A stretch of 48,601 bases of DNA. Origin: Hansschlegelia zhihuaiae (lineage in GTDB: Bacteria > Pseudomonadota > Alphaproteobacteria > Rhizobiales > Methylopilaceae). Under the pieces are notes generated by a model. It was given only the letters and a program-made list of their open reading frames with translations, did not search any database and was not told where the DNA came from. Positions within the stretch are counted from its first letter, which is position 1; the number at the start of each line of letters is the position of its first letter. Shown piece after piece: positions 1 to 48,601 of the stretch. The stretch spans positions 234,054-282,654 of the forward strand of contig NZ_RYFI01000001.1 in the NCBI RefSeq assembly GCF_004103825.1, written 5' to 3'. A program made the translations under genes and the position numbers.

Positions 1-1088
1 GCGAGCAGAACGCGCTGCGAATGCACGAGCCCGCCGAGCCGGTCGAGATTGGCCTGCATCCGCTCGGGATAGACCAGCAGCTTCTCCACCACCCCGGCGA
101 GCCGGTTGAGCGCGAAGTCGAGCGTCACGGTCGCGTCGGGCCCGATCATGCGCTCGACCGAGGAGTGCGAGATGTCCCGCTCGTGCCAGAGCGCGACGTT
201 CTCCATCGCGGGCAGCGCGTAGGACCGCACCATGCGGGCGAGGCCGGTGACGTTCTCGGTCAGCACCGGGTTGCGCTTGTGCGGCATGGCGGAGGAACCC
301 TTCTGCCCTTCGGAGAAGAACTCTTCGGCCTCCAGCACCTCGGTGCGCTGAAGGTGGCGGATCTCGATCGCGAGCCGCTCGGCAGACGAGGCCACGACGC
401 CGAGCGTCGCGAAGAACATCGCGTGCCGGTCGCGCGGGATGACCTGGGTCGAGACCGGCTCGGGCGTCAGGCCGAGCTTCTCGGCGACGTGGGCCTCCAC
501 CGCCATGTCGATATTGGCGAAGGTGCCGACGGCGCCCGAGATCGCGCAGGTCGCGATCTCCCGCCTGGCGGCGATCAGTCGCTCTTTGGCCCTCGCGAAC
601 TCGACATAATAGCCGGCGAGCTTCAACCCGAAGGTCGTGGGCTCGGCGTGGATGCCGTGGCTACGGCCGATGGTGGGCGTCAGCTTGTGCTCGACCGCCC
701 GGGCCTTGAGCGCCGCCAGCAGCCGGTCGACGTCGGCGATCAGGATGTCGGCGGCCCGCGCGAGTTGCACCGCAAGGCAGGTGTCGAGCACGTCGGACGA
801 CGTCATGCCCTGATGCACGAAGCGCGAGTCCGGCCCGACGAATTCGGCGAGATGGGTGAGGAAGGCGATGACGTCGTGTTTCGTCACGCGCTCGATCTCA
901 TCGATGCGGTCGACGTCGAACTTGGCCGCCCCACCCTTCTCCCAGATGGTCTTCGCCGCCTCCCTCGGGATCACGCCGAGTTCGGCGAGCGCGTCGCAGG
1001 CATGCGCCTCGATCTCGAACCAGATGCGGAACCGCGTCTCAGGCGACCAGATGTCGGCCATCTCGGGACGGGAATAACGGGGGATCAT
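1..1088 (-). CDS. purB: Adenylosuccinate lyase, C-terminus cut by window edge
   Basis: Catalyses two steps of purine synthesis: SAICAR to AICAR plus fumarate, and adenylosuccinate to AMP plus fumarate. The reading frame starts at an ATG (complement of 1086-1088, protein begins MIPRYSRPEM) and stays open to base 1, so about 362 residues are seen and the C-terminal part lies outside the window. The fumarase/aspartase superfamily signature SSAMPHKRNP is present, as are the active-site segments TSSDVLDT and GRSHGIHAEPT. These fit PurB better than argininosuccinate lyase or fumarase. A 122-bp gap separates it from the upstream methyltransferase gene on the same strand. Confidence is high. Confidence 0.95.
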   Translation of the reverse strand, partial: MIPRYSRPEMADIWSPETRFRIWFEIEAHACDALAELGVIPREAAKTIWEKGGAAKFDVDRIDEIERVTKHDVIAFLTHLAEFVGPDSRFVHQGMTSSDVLDTCLAVQLARAADILIADVDRLLAALKARAVEHKLTPTIGRSHGIHAEPTTFGLKLAGYYVEFARAKERLIAARREIATCAISGAVGTFANIDMAVEAHVAEKLGLTPEPVSTQVIPRDRHAMFFATLGVVASSAERLAIEIRHLQRTEVLEAEEFFSEGQKGSSAMPHKRNPVLTENVTGLARMVRSYALPAMENVALWHERDISHSSVERMIGPDATVTLDFALNRLAGVVEKLLVYPERMQANLDRLGGLVHSQRVLL

Positions 1089-1210
1089 GGTCGGGCGCTC
1101 TGACAGTGGCGGGGCGGGCCGCGTCGTACCACGCGCCGCGCGGCGCGCAAGGCGAACGCAGGCGCCCTTGGCGAGATGCGAAATGCGTGGCGGGCCGAGC
1201 GGATCGGTCT

Positions 1211-2038
1211 CTAGCCGCCGTCGAGGTCCTTCAACGGCTTCAGATAGGTCCGTCCCCTGCCCTCCGGCCCTGGCCTGCCCTCGGACAGCGCCGCCACCAT
1301 GCCGTGGAGCGTGCGGACGTCCTGCAGGCTCGGCTCCATACGGTGGATCATGTTGCGGATGTTGCGCACCATCGAGGCGCGCTTGTCGGGCGAACGGAAG
1401 AACCCGCTCTCGTCCAGCTCGCCTTCGAGATGGGCGAACAGCGCCAGCACCTCGTCATGGCTCGCGGGCGGCGACCGGGTCGGCATCTCGAAGGCCGGAG
1501 CGCCGCCCGTCGCCGCCTTGAACCATTCATAGCCGACCAGCAGCACCGCCTGGGCGAGGTTGAGGCTGGCGTAGGCCGGATTGACTGGAAAGGTGACGAC
1601 CCGGCTCGCGAGCGAGATCTCGTCATTCTCGAGGCCGGTGCGCTCGCGCCCGAACATCACGCCGCATCGTCCGCCCTGCGCGGCCTCCACGACCATGAGG
1701 CGGGCCGCCGCCCCGGGCGCGTCGACGGGCTTCGCCTGGCCGCGCTCGCGGGCCGTGGTGGCAAGCACCAGGGTGAGGCCGGCGAGCGCGTCCTCGACCC
1801 GCTCAAAATGCCGCGCGGCGTCGATGACGTGATGGGCGCCGGCGGCGAACACCCGCGCCTTCTCGCCCTCGGCCTGCGCCCTGCCCCGCACGATCCGGAG
1901 CTCGGACAGCGCGAAGTTCGCCATCGCGCGCGCCACAGCCCCGACATTCTCGGCGAGTTGCGGCTCGACCAGAATGATCGCCGGCCCCGCGGGCAGGCTC
2001 GCGGCGAGGTCGGACTTGGTGCGGTCGGTGCCGGCCAT
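1211..2038 (-). CDS. trmJ: TrmJ-type RNA 2'-O-methyltransferase (SpoU/TrmH family)
   Basis: A 275-residue SPOUT-fold methyltransferase, probably modifying the ribose at tRNA position 32 with S-adenosylmethionine. Visible motifs are the N-terminal ILVEPQLAENVGAVARAM segment (family motif 1), GVMFGRERTGLENDEIS (motif 2) and YASLNLAQAVLLVGYEW (motif 3, part of the knotted SAM site). The C-terminal helical extension of roughly 80 residues (FAHLEGELDESGFF onward) is typical of TrmJ rather than TrmL. The ATG at 2038 leaves 66 bp to the stop of the MFS gene upstream. An older style of annotation would call this an rRNA methyltransferase; the tRNA-32 target is family knowledge, not seen. Confidence 0.85.
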   Translation of the reverse strand: MAGTDRTKSDLAASLPAGPAIILVEPQLAENVGAVARAMANFALSELRIVRGRAQAEGEKARVFAAGAHHVIDAARHFERVEDALAGLTLVLATTARERGQAKPVDAPGAAARLMVVEAAQGGRCGVMFGRERTGLENDEISLASRVVTFPVNPAYASLNLAQAVLLVGYEWFKAATGGAPAFEMPTRSPPASHDEVLALFAHLEGELDESGFFRSPDKRASMVRNIRNMIHRMEPSLQDVRTLHGMVAALSEGRPGPEGRGRTYLKPLKDLDGG

Positions 2039-2104
2039 GGCTCCTCGAAGCTCGACGACGGAAAGCGCGGAGCGATAGCACGCCGCCGCCGCGTCGCGCC
2101 AAGC

Positions 2105-3301
2105 TCAGTCGCGGCCGCGGTCGAACACCGCGAAGGCGAAAGTTGCAAGCGGCAGCGCCGCGCCGACCACCGCCACGCCCGGCCAGCCGTAGGCCGTCAT
2201 CAGCGGGCTGACCAGCGTCGACCCCACGGCGCCGCCGAGGAACAGGATCGCGACATAGAGCCCGTTCAGGCGACCGCGCGCCTCGGCCGAGAGCCCGTAG
2301 ATCGCGCGCTGGCCGAGGATCATGTTGAGCTGGACGCCGACGTCGACGACCACCGCGCCGACCAGCAGGCCCGCGACGCCGAGCCAGCCGTCCGCGCCGG
2401 CGACCGTGAAGCCGAGCGAGGCGAGGCCAAGCGCCGCGAGCGTGCCCGGATAGGTCAGGCCGCGGTCCGCGAGCCTGCCGGCCCAGGGCGCGACCAGCGC
2501 GCCGCTCGCGCCCGCGAGCGCGAACAGTCCGACCATCGTATGCGAGAAGCCATAGGCCTCAATCAGGCGCATCGGCGCGGCCGTCCAAAACAGGCTGAAG
2601 ACCGCGAACATTGCGGCCTGGTAGCCGGCCCTGCGGCGCAGCACGGCGTGCCCGGCGAGCAGCCGCGGCATCGAGGCGAGGAACGCGCCGTAGCCCATGC
2701 CGCCCTGCGGACGGCGCGACGGCACGGCGGCGCGCACCACGACCGCGATCAGCAGCATCAGCGCGGCCGACAGCGCGAAGACGGCGCGCCAGCCGGCGAG
2801 GTCCGCGAGCACGCTCGACACGGGCCGCGCGAGGAGGATGCCGAACAACAGCCCGCTCATCACCGTGCCGACCACCTGGCCGCGCGTCTCTTCCGGCGCT
2901 GCGCTCGCCACGATCGGCAGCAGCATCTGGGCGGCGACCGACCCGACCCCGATAAGGAAGGATCCGGCGAAGAACACGCCGCCCGAGGGCGAGACCGCGG
3001 TGAGCGCGAGCGCGAGCGCCGCGGCGGCGAGCGTCACGGTCAGCAGACGCCGACTTTCGAACAGGTCGACCAGCGGCGCGACCAGGATGAGCCCGACGCC
3101 GTAGCCGAGCTGCGTCAGCGCGACCACGGAACTCGCGGCCGCGGGCGCGATCCCGAGGCCGGAGGCGATGAGGTCCACCAGCGGCTGGGCGTAATAGAGA
3201 TTGGCCACGATCGCGCCGCAGGCGATCGCGGCGATCAGGACGAGGCGCGCGTCGACGGCGGCGGGCGCGACGCGGACGGCGGCGCAGTCGGCTTGACTCA
3301 T
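2105..3301 (-). CDS. MFS transporter, 12-TM, substrate unknown
   Basis: A 398-residue integral membrane protein with about twelve hydrophobic segments spread evenly along its length, as in the major facilitator superfamily. The N-terminus contains ANLYYAQPLVDLIA, a sequence seen at TM1 of a drug-efflux-like MFS branch. Arg/Asp-containing loops (ESRRLL, EETRGQ, SAEARGRLNG) follow at the positions of the conserved cytoplasmic loops. The start is the ATG at 3301. It is divergent from icd, with 188 bp between the two starts, so that gap should contain both promoters. No regulator lies beside it and no substrate can be inferred. Confidence 0.85.
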   Translation of the reverse strand: MSQADCAAVRVAPAAVDARLVLIAAIACGAIVANLYYAQPLVDLIASGLGIAPAAASSVVALTQLGYGVGLILVAPLVDLFESRRLLTVTLAAAALALALTAVSPSGGVFFAGSFLIGVGSVAAQMLLPIVASAAPEETRGQVVGTVMSGLLFGILLARPVSSVLADLAGWRAVFALSAALMLLIAVVVRAAVPSRRPQGGMGYGAFLASMPRLLAGHAVLRRRAGYQAAMFAVFSLFWTAAPMRLIEAYGFSHTMVGLFALAGASGALVAPWAGRLADRGLTYPGTLAALGLASLGFTVAGADGWLGVAGLLVGAVVVDVGVQLNMILGQRAIYGLSAEARGRLNGLYVAILFLGGAVGSTLVSPLMTAYGWPGVAVVGAALPLATFAFAVFDRGRD

Positions 3302-3489
3302 GACAAGTCCTTAGGGAGGAAGCGCCGCCTTAGGTGAGCCCGCCGCCGCCGAAGGGAAGACGCTGATGCGCAGAACGCGCCATGCGTCTGCGCATGTCGG
3401 AGCTTTCGCGCCGCCGCGGGCTCGTGCTATCGAGCGCCGCATTGCCGCAGCGCAACCGTCGCCTCCCACCCGCGAAAGGCTGTCCGCTC

Positions 3490-4701
3490 ATGTCGAAGAT
3501 CAAGGTCGCAAACCCCGTCGTCGAGCTCGACGGGGACGAGATGACGCGGATCATCTGGGCCAAGATCAAGGACAAGCTGATCCATCCCTATCTCGACCTC
3601 GACCTCGAATATTACGACCTTGGCGTCGAGCACCGCGACGCGACCGACGACAAGGTGACGGTCGAGGCGGCCGAAGCGATCAAGAAGCACGGGGTGGGCG
3701 TGAAGTGCGCGACCATCACGCCGGACGAAGCCCGCGTGAAGGAGTTCGGCCTCAAGAAGATGTGGCGCTCGCCGAACGGCACGATCCGCAACATCCTCGG
3801 TGGCGTGATCTTCCGCGAGCCGATCATCTGCAAGAATGTCCCGCGCCTGGTGCCGGGCTGGACGCAGCCCATCGTGGTCGGCCGCCACGCCTTCGGCGAC
3901 CAGTACCGCGCGACTGATTTCCGTTTCCCGGGCAAGGGCAAGCTGACGATCAAGTTCGTGGGCGAGGACGGCCAGACCATCGAGCACGAGGTGTTCGACG
4001 CGCCTGGCTCCGGCGTCGCGATGGCGATGTACAACCTCGACGACTCGATCCGCGATTTCGCCCGCGCCTCGCTGAATTACGGGCTGGCGCGTGGTTTCCC
4101 GGTCTATCTCTCGACCAAGAACACCATCCTCAAGGCCTATGACGGCCGCTTCAAGGACATCTTCCAGGAAATCTACGAGGCCGAGTTCAAGGACAAGTTC
4201 GCCGACAAAAAGATCTGGTACGAGCATCGGCTGATCGACGACATGGTGGCGTCCGCCCTGAAATGGTCCGGCGGCTATGTCTGGGCCTGCAAGAACTATG
4301 ACGGCGACGTGCAGTCCGACACTGTGGCGCAGGGCTTCGGCTCGCTCGGCTTGATGACCTCGGTGCTGACGACCCCGGACGGCAAGATCATGGAGGCGGA
4401 AGCCGCCCACGGCACCGTCACCCGCCACTATCGCGAGCACCAGAAGGGCAAGGCGACGTCCACGAACTCGATCGCCTCGATCTTCGCCTGGACCCGCGGC
4501 CTCGGGCATCGCGCCAAGCTCGACGACAATTCCGAGCTCAAGGCCTTCGCCGAGATGCTGGAAAAGGTCTGCGTCGCGACCGTCGAGGCCGGCCACATGA
4601 CCAAGGATCTCGCGTTGCTGGTCGGCGACGAGCAGAAATGGCTGACCACCGAGGGCTTCCTCGACAAGGTCGACGAGAACCTCCAGAAGGCGATGGGCTG
4701 A
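3490..4701 (+). CDS. icd: NADP-dependent isocitrate dehydrogenase
   Basis: TCA-cycle enzyme converting isocitrate to 2-oxoglutarate with NADP+, acting in the cytoplasm. The 403-residue protein starts [23 protein letters not shown], the standard start of the eukaryote-like homodimeric IDH found in alphaproteobacteria. I chose the ATG at 3490 over the in-frame ATG at 3382: the extra 36 residues are not family-like, and AAAGG precedes 3490 by 11 bases. Substrate-binding segments include [19 protein letters not shown] and the [16 protein letters not shown] motif near the C-terminus. It appears to be a single-gene unit, followed by a hairpin with a T-rich tail. Confidence 0.96.
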
Positions 4702-4736
4702 GGCGCGGAGGCTTTCGCGCCGCCTCGCTTTTCTTT
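4700..4736 (+). terminator. Probable intrinsic terminator of icd
   Basis: Immediately at the icd stop, GGCGCG (4702-4707) can pair with CGCGCC (4716-4721) around an 8-base loop; an alternative pairing is GAGGCG with CGCCTC. The stem is followed by the T-rich stretch CTTTTCTTT (4728-4736). The stem is short, but its GC content and T tail fit a Rho-independent terminator. Confidence 0.5.
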
Positions 4737-4775
4737 AGAGCGGGACAGGAGACGTTTGGCGCGTTCAACCGCGCC

Positions 4776-4870
4776 CGTCATCCCGGCCGAAGTGCCGGGA
4801 TCCATTTCCTCCGCGTGCGCCAGCCTTGCGCGGTCGGTGATAATGGGTTCCGGGACAAGCCCGGAACGAC
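4776..4870. repeat. GTCATCCCGG-type palindromic repeat upstream of hisS
   Basis: The left half has CGTCATCCCGGC, a short loop and GCCGGGATCCAT. The right half has AATGGGTTCCGGG, a short loop and CCCGGAACGACG. The two halves face each other, so each can form a hairpin and the whole is an imperfect long palindrome. Related copies lie at 6443, 7158 and 43517. Such elements are common between alphaproteobacterial genes. Confidence 0.7.
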
Positions 4871-4945
4871 GGCGGCGTTTCTACGCCCAACCAGTGTGTG
4901 GACGCGCTCTAGCGGAGCGCGCCCTTCTTTCCCGACGAGACTTCG

Positions 4946-6433
4946 ATGACCGTCCGCCGCGCCGACCTTACGCCCGCCCGCCTGCCGCGCGGCTTCGCCG
5001 ACCGCGGCGCGGCCGAGCTGAAGACGCTGCGCGAGATGACCGAGCGCATCCGCGAGACCTACGAGCTCTGGGGCTTCGAGGGGCTGGAGACGCCGGTCTT
5101 CGAATACACCGACGCGCTCGGAAAATTCCTGCCGGACCAGGACCGGCCAAATGCCGGCGTGTTCTCGCTGCAGGACGACGACGAGCAGTGGATGTCGCTG
5201 CGCTACGACCTCACCGCGCCGCTGGCGCGCTTCGTGGCGGAGAACTTCCAGCGGCTGCCAAAACCCTATCGCAGCTACCGTTTCGGGCCGGTGTTCCGCA
5301 ACGAGAAGCCGGGTCCGGGCCGCTTCCGCCAGTTCCTGCAGTTCGACGCCGACATCGTGGGCGCGGCGAGCGTCGCGGCCGACGCCGAGATGTGCATGAT
5401 GATGGCGGACGCGCTCGAGGCCGTCGGCGTCAAGCGCGGCGACTATGTCATCAAGGTCAACAACCGCAAGATCCTCGACGGCGTGATGGAGGCGATCGGC
5501 CTCGGCGGCGAGGAGAACGCGGGGCGGCGGCTGACGGTGCTGAGGGCGATCGACAAGCTCGACCGGCTGGGGCCCGAGGGCGTGCGGGCGCTGCTCGGGC
5601 GGGGGCGCAAGGACGAGAGCGGAGATTTCACCAAAGGGGCGGGCCTCGACGACGAGGCCGCGCTCCGTGTGCTGTCGATCCTCAAGGCCAAGACGGCCGA
5701 TAACCTTGAAACAGCCCGCCGTCTGTTTGAAGAGTTCTCCTCTACTGAGTCCGGCCAGGACGGAGCCCGCGAACTCTCGGCGATCGCAACCTTAATCGAG
5801 CAGGCGGGATATGAGGGTCGCGTCTCCATCGATCCCTCCGTGGTCCGCGGGCTCGAATACTACACCGGGCCGGTCTACGAGGCCGAGCTCACCTTCACGA
5901 TCGAGGATGACGACGGCCGTCCCATCCAGTTCGGCTCGGTGGGCGGCGGCGGGCGCTATGACGGGCTGGTGGGCCGCTTCATGGCCGAGGACACGCCGGC
6001 GACCGGCTTCTCCATCGGCGTCTCGCGCCTTCTCGCCGCGCTTACCGCGCTGAAGGGCGAGACGGCGCCCGCCGCCGACGGACCTGTCGTTGTGCTGGCG
6101 CTCGACCGCGAGCATATCGGCCGCTCGATGGCCCAGGCCGCGAAGCTGCGCGAGGCGGGGATCGCCGCGGAGGTCTATCTCGGCTCGTCCGGCATGAAGG
6201 CGCAGATGAAATACGCCGACCGCCGCCGCAGCCCTTGCGTCGTCATCCAGGGTTCGGACGAGCGCGAAGCCGAGATACCGCAGGTGACGCTGAAGGACCT
6301 CGTCGAGGGCGCGAAGGCCGCGGCCGCGATCAAGGAGCGCTCGGAGTGGACCGAGAGCCGCCCCGCGCAGGTGACGGTGCCTGAGGAGCGCTTGGTCGAG
6401 GAAGTGCGCGCCATTCTCGCTCGGCACGGTTAG
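4946..6433 (+). CDS. hisS: Histidyl-tRNA synthetase
   Basis: Class II aminoacyl-tRNA synthetase charging tRNA-His, 495 residues. Motif 2 is visible as [31 protein letters not shown]. The histidine-binding segments appear as [14 protein letters not shown] (HisA motif) and [13 protein letters not shown]. The N-terminal [19 protein letters not shown] and the C-terminal anticodon-binding domain ([26 protein letters not shown]) complete the family layout. The start is the ATG at 4946. hisZ and hisG follow on the same strand, but 850 bp away and separated by repeats and an opposite-strand ORF, so co-transcription is uncertain. Confidence 0.95.
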
Positions 6434-6442
6434 CGCCGCGCC

Positions 6443-6563
6443 CATGTCCCGGCCTCGAGCCGGGACCCATTGAGCGCTGAGGGTTCGAAAAAATGGCGTC
6501 GCTGGCTGCGCTGCGTCGGACGATCATCGCGGCGAATGGGTCCCGGCTCGAGGCCGGGACGTG
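6443..6563. repeat. Composite palindromic repeat after hisS
   Basis: Two hairpins, GTCCCGGC-CTCGA-GCCGGGAC (6446-6466) and GTCCCGGC-TCGAG-GCCGGGAC (6540-6560), are inverted copies of each other flanking about 70 bp. The outer edges ATGTCCCGG and CCGGGACGT also mirror each other. Same family as the repeats at 4776, 7158 and 43517. It begins 10 bp after the hisS stop and could terminate or protect the transcript. Confidence 0.75.
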
Positions 6564-6600
6564 AGGGCGGAGCTCGTTCGTCAGGCGTCTTCGCGGCGTC

Positions 6601-6725
6601 GCCCCCTCCACCGCTTCGCGGTCCCCCTCCCCCGCTTCGCAGGGGAGGAGCAGGGACGGCGCCGCTTCGGATCCTCCTCCGCGACGCGGAGGAGGGGGAC
6701 CATGCGAAGCATGGTGGAGGAGGCC
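6601..6725. repeat. CCCTCCACC/GGTGGAGG inverted repeat
   Basis: The left half reads CCCCCTCCACC, GCTTCGC, GGTCCCCCTCC. The right half reads GGAGGAGGGGGACCAT, GCGAAGC, ATGGTGGAGG, which is the inverted counterpart. The unit differs in sequence from the GTCATCCCGG family and directly follows one of its members, so two repeat types are stacked between hisS and the next gene. Confidence 0.65.
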
Positions 6726-6757
6726 CGAGCGCGACGCGCTCTCTGCGCTCCCCGCCC

Positions 6758-7030
6758 CTACCGCACGGACGCGAGCGTCTCCGTCACGTCCGCTTCCGTC
6801 ACCTGCGCCATCGGCTTCATGAACTTCACGGCCTCGGTCTTGCGCCCGACCCGCATCAGCAGAACGACCGTCTCGGCGCCGCCGCAGGCCGGGTCGCCGC
6901 AGGCGATCTCGCTCACCGTCACGGCGTCGTCCTCGCCGAGGCCCAGAGCCTCGCGGACGAGCGCAGCGACCCGGCGGGACGCGTCGGCGCGGGCCGGGTC
7001 TTCGCGGGATCGGCGGAACAGCAGGGCCAT
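6758..7030 (-). CDS. Small conserved hypothetical protein with CGDPACGG motif
   Basis: A 90-residue soluble protein of unknown function. I chose the ATG at 7030 (MALLFRRSREDPAR), because the upstream ATG at 7087 adds only Arg/Gly-rich residues. The visible signature is EIACGDPACGGAETVVLLMRVGRKTEAVKFMKP. Its two cysteines in C-x4-C could bind metal or be structural. I have a general memory of similar alphaproteobacterial hypothetical proteins but no function for them. It is transcribed against hisS and hisZ and is enclosed by intergenic repeats on both sides. Confidence 0.65.
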   Translation of the reverse strand: MALLFRRSREDPARADASRRVAALVREALGLGEDDAVTVSEIACGDPACGGAETVVLLMRVGRKTEAVKFMKPMAQVTEADVTETLASVR

Positions 7031-7157
7031 GGGCCGCAATCTAGTCCGCCGCCGCGGCGCGCCGCCAGAGGCGCGGCCGATAATCATCCGGCGCGAAAAG
7101 GGTCGCGCGGAGCGGGACGGCCTGCTAGAGGCACAATCCGTTTCGACGCCTTCGCCC

Positions 7158-7234
7158 CGTCATGCCCGGGCTCGACCCGGGCATCCATCATCTTCGCCAG
7201 GGGATGGATCGCCGGGTCAAGCCCGGTGATGACG
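7158..7234. repeat. GTCATCCCGG-type palindromic repeat upstream of hisZ
   Basis: CGTCATGCCCGGG and CCCGGGCATCCATC form the left hairpin; GGATGGATC, GCCGGGTC, GACCCGG-like and GTGATGACG form the mirrored right half. It lies 52 bp before the hisZ start and belongs to the same family as the copies at 4776, 6443 and 43517. Confidence 0.7.
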
Positions 7235-7286
7235 GCTCATCCTGTCCGGCCCCTCGCACGCTGATCGCAGAACTCTAAGCCTTCCC

Positions 7287-8375
7287 ATGTCCTCCCCCCG
7301 CGCCCTTCCCAGTTCCTTCGTCGAGCGTCTCGAGGGCGCGGGCTTCGCGCGCGTGACGCCCGGCGTGCTGCAGCCGGCCGAGCCCTTCCTCGACGTGATG
7401 GGCGAGGAGCTCCGCCAGCGCGTCTTCCTCACCAGCGACGCCCAGGGCCACGAGCTTTGCCTCAGGCCCGACTTCACGATCCCGACCGCGCTGATCCACA
7501 TCTCGCGGGGGGCCTGCGACGCGCCGGGCGCTTACTTTTACGAGGGGCCGGTGTTCCGCCACGGCTCCAACGGCGGCGAGGCGCCCCAGGCGGGCGTCGA
7601 GAGTTTCGGCCGGGCCGACGCCATCGCGGCCGAGACCGAGGTGCTGGCGCTCGCGATCGAGGCGTGCGGAGCGCTCGGCCTGCCCGAGCCCGCGATCCGG
7701 ATCGGCGACCGCGCGGTCGTTGAGGCCGCGGTCGACGCGCTCGACGCGCCGGTCGCGTTCCGCCGCCGGCTGAAGCGCTCGCTCGCCCATGGCGGCACGC
7801 TGGAGGCGCTGAGCGTCGCGCGCGCCGAGGAGGCCGAGCACGCCGGCCTGTTCGCGGCGCTCGCGGCCGCGGGGCCGGAGAGCGGGCGCGCGGTGATCGA
7901 GGACCTGCTGTCGCTCGCCGGCATCGCCGCCGTGGGCGGCCGCACCGCGGGCGAGATCGCAGAGCGCTTCCTGGAGCGCGCCGAGGCGCTGTCCGTCGAG
8001 CTTCCGGCCGACGCGCGGCGCGCGCTCGGCGCGCTGCTCGCCGTCGACGACCTTGCGCCAGAGGCGCTCGCGACGCTTCAGGCTCTGTCGGAGTCGGCCG
8101 GCGTGTCGACCGCCGTCGCGACGCTCGGGGAGCGGCTCGACACGTTCCGCAAAGCCGGCCTGCCGGTCGAGCGCATGCGCTTCCAGACCCGCTTCGGCCG
8201 CGGCCTCGACTATTACACCGGCCTCGTCTTCGAGCTTTCGGGCGCGTCGGGGAGCGAGCCGGTCGCCGGCGGCGGCCGCTATGACGGGCTTCTCACCGCG
8301 CTCGGGGCGCCGAAACGCACGCCGGGCGTCGGCTTCGCGCTCTGGCTCGAGCGTTTCCCTGGGGCGCGGCCATGA
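7287..8375 (+). CDS. hisZ: ATP phosphoribosyltransferase regulatory subunit
   Basis: A catalytically inactive HisRS paralogue that pairs with HisG for the first step of histidine synthesis and mediates feedback by histidine. The 362-residue protein keeps the class II synthetase core: [55 protein letters not shown] and [13 protein letters not shown]. It lacks the C-terminal anticodon-binding domain that HisS has. Its stop overlaps the hisG start by four bases (ATGA at 8372-8375), so the two are translationally coupled. Confidence 0.92.
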
Positions 8376-9397
8376 GCGGGAAGCTGTCCGATAAACTCAT
8401 CCTGGGCGTGCCCTCCAAGGGCCGCCTGCAGGAGAACGTCTCGGCCTTCTTCGGACGCGCGGGGCTGACTTTCGTGCAGCCCGGCGGAGCGCGCGACTAT
8501 CGCGGGGCGATCGCCGACGTGCCGGGCGTCGAGGTCGCGTATCTCTCGGCGTCCGAGATCGCGGGGCAGTTGGCGAGCGGCGCGGTCCACCTCGGCGTGA
8601 CCGGCGAGGACCTGATCCGCGAGACCATCCCCGACGCCTCAGCTCGCGTAAAACTGCTGCAGCCGCTCGGCTTCGGCTATGCCGACGTGGTGGTCGCGGT
8701 CCCGCAGGCCTGGATCGACGTGAGCTCGATGGCCGACCTCGACGACGTCGCCGAGGACATGCGCCGCCGACACGGGCGCCGCCTCAGGGTTGCGACGAAA
8801 TATGTCAATCTCACCCGCGGCTTCTTCGCCTGGAAGGAGCCGCGCGACGGACGGCCGGCGACCGGCGTCTCGAACTACCGCATCGTCGAGAGCGCCGGCG
8901 CGACCGAGGGCGCGCCGGCGGCGGGCGCGGCCGACGTCGTGGTCGACATCACCACCACAGGCGCCACGCTGAAGGCGAACGCCCTGAAGGTGCTGGACGA
9001 CGGCGTCATGCTGAAGAGCGAGGCGCATCTGGTCGCGAGCCTGCGCGCGGACTGGACCGCCGAGGCGCGCGACGCCGGGCGTGCAGTCCTGGCCCGGATC
9101 GCCGCGGAGGTGCGGGCGCGCGCGGTGCGCGAGGTGCGGGCGCGCTTCCAGGGACGGGTGGAGCGGCTGATCGTCGATCTCGGCGCGCGCTTCGACGCGC
9201 GGGCGCCGTTCGGGCCGCCGGCGGAAGGGACGCCGCTGGTGCTGCACGCGCCCAAACGCAAGCTGTTCCCGCTGATCGAGGCGCTGCAGGCGGCCGGGGC
9301 CGGGGCCGTGACGGTCTCGACGCTCGAAGACGTGTTCGAGACCGAGCCGCCGCTGGTCGCGGCGCTGATGTCGGCGCTTGGGGATCAGACAAAATAA
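8372..9397 (+). CDS. hisG: ATP phosphoribosyltransferase catalytic subunit
   Basis: Condenses ATP and PRPP to phosphoribosyl-ATP, the committed step of histidine synthesis. Motifs include [15 protein letters not shown] at the N-terminus, [12 protein letters not shown], and the PRPP loop [23 protein letters not shown]. At 341 residues it is longer than the roughly 210-230 residues of the classic short HisG that works with HisZ. The extra C-terminal part (from about residue 250) resembles the extension carried by rhizobial HisG proteins, as I remember them. It overlaps hisZ by ATGA and is followed by a strong hairpin. Confidence 0.93.
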
Positions 9398-9398
9398 A

Positions 9399-9433
9399 AG
9401 GCGGAACCGCCTCGGGGGACAGCGGTTCCGCCT
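9399..9433 (+). terminator. Hairpin after hisG, possibly bidirectional
   Basis: AGGCGGAACCGC (9399-9410) and GCGGTTCCGCCT (9422-9433) are perfect complements, giving a 12-bp stem with an 11-base loop starting just after the hisG stop. A second weaker hairpin (GACCGG 9443-9448 with CCGGTC 9458-9463) follows. There is no clear T run on the plus strand, so termination may be Rho-dependent or the stem may protect the 3' end. It sits between the convergent genes hisG and alaS. Confidence 0.6.
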
Positions 9434-9556
9434 CATGAGGCTGACCGGTCGGGGGGGCCGGTCGCCTGACCAAAAGCTCTGTTGCGTGAGCTTTCGAGCA
9501 TAGAACGCGGCCTTCGACCGCCGGTTCCGGCCCCCTGCAAAAAATTTTGGAACGGT

Positions 9557-12211
9557 TCAGGCAGCCGCCAGCCGGGCCGCCACCGCGTCGAGCGCCTCGG
9601 CCGCCTTAGCTCCGTCCGGACCGCCGGCCTGAGCCATGTCGGGCCGTCCGCCGCCGCCCGCGCCGCCGAGCGCGGCGGAGGCCGCGCGGACCAGCTCGAC
9701 GGCGTTGAACTTCTCCGTGAGATCCGACGTGACGCCGACCACGACGCCGGCCTTGCCCTCGGCCGTCACCCCGACGATGGCCGCGACGCCGGAGCCTAGA
9801 GAGCGCTTGGCCTCGTCCACCAGCCCCTTCAGGTCCTTCATCTCGACGCCCTCGACCGTGCGGGCGAACAACTTGACGCCGCCGACCTCGCGCGTCGCGT
9901 CCTGACCCGACGCGCCGCCGCCCATCGCGAGCTTCTTGCGCGCCTCGGCGAGCTCGCGCTCGAGGCGCTTGCGCTCCTCGATCAGCGTCTCCACACGGGA
10001 GACCAGTTCTCCCTCGGGCGCCTTGAGCAGCGCCGCGATGTCGGCGACGCGCGCGTTCTGCGTCTCGAGATGGAGCCGCGCCGCCTCGCCGGTCAGCGCC
10101 TCGACGCGCCGCACGCCGGACGCCACGCCGCTCTCGCCCACGATCGTGATCGGGCCGATCTCGCCGGTGGAGCGCACGTGGGTGCCGCCGCAAAGCTCGA
10201 CCGAGAACGCCTTGTTCGACCCCGGCTCGCCGCGGCCCATCGAAACCACGCGGACCTCGTCGCCATATTTTTCGCCGAACAGCGCACGGGCGCCCGACTC
10301 CATGGCGTCGGCGACCGGCATCACGCGGGTCACGACAGGGTCGTTCTGCCAGACCACGGCGTTGGCGACGCGTTCGACCTCGGCGAGATCGGCGTCGGAG
10401 ATCGGCTTCGGATGGCTGAAGTCGAAGCGGAGGCGATCCGGCGCGACCAGCGAGCCCTTCTGCGCGATGTGGTCGCCGAGCGTGAGCCTGAGCGCCTCGT
10501 GCAGCAGATGGGTCGCCGAATGGTTGCCGCGCACGCCCGAGCGGCGGGCGTGGTCGACGATCAGCGCGACCTCGTCTCCGATCGAGATCGCGCCCTCGCG
10601 GACCTCGACCGAGTGGACGAACAGGTCGCCGAGCTTCTTCTGGACGTCCGTGACCGCGGCGGAGACGCCGGGACCGCGCATGGCGCCGTGATCGCCCACC
10701 TGGCCGCCCGATTCGCCGTAGAACGGCGTCTGGTTGACGACCACGAGGCCGCTCTCGCCCGTGGACAGCCGCTCGACCTCGGCGCCGTCCTTGACGATCG
10801 CGACGACGGCGGCCTGCGCCTCCTCCTCTGCGTAGCCCAGGAATTCCGTGGGTCCGACGCGGTCGCGCACCGAGAACCACACAGTCTCGGTCGCGGCCTC
10901 GCCCGAACCGGACCAGGCGGCGCGCGCCTCCGCCTTCTGCCGCGCCATCGCGGCGTTGAAGCCGTCGACGTCGACCGCGACGCCACGCGGCCGCAGCGCG
11001 TCCTGCGTCAGGTCGAGCGGGAAGCCGTATGTGTCGTAGAGTTTGAAGGCGGTCTCGCCCGGCAGGCTGTCGCCGTCCCCGAGCCCCGCGGAGGCCTCGT
11101 CCAGCAGCCCGAGGCCGCGCGCGAGCGTCTGCCGGAAGCGCGTCTCCTCGAGCTCGAGCGTCTCCTCGATCAGGCTTTCGGCCCGCACGAGCTCCGGATA
11201 GGCGCCGCCCATCTCCCGCACCAGCGCCGGCACAAGGCGGTGCATCAGCGGATCCCTGGCGCCGAGCAGCTGGGCGTGGCGCATCGCGCGCCGCATGATC
11301 CGGCGCAGCACGTAGCCGCGGCCCTCATTGCCCGGCAGCACGCCCTCGGCGACCAGGAAGCTAGAGGCTCTCAGGTGGTCGGCGATCACGCGGTGGCTCG
11401 CCCTGGCCTCGCCTTCGGCCGGCACCCCGGTCGCCTCGACGGCGGCGGCGATCAGCGCCCTGAAGAGGTCGATGTCGTAGTTCGACGACGCGCCCTGCAG
11501 GATCGCCGAGATGCGCTCGAGCCCCATGCCGGTGTCGATCGAGGGACGCGGGAGGTCGCGCCGGTCGCCGGGCGCGATCTGGTCGTATTGCATGAAGACC
11601 AGGTTCCAGAATTCGAGGAACCGGTCGCCGTCCTCGTCCGGGCTTCCGGGAGGCCCGCCGAACAGCTTGTCGCCCTGATCGAAGAAGATCTCCGAGCACG
11701 GGCCGCAGGGGCCGGTGTCGCCGGCCGCCCAGAAATTGTCGGACGACGCGATGCGGATGATCCTGTCGTCCGGCAGACCCGCGATCTTCTTCCAGAGGCC
11801 GTGCGCCTCGTCGTCGTCGATATAGACGGTGACGAGGAGGCGGTCCTTCGGCAGATCGAAATGCTTGGTGACGAGCGTCCAAGCCAGCTCGATGGCGCGG
11901 TCCTTGAAATAGTCGCCGAACGAGAAATTCCCGAGCATTTCGAAAAAGGTGTGATGCCGTGCGGTGTAACCGACATTGTCGAGATCGTTGTGCTTGCCGC
12001 CGGCGCGCAGGCATTTCTGGGCCGTGGTCGCGGTCGTGTAGGCGCGCTTCTCGAGCCCGGTGAACAGCGTCTTGAACTGGACCATGCCGGCGCTGGTGAA
12101 CATCAGCGTCGGGTCGTTGCGCGGCACCAGCGGCCCAGACGGCACGACGGCGTGGCCCTCGCCCGCGAAATAGTCGAGGAAGGTCTTCCGGATCTCGTTG
12201 ACGCCGCTCAT
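9557..12211 (-). CDS. alaS: Alanyl-tRNA synthetase
   Basis: Class II synthetase charging tRNA-Ala, 884 residues. The start is the ATG at 12211 ([20 protein letters not shown]), since the ATG at 12289 adds 26 residues not typical of AlaS. The catalytic domain shows [19 protein letters not shown] and the segment [20 protein letters not shown]. The editing domain has the zinc ligands HSATHLLH and [13 protein letters not shown]. The C-terminal C-Ala domain ends with a glycine-rich region and [13 protein letters not shown]. All expected domains are present. Confidence 0.96.
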
Positions 12212-12605
12212 CGTGCCCTGGAGGTTCGTCGCTTGGGTCCCGCGCCCGCGCCGGCCGAAAACGACCGGCGCCCCGTCATGCCAAGCCATTGAGCTTCTGC
12301 ATCACGAGGCGCGGCGGCACCTTAGACAAGGCGGCGAGCCGCTGTCCAGAAAGCTGGCCCCGGCGCGACGCCCGGCCGCGAACTGAGCCAACCCTTGCTT
12401 CCGGAAACCACCCTTCACCTCTCCCCGTTGGGGAGAGGTCGACGTCGCGACAGCGAGGGCGGTTGAGGGGAGCAGGTCTTCCGCGAGATGGCGACGCCCC
12501 CTCACCCGGCCTTACGGGCCGACCTCTCCCCGCTGGGGAGAGGTGAAGGACGGCGCCGCGTCGCTCATGTGATCCGCCGGAGAGCGAAGGGCGCAGGCGA
12601 CCCCG
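12212..12605. other. Intergenic region between recA and alaS
   Basis: This 394-bp gap contains no convincing gene. Its 3' part is occupied by the inverted repeat at 12412-12549, and the part next to alaS (12212-12400) must hold the alaS promoter and leader on the minus strand. I saw no clear T-box, tRNA-like fold or other riboswitch. Confidence 0.5.
12412..12549. repeat. Long inverted repeat with CTCTCCCC hairpins
   Basis: The 28-base arms at 12412-12439 and 12522-12549 are inverted copies differing only in three central bases. Each arm is itself a hairpin (ACCTCTCCCC, 3-4 base loop, GGGGAGAGGT). The internal segment carries GGTTGAGGGGAG and CCCTCACCCGG. The copy at 37392-37481 is a shorter relative. 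This type of element is widespread between genes in alphaproteobacteria. Confidence 0.75.
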
Positions 12606-13682
<1,077 letters not shown>

Positions 13683-13732
13683 CGCGGGGCGCTCCTTATG
13701 GCACGGTGTGCGGCGGGGCTTCAACGCAACCA

Positions 13733-13761
13733 GATGTACCTGATTTGTTCACGGAACGCAA
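13733..13761 (-). promoter_or_regulatory. Probable sigma-70 promoter of recA
   Basis: Read on the minus strand, TTGCGT (complement of 13756-13761) and TACATC (complement of 13733-13738) are separated by exactly 17 bases, matching the -35 and -10 elements. The -35 lies inside the LexA box, so LexA binding would block polymerase. The predicted start of transcription is about 45 bases upstream of the recA ATG. Confidence 0.65.
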
Positions 13762-13768
13762 GGCGAAC
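13754..13768 (-). promoter_or_regulatory. LexA (SOS) box upstream of recA
   Basis: GAACGCAAGGCGAAC on the plus strand, that is GTTC-N7-GTTC towards recA, is a perfect match to the direct-repeat SOS box known for alphaproteobacteria. It is 72 bp from the recA ATG and overlaps the -35 element. Confidence 0.85.
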
Positions 13769-13989
13769 AAATTCGGCACGCGCGCTCCGCATTTCTTGTC
13801 AGCCGCGGCCCCAAAGCGTCGTCAGAGATCGGCTGGAAGCGGTTGAGCGCTTGTTCCGGCGGCTGCTTTGCTCCGGTCGCTCGACAACACGATTATCGTT
13901 TGACCGAAACCGCGCGACACTTGTTCAATTCTCGAGGTCTCATTGGCAGAGATTAAGAGTTTCATAAAATCTCAGAACTATATTGCGGT

Positions 13990-14400
13990 TTACGCCTTCC
14001 TTAGCTTATCTGGTCGGGCCAATCTCCAATATAATGCACACGTCATTATTGATAAGATCATAAAAAACGCGAATTGGGACGCCGACGCTCTCCACCCAAA
14101 AGCAAAACCGCCACTTCTTAAGCCCGGCATTACAAAATAATAGCTCAACAAGAGACCCACAATAATCCCGCCGCTTAAGTAAAAATATATGCTTGTACAT
14201 TTAAAATAATTCAGTAAGAATATTGACGGAAGCCCTATCAAGACAGCGCACGCCAAGGACACCGTCCCCACCAACTGCATTGTCCATATTGCTAGTCGAA
14301 AGTTGTCGCCAAGCAACGTTAAGACGCACAGCAGTAAACCAGGAAACAGGGCGATCAAGAAGAGGCAGGCTACCTCCCTGGTGGATATGAATCTCTTCAT
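13990..14400 (-). CDS. Small AT-rich four-TM membrane protein, unknown function
   Basis: A 136-residue hydrophobic protein (MKRFISTREVACLFL onward) with about four membrane segments, near residues 9-32, 38-68, 72-95 and 110-130. I recognise no family. The ATG at 14400 lies 10 bases after the stop of the RND permease, so it could be the last gene of that operon. Its base composition is clearly different: the region from about 13,920 to 14,400 is AT-rich with many AAA, TTA and ATA codons, unlike the GC-rich genes on both sides, which suggests recent acquisition. The opposite strand has a 65-codon frame here, but the membrane pattern makes this strand more likely. Confidence 0.6.
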   Translation of the reverse strand: MKRFISTREVACLFLIALFPGLLLCVLTLLGDNFRLAIWTMQLVGTVSLACAVLIGLPSIFLLNYFKCTSIYFYLSGGIIVGLLLSYYFVMPGLRSGGFAFGWRASASQFAFFMILSIMTCALYWRLARPDKLRKA

Positions 14401-14410
14401 GTAAAGGGCC

Positions 14411-17400
14411 TCACTCCGCCGGCGCGGCGGCCGCATGCCCTGATTCGGGCCGCCCGCCGCGCAGCCGGATCGCCAGCCGGTCGAGGTAGAGATAGACCAC
14501 CGGCGTCGTGAACAGCGTCAGCAGCTGGCTCACGATCAGGCCGCCCACCATCGCGTAGCCGAGCGGCTGGCGGAGCTCGAAGCCGACGCCCGTTCCGATC
14601 ATCAGCGGCACGCCGCCGAGCATCGCCGCCATGGTGGTCATCAGAATCGGCCGGAAGCGCAGCATGCAGGCCCGGCGGATCGCCTCCTCGGGCGCGAGGC
14701 GCTCGGCGCGCTCGGCGGCGAGCGCGAAGTCCACCAGCATGATGCCGTTCTTCTTCACGATGCCGATCAGCAGCACGATGCCGATCAGCGCGATCAGGCT
14801 GAACTCGAAGCCGACGAGATGCAGCACCCCGAGCGCGCCGACGCCGGCGGAGGGCAGCGTCGACAGGATCGTCAGCGGGTGGACGAAGCTCTCATAGAGG
14901 ATGCCGAGGATGATGTAGACCGCGATCAGCGCGGCGAGGATCAGCAGCGGCACCGTCGAGATCGAGGCCTGGAAGGCCTGCGCCGTGCCCGCGAAGGAGC
15001 CGGTCAGCGAATCCGGCGCCCCGAGGCCGCGGATCGCGCTCTGCACCGCGATCGTCGCCTCGCCGAGCGCGACGCCCGGCGCGAGGTTGAAGGACAGCGT
15101 CACCGCCGGGAACATGCCCTGGTGGTTGATGGTGAGCGGCGCGGTCTCCTCGCGGGTCCAGGAGGCGAGTGCGGAGAGCGGCACCTGCTCGCCATTGCCC
15201 GGCGCCCGGACATAGAGGCGGTTCAGCGTCTCGATGTCGCCGCGCTCGACGGGCGGCGCCTCGAGGATCACCTTGTAGGTGTTGAGCTGGGTCGAGAACT
15301 GCGCGACCTGGCGCTGCCCGAAGGCGTCGTAGAGCGTGTTCTCGACGGCCTCCGGTTGGATGCCGTAGCGCGACGCCTGATCGCGGTCGATGCTGAGCGT
15401 CAGCGTCGCGCCGGAATCCTGGCTGTCGGTCGCGACGTCGCGCAGCTGAGGCAGCTTCTTCAGCGCCTCGAGCGCACGCGGAGCGAACTCGTTCAGCGTG
15501 TTGATATTGGCGTCCTGCAGCACGTACTGGTACTGCGTGCGGGTCCGCCGTCCGCCGAGGCGCACGTCCTGGGCGGACTGCAGGAACATCTGGACGCCCT
15601 CGACCTCGGCGAGCTTCGGCCTCAGCCGGGTGATGATCTCGTCGGCGGAGGCGTCGCGCTCGTCCTGAGGCTTCAGCGTGATGAAACTGCGGCCGGCGTT
15701 CGGCGGCGCAGCGCCGCCGCCCGCGCCGATCAGGCTTCCGACGGTCAGGACCGCGGGATCGGCGAGCAGGATCCGGTCGAGCGCCTGCTGGCGGTCGGCG
15801 AGCGCCTCGCTCGAGGCGTCCTGCGCCACCTCGCTCGAGCCGGTGATCAGCCCGGTGTCCTGCTGCGGGAAGAAGCCCTTCGGGATCGTCACGAACAGGT
15901 AGACCGAGGTCGCGATGGTCGCGAAGAACACCATCAGCGTCACGAACCGATGGCGCAGCACCACGTCGAGGGCCCGGCCATAGCCGGCGAGCAGCGCGTC
16001 GAAGGCGCGTTCGATGAAGGCGTAGACGCGCCCGTGACGAACCTCGTGCTCGCCCTTGAGGTGGCGGGAGGCGAGCATCGGCACCAAAGTGAGCGACACG
16101 ACCGCCGAGACCGCGATGGTGATCGCGACCGTCATGGCGAATTCGCGGAACAGGCGGCCGATGATGCCGCCCATCAGCAGCAGAGGGATGAAGGCCGCGA
16201 CCAGCGACACGCTGATCGACACGATCGTGAAGCCGATCTCGCCAGCGCCCCTGAGCGCCGCCTGTAGCGGCTTCATGCCTTCCTCGATGTGGCGGGCGAT
16301 GTTCTCGATGACGACGATCGCGTCGTCGACCACGAAGCCGACGGCGATAACCAGCGCCATCAGCGAGAGGTTGTTGAGGCTGTAGCCGAAGGCGTACATC
16401 ACGGCACAGGCGCCGAGCAGCGATATCGGCACCGCGAGCGACGCGATCACGGTCGCCCAGAGGCTCCGCAGAAAGACGAAGATCACCAGAACCACGAGGA
16501 TGATGGCCTCGATCAGGGTCTTCTGGACCTCCTGGAGGGACGCCCGGATCGTGGTCGTCCGGTCGCTCATGATCTCGACCTTGAGCCCCGGCGGCAGCGA
16601 GGCGACGAGGCGCGGCATCTCGGCCTTGATGGCGTCGACGGTCTCCACGACGTTGGCGCCGGGCTGCTTGCGGACGACGATGAGCAGCCCGCGCTGGCCG
16701 TTGACCCAGGCGGCCTGATAGCGGTCCTCGGGGCCGGTCATGGCGCGGCCGACGTCGCGCACCCGGATCGGCGCGCCGTCGCGATAGGCGAGGATCACGT
16801 CGTTCCAGCGGTCGGCCTGCGCGAGCTGGCCGTCCGAATAGATCGTCAGGGCGTTCCGCCGCCCGTCGATCACGCCCTTCGGGCTGTCGGTCGTGACCGT
16901 CGCCATGACGCCGCGGATCTCCTCGAGAGTCAGGCCCTTGGAGGCGATCTTGGCGGGATCGATCTGGACGCGGATGGACGGCTTCTGCTCGCCCGCGATG
17001 GTGACCTGGCCGACGCCCGACAGCTGGCTGATCTGCTGGGCGATGCGGCTGTCGGCGAGATCGTTCGCCGTGGTCAGCGGCATCGTGTCGGAGCGCACTG
17101 AAAGCAGGAGGATCGGGCTGTCGGCGGGGTTGGTCTTGCGATAGCTCGGCGGCGAGGGAAGGTTCGGCGGCAGCTGTCCGCTCGCGGCGTTGATGGCCGC
17201 CTGGATGTCTTGCGCGGCGGCGTCGATGTCTCGGCCGAGCTCGAACTCCGCCGTGATCGTGGTCGCGCCGACCGCGCTGATCGAGGTGAGCTCGCTCAAG
17301 CCCGGAATCTGCGCGAACTGGCGTTCGAGCGGCTGGGCCACCGACGACGCCATCGTCTCGGGGCTCGCGCCCGGAAGGTTCGCGGTGATCTGGATCGTCG

Positions 17401-17557
17401 GAAAGTCGATCTGCGGCAGCGGCGCGACCGGCAGACGGCTGTAGGCCGCAAGCCCAACGAGCACGAGCGCCGCCATCGCGAGCCAGGTCGCGACGGGGCG
17501 CCGGATGAACGGGCCCGAAACGCCGCCCGAAACCTCCGCGCCGGCCGGCGCGGTCAC
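14411..17557 (-). CDS. RND multidrug efflux permease (MdtB/MdtC-like)
   Basis: Inner-membrane proton/drug antiporter of 1048 residues, the usual RND length. The N-terminus has FIRRPVATWLAMAALVLVG followed by the periplasmic PLPQIDFPTIQITANLPGASPETMA. The TM4 proton-relay motif VGFVVDDAIVVIENIARHIEEG is present with both Asp residues, and the second half repeats the topology (ALIGIVLLIGIVKKNGIMLVDFA). The start is a GTG at 17557 overlapping the adaptor stop by four bases (GTGA), so the two are coupled. The closest named group by eye is MdtBC/MuxBC. No outer-membrane TolC partner gene is in the window. Confidence 0.9.
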   Translation of the reverse strand: MTAPAGAEVSGGVSGPFIRRPVATWLAMAALVLVGLAAYSRLPVAPLPQIDFPTIQITANLPGASPETMASSVAQPLERQFAQIPGLSELTSISAVGATTITAEFELGRDIDAAAQDIQAAINAASGQLPPNLPSPPSYRKTNPADSPILLLSVRSDTMPLTTANDLADSRIAQQISQLSGVGQVTIAGEQKPSIRVQIDPAKIASKGLTLEEIRGVMATVTTDSPKGVIDGRRNALTIYSDGQLAQADRWNDVILAYRDGAPIRVRDVGRAMTGPEDRYQAAWVNGQRGLLIVVRKQPGANVVETVDAIKAEMPRLVASLPPGLKVEIMSDRTTTIRASLQEVQKTLIEAIILVVLVIFVFLRSLWATVIASLAVPISLLGACAVMYAFGYSLNNLSLMALVIAVGFVVDDAIVVIENIARHIEEGMKPLQAALRGAGEIGFTIVSISVSLVAAFIPLLLMGGIIGRLFREFAMTVAITIAVSAVVSLTLVPMLASRHLKGEHEVRHGRVYAFIERAFDALLAGYGRALDVVLRHRFVTLMVFFATIATSVYLFVTIPKGFFPQQDTGLITGSSEVAQDASSEALADRQQALDRILLADPAVLTVGSLIGAGGGAAPPNAGRSFITLKPQDERDASADEIITRLRPKLAEVEGVQMFLQSAQDVRLGGRRTRTQYQYVLQDANINTLNEFAPRALEALKKLPQLRDVATDSQDSGATLTLSIDRDQASRYGIQPEAVENTLYDAFGQRQVAQFSTQLNTYKVILEAPPVERGDIETLNRLYVRAPGNGEQVPLSALASWTREETAPLTINHQGMFPAVTLSFNLAPGVALGEATIAVQSAIRGLGAPDSLTGSFAGTAQAFQASISTVPLLILAALIAVYIILGILYESFVHPLTILSTLPSAGVGALGVLHLVGFEFSLIALIGIVLLIGIVKKNGIMLVDFALAAERAERLAPEEAIRRACMLRFRPILMTTMAAMLGGVPLMIGTGVGFELRQPLGYAMVGGLIVSQLLTLFTTPVVYLYLDRLAIRLRGGRPESGHAAAAPAE

Positions 17558-18717
17558 TGGGTGGCCACTCCTTCGGCCGACGCAGGAGCGCGCGCCTCGG
17601 CGGCCCGCGAGACCTCGAGCCGGCTGCCCGGCTGGACGCGAGACGCGCCCCCCGTCACCACGCGGTCGCCCGCCGCGACGCCTTCACGGAGCACCGCAAG
17701 GCCGTCGGCCTGACGCGCGACCACGATCTTGCGCCTCTCCGCCTTATCCTCCGCGCCCACCACGAAGGCGAACGCGCCCCGGGGCCCACGCTGGACCGCC
17801 TCCTCGGGCACGGTGACGACCTCGCGCAGCGTGTCGACATGGACCCGCACGCTGACCGACTGGCCGGGCCATAGCGCGCCGTCCCTGTTCGCGAAGGTCG
17901 CCTTCGCCTTGAAGGTGCCCGTCGCCTGGTCGATCTGGCTGTTCAGCACCGAGACCACGCCGCGCGCGAGCTCACGGCCGTCGGGCGCGAAGGCGATCGC
18001 CTCGACCGCGCCGCGGCGCATCGCGGCCGACATGTCGGAGAAGTCCCGCTCCGGCAGGGTGAACACCGCGGTGATGGGCTCGATCTGCGACAAAGTCACG
18101 ATCCCGGTCGCGTCGGAGGAGCGCACCAGATTGCCCTTGTCGACGAGCCGAAAACCCGTGCGGCCGTCGATCGGCGCGCGGATCGTCGCGTAGTCGAGCT
18201 GCGTCTGCGCGCTCTCGATCGCGGCTGCGTCGCCCTCGATCTGCGCCGTGAGCTCGGCGACCCGGGCCTTCTGCTGGTCGACCTGCTGGCGCGAGGCGTA
18301 ATTCGACTGCGCGAGCTGCTGGGAGCGCGCGAGGTCGCGCTCGGCGTTGGCGAGCGACGCCTCGTCCTGCGCCTTCTTGGCCTTGGCCTGGTCGAGCGCC
18401 GCCTTGTAGGGGCGCGGATCAATCTGGACCAGGAGGTCGCCGGCCTTGACCTGCCTTCCTTCCTCGAAGGCGATCTCGGTCACCGCGCCGTCGACGCGGC
18501 TTCTCACCGTCACGACGTTGAGCGGCTGCACCACGCCGAGGCCGGACAGCGAGATCGGCACGTCGGCGCGCCGCGCCTCAGCGACCGTCACGGGCACCCG
18601 CGGGTCTACGCGCACGCTCGGGATCGCGGCGTCCGCGCCGCCCTGCATCCGCCAGACGCCGAAACCCGCCGCGCCCGCCAAGGCGAGCGCGAGGACGAAA
18701 TAGGCGCGTCCTGCCAT
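17554..18717 (-). CDS. RND efflux periplasmic adaptor (MdtA-like)
   Basis: Membrane fusion protein of 387 residues linking the RND permease to an outer-membrane channel. It has an N-terminal anchor (about residues 4-22), a first lipoyl half-motif (VTVRSRVDGAVTEIAFEEGRQVKAGDLLVQIDPRPY), and an alpha-hairpin rich in Lys/Gln/Asp (ALDQAKAKKAQDEASL to QIEGDAAAIESAQTQLDYATIRAPIDGRTG). A beta-barrel (GQSVSVRVHVDTLREVVTVPEEAVQRG) and a membrane-proximal domain follow. It is the first gene of a two- or three-gene operon with the permease. The upstream 254 bp are shared with a small divergent gene. Confidence 0.9.
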   Translation of the reverse strand: MAGRAYFVLALALAGAAGFGVWRMQGGADAAIPSVRVDPRVPVTVAEARRADVPISLSGLGVVQPLNVVTVRSRVDGAVTEIAFEEGRQVKAGDLLVQIDPRPYKAALDQAKAKKAQDEASLANAERDLARSQQLAQSNYASRQQVDQQKARVAELTAQIEGDAAAIESAQTQLDYATIRAPIDGRTGFRLVDKGNLVRSSDATGIVTLSQIEPITAVFTLPERDFSDMSAAMRRGAVEAIAFAPDGRELARGVVSVLNSQIDQATGTFKAKATFANRDGALWPGQSVSVRVHVDTLREVVTVPEEAVQRGPRGAFAFVVGAEDKAERRKIVVARQADGLAVLREGVAAGDRVVTGGASRVQPGSRLEVSRAAEARAPASAEGVATQ

Positions 18718-18971
18718 CTGTCGCTTGTTCCGTCCTTGCTACGGCGCGGCGCGGCGATGTCGGCCGATCCAACCCGCCGCCGGTTCGGCGTCGCCGCTAG
18801 ACTCCACTCAGCGACAGCGAGAGTAACGCATTTTCACGCCCTATACGCCCCCTCCGCGATGACATGCGCGTGTCGCGCCCGGGACGGCCTCGCGCCGCCG
18901 TCGGAAGAAGCTCATGGCTTGCCGGCCCCGCAGGCGACGCCATATCCACACACCCGTGGCGGAGAACAACC

Positions 18972-19163
18972 ATGCATTCATTCGAAATCGGCGAGACGGC
19001 TCATTTTCTCGGCAGTCCTGTAGGGGCCAAACCACAGGAGGCCGAAGTCATCGCGCGTCTGCCGCTCGAGGACGGACAGCCCGGCTACCAGGTCCGCTGC
19101 CTTGGCGACGGTCGGATCCGCCACGTGCTCGAGTCCGACCTCAAGGCGCCCGCCGCGAACTGA
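18972..19163 (+). CDS. Small conserved hypothetical protein (63 aa)
   Basis: A 63-residue soluble protein beginning MHSFEIGETAHFLGSP. I chose the ATG at 18972 because GGAG lies 7 bases upstream and the longer frame from 18864 adds an Arg-rich stretch. The sequence (QVRCLGDGRIRHVLESDLKAP) suggests a small SH3-like or KOW-like beta fold, but that is a guess. Similar short ORFs occur in Hyphomicrobiales as far as I recall. It is divergent from the efflux operon and convergent with the glycosyltransferase gene that ends at 19185. Confidence 0.55.
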   Translation: MHSFEIGETAHFLGSPVGAKPQEAEVIARLPLEDGQPGYQVRCLGDGRIRHVLESDLKAPAAN

Positions 19164-19184
19164 CCCCGCCGAGAATCGGGCCCG

Positions 19185-20516
19185 TCAGGCGGCGCGCGCC
19201 ACGCTCGGCGCGCCGCCATGCAGGCGGGCCGAGCGCCGGCCGGTCGATGGGTCGACCGTGAACAGCGCCCAGCGCCGTCCCGGATTGCGGTTCGCGGCGA
19301 GCTCCATCTGGAGGCGCCACCATTCGGGCGGCAGCGGCGCGGCGCCTGCCGGCGGCCTGCCGGGCTCGAGCGGCACGGCCACATAAACGAAGCGCTTGGC
19401 CGCGGCGAACAGCTCGTCCAGCGCCCACGCGACGTCCTCCTCCGGCAAGCCCGAGAGCGAGTCGATCGCCGCCACGCCGTCATGCGGCCCGACGACTTTC
19501 GTCGCGAACGGAGCGCTCGGCCCGACGGGCACGGTCTTGGCCCCGGCGAAGGCGCGGGGAGCGCCGTCGGCCGAGGGGGCCGAGACGTCCAGAACATCCT
19601 TCGCTCCGGTCGCCGTCACGAGCTTCGCCACTTCGGACGCATGGCGACGCTCGTCGCCGGCCGTCGCCGGCGCGGCGTTCCCTGCCCGCGCGATGGCGTC
19701 GGCGAAGCCGCCGCTCGGATGGTCGCGTGCGAAGGTCGTGAAGCGCGCCGCGTCCGCGGAGCGCTCGAGCGCGTGCCACACCTCGCCGTCCGGGTGCGGC
19801 TCATAACGGAGCTGGTCCGGGAACGGCCGCCAGGGCTGGGTCCTGAGCGTTGTGAAGTGGAAGCACTTGGACCGGTCGGCGGAATATTCGCTGTCCCGGG
19901 CGTTCCATTCGCCGGGCAGTTTCCCGAACAGGCCGCGCCCGTTCATGATTCCGAGGAAGAAGTCGCGCTTCAGCGGCTGGCGCGCGTCCTCGATCCGCCA
20001 ATGCGGCGCCATCTTGGCGCAGTCGATGAGCGCGACCGAGGTCTCGTCCTGCTCGACGCACAGGATCGCCGCGTCGCCCATCTCGAGGTCGAACAACTCG
20101 GAGGGGTCGGCCAGATAGATCTGGTCGACGTCATTGTAGATCGCGCGGCCTCGCCGCCCCGCGAGCTCGGGGATGGCGTAGCGGTAGTTCGTGAAGCCCG
20201 TGGTCCAGCCTGACCGGTCGAACCCTTTCAGGTTCTTCATCAGATGGATCTCGTAGGCGCGCGACGGCTCGCGGACCTGCAGCACCGACCAGACGAACAC
20301 GCGTTCGGCGCGCGCCTGCAGGGGTTCGGTGCCCAGAAAGATCCGCACCGGCGGTTTCGGCGACGGCGCGACGCCCGGCTCCGGGTCGAGGCGCACCACC
20401 TCGGGCGCTTCGCGATGGCCGGGCGGGCGCGGCCGGTCCTTGCGGAACCAGAACTTCGGGTGGCGATGATACCACCGCGTCTTGTACTTCTTGCGGGTGT
20501 CAGGAGTCTTGCCCAC
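19185..20516 (-). CDS. GT-A-type glycosyltransferase fused to a decayed methyltransferase domain
   Basis: A 443-residue protein with a GTG start at 20516. Residues about 55-270 look like a GT-A glycosyltransferase: VRIFLGTEPLQARAERVFVWSVLQV, then YEIHLMKNLKGFD, and the metal-binding DxD-type motif RAIYNDVDQIYLADPSELFD. Residues about 290-430 align by eye with class I SAM methyltransferases (KDVLDVSAPSADG, AIDSLSGLPEEDVAWALDELFAAAKRFVYVAVPL, PPEWWRLQMELAA). The glycine-rich SAM loop is replaced by DVSAPSADG and the acidic DVLEH-type motif by IDSLSG, so that half is probably inactive. The N-terminal 30 residues are strongly basic. An acceptor is not evident; neighbours suggest surface glycan or lipid modification. 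Confidence 0.7.
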   Translation of the reverse strand: MGKTPDTRKKYKTRWYHRHPKFWFRKDRPRPPGHREAPEVVRLDPEPGVAPSPKPPVRIFLGTEPLQARAERVFVWSVLQVREPSRAYEIHLMKNLKGFDRSGWTTGFTNYRYAIPELAGRRGRAIYNDVDQIYLADPSELFDLEMGDAAILCVEQDETSVALIDCAKMAPHWRIEDARQPLKRDFFLGIMNGRGLFGKLPGEWNARDSEYSADRSKCFHFTTLRTQPWRPFPDQLRYEPHPDGEVWHALERSADAARFTTFARDHPSGGFADAIARAGNAAPATAGDERRHASEVAKLVTATGAKDVLDVSAPSADGAPRAFAGAKTVPVGPSAPFATKVVGPHDGVAAIDSLSGLPEEDVAWALDELFAAAKRFVYVAVPLEPGRPPAGAAPLPPEWWRLQMELAANRNPGRRWALFTVDPSTGRRSARLHGGAPSVARAA

Positions 20517-20721
20517 GTCCGTCTCTCTTCGACGTTTTGGGCGCCGCCAGGGGCTGGCGGGCGGGCCGGCACGCTATGCCGGGGGGTCGCGTCGCGCAAG
20601 CCGCAAGCCGTGCTCGCGGGACGGACGGCGCTGGCGCCGCGCCGCCCCCCTCGGATAGAAGTCGCCGGTCGAAGCTGGCGGCTCACAACCCTCCGCCGGC
20701 CATTCTGCATGGGCGAGACGC

Positions 20722-21627
20722 ATGGCCGAAATCGCGATCGTCATGCCCGTCTTCAATCGCGAGCGCAGCGTCGGCGCCGCGATCGACAGCGTGCTGGCGC
20801 AGGAGTTCGACGACTTCGAACTGCTGATCGTCGACGACGGGTCCAGGGACGGCACGGTCGCGGCGGTCCGCGCCTATGACGACCCGCGGATCAGGCTGAT
20901 CGTCCAGGACGTCAACCGGGGCGGCAACGCCGCCCGCAACCGGGGCGTCTCGGAGGCGACGGCGCCGCTCGTCGCCTTCATCGACAGCGACGACGCCTTC
21001 CTGCCGCACAAGCTCGGATATCTGGTCACGTTCTTCTCAGAACGTCCCGAAGTCGACGTGCTGATCGACAGTTTCGAGCTCGTCTATCCGCCGGAGACGG
21101 GAAAGTCTCCCGCCCCGCGCCTCAATCCCGTGCTCGACGGCAGCCCCGAGATCGAGCAGGCGATCTTCGACCGGCGGGTGTTCAAGGCGACGCCCGCGAT
21201 CAGCGCGCGCCGGGACGCGATCCTGCGCGCCGGCATGTTCGACGAGACTCTGAAGCGCCGGCAGGATTTCGACCTGATGCTGCGGCTGACCAAAGTCGCG
21301 CGCTGCGCCACGACCGACGCGATCCTGTGGACCAAGCAGTGGTCGGCTGACGCCATCTCGGCCAAGGACGACACCTTCGCGGCCGCGACCATCGACCTCT
21401 GCCGCAGGCATCCGCAATATCTCGCCGACCCGCGATTCCGGCCGGGCCTCGCCCGCGACGTCGCGCGCCACTTCGTCCGGCTCGGCGCCAAGGGCGCGCT
21501 CGGGGTGGCGGCCGCGGACGCGCGACGCCTCGGCCAGGAGTTCGGCGCAAGGACGCTCGCCCGGCTTGCGGCGCAGGGCGTCGTGGAGATCGTCAGGCGG
21601 AAGCGCGAGAAGAAGGCCTCGCGCTGA
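20722..21627 (+). CDS. Family 2 glycosyltransferase
   Basis: A 301-residue GT-A enzyme transferring a sugar from an NDP donor. Motifs are the N-terminal IAIVMPVFNRERSVGAAIDSVLAQEFDDFELLIVDDGSRDGT, NRGGNAARNRGVSEA and the DxD-like AFIDSDDAF. The C-terminal catalytic-base region could be RRQDFDLMLRLTK. There are no membrane segments, so it is probably a cytoplasmic or peripheral enzyme. It is divergent from the fused glycosyltransferase gene, with 205 bp between, and ends 6 bp from the convergent glycosyltransferase at 21634. The substrate is unknown. Confidence 0.85.
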   Translation: MAEIAIVMPVFNRERSVGAAIDSVLAQEFDDFELLIVDDGSRDGTVAAVRAYDDPRIRLIVQDVNRGGNAARNRGVSEATAPLVAFIDSDDAFLPHKLGYLVTFFSERPEVDVLIDSFELVYPPETGKSPAPRLNPVLDGSPEIEQAIFDRRVFKATPAISARRDAILRAGMFDETLKRRQDFDLMLRLTKVARCATTDAILWTKQWSADAISAKDDTFAAATIDLCRRHPQYLADPRFRPGLARDVARHFVRLGAKGALGVAAADARRLGQEFGARTLARLAAQGVVEIVRRKREKKASR

Positions 21628-21633
21628 GCGGCG

Positions 21634-22680
21634 TCAGCCGTGGACGAAGGCGGCGGGCGGCGTTCGCGCGCCGGGGCTCTCGGGCAGCGGGCCGAAGCTG
21701 CGCGTCAGCGCGCTCTGGAGCTGGCCGACCAGGGCCGCGCCGAAGAAGCCCAGCGTCACCAGCATGGCGAAGGGCCGCTGCCAGACCGGCAGGCCGACCT
21801 CGCCGCCCTTGGTGACGATGCGCTTCCAAGACCGGAACAGCTTCGACGCGAAGAACTGGAACGCGAAGCCGACACGGCCGAGCCGGCTCTTGGTCACCGT
21901 GTGATAGCCTTGGAAATCGCGGTCCATGCCGGTGGTCCAGGCGCGCCAGGCGAGGAACTTGTAGCCCGGGTGCGGCGCATGGATCGTCATGGCGTCCGCG
22001 GTGCGCGTCCATTTGAAGCCGCGCTGGTCGATGTCGCGCAGCCAGAAGCCGCACTGCTTCTTGAACGCAGGCAGGTCCGGGAACGGGTTGCTGCGGATGA
22101 AGTCGCCGCGGAAAGCGCAGTTGTTGGCGTGGATCTTCTTGCGCTTCACCGTCTGCTTGCGCTCGCTCGGCAGGTTGAAGATCCAGCTCAGCGCCATGGT
22201 GCGCGACAGGAAGTCCTCGTGTCCGAGCACGGTGAAGCCGCCGACCGCCATCATCTCGGGGTCGGCGAACGGCTTCAGCAGGCCCTCCAGCCAGCCGGGC
22301 TGCGGACCCGCGTCGCTGTCGAGCATGATGACGAAATCGGTGTTCGCCCGCGCGACGCCATAGTTCTTCAGCTTGTAGTAGGTGAGGCCCGGGGTCGCGA
22401 CGAGCTCGATATCGGCCAGCGTCCGGAGCTTCGGCGCGACCTCGTCGATGACGTTGTCGATGGTCGAGGCGCTCACCGCGCCTTCGTCGTAGAGATACAT
22501 GACGCGCGGCTTCACGGTCATGCGGTTGTGCGCGCGCTCCAGCTCGTCCTGGAAGCACGTCATGGCGCGCTTCGCCCACTCGTCCTCGACGTCGATGGCG
22601 TTCTCCCATTCGACGATCACGGTGAAGGGCGGAAGCGGAGCCTCGGTCGCGGCCGAAGGCGCAGTCTCGGTCATGGTCAT
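21634..22680 (-). CDS. Membrane-attached family 2-like glycosyltransferase
   Basis: A 348-residue protein with a GT-A domain and a hydrophobic C-terminal segment (about residues 305-325, PFAMLVTLGFFGAALVGQL). The nucleotide-sugar motif MLDSDAGPQPGWLEGLL contains the DxD. A possible catalytic segment is LRDIDQRGFKWTRTADAMTIHAPHPG. It differs from the neighbouring family 2 enzyme in its N-terminal FTVIVEWENAIDVEDEWAKR segment, which resembles a group of long-loop GT2 proteins. The ATG at 22680 and a second ATG two codons later are both possible starts. The acceptor is unknown. Confidence 0.75.
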   Translation of the reverse strand: MTMTETAPSAATEAPLPPFTVIVEWENAIDVEDEWAKRAMTCFQDELERAHNRMTVKPRVMYLYDEGAVSASTIDNVIDEVAPKLRTLADIELVATPGLTYYKLKNYGVARANTDFVIMLDSDAGPQPGWLEGLLKPFADPEMMAVGGFTVLGHEDFLSRTMALSWIFNLPSERKQTVKRKKIHANNCAFRGDFIRSNPFPDLPAFKKQCGFWLRDIDQRGFKWTRTADAMTIHAPHPGYKFLAWRAWTTGMDRDFQGYHTVTKSRLGRVGFAFQFFASKLFRSWKRIVTKGGEVGLPVWQRPFAMLVTLGFFGAALVGQLQSALTRSFGPLPESPGARTPPAAFVHG

Positions 22681-22826
22681 GGATGTCGTCCTCGCTCGCG
22701 CGACGGATCGGCGGCGGCGTTCGCGCCAGCCTGCCTTTGGCCGACCCCATAAACCAGCGCGCCCGCGCGTTCAACGAAGAACGATTCTGACTTCGGCGGG
22801 CTGGAGGCCGGAGACACCGCCTTCGG

Positions 22827-23909
22827 CTATGTCCCGAGGACCGAACGCATCCGGTCCGCGAGCCGCTCGCGCTCGTCATGCGGGGCGGGAGACTTCCGGT
22901 TGAGGCGGCCGTCGAACACCCGGCCCCAGCCCCGCTCCTCGATCATCCGGTGGAAGGCCGCAAACTCGCGGCGCGGCGTGACGAGACCGTCGGACATGAT
23001 CTTCCGGCAGAGCGGCGCGAACAGGCCTCCGCGGATCGCCGTGCGGGCGATCCAGGCCCGCGCCAGTGAGATCGGCCGCATTGGCGGCTCGTGCAGCGGA
23101 TAGATCGTCAGCGGCCGCTGCGCCTGAATCGCCTCCGCGAGCATGGATTCGCTCTCACCCGTGACCACGAGCAGGTCGGCGTTGGCGAGGATCGCCAGAT
23201 AGGGGTTCTTGGAGCGGTCCGGCGACCATTCGAACAGCCGCGCCTCTCCCGCCGCCGCGCGGATCGCAGCGACGGCGTCGGTCGGCGTCCGGGGGCTGGT
23301 GACGATCGCTAACCCACCCCCGGTCTCCGCCGCCGCGGCGGCGGTCTCCTGAGCCATGCGGCCGGCGAACTCAGCCGTGAGGTCGTGCTGCCCGGTCGGT
23401 CCGCCGACCAGAAAGGCCGTGCGCGGCCGCTGGAGCCCCGCCAGCGGGTCAGGCTCGTTCTTCGCGATCTCGTCGAGGCGCTCCCGATCGACCTGGGTCA
23501 GCGGCAGATCGATCTCGAGCAGCTTCGGGTCGGGAACCTGGCGGAAATAGGAGAGCCGCACGGTGAGGTCCGCGACTCCATCGGGCGTCTTGCGGCCCAG
23601 AAGCACCGCCTTGGCGCGGCCGCGGCTCGCCTGCTTGATCCAGCTCACGACCGGCACGGACCGCCGGCCGGCCGCGATCACGAGGTCGGGGAAAGGTGGC
23701 GCGATCTGTTCGCGGGACCGATCATCGAGAGTGTCGAGGGAGGCGCCGCGACGCCCGAACCAGCGGCTCTCGGGAGTCCGGAAGCAAAGCGCCTTCTCGA
23801 TCGACGGCAGGCCGAGCGCACGGGCTGCCCCGAGCACCTGGGTCCGGTTGCCCGGACGATCGTCTGTGAGGAGCCAGACGATCGGTCCGGCGGAAGGCGG
23901 CTCGGTCAT
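22827..23909 (-). CDS. ELM1/GtrOC1-type putative glycosyltransferase (GT-B-like)
   Basis: A 360-residue protein of the family named after plant ELM1 (mitochondrial fission). In bacteria these have a MurG-like GT-B appearance and are thought to be glycosyltransferases. The typical N-terminus WLLTDDRPGNRTQVLGAARALG, the middle LVIAAGRRSVPVVSWIKQ and FLVGGPTGQHDL, and the C-terminal LVVTGESESMLAEAIQAQRPLTIYPLHEP are all visible. I chose the ATG at 23909; the ATG at 24014 adds an Arg-rich stretch. It shares a 204-bp divergent promoter region with the ABC exporter gene at 24114, tying the glycosyltransferase group to the lipid locus. Confidence 0.8.
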   Translation of the reverse strand: MTEPPSAGPIVWLLTDDRPGNRTQVLGAARALGLPSIEKALCFRTPESRWFGRRGASLDTLDDRSREQIAPPFPDLVIAAGRRSVPVVSWIKQASRGRAKAVLLGRKTPDGVADLTVRLSYFRQVPDPKLLEIDLPLTQVDRERLDEIAKNEPDPLAGLQRPRTAFLVGGPTGQHDLTAEFAGRMAQETAAAAAETGGGLAIVTSPRTPTDAVAAIRAAAGEARLFEWSPDRSKNPYLAILANADLLVVTGESESMLAEAIQAQRPLTIYPLHEPPMRPISLARAWIARTAIRGGLFAPLCRKIMSDGLVTPRREFAAFHRMIEERGWGRVFDGRLNRKSPAPHDERERLADRMRSVLGT

Positions 23910-24113
23910 GAATTCTCTGGCGGAACTCCAAGCGGCGACGACCGCCGCCCGAACGCGCCGGTCATGACGGCCATGGCCGTCATGCAGCCGCGCACGCGGC
24001 TTCGTCAACGCCATGCGCTTGAGACGGCGCCCGAATGCTCATAGACAGAGCGCCGTCGCAAGGGTCCGAGAACCCGGGTCGCGCGCGCCCCGCGCGCCGC
24101 AGCCGAAATCGCC

Positions 24114-25937
24114 ATGACGCCGAAGCGGACCGCAATCCTCACAGACGAAAAACGCGCCCGGCCGTCGACGCTGATGCGGATCGCCTCGGTGATCCCGCTC
24201 CGGCGCACGGTCGTGACGCTGGTCCTGCTCGTGCTCGCGGGCGCCGCCGAAGGCATCGGCATCGCGAGCCTGCTTCCGCTTGTCGCCGCGGTCGGTCCGG
24301 AAGCCTCGCAGCCCAAGGGCGCGAGCGGAAAGATCGCCCATGCGGTCGAGAGCATCGGGCTCGAACCGACGCTCGGACTGTTCGTCACGGTGCTGATCGT
24401 CGGCATGCTGCTGAAGGCAGCCCTCACCATCATCGCGATGAACCGGGTCGGGCGCGCGGGCGCCGACGTCGCGACCAAGATGCGCCTCGACCTGATCGAG
24501 TCGCTGCTCGCGGCGCGCTGGTCCTACTATGTGCGCCAGCCGGTCGGCCGCTTCTCCGCGTCGCTCTCGATCGAGGCCATGCAGTCGGGCGAAGCATACA
24601 ACTCTCTCTGCAAGTTCGCCGCGGAGATGATCCAGGTCGTCACCTATCTCTCGGTGGTCACGCTGTTCTCGTGGCAGCTCGGGCTGCTGTCGGTCGCCGT
24701 CGGCCTGATCATGGTGCTGACGCTGAACCGCTTCATCTCGATGGCGAAGCGCGCCGCGCGCAAGCAGAAGAAGCGGGTCAGCGCGCTGGTCGGCGCCCTG
24801 ACCGACCTCCTGGTCGGCATCAAACCCATGAAGGCGATGGGTCGGCAGGCGCGCTTCAAAGAGCTGTTCGAGCGCGACGCCGAGGCGATCCGCAAGGCGC
24901 AGCGCCGCCAGTCCTTCGCCCGCGACACCAATAAGGCGCTGCAGGAGCCGATCCTGGCGATCTTCATCGCGATCGGCGCCTATGTGACGATCGGCGTGAT
25001 GGAGATGCCGACCGGCCAGGTCATCGTCATGGCGCTGCTGCTCGGCCGCACCGTGTCGACCATCGGCAAGGCCCAGCAGCAGCTCCAGTCGGTCCGCCTC
25101 CAGCAGGCCGGCTTCAACGCCATCAGCAACTCGATCGAGATCGCCCGCGGGATGCGCGAGCAGACCCGTCCGGGCGTCGCGCCGGCCTTCGAGCGCGGAA
25201 TCGAGTTCCGCAACGTGTCCTTCGCCTTCGGGGACACCGAAGTGATCAAGGACGCGAGCTTCGAGGCGCCGAAGGGGCGGGTCACCACCATCACGGGCTC
25301 GTCCGGCGCCGGCAAGACCACGACGGTCGACCTGCTGCTCGGGCTGCACGAGCCCTCGGGCGGCGAGATCCTGGTCGACGGCGCGCCGCTGCAGTCGATC
25401 GACCTCCTAGCCTGGCGCAGGCTGACCGGGTACGTCCCGCAGGAGCTGATGCTGTTCCACGACACGCTGCGCGCCAATGTGACGCTCGGCCAGCCGGAAT
25501 TCACCGACGAGGACGTGGCCCGCGCGCTCGAGCAAGCGGGCGCCGCCGATTTCGTCGCAAGCCTGCCGGAAGGCGTCGACACGGTGGTGGGCGAGCGCGG
25601 CTCGCGGCTGTCCGGCGGCCAGCGCCAGCGCATCTCGATCGCCCGCGCGCTGATCGACCGGCCGCGTTTGCTCATCCTCGACGAGGCCACCACCGCGCTC
25701 GACCCCGAGACCGAGGCCGCGATCGTCGCGAACGTGGTCGAGCTCACCCGGCGCACCGGCCTGACGGTGCTCGCGATTTCGCACCAGCCGGCCTGGGCGC
25801 GGGCGTCCGACAACGTCGTCCACCTCGCCAACGGCGTCGTCACCAAGATTGACAGGCGCGCCCCGGAGTGGTCGACCCCCGCGGAGCCGGAGACAGAACA
25901 GCCGCCGCGCGTGCGCGCGCTCGGCCCAATGTCCTGA
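24114..25937 (+). CDS. ABC exporter half-transporter, MsbA-like, candidate sphingolipid flippase
   Basis: A 607-residue half-transporter with the TM domain first (about residues 30-310) and the ATPase after it. Walker A GSSGAGKTT is at about 395-403, the signature LSGGQRQRIS at about 499, Walker B LLILDEAT at about 519-526, and the H-loop in AISHQPAWAR. TM1 contains the LAGAAEGIGIASLLPL type of start seen in lipid and polysaccharide exporters. It is followed after 29 bp by the acyl-ACP synthetase gene, so both are probably one transcript. Location suggests it flips a sphingolipid or a glycosylated lipid across the inner membrane; export of another glycan is the main alternative. Confidence 0.8.
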   Translation: MTPKRTAILTDEKRARPSTLMRIASVIPLRRTVVTLVLLVLAGAAEGIGIASLLPLVAAVGPEASQPKGASGKIAHAVESIGLEPTLGLFVTVLIVGMLLKAALTIIAMNRVGRAGADVATKMRLDLIESLLAARWSYYVRQPVGRFSASLSIEAMQSGEAYNSLCKFAAEMIQVVTYLSVVTLFSWQLGLLSVAVGLIMVLTLNRFISMAKRAARKQKKRVSALVGALTDLLVGIKPMKAMGRQARFKELFERDAEAIRKAQRRQSFARDTNKALQEPILAIFIAIGAYVTIGVMEMPTGQVIVMALLLGRTVSTIGKAQQQLQSVRLQQAGFNAISNSIEIARGMREQTRPGVAPAFERGIEFRNVSFAFGDTEVIKDASFEAPKGRVTTITGSSGAGKTTTVDLLLGLHEPSGGEILVDGAPLQSIDLLAWRRLTGYVPQELMLFHDTLRANVTLGQPEFTDEDVARALEQAGAADFVASLPEGVDTVVGERGSRLSGGQRQRISIARALIDRPRLLILDEATTALDPETEAAIVANVVELTRRTGLTVLAISHQPAWARASDNVVHLANGVVTKIDRRAPEWSTPAEPETEQPPRVRALGPMS

Positions 25938-25966
25938 TCCCGATCCCGACCGACGCAGGAGGCACA

Positions 25967-27685
25967 ATGACGTCGGACGTCGCCGACCTTGCGCGCCCGC
26001 TGACGAGCGCGGGCGCCGCGCCTACGATCCTCGACGCGCTCGAAGCCGCGGGCCGCGGACCGGAGGGTTTCAACTTCCATTCGGGCAAGGGCGTCCTCAC
26101 CGGAGCCCTGCCCTTTTCCAGGCTCGTCAAGGAGGCCCGCGCGCTCGCTCTCAAGCTGCTCGGCGTCGGCGTGAAGCCCGGCGACCACGTCGCGCTGATC
26201 GCCGACACCGAGGGCGACTTCGTCCGGCTGTTCTTCGCCTGCGCCTATGCCGGGGTCGCGCCTGCGCCGATGCCGCTGCCGATGGCCTTCGGCGGGCGCG
26301 ACAACTATCTACTCCACGTCCGCCGCATGATCGAATGTTCGGCCGCGTCGGCCGCCTTCGCGCCGGCCGCGATGAAGGATTGGCTCGTGGAGGCGGCCGA
26401 CGGTCTGGACCTCCACCTCGTCGGAACGATCGAAGACCTCGCCGACGTCGCGCCGGCGCCGGGCCCGCTCACGCCGCCTGATCCTGACGCGCTCGCCTAT
26501 CTGCAATTCTCGTCAGGCTCGACGCGCTTCCCGAAGGGCGTTTCGGTCACCCATCGCTCGCTGATGGCGAACGCCACCGCGATCAGCCGCCACGGGCTGA
26601 AGACCCGCGCCGGCGACCGCTGCGTCTCATGGCTGCCCTTCTATCACGACATGGGGCTGGTCGGTTTCATGCTGTCGCCCATCGTCGCGGGACTTTCGGT
26701 CGACTATCTCGCGACCCGCGACTTCGCGCGCCGCCCGCTGCTGTGGCTCGAGCTCATCGCTCGCAACAAGGCCACGATCTCCTATTCGCCGAGCTTCGGC
26801 TTCGAACTCTCCGCGCAGCGCGCAGCGACCGTCGACCTCGGCACGCTGGACGTCTCGTCCTGGCGCTGCGCCGGGATCGGCGGCGACATGATCCGCCCCC
26901 ACGTGCTGCGCCGCTTCGCCGAACGATTCGGGCCGCACGGCTTCAGTCCCTCCGCTTTCGTCGCGAGCTACGGCATGGCGGAGGCGACGCTCGCACTGTC
27001 CTTCGCGCCGCTCGACGAGGGTCTCAAGACCGAGACCGTCGACCTCGACCGGCTGGAGCAGGAGGGAGTCGCGGCCCCCCCGACCTCCGCCGACGCCCGC
27101 TCGCGCGAATTCGTGCTGTGCGGACCGGCGCTTCCGGGCCACGAGATCGAGTGCCGTGGGCCGGACGACGCTGCGATGCCGGAGCGCCGGGTCGGCCGCG
27201 TCTTCGCCAGGGGCCCGAGCCTGATGCGCGACTATTTCCGCGAGCCGGAAGCGACCGCGGAGACGCTGTCGCCCGATGGCTGGCTCGACACCGGCGACCT
27301 CGGCTATCTCGTCCATGGCCAGATCGTCATCACCGGCCGCGCCAAGGACCTCATCCTCGTGAACGGCCGCAACGTCTGGCCGCAGGACCTCGAATGGGCC
27401 GTGGAAGCCGGCGTTCCGGGCGTGAGGAGCGGCGACGTCGCGGTGTTTTCGGTCGACCGCCCGGAGGGCGAGGAGGTCGTCGCGCTCGTGCAGTGCCGGA
27501 GCCAGGACCCGGCGGCCCGCGCGGGGCTCGCCGAGGAGGTCGGCAAGCTGCTGCGCCTGCAGTTCGGGACGCCCGTGACGGTGCGGCTCGTCGGCGCCCA
27601 CGCGCTGCCGGTCACCTCCTCGGGCAAGCTCAGCCGAAGCCGTGCGCGGGAGCTGTTCCTCGCCATGCAGCCCGAGGCCGCCTGA
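25967..27685 (+). CDS. aasR: Fatty acyl-AMP ligase / acyl-ACP synthetase of the sphingolipid locus
   Basis: Adenylates a fatty acid and, by analogy to Caulobacter AasR, loads it on the adjacent acyl carrier protein. The 572-residue protein has the FAAL-type P-loop QFSSGSTRFPKGVSVTHRS (about 180-198), SWLPFYHDMGLVGF, a C-terminal TGDLGYLVHGQIVITGRAKDLILVNGRNVWPQDLE, and the terminal TSSGKLSRSRAREL with the catalytic Lys. I chose the ATG at 25967 because a perfect AGGAGG precedes it; the frame open from 25868 overlaps the ABC gene. The symbol rests on motifs plus position next to acpR and spt. A free-standing FAAL for another lipid is possible but less likely. Confidence 0.8.
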   Translation: MTSDVADLARPLTSAGAAPTILDALEAAGRGPEGFNFHSGKGVLTGALPFSRLVKEARALALKLLGVGVKPGDHVALIADTEGDFVRLFFACAYAGVAPAPMPLPMAFGGRDNYLLHVRRMIECSAASAAFAPAAMKDWLVEAADGLDLHLVGTIEDLADVAPAPGPLTPPDPDALAYLQFSSGSTRFPKGVSVTHRSLMANATAISRHGLKTRAGDRCVSWLPFYHDMGLVGFMLSPIVAGLSVDYLATRDFARRPLLWLELIARNKATISYSPSFGFELSAQRAATVDLGTLDVSSWRCAGIGGDMIRPHVLRRFAERFGPHGFSPSAFVASYGMAEATLALSFAPLDEGLKTETVDLDRLEQEGVAAPPTSADARSREFVLCGPALPGHEIECRGPDDAAMPERRVGRVFARGPSLMRDYFREPEATAETLSPDGWLDTGDLGYLVHGQIVITGRAKDLILVNGRNVWPQDLEWAVEAGVPGVRSGDVAVFSVDRPEGEEVVALVQCRSQDPAARAGLAEEVGKLLRLQFGTPVTVRLVGAHALPVTSSGKLSRSRARELFLAMQPEAA

Positions 27686-28124
27686 ACACATTCGGCGACG
27701 AAATATTTCAGTCATAAAGCAGTTTGCGCGCGTCATGCCCATCTGACGGCGGATCGGCGCCGCCGCAACGCTTGCGGCCATTGACCGAACGGTTCGGTCA
27801 AGCGGCCATAAACCTTTCTGTCACAAGCCGTTTTTGGCGGCTCGTCTGATCGACGCGGCGGCGGCAGACGGCTCCACTCTCGCCCCCCGGACGCGGCGCG
27901 GCGGCAGACGGCGCGAAGTGCATTTTGGCAACACCTGGCGAGCTATGAGGTCGAACGCCTTCTCGGCCTCGCTCGACTCATGGTTCAGTAAGGTAACGAG
28001 CGTGTAACATCCTGCATTGATTAGTGTTTTCGAACCGTCTTCGTGAACTTTACAGGGCCGGGAGCGCTCCCTAGGTTCCGGCTCGAGACTAAAGTTTGCT
28101 GTGGCGTTCCGCCAAGGCAATGAG
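27686..28124 (+). other. Non-coding region upstream of acpR
   Basis: This 439-bp stretch has no convincing gene and is the place where cerR would be expected by comparison with Caulobacter. It holds the perfect palindrome at 27781-27801, a 15-base direct repeat GCGGCGGCAGACGGC at 27858-27872 and 27898-27912 (40 bp apart), and an AT-richer stretch (about 27990-28050) likely to contain the acpR-spt promoter. An opposite-strand frame at 27821-28120 looks spurious. Confidence 0.55.
27781..27801. promoter_or_regulatory. Perfect 10-1-10 palindrome, candidate repressor operator
   Basis: Arms TTGACCGAAC (27781-27790) and GTTCGGTCAA (27792-27801) are exact complements around a single central G. Size and symmetry fit a dimeric repressor of the TetR type, and the left arm begins with TTGACC, close to a -35 consensus. 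It lies 324 bp before the acpR start and 96 bp after the aasR stop. No regulator gene is in the window. Confidence 0.55.
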
Positions 28125-28376
28125 ATGAGTGAAGATCAAGCAGCGTTGATCGACGAGATTTCGGAAGTCCTTGAAGGCGTCTTGAGCAGAAGAATCGAGT
28201 TGAAGCCGGAAATGAACATCGTGAATGACCTTGGCCTCGACTCGATCGCCGTGATGAATTTCACCATGGCGCTGGAAGACAAGTTCGATATCTCGATCCC
28301 GCTGCATGACATGGCCAGCGTCGTGACCGTCCAGGACCTCCTGAGGACGATCGAGACGCTGCGGAGTGACGCGTAA
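28125..28376 (+). CDS. acpR: Acyl carrier protein for sphingolipid synthesis
   Basis: An 83-residue carrier protein with the phosphopantetheine site DLGLDSIAVMNF (Ser about 40). The acidic helix II after it (ALEDKFDISIPLHDMASVVTVQDLL) is typical of specialised ACPs. I chose the ATG at 28125 (MSEDQAALIDEIS), with AAGG about 10 bases upstream; the GTG at 28101 is an alternative. Its stop overlaps the spt start in TAATG, so the two are translationally coupled. By analogy to Caulobacter AcpR it carries the acyl chain that Spt condenses with serine. Confidence 0.88.
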   Translation: MSEDQAALIDEISEVLEGVLSRRIELKPEMNIVNDLGLDSIAVMNFTMALEDKFDISIPLHDMASVVTVQDLLRTIETLRSDA

Positions 28377-29680
28377 TGTCCATTCTCGACAAGTTCTCCC
28401 CGCTCGCCGGTCGTTACGACCGGATGCGCGACAGCGGAGCCGATCCGTTCTCGATCAAGTTCGACGACGTCGTGTCCTCGGTCGAGGGCGTGGTGAACGG
28501 CAAGCGCACCCTGCTGTTCGGCACCAACAACTATCTGGGCCTGACCTTCGACCCGCACTCCGTCGAGAAGTCGGTCGAGGCGATCCGGCTGCACGGCACC
28601 GGCACCACGGGCTCGCGCATCGCGAACGGCTCCTACAAGGGGCATGAGGAGCTCGAGGCCGCGCTCGCCGATTTCTACGGCCGCAAGCACTGCATGGTGT
28701 TCTCGACCGGCTATCAGGCGAACCTCGCCATGATCTCGACGCTGGTCGGCCAGAACGACCACCTGATCATCGACGCCGACAGCCACGCCTCGATCTACGA
28801 CGCCTCGCGGCTCGGCCACGCGCCGGTCGTGCGGTTCCGGCACAACAACCCCGACGACCTCGCCAAGCGCCTCTCGCGCCTGAAGGACCAGCCGGGCGAC
28901 AAGCTGATCGTCGTCGAAGGCATCTATTCGATGCTCGGCGACACGGCGCCGCTCAAGGAGTTCGTCGACGTCAAGCGCGAGTTCGGCGCCTATCTCATGA
29001 TTGACGAGGCGCACTCGATGGGCGTGCTCGGCGAGACGGGCCGCGGCCTTGCGGAGCGCGAGGGCGTCGAGGAGGACGTCGACTTCGTGGTCGGCACCTT
29101 CTCGAAGAGCCTGGCCTCGGTCGGCGGCTTCTGCGTCTCGAGCCTGCCGGGCTTCGAAATCTTGCGCATCGCCGCACGTCCCTACATGTTCACGGCTTCG
29201 CTGCCGCCGGCCATCATCGCGTCGACGACCGCCGCGCTGGAGACCATGCGCTCCGAGCCGCAGCGCCGCGCGAAGCTGACCGCCAACGCCCGCCGCTTCT
29301 ACAACGGCCTGAAGGGCGCCGGCTTCACGGTCGGCCCGGAGGCCAATCCGATCGTCGCCGTCATCCTCAACGAGGTCGACGTCGCAGTGGCGTTCTGGAA
29401 GCGGCTGGTCGACGAGGGCATGTATCTCAACCTCGCGCTGCCGCCTGCGACGCCGAGCCACCAGGCCTTCCTGCGGTCGTCGGTGAGCGCGGCCCACGAG
29501 CCGGAGCACATCGACTTCGCGATCGAGCTGATGACCCGCGTCGGCCGCGAATTCGGCCTGCTGCCCGAGAACGTGCACCCGTTCCCGCCGCGTCAGGTCA
29601 CCGCAGAACGCCTTTCCGCCAGAGCCGCCACAATGCCGGCCCGGCGGCCAGCAGCGGATGTCGGCGCTGGAATGGCGTGA
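28376..29680 (+). CDS. spt: Serine palmitoyltransferase (PLP-dependent)
   Basis: Condenses L-serine with an acyl thioester to give 3-ketosphinganine, the first step of sphingolipid synthesis. The 434-residue alpha-oxoamine synthase shows NNYLGL (about 51), GTGTTGSRIANGSYKGHEELE (about 74), the His of DADSHASIYDASRLG (about 137), DEAHSMGVLG (about 210) and the PLP lysine in GTFSKSLASVGGF (Lys about 244). AONS and KBL are relatives, but the position after an ACP gene and the RPYMFTASLPPA segment fit SPT. The last 28 or so codons (29598-29680) overlap the 3' end of the opposite-strand gene. Confidence 0.9.
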   Translation: MSILDKFSPLAGRYDRMRDSGADPFSIKFDDVVSSVEGVVNGKRTLLFGTNNYLGLTFDPHSVEKSVEAIRLHGTGTTGSRIANGSYKGHEELEAALADFYGRKHCMVFSTGYQANLAMISTLVGQNDHLIIDADSHASIYDASRLGHAPVVRFRHNNPDDLAKRLSRLKDQPGDKLIVVEGIYSMLGDTAPLKEFVDVKREFGAYLMIDEAHSMGVLGETGRGLAEREGVEEDVDFVVGTFSKSLASVGGFCVSSLPGFEILRIAARPYMFTASLPPAIIASTTAALETMRSEPQRRAKLTANARRFYNGLKGAGFTVGPEANPIVAVILNEVDVAVAFWKRLVDEGMYLNLALPPATPSHQAFLRSSVSAAHEPEHIDFAIELMTRVGREFGLLPENVHPFPPRQVTAERLSARAATMPARRPAADVGAGMA

Positions 29681-30539
29681 CCTCGATCTTGTGGCCGGAG
29701 TGCCGCTCGATCTTCCAGGCGATGTAATCGGCGCCGCCTGAGAAGCTGAAGGCGGCCTTCGCGAGCCGCAAAAGGTTCAAGGGCTTGGCGAGCCGTTTTC
29801 GGGCGCGCCAGGCCCTTTCCGCATCCGCCCGCGCTTGTCGGCCGATGGCGGGCGACAACTCGCCGAGATCGTCGCGGAACGCGATCCCCTCGGCCGCCCA
29901 GGCGAGCCTGAGCGCCGCGTCGTAGCGGTCGGGCGCGGCCTCGACGATCGAGCCGGGACGCGACGCCCCCTCAACCCGGAGCTCCGACGAATAGGTCCGC
30001 GAGAACAGCGCCGACCAGAACCCGGCCGCCGATCCCTTCTCTGGTCCGAGATGCGCCGCCCACCAGGCCGCGCCCCTGACCGCGACCGCGACAGCCTCCG
30101 CCACCGCCTGCGCGGCGAAGGCGTCGCGGCTCCAGGCGAGCGCGGAGGGCTGAGCGAAGCGCGCCCAGATCGTTGTGTCGCGGCTCTGGTGGCGCGCGTG
30201 GCGGCGGAACTGGCCGAGCGTCATGACCGCGAGCTTCGAGCGCAGCGTCATGCCGGCCGCGGTGGTCTCGGCATATTCCACATTGGGCGGCAGATGGCGG
30301 GCGCCGAAGCGCAGCAGGGGCGAGGCGTCCCAGGCTTCGAGCCGGTCGAGCAGGACGTAGAAGTCGAGCAGGCCGTCTGTCGCGCCGGTGCGGAGCGCCG
30401 AGCCGTAGAACAGGATCCCGACCACCCCCTGCCCGCCCCGCGCGGCGAGCTCGGCCGCGAAGGTCGAGACAGCCGCCGGCACGGGCCGTGCGAGCTCCTC
30501 GGCGACGAAACGGACGAGGGCGGCCCCGGGGGCGGTCAC
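29598..30539 (-). CDS. cpgC: CpgC-like protein with Pol-beta/Tam41-type nucleotidyltransferase motif
   Basis: A 313-residue protein starting at a GTG (30539) that overlaps the cpgB stop by four bases (GTGA). The N-terminal third carries GILFYGSALRTGATDGLLDFYVLLD: a GS pair and spaced aspartates, the signature of Pol-beta-fold nucleotidyltransferases, with a YGS/DF arrangement like Tam41 CDP-diacylglycerol synthase. Later segments include YAETTAAGMTLRSKLAVMTLGQFR and a basic C-terminus (RHSGHKIEVTPFQRRHPLL). By position it corresponds to Caulobacter cpgC, needed for ceramide phosphoglycerate. A cytidylyl-transfer role is my inference; the published function of CpgC is not known to me. Confidence 0.65.
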   Translation of the reverse strand: MTAPGAALVRFVAEELARPVPAAVSTFAAELAARGGQGVVGILFYGSALRTGATDGLLDFYVLLDRLEAWDASPLLRFGARHLPPNVEYAETTAAGMTLRSKLAVMTLGQFRRHARHQSRDTTIWARFAQPSALAWSRDAFAAQAVAEAVAVAVRGAAWWAAHLGPEKGSAAGFWSALFSRTYSSELRVEGASRPGSIVEAAPDRYDAALRLAWAAEGIAFRDDLGELSPAIGRQARADAERAWRARKRLAKPLNLLRLAKAAFSFSGGADYIAWKIERHSGHKIEVTPFQRRHPLLAAGPALWRLWRKGVLR

Positions 30540-31465
30540 AGCCGCACGAACCTGATCTCGGGCCCCGCGGTCAGCTCGACGCGGCCGTCGGGACCCGCCA
30601 CGAAGGTGTCGCCGTCGAAGATGAAGGGCTCGCGGATCGTCAGAGACAGCCGGTCGGCCTTGTGGCTCTGATAGCCGGCCTCGGCGGCCCATGACGGCGG
30701 ACGGCCCATGCCGGCCGTCGCGAGCGTGCGGATCAGGCGGCGGGGCGGCGCGGCGACCTCGGTGACGTCGAACGCGCCCTCGCCCGTTCCCCAGAACGGC
30801 CACAGACCAAGCATCAGGCGGTGGAGCGAGGTCGCGAGCAGCGCGAAGCTGTAGCGGGTCTCGGGATTCGAGCCGTCGATCGAGAGCGCGAGCGGCACGC
30901 CGTTCCGCCAGGCGTCGCGGTCCTTGCCGAGCGCCGCGGCGCCCGCCATGAGGACGCCGAGCGCGACGCCCATCTTCTGCGCGAAGCCGCGCGAGTGGAC
31001 GCGCTCATTGGCGAGACGGGTGGCCCGCTCGAAGGCGCCCAGGCCGAACACGAAGCCCAGCATCTGCGCGCCGGCGGCCTCCACGCGGATCGGCCGGCGC
31101 GTCTGGGCCGGAAGCTCGGCGCCGGCGCCGACCGCCTCGGCGAGCGCCGCGAGCCGCTCCGGCGGCACGCCTCCGACGTCGGCCGCCGCCACATTGGTCT
31201 TGCCGCTCGGGACGATCGCGATCGCGGGCAGCGTCTCGCCGAACGCCCAAGGCAGCGCGCTCATGACGTCGCGCAGCGTCCCGTCGCCGCCGTCGACCGC
31301 CACCACGTCGACGCCCGCCTCGGCGAAGCGCCTCAGCGCATGCGGATAGTCGTCGAGCGTCTCGGGCGCCCCATACAGCACGCCGTCGCCAGCCGGCGCG
31401 AGCGGCGAGGCGCCCGCCCGGTTCCGCCAGCTCCGCGCGTTCGAGATGACGCCGAGCCGCGTCAT
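30536..31465 (-). CDS. cpgB: Ceramide kinase, diacylglycerol-kinase fold (CpgB-like)
   Basis: A 309-residue lipid kinase expected to phosphorylate ceramide. The DAGK catalytic motif VDGGDGTLRDVMSAL is at about residues 57-71, followed by AIVPSGKTNVAAADVGG, which matches the conserved P-x-G-T-x-N region with Lys at the third position. The C-terminal beta domain ends in FDGDTFVAGPDGRVELTAG. I chose the ATG at 31465 (MTRLGVISNARSWRN) rather than the ATG at 31513. Caulobacter CpgB is an experimentally shown ceramide kinase of this fold; here the location between cpgA-like and cpgC-like genes supports the same call over YegS or DgkB. Confidence 0.78.
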   Translation of the reverse strand: MTRLGVISNARSWRNRAGASPLAPAGDGVLYGAPETLDDYPHALRRFAEAGVDVVAVDGGDGTLRDVMSALPWAFGETLPAIAIVPSGKTNVAAADVGGVPPERLAALAEAVGAGAELPAQTRRPIRVEAAGAQMLGFVFGLGAFERATRLANERVHSRGFAQKMGVALGVLMAGAAALGKDRDAWRNGVPLALSIDGSNPETRYSFALLATSLHRLMLGLWPFWGTGEGAFDVTEVAAPPRRLIRTLATAGMGRPPSWAAEAGYQSHKADRLSLTIREPFIFDGDTFVAGPDGRVELTAGPEIRFVRL

Positions 31466-31478
31466 GCGCTGCCGCCGC

Positions 31479-32615
31479 TCACGCGGCGTCGAGCCAGGAC
31501 ACGAGCCTCGCATGGCGGCTGAGGATCATCGCCTGCACGAGCTGGGCGAGGTGGACGACGAGCGACAGCACGATCCACGCGCAGACCAGGATCATGCCCC
31601 AGTCGGGCCTCCCGACGAGGGTCAGCGCGGTCAGGATCACGAGATTCGGGTTCCGCCGCGCGGTGATCAGCCGGAAGAACGAATCGAACGGCCGCCAGAC
31701 ATGCATGTGGAAGCCCCAGAGCCGGATGAACGCGCCTTCGAAGACCCGCTGCACGATGTAGCCGCCCACGATGATCCAGATCATCAGATCGGCGTGCGGA
31801 ACCTCGAAGCCGGCCTTCGGCAGACCCCAGATCCACGCGATCCACCAGAAGGGCGGGTGGATGAGGTCGATGCCGTGGTCGAGAACGTCGCCGAATTTCG
31901 AAGACGTCATGGTGACGCGTGCGAGCTTGCCGTCGACCGTGTCCAGGAAGGTCATGATCCAGGCCGGGATCAGCCCGAGCAGGAAGTTCCCATTCCAGAA
32001 CAGGAAGAGCGCGAGGAACATCAGCGCGAGGCCGAGATAGGTGACGGCGTTCGGCGTGATCTCGCGCTCCGCGCACCATTTGGTGACGGCCTTCGCCGGC
32101 CGCGGCCAGACATATTTCGTGACGACGTCGGTCACGCCCTTGTAGGAGCCCGCGAAGCTCCTTGCCTCGACCTCCGCCACGCTCCGCTCGTCGAGCGGGA
32201 TCAAATAGGCGATCTCGCGCTTGCGGAGCTTGCGGTTGTAGGAGCCTGCGAGCCCTTCCGAGTCGAGCGCCTCGAGCCCGTCCGGAACGCGGCCCGCGCC
32301 GATCTCGGCGACGGCCTCAGCCGCCTGGGCGCCTTTGACGTTCGCAGCCGCCGCCGCGCCGCCCGCCACGAGCGCGACCCCGGGGCGTATCGCGAGCTCG
32401 TCGATCAGGCGTTGCTCATAGGCCCAGTCGAGGCGCAGAATCATCACGTCCGCGTCAGGCGAGACCCCTTCGGCGTCGGCGCGCACGTCTTGCACACCTG
32501 CCCGCGCGAGCTGGCGCCGGAGGCGTTCCGCCGAGCTCATGCCCCAGATGAACACCGTCGACGCGCCCGCCAGAACCGCGGTCGCCGCCCGGGCCTCGCT
32601 GCCATTCTCAGTCAT
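31479..32615 (-). CDS. cpgA: CDP-alcohol phosphatidyltransferase with N-terminal cytoplasmic domain (CpgA-like)
   Basis: A 378-residue membrane enzyme. The CDP-alcohol signature D-x2-DG-x2-AR-x8-G-x3-D-x3-D is exact at residues 225-250 (DTVDGKLAR ... GDVLDHGID). About six membrane segments surround it. Residues 1-150 form a soluble domain (VFIWGMSSAERLRRQLARAGV ...), and SYNRKLRKREIAYLIPLDE leads into SYKGVTDVVTKYVWPRPAK. The N-terminal domain resembles a degenerate nucleotidyltransferase. The start is the ATG at 32615. It is the first gene of a three-gene operon with the cpgB- and cpgC-like genes. By analogy it transfers a headgroup from a CDP donor to ceramide phosphate. Confidence 0.75.
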   Translation of the reverse strand: MTENGSEARAATAVLAGASTVFIWGMSSAERLRRQLARAGVQDVRADAEGVSPDADVMILRLDWAYEQRLIDELAIRPGVALVAGGAAAAANVKGAQAAEAVAEIGAGRVPDGLEALDSEGLAGSYNRKLRKREIAYLIPLDERSVAEVEARSFAGSYKGVTDVVTKYVWPRPAKAVTKWCAEREITPNAVTYLGLALMFLALFLFWNGNFLLGLIPAWIMTFLDTVDGKLARVTMTSSKFGDVLDHGIDLIHPPFWWIAWIWGLPKAGFEVPHADLMIWIIVGGYIVQRVFEGAFIRLWGFHMHVWRPFDSFFRLITARRNPNLVILTALTLVGRPDWGMILVCAWIVLSLVVHLAQLVQAMILSRHARLVSWLDAA

Positions 32616-32736
32616 TCCTCTTGCGTCGCTCCACGCTGCGGGACTATCGCGGTGTCGTTTAACGGCGAAATCCGCGCGGCGCCAGCGAGCCGGCCCCTTC
32701 ATCGCGAAGGCGCAGGCCAGGGATCATGAAACTCTC

Positions 32737-33174
32737 ATGACGAACGCCACGATGCAGAAGTTCGGCCATCCCCGCTCCGCGGTCGCGGATGTCGGGGCCT
32801 GGACGGTGCTCGTCCGTCCCAAGCAGCCGACGCTCGGGTCGCTGGTCCTGGTCTGCCGCGAGGACGCGAAGGCGTTCTCCGAACTGAGCCCGCAGGCCTT
32901 TGCGGACCTGCGGGACGCCGTCGCCGGGATCGAGCGCGTCCTCAAGGCGCATGTGGACTACCAGCGCATCAATTATCTGATGCTGATGATGGTCGACCCG
33001 GACGTCCACTTCCACGTCATCCCGCGCTATGACGGCGAGCGGCGGTTCGGCCAGGCGGCGTTCACGGACGTGGGCTGGCCGGGGCCGCCGGACCTCGGAA
33101 CCGCCGTCGACCTTGACGACGCCGCGCTCGACGCGCTGGTGGCCGAACTCAAGTCGCGCTGGGCGGCCGCCTGA
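32737..33174 (+). CDS. HIT-family protein with variant histidine triad
   Basis: A 145-residue protein of the histidine triad superfamily, which hydrolyse or transfer nucleotidyl groups. The motif is DVHFHVIPRYDG (about residues 89-100): the first His of the canonical H-x-H-x-H is Asp, while the middle (nucleophilic) and last His remain. The N-terminal part includes GAWTVLVRPKQPTLGSLVLVCREDAKAFSEL. The start is the ATG at 32737. Its stop and the LptF-like start overlap (TGATG at 33172-33176), so it heads a five-gene operon with bcerS and the cpgD-like gene. A role in handling CDP- or AMP-linked intermediates is plausible but unproven. Confidence 0.75.
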   Translation: MTNATMQKFGHPRSAVADVGAWTVLVRPKQPTLGSLVLVCREDAKAFSELSPQAFADLRDAVAGIERVLKAHVDYQRINYLMLMMVDPDVHFHVIPRYDGERRFGQAAFTDVGWPGPPDLGTAVDLDDAALDALVAELKSRWAAA

Positions 33175-34382
33175 TGACCCTCCTGCCTCGGATGCGCATC
33201 CTTGACCGTTATGTGCTCGCGCTGACGCTGAAGCCGATGATGGTTTCGCTCGGCGTGGTGCTGATGGCGCTGCTGCTCGAGCGCATCCTGCGGCTCATCG
33301 ACATCCTGGCGACCGCCGGCGCCCCGATCTTCATCGCCTTCGCGCTCGCCGGAAATCTGGTTCCGCATTATCTCGGCTTCGCGATGCCGGCGGGCTTCGC
33401 GCTCGGGGTCTACAGCGCGATCTCCAAGCTCAGCGCCGGCGCCGAGCTCGAGGCGGGGCTCGCCTCCGGCGTCTCCGTCCGCTCGATCGTGCGGCCGCTG
33501 ATCGCGCTCGGCGTGGTCCTCAGCGTCGTAAGCATCGTGGTGGTTGGATATCTCTCGCCGCTATGCCGCTACGCCTATCGCGAGATCATCAACCAGTCGG
33601 TCTCCTACGCCTGGCGCGCCCACGCGCCGGCCGCGACCTTCATCAGCGTCAAGGACGGCCTGACCATCACGGCCGACGAGGTCGACAAGACCGGCCGGAA
33701 CCTCAAGGGCGTCTTCATCCAGAACCGCGAGAACGGCGTCGACGTCGTGACCTCCGCCGCCACCGGGTCGCTCGAGCTCACGCCCGACAAGACTCAAATC
33801 CAGCTCCGCCTCAAGAACGGCGCCGTGGTCCGCGACTACGGCGCTGAACGGCCGAGCACGCTGCGCTTCCAGGACTTCATCCTCGACCGCAAGTTCGACC
33901 TGAAGGCGCCGCCGTTCCGCGAGCGCGGCGGCAGCGAACGCGAACTCACCATGACCGAGCTCTGGAACGAGATGGACGCGCCCCTGCCCTCGCAACCACG
34001 CGAGCAGCTCGCCGCCGAGTTCCATTCACGGCTGGCGCGGTCGCTCTCGCTCATCTTCCTGCCGCTGCTGATCGTGCCGCTCAGCATGACGATGCGGCGC
34101 AACACGCGCATCGTGAACATGGCGGCGGCCGCGATCATGATGGTGGTCTGCCACAACGCGCTGCAGATCGGCGAGACGCTCGCCGACAAGGGCCTGGCGC
34201 CGGCCTGGATCGCCTGCTGGAGCCCGTTCGTGCTGTTCCTCGGCATCGCCCTCATCCTGTTCCGCACCAGCACGGACCGGCCTGGCGACACCATCATCTC
34301 ACGCGCCATAGACGGGGTGAGCGACAGCCTCTCCCAGGCGACGCGCCGCGTCGTGGGCCGGTTCCGGACCGCGGAGGCCTGA
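33174..34382 (+). CDS. LptF-like permease, probably a sphingolipid-locus paralogue
   Basis: A 402-residue inner-membrane protein with the LptF/LptG layout: three N-terminal membrane segments (RYVLALTLKPMMVSLGVVLMALLLERILRL ... NLVPHYLGFAMPAGFALGVY), a large periplasmic domain with a jellyroll-like stretch (TFISVKDGLTITADEVDKTGRNLKGVFIQNR), then three C-terminal membrane segments (LIFLPLLIVPLSMTMRR onward). The coupling GAELEAGLASGVSV matches the ATPase contact. In Hyphomicrobiales the LPS lptFG genes normally sit with pepA, lptD, surA, pdxA and ksgA; none of those is here. I therefore read it as a paralogue moving sphingolipid, with LPS transport as the alternative. Confidence 0.8.
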   Translation: MTLLPRMRILDRYVLALTLKPMMVSLGVVLMALLLERILRLIDILATAGAPIFIAFALAGNLVPHYLGFAMPAGFALGVYSAISKLSAGAELEAGLASGVSVRSIVRPLIALGVVLSVVSIVVVGYLSPLCRYAYREIINQSVSYAWRAHAPAATFISVKDGLTITADEVDKTGRNLKGVFIQNRENGVDVVTSAATGSLELTPDKTQIQLRLKNGAVVRDYGAERPSTLRFQDFILDRKFDLKAPPFRERGGSERELTMTELWNEMDAPLPSQPREQLAAEFHSRLARSLSLIFLPLLIVPLSMTMRRNTRIVNMAAAAIMMVVCHNALQIGETLADKGLAPAWIACWSPFVLFLGIALILFRTSTDRPGDTIISRAIDGVSDSLSQATRRVVGRFRTAEA

Positions 34383-35513
34383 ATGCGGTTCTCGCGTTAT
34401 CTCAGCGTCATGCTGTTCAAGCTCGCGCTGACGGCGACCTTCATCCTCGCCTTCATCGCCGAAATCCTCGACCTCGTTGAAAACGCCGGCGACATCCTCG
34501 GGGCGGGCGAAGGAGTGCTGGGCATCCTGCGCTACGTCGCGCTGCGGTTCCCGACCCTGCTGGTCCACGCGCTGCCGCTCGGCGCGCTGGTGGGCGCGCT
34601 GATCACGCTCGCGCTGCTCGCCCGCAACAGCGAGATCACGGCGATGCGCGCGGCGGGGCGAGGCGCTTTGGGCATGTTCCTGTCGATGCTGCCGGGCGCG
34701 CTCGCGCTCGTCATCGTGCATTCCACGCTGATCGACGTCATCGCGCCGCGCACCGAGGCCAAGCTCGCGATCCAGGCGACCAAGCGGCTGGAGAAGGCCG
34801 AGGAGGAGGGCAAGAACGCCAAGACCACATGGCTGCGCGTTGGCGACGCCGTGATCTCCTTCGACCGCGTGAGCGATCGCGGCCGCAGGCTCCGCGACCT
34901 GCGCATCTATGACCGAGACTCGAGCAAGATCGTGATCGCGCGCACGACGGTGGCGGAGGCCCGTTACCGCGACGGCAAATGGACGCTTTCGGGAGCCGAG
35001 CGCGTCTCCTGGGCGCGCCAGACGCTGAACGAAAAATCCTCCGCCGACGGCGTCTGGAACACCACCATGACGCCGGACGACGTGCTCGCGGCGCTCTCGC
35101 CCGAGAGCCGGATTTCGCTCACGGCCGCCCGCAAGGTGGTGGCGGGCGAGCAGACGCCGAACGCGCCGCTGCCGTTCTACGAGACGCTGATCGAACGGGT
35201 CTACGCCGCGCCGCTCGGCCTGATCGTCATGGTGCTGCTCGCGATGCCGGCCTCCCTGCTCAACTGGCGCGACGCCCGCTCGACATGGCACGGCTTCACG
35301 GCGCTGGCGGCGGGCCTGCTGTTCCTGCTCGGCGACGGCGTGATGACGACGCTCGGGCTGACAGGCGTGGTGGCGCCCGCGGTCGGCGCGTGGACCGGGC
35401 TCATCCTGTTCGCGCTGATCGGCGCGTGGCGGCTGTGGCGGATCGACGGCGGCTGGCCCGAACCGCGCGCTCCACGGCCTCCCGCGGGCCGCCTCGCGGA
35501 GGCGACGGGTTGA
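34383..35513 (+). CDS. LptG-like permease, partner of the preceding gene
   Basis: A 376-residue inner-membrane protein with the same topology as the LptF-like gene: N-terminal membrane segments, NSEITAMRAAGRGALGMFLSML as the cytoplasmic coupling region, a periplasmic beta-rich middle (TTWLRVGDAVISFDRVSDRGRRLRDLRIYDRD), and C-terminal membrane segments (GLIVMVLLAMPASLLNWRDARST, GLLFLLGDGVMTTLGLTGVV). The start ATG follows directly on the previous stop (no gap). The stop overlaps the bcerS start (TTGA at 35510-35513). Together with the LptF-like protein it could form a transporter for the finished sphingolipid; no cognate LptB-like ATPase is in the window. Confidence 0.8.
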   Translation: MRFSRYLSVMLFKLALTATFILAFIAEILDLVENAGDILGAGEGVLGILRYVALRFPTLLVHALPLGALVGALITLALLARNSEITAMRAAGRGALGMFLSMLPGALALVIVHSTLIDVIAPRTEAKLAIQATKRLEKAEEEGKNAKTTWLRVGDAVISFDRVSDRGRRLRDLRIYDRDSSKIVIARTTVAEARYRDGKWTLSGAERVSWARQTLNEKSSADGVWNTTMTPDDVLAALSPESRISLTAARKVVAGEQTPNAPLPFYETLIERVYAAPLGLIVMVLLAMPASLLNWRDARSTWHGFTALAAGLLFLLGDGVMTTLGLTGVVAPAVGAWTGLILFALIGAWRLWRIDGGWPEPRAPRPPAGRLAEATG

Positions 35514-36637
35514 GCTCTCCCGAGATCCGTCCGGTCGATGGCGCGCGCGAACTCGACCGGTTCATCGCCCTGCCGAACCGGCTGCATGCCGCCGACGCGA
35601 CCTATGTCGCGCCGCTGAAGCTCGAGCGTCGTCAGGCGCTGTCGCAGAAATCCAACCCGCTGTTCAAGCATGTCGAGGCCCAGTTCTGGATGGCCTGGCG
35701 GGATGGGCGCCCGGTCGGCCGGATCAGCGCGCAGGCCGACCCGCGGCTGGGCGAGGTCGGGCAGTTCGGGCTGATCGCGGCCGAGGACGACGGCGAGATC
35801 TTTCATGCGCTGTTCTCGACCGCCGAGGAGTGGCTGAAGTCGCGCGGCAAGACGCAGGCGCAGGGTCCGTTCAACCTCAACATCAATGAAGAGTCCGGGC
35901 TGCTCGTCGACGGCTTCGACACGCCGCCGATGCTGCTGATGCCGCACGACCTGCCTTACGTCGCGCCGCGCGTCGAGGCCGAGGGCTACGCCAAGGTCAT
36001 GGACCTTTTCGCCTATCTGCACGACACGCAGGTCCCGTTCCCGCGCGCGATCGAGCGCATCCTGGAGCGGGAGCGTCCGGCCGACGTCAAGGTCAGGCAC
36101 ATGGACTGGTCGCGCTACCATGAGGAGCTCGCGACCGTCGTCGACATCTTCAATGACGCCTGGTCGGAGAATTGGGGCTTCCTGCCGTTCGGGCCGGACG
36201 AGCTCGACCACATGGCGAAGTCCATGAAGCTGCTGCTCGACGAGCGGCTCCTCTGGTTCGTCGAGGTCAAGGGACGGCCGGCGGCCTTCGGGCTGTCGCT
36301 GCCGAACCTCAACGAGATGATCAGGGATCTCGACGGCGAGCTGCTGCCCTTCGGCTGGGCCAAGCTGCTCTGGCGGCTGAAGCGCCGCACCTACACGTCG
36401 GGCCGCATCCCGCTGATGGGCGTCAGGCGCGAATTTCATTCGGGCTATCTCGGCAAGGTGCTGCCGCTCTTCATCTTCGAGAAGTTTCGCGAGGAGGGCC
36501 GCGCCCGCAACGTGCGGCACGTCGAGATGTCCTGGGTGCTCGAGACCAACAAGCCGATGCGCCATATCGGCGAGGCGCTCGGCGGCGGCAGGGCCTACAA
36601 GACCTACCGCATCTACGAGAAGGCGCTGGCGCGGTGA
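35510..36637 (+). CDS. bcerS: Bacterial ceramide synthase-like N-acyltransferase (GNAT type)
   Basis: A 375-residue soluble protein resembling a two-domain GNAT acyltransferase. Segments are IRPVDGARELDRFIALPNRLHAAD at the N-terminus, FKHVEAQFWMAWRDGRPVGRISAQADPRL, GQFGLIAAEDDGEIFHALF, then GPFNLNINEESGLLVDGFD and the C-terminal MSWVLETNKPMRHIGEALGG. It matches my memory of Caulobacter bCerS (CCNA_01212), which acylates 3-ketosphinganine. The start is a TTG at 35510 with GGAGG 7 bases upstream, overlapping the LptG-like stop as TTGA. The next gene's GTG start overlaps its stop. Annotations as GNAT acetyltransferase or dATP pyrophosphohydrolase would be misleading. Confidence 0.75.
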   Translation: MSSPEIRPVDGARELDRFIALPNRLHAADATYVAPLKLERRQALSQKSNPLFKHVEAQFWMAWRDGRPVGRISAQADPRLGEVGQFGLIAAEDDGEIFHALFSTAEEWLKSRGKTQAQGPFNLNINEESGLLVDGFDTPPMLLMPHDLPYVAPRVEAEGYAKVMDLFAYLHDTQVPFPRAIERILERERPADVKVRHMDWSRYHEELATVVDIFNDAWSENWGFLPFGPDELDHMAKSMKLLLDERLLWFVEVKGRPAAFGLSLPNLNEMIRDLDGELLPFGWAKLLWRLKRRTYTSGRIPLMGVRREFHSGYLGKVLPLFIFEKFREEGRARNVRHVEMSWVLETNKPMRHIGEALGGGRAYKTYRIYEKALAR

Positions 36638-37371
36638 CCGCCGCCCTGGTGCTGGCCGGGACCCGCAAGGGCGGCGACCAGCTCGCGGAGTTCGCGGGCG
36701 TCAGCCACAAGGCGCTGATCCCGGTCGGCGGCGAGCCGATGCTGGAGCGGGTCGTCCACGCGCTGAAGGAGAGCGGGCGGGTCGACCGCATCGTGGTGTC
36801 GATCAACCGGCCGAAGCTCGTGACCATGCCGGGCGTCGAGGTGATCCGCTCGGCCAGGACGCTGAGCGAGAGCGTGATCGACGGCCTCAGGACGACCGGC
36901 GGACCGACGCTGATCACCACCGCCGACCACGCGCTGCTCGAGCCCGAATGGGTTCGCTATTTCATGGATCATCGGCCGGCCAAGGACGTCGTGATCGGCG
37001 TCGCGCGGGCGGAGATCGTCATGGCGGCGGCGCCGGACACCAAGCGCACCTTCATCAAGCTCGCCGACGCCGCCTATTCGGGCTGCAACCTGTTCCACCT
37101 CGACAATGTCGACGCCGAGCACGCCATCGGCCTGTGGCGCGAATTCGAACAGCTCCGCAAGAAGCCGCTCAAGATGCTGCACAAGCTCGGGCCGAGCGCG
37201 ATTCTGGCCTACGCCATGGGGAGGCTGACGGTCGCGCGGGTGATCGCCGAGGTCGAGCGGATCGGCGGACTGACGGCCGGCGTCGTCGAGATGCCGTTCG
37301 GCCGCGCCGCGATCGACGTCGACAAGCCGGAAGACCTCATTCTGGTGCGCCGCCTGGTCGAGGCGGCCTGA
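36634..37371 (+). CDS. cpgD: CpgD-like nucleotidyltransferase (MobA fold)
   Basis: A 245-residue protein beginning at a GTG (36634) that overlaps the bcerS stop by four bases (GTGA). The Rossmann-like NTP-binding N-terminus is AALVLAGTRKGGDQLAEFAGVSHKALIPVGGEPMLERVV, with Lys about 26 in place of the usual sugar-nucleotide loop lysine. A second motif, TTADHALLEPEWV, carries the metal-binding Asp. In Caulobacter the corresponding gene (cpgD, CCNA_01210 as I recall) makes CDP-glycerate from CTP and 3-phosphoglycerate. Gene order makes that the best guess; MobA-like or sugar-phosphate substrates cannot be excluded. Confidence 0.68.
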   Translation: MTAALVLAGTRKGGDQLAEFAGVSHKALIPVGGEPMLERVVHALKESGRVDRIVVSINRPKLVTMPGVEVIRSARTLSESVIDGLRTTGGPTLITTADHALLEPEWVRYFMDHRPAKDVVIGVARAEIVMAAAPDTKRTFIKLADAAYSGCNLFHLDNVDAEHAIGLWREFEQLRKKPLKMLHKLGPSAILAYAMGRLTVARVIAEVERIGGLTAGVVEMPFGRAAIDVDKPEDLILVRRLVEAA

Positions 37372-37391
37372 AGCAGCGCGCGACGTCGAAG

Positions 37392-37481
37392 CCCCCTTCT
37401 CCCGCAAGCGGGAGAAGCTAAGGATGAGGGGGCGTCATCCGCCCCGCCCTTTCCCAACCCTCTCCCGCAAAGGGGAGAGGG
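37392..37481. repeat. Hairpin-rich intergenic repeat after the cpgD-like gene
   Basis: GCTTCTCCCG-type and CGGGAGAAGC arms form a hairpin near 37396-37418, CCCCCTTC and GATGAGGGGG mirror each other around it, and CCCTCTCC with GGAGAGGG forms a second hairpin at 37458-37481. Related to the inverted repeat at 12412. It may end both convergent operons. Confidence 0.6.
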
Positions 37482-37498
37482 TCGGCGCGCGCCACGAT

Positions 37499-39145
37499 CT
37501 ACGCCCCCTCCTTCTCCGCGATCAGCGCCTCGAGGCTCTCCAGCCTGTCGGCCTCCGCGGTCGGCTTGTCCCAGCGGATGCGGGCGACCCTCGGAAACCG
37601 CATGGCCACGCCGGATTTGTGCCGCGTCGAGCGCGCGATGCCTTCGAAGGCGATCTCCAGCACGAGCCCCTGCTCCGCGGTGTGGACCACCTCCCGCACT
37701 GGGCCGAAGCGGTTCGTGGTGTTCTTGCGCACGAAGCGGTCGAGCTCGGTCAGTTCCTCGTCGGTGAAGCCGAAATAGGCCTTGCCGACCGGCGCCAGCC
37801 GCTCTCCTTCCTCGGGATCCGTGGTCCAGACCCCGAACGTGTAGTCCGAATAGAAGGACGAGCGCCGTCCGTGGCCGCGCTGGGCATACATCAGGACCGC
37901 GTCGACCGTCATCGGGTCGTGCTTCCACTTGAACCAGAGACCCTTGGGCCGGCCGACCACGTATGGGCTGTCGCGGCGCTTCACCATCAGCCCCTCGACG
38001 GCGGCCGCGTCGTCGCCGGCGCCCGCCGAGGCCGGGTCGAGCCGGGCGGCCGTGAGCCCGTCCCAGTCATCGAACGGGACGATGGCCGAAAGGTCGACTC
38101 GGCGGTTGTCTTCCCGCGCGATGAAGGCCTCAAGGCGCTTTCGCCTCTCTTCGAAGGGCCTTTCGCGCAAGTCCTCGTCGCCTTCGACGAGCAGATCGTA
38201 CGCGCGGATATGAGCCGGGAACTCGGCCAGCAGCTTCGGCGTCACGCTCTTCCGGTTCAGCCGCTGCTGCAGCACGTTGAAGGTCTGCACGCGGCCCTCG
38301 CGCAGGATCAGCAGTTCGCCGTCGATCGCGCCATCGAAGGTCAGCGCCTCGACGAGATCCGGAAACGCGCCCGAGACGTCCTCGCCCGACCGGCTCCAGA
38401 GCCGCGCGACATGTCGCCCCTCCGCGTCGCGTCCGGCGGACGCCTGCACCCGGATGCCGTCCCACTTCCATTCGGCGACGAAGTCCTTGGGCTCGAAGGC
38501 CCGGAAGTTGGCGTCCTCGAGCGGGTGCGCGAGCATCGGCGGCCGGAACGGCGCCGGGTCCTCGGCGAAGGGCCTTTCGCCCCGCCCCTCCACCCAGGCG
38601 AACAGATCTTCGTAAGGCGGCGCCAGCCCCGGCCAGACCAACTCGACGTCGTCGGGTTTCACGTCCTCGCCGAGCGCCGCCACCGCGGTCTTGGCGAGCC
38701 GCGCCGACGCGCCGATGCGCAAGCTGCCGGTGATGAGCTTCAGGAGCGCCCAGCGGCCGGTCTCGTCGAGCGCGTCGAGCCATTGCGCGAGCCGTTTCGG
38801 CAGGTCGAGCTTGGCGGTCGACGTTAGTCCCTCGACGATTTCGGACAGCAGCGGCGAGCGATTGGCGCGGGTCTCCCCCGGCCACATCAGCGCGACGGTC
38901 TCGGCGAGGTCGCCGACATAGTCGTAGGACAGCCCGAACAGCACCGGGTCCGTCCGCTCCATGATGAGGCCGCGGATCAGGCCGGGCTTGGCGTGCCGGA
39001 ACGACAGCGCGCCGGTGAGCGCCGCCAGCGCGAAGCCGCGCTCCGGGTCGGGGGTCTCGCGAAAGTACTCGGCCATCAGCCGGATCTTGGCGTTGCGCCG
39101 CGGCTCGTAGGCGAGGCGGTCGAGCAGGAAGGCGAAGCGGTTCAC
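37499..39145 (-). CDS. ATP-dependent DNA ligase of the LHR repair system
   Basis: A 548-residue ATP-dependent ligase. The adenylation motif EWKWDGIRVQ has the catalytic Lys at about 227, AIDGELLI gives motif III, GLMVKRRDSPYVVG lies in motif IV/V territory, and WFKWKHDPMTVDAVLMYAQRG is motif V. An N-terminal helical domain (residues 1-200) precedes it. I chose the GTG at 39145, overlapping the exonuclease stop as GTGA; the longer frame to 39241 is antisense-like. The family is annotated as a cisplatin damage response ligase. It works with the exonuclease, Lhr helicase and PdeM genes nearby. Confidence 0.9.
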   Translation of the reverse strand: MNRFAFLLDRLAYEPRRNAKIRLMAEYFRETPDPERGFALAALTGALSFRHAKPGLIRGLIMERTDPVLFGLSYDYVGDLAETVALMWPGETRANRSPLLSEIVEGLTSTAKLDLPKRLAQWLDALDETGRWALLKLITGSLRIGASARLAKTAVAALGEDVKPDDVELVWPGLAPPYEDLFAWVEGRGERPFAEDPAPFRPPMLAHPLEDANFRAFEPKDFVAEWKWDGIRVQASAGRDAEGRHVARLWSRSGEDVSGAFPDLVEALTFDGAIDGELLILREGRVQTFNVLQQRLNRKSVTPKLLAEFPAHIRAYDLLVEGDEDLRERPFEERRKRLEAFIAREDNRRVDLSAIVPFDDWDGLTAARLDPASAGAGDDAAAVEGLMVKRRDSPYVVGRPKGLWFKWKHDPMTVDAVLMYAQRGHGRRSSFYSDYTFGVWTTDPEEGERLAPVGKAYFGFTDEELTELDRFVRKNTTNRFGPVREVVHTAEQGLVLEIAFEGIARSTRHKSGVAMRFPRVARIRWDKPTAEADRLESLEALIAEKEGA

Positions 39146-40176
39146 GGCGCGGCCGCCTCCTCGGCTGGCGTCTCGTCCCCCTCGTCGCCATAGCCCACCA
39201 GCCTGAGCGGCCGCGCCTTCAGCCCAGCGGTCCCGCACCAATGGACCAGCGCGTCCTCCTCGCCATGCGTGACCCAGATCTCCTCGGCGCCCGTGTCGAG
39301 GATCGTCCGGCGGAGTTCGTCCCAGTCGGCGTGGTCGGAGACGACGAGCGGCAGCTCCACGCCGCCCTGGCGCGCCCTGGCCCGGACCCTGAGCCAGCCG
39401 GAGGCCGCGACCGCCACGGGGTCGGGGAACTTGCGGGCCCAGAGTTCGCGGAGCGCCGAGGGCGGGCAGAGCACGATCGCGCCGGCGAGCTTGGCGCGGT
39501 CCGCCGCCGTCACCTGCACAGTCTCGCCGAGATCGACGCCGAGGCGCGCATAGGCCTCCGTCACCCGGACCATCGCGCCGTGGAGGTGGATCGGGCGGTC
39601 CCAGCCGGCGGCGCGCAGCAGCTTCATGAGCCGCTGCGCCTTGCCGAGCGAATAGGCCCCGACGAGATGCGCGCGTTCGGGAAACAGCTCGACGGAATGG
39701 AGCAGCTTGGCGATCTCGTCCTCGGCCGGCGGATGCCGGAACACCGGCAGGCCGAAGGTCGCCTCGGTGACGAACAGGTCGCAGGGGACGACCTCGAAAT
39801 CGGCCGCCGTCGGATCATGGGCGCGCTTGTAGTCGCCCGAGACCACGGCCCGGAACCCCTTCCACTCCAGCCTGATCTGCGCGGCGCCCAGCACGTGGCC
39901 AGCGGGGTGGAAGCTGACCGAAACTTCGCCGACCCTGGTCTTCGCGCCATAGGGCGACGGTTGGCGCGTCCCGCAAAAATCCTCGCCATAGCGCGCCTCC
40001 ATGATGGCGAGCGTCTCGGGCGTCGCCATCACCGCGCCGTTGCCGGGGCGGGCGTGGTCGGCGTGGCCGTGCGTGATCAGCGCCCGCTCGGCGGGCCGCA
40101 TCGGGTCGATATAGGCGTCGGCCGGCGGGCAATAGAGGCCGCGGGGGGTGGGACAGAGCAGGTCTTCGGGGCGCAT
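39142..40176 (-). CDS. Ligase-associated MBL-fold DNA exonuclease
   Basis: A 344-residue metallo-beta-lactamase-fold nuclease, SNM1/Pso2-like, acting in DNA end processing. The metal site THGHADHARPG is at about residues 35-45, with AGHVLGAAQIRLEWKG, SGDYKRAHD and the C-terminal VVSDHADWDELRRTI following, as in the MBL/beta-CASP group. The start is the ATG at 40176 (MRPEDLLCPTPRGLYCPPADAYIDP). It overlaps the ligase gene by four bases and is the upstream member of the pair. Confidence 0.9.
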   Translation of the reverse strand: MRPEDLLCPTPRGLYCPPADAYIDPMRPAERALITHGHADHARPGNGAVMATPETLAIMEARYGEDFCGTRQPSPYGAKTRVGEVSVSFHPAGHVLGAAQIRLEWKGFRAVVSGDYKRAHDPTAADFEVVPCDLFVTEATFGLPVFRHPPAEDEIAKLLHSVELFPERAHLVGAYSLGKAQRLMKLLRAAGWDRPIHLHGAMVRVTEAYARLGVDLGETVQVTAADRAKLAGAIVLCPPSALRELWARKFPDPVAVAASGWLRVRARARQGGVELPLVVSDHADWDELRRTILDTGAEEIWVTHGEEDALVHWCGTAGLKARPLRLVGYGDEGDETPAEEAAAP

Positions 40177-40243
40177 GCGGAGAAAGAGATATGCCTCGTT
40201 CCGTCAGGTGCGAGTCAAACCAGCCGGCACCCAATATGGTACC

Positions 40244-40813
40244 TCAGTATCCCATGCGTGCTTTTGCCGATCGCTGATCTTTGACACATCGCTCGACGCC
40301 TTCCCAATATGCGCCGAACGCATTCTTGCAGAACTGAACGATTGGATCTGCATCTTGCTGAGCGCGCGCCGCCTTAGCGTTCGCCTCGTCATAGGCCGAC
40401 AGCGTGCCGCTGCGCTGGAGCAAGACGCAGTCGAGGGCCGCGGTCTTGGTCGCCTCGGACCCACATTCGCGCTGGCTATTCAGTTTCCAGCGGTCTGCGA
40501 ACTCGGACTTCAGCCCCTCTTTATTCTCGGCGCCGAGATCGCCCTTGAAGTGCTTTAACCAACCGATCTCCGTGTAGCAGTTGATGGCGTCGCTCACGTC
40601 ATCGAACCGACTGCAGAAGTCTTTCAGCTGATGTTCCGAGAGCAGCTGGATCGGCGTTCCCTTTGCCTTCGGTGCCTCACGGAGGCATTGCGAGATCAAG
40701 CCGCCGCTGCCCGAGAAGATTGCCCGGCAAGCCTCCGGGTTGTTGTCTCCGGCGGCGACAGGCTCGAGAATGCCGGTCATAATCAGCGCGACGGCAAGAA
40801 ATGTTCGCGTCAC
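40244..40813 (-). CDS. Secreted Cys-rich protein of unknown function
   Basis: A 189-residue protein with a GTG start at 40813 and a probable signal peptide (MTRTFLAVALIMTGILEPVAA, cleavage after about residue 21). The mature part has eight cysteines in four pairs with spacings C-x13-C, C-x11-C, C-x11-C and C-x13-C, and looks largely helical, as in disulfide-linked helical hairpins. I recognise no family. Its codons are visibly AT-richer than those of both neighbours. It sits between the exonuclease and helicase genes of a repair system it has no obvious link to, so it is probably a later insertion. Confidence 0.6.
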   Translation of the reverse strand: MTRTFLAVALIMTGILEPVAAGDNNPEACRAIFSGSGGLISQCLREAPKAKGTPIQLLSEHQLKDFCSRFDDVSDAINCYTEIGWLKHFKGDLGAENKEGLKSEFADRWKLNSQRECGSEATKTAALDCVLLQRSGTLSAYDEANAKAARAQQDADPIVQFCKNAFGAYWEGVERCVKDQRSAKARMGY

Positions 40814-40924
40814 AGCGACGACTCCGGCTCACCGAAATGCGGCGATGATCTCAGGCAAGCTATCAATCGGCAAAAGGCTTATCACGTCGGGCGGCCTTCG
40901 ACTGGCTCGAGCGCGTCGCGCGCT

Positions 40925-40930
40925 TATATT
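40925..40930 (+). promoter_or_regulatory. Possible -10 element of the helicase gene
   Basis: TATATT lies 7 bases upstream of the GTG start codon in an AT-rich TTATATTATAG patch, so transcription would begin almost exactly at the start codon and the mRNA could be leaderless. A matching -35 at 17 bp spacing (CTGGCT) is poor. No Shine-Dalgarno sequence precedes the GTG. Confidence 0.35.
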
Positions 40931-40937
40931 ATAGACC

Positions 40938-43511
40938 GTGTCCGCCCGCTGTCGCAGCGACGCAGCCGCGATCCTGCCCGACCGCTTCCTGCGCTGGTTC
41001 GCGGACCGCGGCTGGACGCCGCGCGCGCACCAGCTCGAGCTGATGGCGCACGCCCGCGCTGGCCGCGACGCGCTGCTGATCGCGCCGACGGGCGCAGGCA
41101 AGACGCTCGCGGGCTTCCTGCCGAGCTTGGTGGAGCTCGCCGAGGGCAGCCAAAGCGAGAACGCCGGACTCCACACCCTCTACGTTTCGCCGCTCAAGGC
41201 GCTCGCGGTCGACGTCGCCCGCAACCTGACGACGCCGGTCTCCGAGATGGGGCTGCCCATCTCGATCGAGGGTCGCACCGGCGACACGCCGCCTTCGCGC
41301 CGGAAGCGTCAGAAGCAGCGCCCGCCCGACATGCTGCTGACCACGCCCGAGCAGCTCGCGCTGCTGATCGGCGATCCCGGCGCGGTCCGCCTTTTCGAGA
41401 CCGTGCGCCGCATTGTGGTCGACGAGCTGCACGCGCTCGCGCCGACCAAGCGCGGCGACCAGCTCGCGCTCGCGCTCGCCCGCGTGAAGGCGATCGCGCC
41501 GGAGCTTACGACCGTCGGCCTGTCCGCGACGGTGAAGACGCCCGCGGAGCTCCAGCGCTGGCTGAGCGATCCGAGATCGCGACGCGGGCCTGCGGAGCTG
41601 GTCCAGATCGCCGGCGGCGCCGCGCCCGACATCACGGTCCACGAGACCGACGAGCGGCTGCCCTGGTCCGGGCATGGCGGCCGCCACGCCATCCTCGAGA
41701 TCTACGAACAGATCAGGCGCCACAAGACCACGCTGGTCTTCGCCAACACGCGCGCGCAGGCGGAGCTCACCTTCCAGGCGCTGTGGGAGGTCAATGACGA
41801 CACGCTGCCGATCGCGCTCCACCACGGCTCGCTCGACGTCGGCCAGCGCCGCAAGGTCGAGGCCGCGATGGCCGAGGGGCGGCTGAAGGCGATCGTCTGC
41901 ACCTCGACGCTCGACCTCGGGATCGACTGGGGCGACGTCGACCTCGTGGTCCAGATGGGAAGCCCTAAGGGGTCCTCGCGTCTGCTGCAGCGGACGGGCC
42001 GCGCCAACCACCGGCTCGACGAACCGTCGAAGTCGATCCTGGTGCCGGCGAACCGCTTCGAGGTCATTGAATGCCAGGCCGCGCGGGAGGCGGCGCTCGC
42101 CGGCGAGCAGGACGCCGATGCCGTGAAGCCCGGCGGGCTCGACGTGCTCGCCCAGCACGTCCTCGGGGTCGCCTGCGGCGGCCCTTTCGACGAGGACGCG
42201 CTGTACGAAGAGGTCGTCTCCACCGCGCCCTACGAGACGCTCGACCGCGAGACCTTTTCGGACGTCGTCCAGTTCGTCGCGACCGGCGGCTACGCGCTGA
42301 AGTCCTATGAGCGTTTCGCCAAGATCCGGAAGACCAAAGACGGGCTCTGGCGCGTCGCGAACCCCGCGACAGCGCAGCGCTGGCGCATGAATGTCGGCAC
42401 CATCATCGAGGCGACGTCGCTCAAGGTCCGGCTCGGCCGCGTGCGGCGGACGGCCGCCGGCGGCGTCGGCCCGGCGGGCTTCGGCGGGCGGGTGATCGGC
42501 GAGATCGAGGAGTATTTCGTCGAGACCATGACGCCGGGCGACACCTTCATGTTCGGCGGAGAGATCCTGAAATACGAGGCGCTGATCGAGACCGAGCTCT
42601 ACGTCTCGCGCTCGTCCTCCGAGGCCCCCAAGGTCCCGACCTATGTGGGCGGGCGCATGCCGCTCACCACCGACGTCGCCGCCCGGGTGCGGGCGATGCT
42701 GGACGACCGCGAGAGCTGGCCACGGCTGCCGACCCAGGTGCGCGAATGGCTCTCCTACCAGCAGGAGCGCTCCATCATCCCGAACCGCAACCGGCTGCTG
42801 GTCGAGACCTTTCCACGGGCCGGAAAGCACTTCCTCGTCGCCTACCCGTTCGAGGGGCGGCTCGCCCACCAGACGCTCGGCATGCTGCTGACGCGGCGGC
42901 TGGAGCGCGCCCACGCCCGCCCGCTCGGCTTCGTGGCGAGCGACTATGCGCTCGCGATCTGGGGACTTGGCGACGTCTCGGCGATGATCGACGGCGGCCT
43001 GCTCTCGCTCGACCAACTGTTCGACGAGGACATGCTCGGCGACGACCTCGAAGCCTGGATGGCCGAGAGCGCCTTGATGAAGCGCACCTTCCGGAACTGC
43101 GCGATCATCGCCGGGCTGATCGAGCGCAACGTGATCGGCGCGAACCGCAAGACCGGCCGGCAGGTCACCATGTCCACCGACCTGATCTACGACGTCCTGC
43201 GCCGCCACGAGCCGAACCACGTGTTGCTGCGCGCGGCCCGCGCCGACGCCTCGCGGGGTCTGATCGACCTCTGGCGGGTGGCGGACTTCCTGAAGCGGGT
43301 GAAGGACCATATCGAGCACCGGCCGCTCGACCGCGTCTCGCCGCTCGCCGTGCCAATCCTGCTCGAGGTCGGCCGCGAGCCGGTCTATGGCGCCGCGCAG
43401 GACGCGCTGCTGCGCGAGGCGGCCGAAACGCTGGTCGAGGAGGCGATGGGGCCGGAGGCGGCGGCGAAGGCGCAGGACCGAGGGCCGCCGTCGTTTCTGA
43501 GAGCGCTGTGA
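40938..43511 (+). CDS. Ligase-associated Lhr-type DEXH-box helicase
   Basis: A superfamily 2 DNA helicase of 857 residues, the Lhr-core size. Walker A LLIAPTGAGKTLAGF is at about residues 47-60, the DExH box is VVDELHALAPTKRGDQLALAL (Asp about 162), motif III is VGLSATVKT, and the second RecA domain shows TLVFANTRAQAE, TSTLDLGIDWGDVDLVVQMGSPKG and LLQRTGRANHR. The remaining half contains the WH and Lhr-specific domains. The start is the GTG at 40938, the only start before the conserved FLRWFADRGWTPRAHQ. It probably acts with the ligase, exonuclease and PdeM in DNA repair. Confidence 0.92.
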   Translation: MSARCRSDAAAILPDRFLRWFADRGWTPRAHQLELMAHARAGRDALLIAPTGAGKTLAGFLPSLVELAEGSQSENAGLHTLYVSPLKALAVDVARNLTTPVSEMGLPISIEGRTGDTPPSRRKRQKQRPPDMLLTTPEQLALLIGDPGAVRLFETVRRIVVDELHALAPTKRGDQLALALARVKAIAPELTTVGLSATVKTPAELQRWLSDPRSRRGPAELVQIAGGAAPDITVHETDERLPWSGHGGRHAILEIYEQIRRHKTTLVFANTRAQAELTFQALWEVNDDTLPIALHHGSLDVGQRRKVEAAMAEGRLKAIVCTSTLDLGIDWGDVDLVVQMGSPKGSSRLLQRTGRANHRLDEPSKSILVPANRFEVIECQAAREAALAGEQDADAVKPGGLDVLAQHVLGVACGGPFDEDALYEEVVSTAPYETLDRETFSDVVQFVATGGYALKSYERFAKIRKTKDGLWRVANPATAQRWRMNVGTIIEATSLKVRLGRVRRTAAGGVGPAGFGGRVIGEIEEYFVETMTPGDTFMFGGEILKYEALIETELYVSRSSSEAPKVPTYVGGRMPLTTDVAARVRAMLDDRESWPRLPTQVREWLSYQQERSIIPNRNRLLVETFPRAGKHFLVAYPFEGRLAHQTLGMLLTRRLERAHARPLGFVASDYALAIWGLGDVSAMIDGGLLSLDQLFDEDMLGDDLEAWMAESALMKRTFRNCAIIAGLIERNVIGANRKTGRQVTMSTDLIYDVLRRHEPNHVLLRAARADASRGLIDLWRVADFLKRVKDHIEHRPLDRVSPLAVPILLEVGREPVYGAAQDALLREAAETLVEEAMGPEAAAKAQDRGPPSFLRAL

Positions 43512-43516
43512 GAACG

Positions 43517-43638
43517 CGTCATCCCGGAAGGCCGACAGGCCGATCCGGGATCGCTTCAGAACTGGCCTCACGGTCTCGCGCCCAGTCCGGAGAACGATCC
43601 CGGCTCCGCGCGGCTTCGCCGCTTCGGCCGGGATGACG
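43517..43638. repeat. GTCATCCCGG-type palindromic repeat between helicase and pdeM
   Basis: CGTCATCCCGG at the left edge and CCGGGATGACG at the right edge are inverted copies, with internal GATCCGGGATCG and CGATCCCGGCTC parts. It has the same edges as the copy at 4776 and fills most of the 159-bp gap between two genes of one system. Confidence 0.75.
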
Positions 43639-43670
43639 CTGCGCCCAGGTTCCTGCTACGTTCTCGCTCG

Positions 43671-44384
43671 ATGATTCTTTCCGCCCTCCTCCACGACGAT
43701 TTGGTCGAGCCTACGCTGTCCGTCGCGGGCGTCGCGCTCGTCGCCGATCCGTCGGGCGCGCTCTACGAGCCGCGCTCCGGGGCGCTCGTCGTGGCGGACC
43801 TCCATCTCGAGAAGGGCTCGTCCTTCGCGCGGCGCGGCCAGTTCCTGCCGCCTTACGACACGGCGACCACGCTCGGGCGCCTGGCGCGGCTGGTCGAGGC
43901 CTACCGGCCGCGGGCGGTCGTCGCGCTCGGCGACAGCTTCCACGACGGCGGCGGTCCGGACCGGCTCTGCGAGGCGGATCGCGCATCCATCGCCGCCTTC
44001 CAGCGCGGCCGCGACTGGATCTGGATCTCGGGCAACCATGATCCGGAGCCTCCGGCCGCCTGCGGCGGCGAGGCGGCGGCCGAGATGGCGCTCGGAGCGC
44101 TGACGCTCCGCCATAAGCCCCGCCCCGGCGCGAGCTCGGGCGAGCTCGCCGGGCATCTTCATCCGGTCGCCAAGGTCGCGATCCGCGGACACGGACTGCG
44201 CCGCCGCTGCTTCGCGACCGACGGCGCGCGCGTGGTGCTGCCGGCGTTCGGGGCCTATGCGGGCGGGCTGAACGTTCGGGACGCCGCGTTCCACGGCCTG
44301 TTCGCCGCCGGCGCGCTGACCGCCTGGATGCTGGGCGAGACCGGCGTCTACGCGGTCGCGGGCCAGGGCCTGAGGCCCGACTGA
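43671..44384 (+). CDS. pdeM: Ligase-associated metallophosphoesterase PdeM
   Basis: A 237-residue calcineurin-like phosphoesterase/nuclease. Metal motifs in order are VVADLHLEKGSSFARRG, VVALGDSFHDGGG, WIWISGNHDPEPP and ELAGHLHPVAKVA. The start is the ATG at 43671. Together with the ligase, exonuclease and helicase genes it completes the four-gene LHR set known in many proteobacteria. It is on the same strand as the helicase, which ends 159 bp upstream. Confidence 0.9.
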   Translation: MILSALLHDDLVEPTLSVAGVALVADPSGALYEPRSGALVVADLHLEKGSSFARRGQFLPPYDTATTLGRLARLVEAYRPRAVVALGDSFHDGGGPDRLCEADRASIAAFQRGRDWIWISGNHDPEPPAACGGEAAAEMALGALTLRHKPRPGASSGELAGHLHPVAKVAIRGHGLRRRCFATDGARVVLPAFGAYAGGLNVRDAAFHGLFAAGALTAWMLGETGVYAVAGQGLRPD

Positions 44385-44417
44385 CGCGCAGCGCGTCGCT
44401 TAACGGCCGTCAGCGGC

Positions 44418-45122
44418 TCACCAGCGGTAGCGCAGGCCGACCGTCTGGTATTGCGAGCCGCCGCCAGTCTTGTTGAACACGCCGAGACCGCCGCCGGAGC
44501 GGTGGTGGAAGCGGAACACCAGGTCGAGATTGGGCTGGCTCGGCAGACCGAAGGTGATCTCCGGCGATAGATAGTGAAGCACCTCGGACTGGTGGTCCCT
44601 GGACTTCTCCTCCTCGATCCGCGAGACGCCCGACGCCCAGTTCAGGCCGGTCGAGACCGCGATCGTGGTGCGGACATAGTCGTTCCAGGGAAATTTCTTC
44701 CAGCGGGCGTAGAGCGCGCCCCAGAGCTCCCATTCGTCCTGGTCGCCGAAGCGCTTGCCGGCGCCGAGCTCGGTCTCGAAGGCGAAGAGTTCTCTATACG
44801 TCAGAACCTCGCGGTTGAAGGCGCCGCTGACGAGGGTCGAGTCCTTCGTCTTCCAGTCCCAGGGCGGCGTGTTCCATTTAATGAAGATGTCCGTCATCGG
44901 CGTCGCAATGTAGCGCCCGAGGAACAGGGTCGCGGTGCAGTTCATCTCGCAGGGACCGAAGGGATTGATGATGCGCCAGCCGTTCTCGACGCGCGCCGTC
45001 GCCTCGATCGGGGCGGCCGGCTCGTAAAGATCGGCGGCGCGGGCGGGGGCGGCCGCCACGCCGAGGGACAGCGCGATCGCCGCCCCCAGCGGGCCGCGAA
45101 TGGCCTTCAGACGCTCAAACAC
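44418..45122 (-). CDS. Outer-membrane-type beta-barrel protein, possibly PagL-like
   Basis: A 234-residue exported protein. I chose the GTG at 45122: it gives a clean signal peptide (basic FERLKAIR, hydrophobic GPLGAAIALSLGVAAA, then APARA before ADLYEP). The mature part consists of amphipathic strands rich in Trp and Tyr (IINPFGPCEMNCTATLFLGRYIA, DEWELWGALYARWKKFPWNDYVR) and ends in YRW, typical of an outer-membrane barrel. FRFHHRSGGGLGV resembles the His-x-Ser site of lipid A 3-O-deacylase PagL, though the expected acidic residue is not evident. Function is uncertain. Confidence 0.6.
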   Translation of the reverse strand: MFERLKAIRGPLGAAIALSLGVAAAPARAADLYEPAAPIEATARVENGWRIINPFGPCEMNCTATLFLGRYIATPMTDIFIKWNTPPWDWKTKDSTLVSGAFNREVLTYRELFAFETELGAGKRFGDQDEWELWGALYARWKKFPWNDYVRTTIAVSTGLNWASGVSRIEEEKSRDHQSEVLHYLSPEITFGLPSQPNLDLVFRFHHRSGGGLGVFNKTGGGSQYQTVGLRYRW

Positions 45123-45230
45123 TGTTTCGCGGACTCCCCAGTACGCTCTTACGCCGCCCCATAGCGCGCCAAACCTAGCAGGTTGCGCGCAAAGAACCAT
45201 ATCATGCGGCTTCGGCAGCCGCTCGCGCCT

Positions 45231-45722
45231 TCAATTACCAGCGGCTTGCGACGCCATGACAACAGCTGCGGCCGCCGTCGCGATGGTCGAGAGGGCGGCG
45301 AGCAGTATCCGCAACCGCGGATACCAACGCGGCGTCGCGAAGCGCCCGGAGCGGACGCCGTCGAGGATGCCATGGGCCGCGAGCCCGGCCGCCATCAGTC
45401 CGAGGCCGGCGGCGCCGCCGACCAGAAGTCCAGCCCAGGCCCAGAGCGGCGGCATCATCGCCACGACGTAGAGCCCCGCCCGCGTCGTCGCCGAGGGATG
45501 GCGCAACGCCAGCCCCCAATGCACGCCGCCGAGGAAGGACAGGATCGTCGCGCCGTAGAACAGCAGCGCCGCCCCGGCGTCGATCCCGACGAGGTCGCGG
45601 TGCTGGAGCGCGACCGCAAGCGCGAGCGCGATGAAGGGCGCGAGCCCGGCGAGCCCGAGCGCCAGCGGCAGCGTCGGTATCTCGCGGTCGTCTCCGATCG
45701 GTTCGGACGCGATCAAGGTCAT
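45231..45722 (-). CDS. DUF3429-type small membrane protein
   Basis: A 163-residue hydrophobic protein with about five membrane segments (PLALGLAGLAPFIALALAVAL; ALLFYGATILSFLGGVHWGLAL; LYVVAMMPPLWAWAGLLVGG; GLGLMAAGLAAHGIL; LRILLAALSTIATAAAAVVM). The YGATILSFLGGVHWGLAL segment is the hallmark of DUF3429 proteins. I chose the ATG at 45722; the longer frame to 45830 adds an Arg/Ser-rich tail. The function of the family is not known to me. Confidence 0.75.
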   Translation of the reverse strand: MTLIASEPIGDDREIPTLPLALGLAGLAPFIALALAVALQHRDLVGIDAGAALLFYGATILSFLGGVHWGLALRHPSATTRAGLYVVAMMPPLWAWAGLLVGGAAGLGLMAAGLAAHGILDGVRSGRFATPRWYPRLRILLAALSTIATAAAAVVMASQAAGN

Positions 45723-45759
45723 CGCGCGGCCCGCTCCTGGGAAGGCTCGGCCGGAGCCT

Positions 45760-46527
45760 TCAGTCCCGACGGAACATAACGCTCGCGAGCCAGCCGAACA
45801 GCAGCGCGAGCGCCACAGTGGCCGCGCCATAGGCCGCGCGGTTGGTCTCTGCGAGCCCGGCGACGCGCGCCTCGAAACCGTCCTTGGCCACGCGGAACGT
45901 CGTTGCTCCGGTCGCGACCGTCACGCCGGCGCGCATCAGCCGCGCCTCGATGCTGAAGTCTCCGAAGGGCACGTTGGGCGGGAGCGTGATGGCGCCCTTG
46001 AACAGCGACGATCCGATGACTTCGACGCCCGAGGCGTCCTCGCGCCAGAGCAGCCGGCGCTCCTGGAGACGCCGGAGGGCGGCGGAGAACTTGGCGTCGT
46101 CGCCCTTCAGCGGCGTCAGCGCGTTCGACAAACCGCCCGCCGCCACCGCGTCGAGGCCTAGGCCCCCTTCCCTCCTCCGCTGGAAGTCCGTGATCTCGTC
46201 GAGCGGCCGCGACGACAGGACGTTGAGGAAATAGGGGACTTCGCGAAACTCCCTGCCCGAGCGGTTGAGCCAGAGGCCGTGGGAGCGCGACTTCTCGCGA
46301 ACCGTCAGCGTCTCGGCCGGTCCGCGCGTCGTCACGACGAGGTCGTAGTCCTCCACGGACTGCACGGCCCCCGAGGCGTCGACCGCCGCGCCGAACAGCG
46401 TCACCTCGCCGCCCTGGAAGTTCGAGGCGATCACGACCTTCGGCGTCGACAGGGTGAGCAGCAGGCCGTCGGCGCGCGCCGGCGCAGGCGCCAGCACGAG
46501 GCCGATGAGGAGCAGCGCCGCCCTCAC
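45760..46527 (-). CDS. TIGR02186 family periplasmic protein coupled to TSUP
   Basis: A 255-residue exported protein of unknown function. It starts at a GTG (46527) overlapping the transporter stop by four bases and has a signal peptide (RAALLLIGLVLAPAPARA). The mature part is beta-rich (VVIASNFQGGEVTLFGAAVD; YDLVVTTRGPAETLTVREKSRSHGLWLN) and a single C-terminal membrane segment (AATVALALLFGWLASVMF) anchors it. Translational coupling to the TSUP gene suggests they work together, and the pair recurs in alphaproteobacteria. Confidence 0.8.
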   Translation of the reverse strand: MRAALLLIGLVLAPAPARADGLLLTLSTPKVVIASNFQGGEVTLFGAAVDASGAVQSVEDYDLVVTTRGPAETLTVREKSRSHGLWLNRSGREFREVPYFLNVLSSRPLDEITDFQRRREGGLGLDAVAAGGLSNALTPLKGDDAKFSAALRRLQERRLLWREDASGVEVIGSSLFKGAITLPPNVPFGDFSIEARLMRAGVTVATGATTFRVAKDGFEARVAGLAETNRAAYGAATVALALLFGWLASVMFRRD

Positions 46528-47447
46528 CGTCCGCGCTCCGTGATCGAGACCGAAAAGCGCTCGTCGGGCGCGGCCGCGAGCTGGTGCAGGAAGCGGGCGC
46601 CGACCGCGAGCAGCAGGAGGGCGAGCAACAGGCGGAGCTGCTCGCCCGGCAGCTTCTGGCCCACCCGGACGCCGAACTGAGAACCGACCGCGCCGCCGAT
46701 CATCAGCAGCGTCGCGAGCAGAATGTCGACCGAGCCGTTCGTCACGGCGTGCATCATGGTCGAGGCCAGCATGGTGACGAGGATCTGGAACAGCGAGGTC
46801 CCGACTACGACCGCGGTCGGCACGCGGAACACGTAGACGAGCGCCGGAACCAGCAGGAACCCGCCGCCGATGCCGAGCACCGCGCCGACGAAGCCCACGA
46901 AGGCGCCGAGTCCGACCAGCGGGATGGCGCTGACATAGATCATCGAGCGGCGGAAGCGCAGCTTGAGCGGCAGCCGGTCGGCGAGACCGCGGCCGCCCGC
47001 CGGGCGCTTCGGCTTCGGAGGCTCGCCTCTGCGCAGGATCGAGCGGATCGATTCGACCAGCATCAGCCCGCCGATCGCGCCGAGCAGCACGACATAGGCG
47101 ACCGCGATCACGGCGTCGAGCTGGCCGGCGTTCCGCATCGCGTTGAAGAACCAGACGCCCAGGCCGCTGCCCGCGACGCCGCCCGCCAGCAGCACCAGCC
47201 CGAGCTTGAGGTCGATCGCCCGCCGTCGCCAATAGGCGAGCGCGCCGGTGAAGGCCGAGGCTGCAATCTGCGGCGCCTCGGAGGCGACCGCGACTGCGGT
47301 CGGCACCCCGATGAAGATCAGGATCGGCGTCATGAGGAAGCCGCCGCCGATCCCGAACATGCCGGAGATGAATCCGACCGCGAGGCTCGCGCCGAGCACG
47401 AACAGCACGTCGACCGGGATTTCGGCGATGGGCAGGTAGATCTGCAT
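46524..47447 (-). CDS. TSUP (TauE/SafE) family transporter
   Basis: A 307-residue membrane protein with about eight segments in two similar halves. Each half has the glycine-rich FISGMFGIGGGFLMTPIL / FVGAVLGIGGGFLLVPAL motif of sulfite/organosulfonate exporters. I chose the ATG at 47447 (MQIYLPIAEIPVDV) over the ATG at 47489. The substrate is probably a small sulfur oxyanion or organosulfonate anion by family, but nothing in the window identifies it. Confidence 0.85.
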   Translation of the reverse strand: MQIYLPIAEIPVDVLFVLGASLAVGFISGMFGIGGGFLMTPILIFIGVPTAVAVASEAPQIAASAFTGALAYWRRRAIDLKLGLVLLAGGVAGSGLGVWFFNAMRNAGQLDAVIAVAYVVLLGAIGGLMLVESIRSILRRGEPPKPKRPAGGRGLADRLPLKLRFRRSMIYVSAIPLVGLGAFVGFVGAVLGIGGGFLLVPALVYVFRVPTAVVVGTSLFQILVTMLASTMMHAVTNGSVDILLATLLMIGGAVGSQFGVRVGQKLPGEQLRLLLALLLLAVGARFLHQLAAAPDERFSVSITERGR

Positions 47448-47558
47448 CAGACGGACGATCCGCGCCCGTCGGGACGCGGGCCGCAGCACTCAAGGCCCGC
47501 CCTTTGCGCGTCCGTCAATCCCAAGCACTTTGGTCGGACAATGCCTTAGGTTCCCGGA

Positions 47559-48601
47559 TCAGGGCGTCCGCGCGTCCTTTTTCTCAGCGACCCGGTCCCA
47601 CCCGCCGGCGGGCGCCGGAACCTCGTTGGCGGCGGCGTCCACCGCGCGCGGACGGAACTGCTCGACCGCAGCCTTGGCGACATTGATCGAGGAGCCGAGC
47701 GCCTTGCCGACCTCGTCGCGCTTGCGGGCGGCGTCCTGGTCGCCCTGGGCGGCCGCGAGCGCGAACCATTTGTAAGCCTCGACGAGGTCCCGCTTGCCGC
47801 CCATGCCGCGCGCGTAGAGCACCGCGAGATTGTACTGGCTGTCCACAAGGCCGCGCTCGGCCGACATGCGGAACCATGTCACGGCGGCGCCGAAATCCGG
47901 CTTTCCGAGTCCGCCTTCGGCGTGAACCACGCCGAGATTGTGCATGGCGCGGACATTGCCGGACGCGGCCGCCTGCTCGTACCAGCGGCGCGCCGTCTGG
48001 ACGTCGCGGACCACGCCGCGCCCCTTCTCGTAGAGGCTGCCGAGCCGGTGCTGGGCCGGAGCGAGGCCCTGGGCCGCCGCCTTCTCGAGCCAGCGGGCCG
48101 CAGCCGTGGCGTCGGGCTCGACATTGCGGCCGTCGAGCAGGCGGTCGGCGATTTCGAGCTGCGCCGAGGGATCGCCGGAGGCCGCCCGCATTCGCAGGGT
48201 CGGACCGCCGATCTGGTCGGGGAGCTCGTCGCCGAGCCGCGCGACCGAGCCCGTGGTCGCCGGCTCGCCGATCTTCCAGGTGCCGCCGCGGGTCGTGGCC
48301 GGATCCGAGAAGGCGAAGCCGGTGAGGTCGCGCGCGGGGGCGCGGGGCGCGGTGATCTGGGCGGCCGGCTTCGGCGCCGGCGGAGGCGGAGCGGCCTCGG
48401 CCGCCGTTCCGGCCGGCCGCGCCTCGATTGGCGGCGCGACGTTCGCCGCGCCCCCGTCTTCCGGCTCCGGCGCCGCGAACTCGGGCGACGCTGCTGCGTC
48501 CTGACGTCGCGCCGCGTCCTCGGCCGCGGGACGAGGCTCGGGAGCGGGCGCAAGCCGCGACTGCCGGGCCGGTTCGGGGGTCGGGTCCGGCTGCTCGCCC
48601 G
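47559..48601 (-). CDS. SEL1-repeat protein, PodJ-like C-terminal part; N-terminus outside window
   Basis: An open frame running off the right edge; about 347 residues are visible. The first 100 or so are Pro/Ala/Glu-rich linker (EPARQ, APPPPAPKPAAQ). Four SEL1 repeats follow, e.g. ARWLEKAAAQGLAPAQHRLGSLYEKG, ARRWYEQAAASGNVRAMHNLG and AVTWFRMSAERGLVDSQYNLAVLYARG. The C-terminal AYKWFALAAAQGDQDAARKRDEV and PAPAGGWD resemble Hyphomicrobiales PodJ-type localization factors, where SEL1 repeats face the periplasm. The expected coiled coil and membrane segment would be outside the window. Confidence 0.75.
   Translation of the reverse strand, partial: GEQPDPTPEPARQSRLAPAPEPRPAAEDAARRQDAAASPEFAAPEPEDGGAANVAPPIEARPAGTAAEAAPPPPAPKPAAQITAPRAPARDLTGFAFSDPATTRGGTWKIGEPATTGSVARLGDELPDQIGGPTLRMRAASGDPSAQLEIADRLLDGRNVEPDATAAARWLEKAAAQGLAPAQHRLGSLYEKGRGVVRDVQTARRWYEQAAASGNVRAMHNLGVVHAEGGLGKPDFGAAVTWFRMSAERGLVDSQYNLAVLYARGMGGKRDLVEAYKWFALAAAQGDQDAARKRDEVGKALGSSINVAKAAVEQFRPRAVDAAANEVPAPAGGWDRVAEKKDARTP

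Follow-up and report, generated by a model that had tools for sequence, protein, structure and literature searches.

The window considered here, meaning the whole stretch of 48,601 nucleotides analysed from Hansschlegelia zhihuaiae, carries twelve intact genes at positions 24114-37371; a preliminary description had spoken of eleven, although its own list names twelve. The genes follow the order seen in Caulobacteraceae, and the locus comparison finds order and strands identical to those of the window cluster in Phenylobacterium (L042). Caulobacteraceae relatives stood in for Caulobacter crescentus itself in this comparison. The features are as follows.

24114-25937, forward strand: ABC exporter, candidate flippase of the CC_1166 type (Pfam ABC_membrane and ABC_tran)
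25967-27685, forward strand: aasR, FAAL-type acyl-ACP synthetase (NF006624, 817.5 bits, cut-off 600)
27686-28124, no strand: intergenic gap at the cerR position of Caulobacteraceae relatives, without cerR (gap comparison)
28125-28376, forward strand: acpR, specialised acyl carrier protein bearing the DSIAV site (Pfam PP-binding)
28376-29680, forward strand: spt, serine palmitoyltransferase with the PLP lysine in GTFSKS (NF047599, 672.2 bits, cut-off 500)
29598-30539, reverse strand: cpgC, Tam41-like nucleotidyltransferase (alignment motifs, predicted fold)
30536-31465, reverse strand: cpgB, ceramide kinase type with GGDGT (DAGK_cat, E 5.5e-10)
31479-32615, reverse strand: cpgA, CDP-alcohol phosphotransferase (CDP-OH_P_transf, E 3e-10; full motif DTVDGKLARVTMTSSKFGDVLDHGID)
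32737-33174, forward strand: HIT-family protein, probably at the CC_1157 position (PF01230, 22.7 bits, cut-off 21.5)
33174-34382, forward strand: lptF2 (LptF_LptG, E 2e-65)
34383-35513, forward strand: lptG2 (LptF_LptG, E 8e-56)
35510-36637, forward strand: bcerS, bacterial ceramide synthase family (relatives and tree; TTG start inferred)
36634-37371, forward strand: CofC/MobA-like nucleotidyltransferase of the CC_1153 type (NTP_transf_3; GTG start inferred from the frame)

Family models agree with the preliminary assignments of the ABC exporter, aasR (including its FAAL type), acpR, spt, cpgB, cpgA, the HIT-family gene and the two LptF_LptG proteins, all of which give the expected Pfam or NCBIfam matches, and the motifs named beforehand in Spt, the carrier protein, the DAGK-type kinase and the CDP-alcohol enzyme are in place. 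The closest PDB entries point the same way: a fatty acyl-adenylate ligase for AasR (3pbk, E 5.4e-141) and a serine palmitoyltransferase for Spt (2x8u, E 1.9e-131). The ABC exporter scores 246.7 bits with the MsbA model TIGR02203, below the cut-off of 602, and is thus not MsbA by this model. The HIT-family gene is probably the equivalent of CC_1157, judging from its position. The starts of cpgA and the HIT gene are 122 bp apart with no CC_1158-type gene between them, and the Pfam scan of 30 window ORFs gave no match to the LptC family.

Neither CpgC nor bCerS has a Pfam or NCBIfam match. In an alignment of 25 CpgC relatives the motifs YGS and D.Y are invariant, and the AlphaFold2 model of the protein (pLDDT 87.7) returns Tam41 CDP-DAG synthases as all of its best four Foldseek matches (E 3.1e-7 to 1.1e-6; TM 0.46-0.53 by query length; identity 11-13%). 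CpgC is accordingly predicted to have a Tam41-like fold, with CDP-ceramide synthesis as its proposed activity. Relatives of bCerS are encoded in 339 public genome stretches and in 22 of 61 genomes, the latter including all 13 genomes of the genus; the window protein is 50-52% identical to those of Caulobacteraceae. In a quick bCerS tree the Methylopila group, Aureimonas and the Caulobacteraceae share one group (26 rows, 97), apart from G021 and G023, which are relatives from the same order. This is suggestive, and only suggestive, of horizontal gain from a Caulobacteraceae-like source.

The last gene of the cluster had been taken for cpgD, a reading that is rejected here. CpgD is described as belonging to COG1213 and carrying R16, K26 and D112 (PMC12275187), and the product of 36634-37371 has no arginine at the alignment position of R16. 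Its best NCBIfam match is F420_cofC at 30.7 bits, below the cut-off of 105, and CC_1153 has been described as CofC-like (PMC11324152); judged by its sequence the gene is of this CofC-like CC_1153 type and not CpgD. A profile search locates a CpgD match unlinked to the window, on contig C59 (145881-146621, E 1.9e-113), and detects CpgD in 13 of 13 genus genomes; the three residues were read from the rows of the CpgD profile.

The cluster is closest in outline to CC_1168-CC_1152 of C. crescentus, which underlies CPG and CPG2, and shares with it, in the same relative order, the ABC protein, aasR, acpR, spt, cpgC, cpgB, cpgA, HIT, lptF2, lptG2, cerS and CC_1153 (PMC11324152). It differs in the absence of cerR, in the unlinked CpgD, and in that CC_1158 and LptC2 are not seen in the window. 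In the route proposed here, AasR would load a fatty acid onto AcpR, Spt would join the acyl group from AcpR to serine, and bCerS would N-acylate 3-ketosphinganine. CpgB would phosphorylate the ceramide and the Tam41-like CpgC would activate the phosphate with CTP, after which a (phospho)glycerate group would be added. CpgA may then attach a second such group from CDP-glycerate, a donor that the unlinked CpgD would make, and the CC_1153-type enzyme may contribute a further activation step, while the ABC protein is a possible lipid flippase. Gene content gives good support to an anionic sphingolipid pathway of the CPG type, CpgD being present in the genome, and to that extent the earlier expectation of a lipid similar to that of Caulobacter stands. 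What does not stand is the assignment of cpgD and the impression of a complete-looking locus: the CerR step is missing, with no cerR between aasR and acpR and no ortholog found in the genome.

The interval between aasR and acpR measures 1009-1351 bp in the 17 of 25 named loci that carry cerR and 312-563 bp in the eight that do not, which are seven Methylopila-group loci and L052. Profile search and tree together found no CerR ortholog in any of the 13 genus genomes, that of the window included. Their best matches to the CerR profile have E-values of 1.3e-30 to 2.4e-36, and those of G021 and G023 reach 5.7e-105 and 3.7e-106. In a quick tree without bootstrap, from which the lower-scoring or short matches L135, L142, L143 and L144-L147 were left out, the 13 best matches fall outside CerR (SH-aLRT 100), among relatives from pathway-free genomes. 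The window genome holds a second match to the profile, L141 (C10:20159-21139), which aligns over the full length of the profile at only 119.7 bits and falls on the CerR side of the tree, on a branch of 2.47 that the program flagged as unsafe. By eye its neighbours are what we take to be hopanoid genes, and L141 is read as an HpnA-type enzyme for that reason.

No CerR ortholog was found to account for the backbone step. Reduction of the 3-keto group probably falls to an unrelated enzyme, such as a KDSR-like or NDUFA9-like reductase, which would yield an ordinary dihydroceramide-based lipid. KDSR-type SDRs are reported to reduce this group in Bacteroides thetaiotaomicron and are proposed to do so in Pseudomonas fluorescens (PMC12134224, PMC9278070), and the window genome contains 26 adh_short matches besides the PKS, one of them reaching 185 bits against the KDSR model. 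That model was run over 21 genomes after an NCBIfam scan of 10 of the 26 genes. Its cut-off of 400 bits is reached in none of the 21, and in none of the 14 control genomes either, so that the test had no positive control. The other candidate draws on the reported relationship of CerR to NDUFA9 (PMC11087976) and on the presence in 13 of 13 genus genomes of a relative here labelled NDUFA9-like. Against either enzyme, the cluster contains no such gene, nor does the interval between aasR and acpR. The NDUFA9-like gene of the window genome is on contig C1, away from CpgD. The SDRs adjoining CpgD in G001, G002 and G005 were considered as a CerR substitute and rejected, as they are this same common gene.

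The genome holds a second candidate source of sphingolipid. A module on C59 consists of a PKS with the domains KS-AT-DH-MT-ER-KR-ACP, an alpha-oxoamine synthase and a bCerS-like protein, bCerS2, which occurs in 13 of 13 genus genomes. PKS followed by alpha-oxoamine synthase is also the arrangement of the SgaAB cluster of P. fluorescens MYb115, and such a pair is reported to give rise to sphinganines in P. fluorescens (PMC12134224); the Methylopila-group module differs in its bCerS-like third gene and sits outside the window. This module might make the main sphingolipid, in which case the window locus would provide the head groups and the transport, or would make a minor lipid. That division of labour is unlikely: AasR and AcpR give the window locus an acyl supply of its own, beside its own Spt, and these are kept in all seven Methylopila-group loci whose contigs reach them, and bCerS2 is far from bCerS (32-35%). 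Both may be active.

The state of the LPS genes sets the window genome apart. The searches covered LptF/LptG, LpxC, LpxB, KdtA and LptD; the assembly has 61 contigs and a completeness of 97.5%, and a 16S search of it gave no match. The cluster pair are the only LptF/LptG genes found in this genome, and LpxB, KdtA over the cut-off and canonical LpxC were not found, whereas the control genome of Caulobacter vibrioides matches the LptF_LptG, LpxC, LpxB and KdtA models. The cluster itself is present in all 13 genus genomes. In eight of them its LptF/LptG pair stands alone (in pieces in G007); the other five have a second pair, and the same five, and no others of the genus, hold canonical LpxC (323-327 bits), LpxB and KdtA over the cut-off. 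A tree of three cluster proteins unites the eight LPS-gene-poor genomes in one clade (support 100/99). LptD is present in all 29 genomes, that of the window included; lptFG adjoins lptD in G004 and G006 and is gone from beside it in the four clade members read (G000, the window genome, G001, G005 and G012). That such lipids can sustain growth in the absence of lipid A, as remarked earlier, agrees well with a genome in which no LpxB, KdtA, canonical LpxC or canonical LptFG was found.

Outside the genus, the five same-family genomes without bCerS all retain LpxC, LpxB and KdtA. G021 belongs to a different family within the order; it encodes both bCerS and CerR, with LptF/LptG only in its sphingolipid cluster, LptD kept and no LpxC, LpxB or KdtA found. 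G023 has bCerS, LpxC and KdtA and no LpxB match. Absences of single genes are noisy, given that among 14 tested bCerS-free genomes KdtA over the cut-off is missing in two (G022, G024), and one further genome, the 84% complete G026, lacks LpxB.

Could the window locus instead be a CPG/CPG2 locus of the ordinary Caulobacter type, supplementing LPS, with lipid A made by divergent enzymes and LPS carried by LptF2G2? The window genome does encode a divergent LpxC-family paralog (235.5 bits, over the Pfam cut-off) in which the His and Asp motifs for zinc binding are conserved, LptD is retained, and cluster and LPS genes coexist in five sister genomes. The paralog occurs in 11 of the 13 genus genomes; since it stands alongside canonical LpxC in the five LPS-positive ones and is missing in G002 and G005, it is not a replacement. 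LpxB, KdtA, canonical LpxC and lptFG are moreover absent from the same eight genomes, the single-contig G012 among them, and retention of LPS is very unlikely.

The best explanation, at a probability of about 0.68, is that the clade is naturally free of LPS and that an anionic sphingolipid, carried by LptF2G2 and LptD, takes its place. These proteins are possible carriers of the lipid to the outer membrane, and with LPS synthesis lost in the window clade the anionic sphingolipid would probably be the main outer-leaflet lipid. The divergent LpxC with its zinc-binding motifs, the want of a CerR ortholog and the PKS-linked module, which could supply lipid, all weigh against it. A more specific version is doubtful, namely an LPS-free methylotroph clade with an outer leaflet of phosphoglycerate sphingolipid on an unreduced 3-oxo backbone, to which the Lpt bridge (LptF2G2 and LptD) was wholly handed over from LPS, the cluster having preceded LPS loss.

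The sphingomonads, where sphingolipids take over from LPS, offer a parallel, being likewise diderm alphaproteobacteria with sphingolipid genes and apparently no LPS (PMC11324152, PMC11087976). The window clade differs in a predicted head group of phosphoglycerate rather than sugar, in having its genes in one cluster, and in the existence of an LPS-positive sister clade that shares the cluster. Presence of the cluster alone is not new, as CPG-type gene sets outside Caulobacter are published for Hyphomonas, Azotobacter, Nitrosomonas and Pseudomonas luteola (PMC11324152); those are reported with the five ceramide genes including cerR, and no cerR was found in the window genus. A search of the open-access literature gave no earlier notice of a sphingolipid in Methylopila or of LPS loss in Hansschlegelia. 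The missing CerR either contradicts the published claim that core enzymes occur in all sphingolipid-making bacteria or points to an unknown reductase. Anionic sphingolipids as stand-ins for LPS have been studied in Caulobacter mutants, and the window clade looks like a natural version of that replacement. Thanks to the LPS-positive sister clade the order of events, cluster first and LPS loss second, may be read from genomes, and as the sole LptF/LptG pair lies in the cluster and LptD is kept, the route of a sphingolipid via the Lpt bridge would be testable here free of interference from LPS.

The stretch between 24114 and 37371 holds twelve genes, one more than the eleven counted in the preliminary description, which regarded it as a complete-looking locus for an anionic sphingolipid. 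All twelve are real and their family matches hold; cerR is missing and cpgD lies elsewhere. This type of cluster is already known and its occurrence outside Caulobacter has been published; the lipid itself is a prediction from the genes. The comparison with the Phenylobacterium locus L042, which begins within aasR, starts at spt, and from there onward gene order and strands are identical:

spt: forward in both the window and L042
cpgC, cpgB and cpgA: backward in both the window and L042
HIT, lptF2, lptG2, bcerS and the last gene: forward in both the window and L042

The named loci closest to the window's bacterial ceramide synthase (bCerS) belong to Chenggangzhangella methanolivorans, a strain filed as Chelatococcus sambhunathii, a Methylopila MAG and Hansschlegelia plantiphila. 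Not every Caulobacter has these genes clustered, since no other cluster genes were found within 10 kb of bCerS in Caulobacter endophyticus (L037). Six loci (L039, L047, L050, L061, L064 and L076) carry a second cpgA-like gene upstream of bcerS.

The last gene had been read as cpgD, an assignment that has to be withdrawn: its product matches NTP_transf_3, with F420_cofC as best NCBIfam entry, below cut-off. Published work likens CC_1153 to CofC and describes CC_1152 (CpgD) as a different, COG1213-type cytidylyltransferase (PMC11324152, PMC12275187). L042 also holds a second nucleotidyltransferase (13107-13856, minus strand) that, like its relatives, has the CpgD residues. R17, K27, N90, N109, G110, D111 and W199 are invariant across eight aligned rows (the L042 protein and relatives), and appear to match, with positions paired by eye, the CpgD residues named in print, R16, K26, Asn90, Asn110, Gly111, D112 and Trp201 (PMC12275187, PMC13228409). 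The PDB matches of the L042 protein include 4jd0, the comparison enzyme of the published authors. With a profile built from this family, CpgD was found in all 13 genus genomes, in the host genome (G000) at C59:145881-146621, on a contig other than the window's. Its distance from bcerS is ~2.4 kb in three of the 13 and ~18 kb in one; in the other nine it lies on another contig or >500 kb away.

In Caulobacter cerR is located between aasR and acpR (PMC9386255). Matches to both flanking genes are present in 25 of 80 named loci; in 17 of these the gap measures 1009-1351 bp and holds a cerR match, and in eight it measures 312-563 bp and the match is absent. The latter comprise the seven Methylopila-group loci reaching that far and L052. 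Across whole genomes, the CerR profile scores E 5.7e-105 and 3.7e-106 in two bCerS-holding order relatives (G021 and G023). In the 13 genus genomes it reaches only 1.3e-30 to 2.4e-36, a range equal to that of six order relatives in which bCerS is absent (1.7e-32 to 1.6e-40). In a quick-method tree, the 13 best genus matches group with relatives from bCerS-less genomes, apart from 19 CerR proteins (SH-aLRT 100). Judging from these weak matches and the tree position, the orthologous CerR reductase is lost or replaced across the whole genus. A Caulobacter cerR mutant builds up oxidised ceramide (PMC11087976); searches for a KDSR-type stand-in reductase gave no confirmation. No earlier description of genus-wide CerR absence or of unlinked CpgD was found in the open-access literature searched.

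The main novelty, likewise without an earlier description in that literature, is that the cluster coincides with LPS gene loss. LptF and LptG were searched as PF03739 to see whether the cluster copies are extra. They are not in G000, where the model matches only twice, at C1:267260-268318 (window 33207-34265) and at C1:268448-269494 (window 34395-35441). Eight of the 13 genus genomes (G000, G001, G002, G005, G007, G008, G010 and G012) have only the bcerS-adjacent pair, matched in four pieces in G007; a second pair occurs in G003, G004, G006, G009 and G011. These same five alone yield a canonical LpxC match (323-327 bits), and LpxB and above-cut-off KdtA are likewise confined to them, with weak KdtA matches below cut-off in G005 and G007. 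A divergent LpxC match (181-238 bits) is found in 11 genus genomes, all five two-pair genomes included; G002 and G005 have no LpxC match. The divergent protein of G000 (C32:3443-4369, L202) retains the metal-binding motifs, although LpxB and KdtA were not found in that genome. LptD is present in all 29 genomes compared.

The absence is no assembly artefact: G004 and G006 have the order g06, lptF, lptG, lptD, and in G000, G001, G005 and G012 g06 immediately precedes lptD, G012 being a single 4.45 Mb contig listed as 100% complete. In a tree built from lptG2, bCerS and the CC_1153-type protein, which reflects the cluster genes and not the species, the eight single-pair genomes form one clade (100/99) and the five two-pair genomes another (100/98). 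Since the cerR-less cluster is common to both clades, it would predate the apparent loss of LPS.

Beyond the genus, LpxC, LpxB and KdtA are all present in each of five genomes of the same family that lack bCerS. Among 14 tested genomes lacking bCerS, LpxC is present in all, LpxB in 13 (missing in G026, 84% complete) and KdtA in 12 (missing in G022 and G024). In G021 (L160) matches to all three are absent, the only two LptF/LptG proteins lie within its own, cerR-containing sphingolipid cluster, and LptD is kept; this is probably a second, independent natural loss of LPS. In G023, LpxC and KdtA are found along with five LptF/LptG matches, and LpxB has no match.

The steps towards ceramide phosphoglycerate are based on published Caulobacter work, where CpgB is the ceramide kinase and CpgD forms CDP-glycerate, and on family likeness here. 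CpgC has no family matches. The four best PDB matches of its structure model (25 relatives, pLDDT 87.7) are all Tam41, the mitochondrial and bacterial CDP-DAG synthase (E 3.1e-7 to 1.1e-6; next 1.2e-3). This modelled likeness is new here; a CDP-DAG synthase InterPro hint was noted earlier for CC_1161 (PMC11324152). In five Nitrosomonas-type loci (L075, L082, L087, L091 and L100) cpgB and cpgC share one reading frame, which fits kinase action followed by CTP-dependent activation. Together, the Tam41 likeness and the single frame suggest that CDP-ceramide may be an intermediate of the route.

A second sphingolipid-type module lies at G000:C59:24339-34535 (L101:340-10536). It consists of three consecutive genes, for a PKS (domains KS, AT, DH, MT, ER, KR and ACP), an oxoamine synthase and bCerS2, a further bCerS-like protein. 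bCerS2 is found in 13 of 13 genus genomes; the three genes are adjacent in the four genomes read, and G004, G007 and G012 were judged by ORF size and position. The PKS and oxoamine synthase pair resembles SgaAB of P. fluorescens, which makes sphinganines (PMC12134224), to which the C59 module adds bCerS; the module might supply sphingoid base in addition to the window locus.

An ELM1-like gene (PF06258; window 22827-24014, minus strand) adjoins the cluster and, as it also occurs in 12 of the 80 named bCerS loci, may be part of sphingolipid or envelope biology. Next to it are two glycosyltransferase family 2 genes (20722-22680), possibly for sugar head groups. Downstream (37499-44384), an ATP-dependent DNA ligase, a metallo-hydrolase, an Lhr-type helicase and a metallophosphoesterase are grouped in what resembles a DNA repair cassette. 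The tRNA-like element at 48337-48426 (plus strand), to which ARAGORN gives an unassigned four-base anticodon, is probably spurious.

According to a published proposal, LptC2, LptF2 and LptG2 move these lipids to the outer membrane. If LPS is gone, the proposal would predict a genome like this one, with LptF2 and LptG2 as its only such pair and LptD retained.
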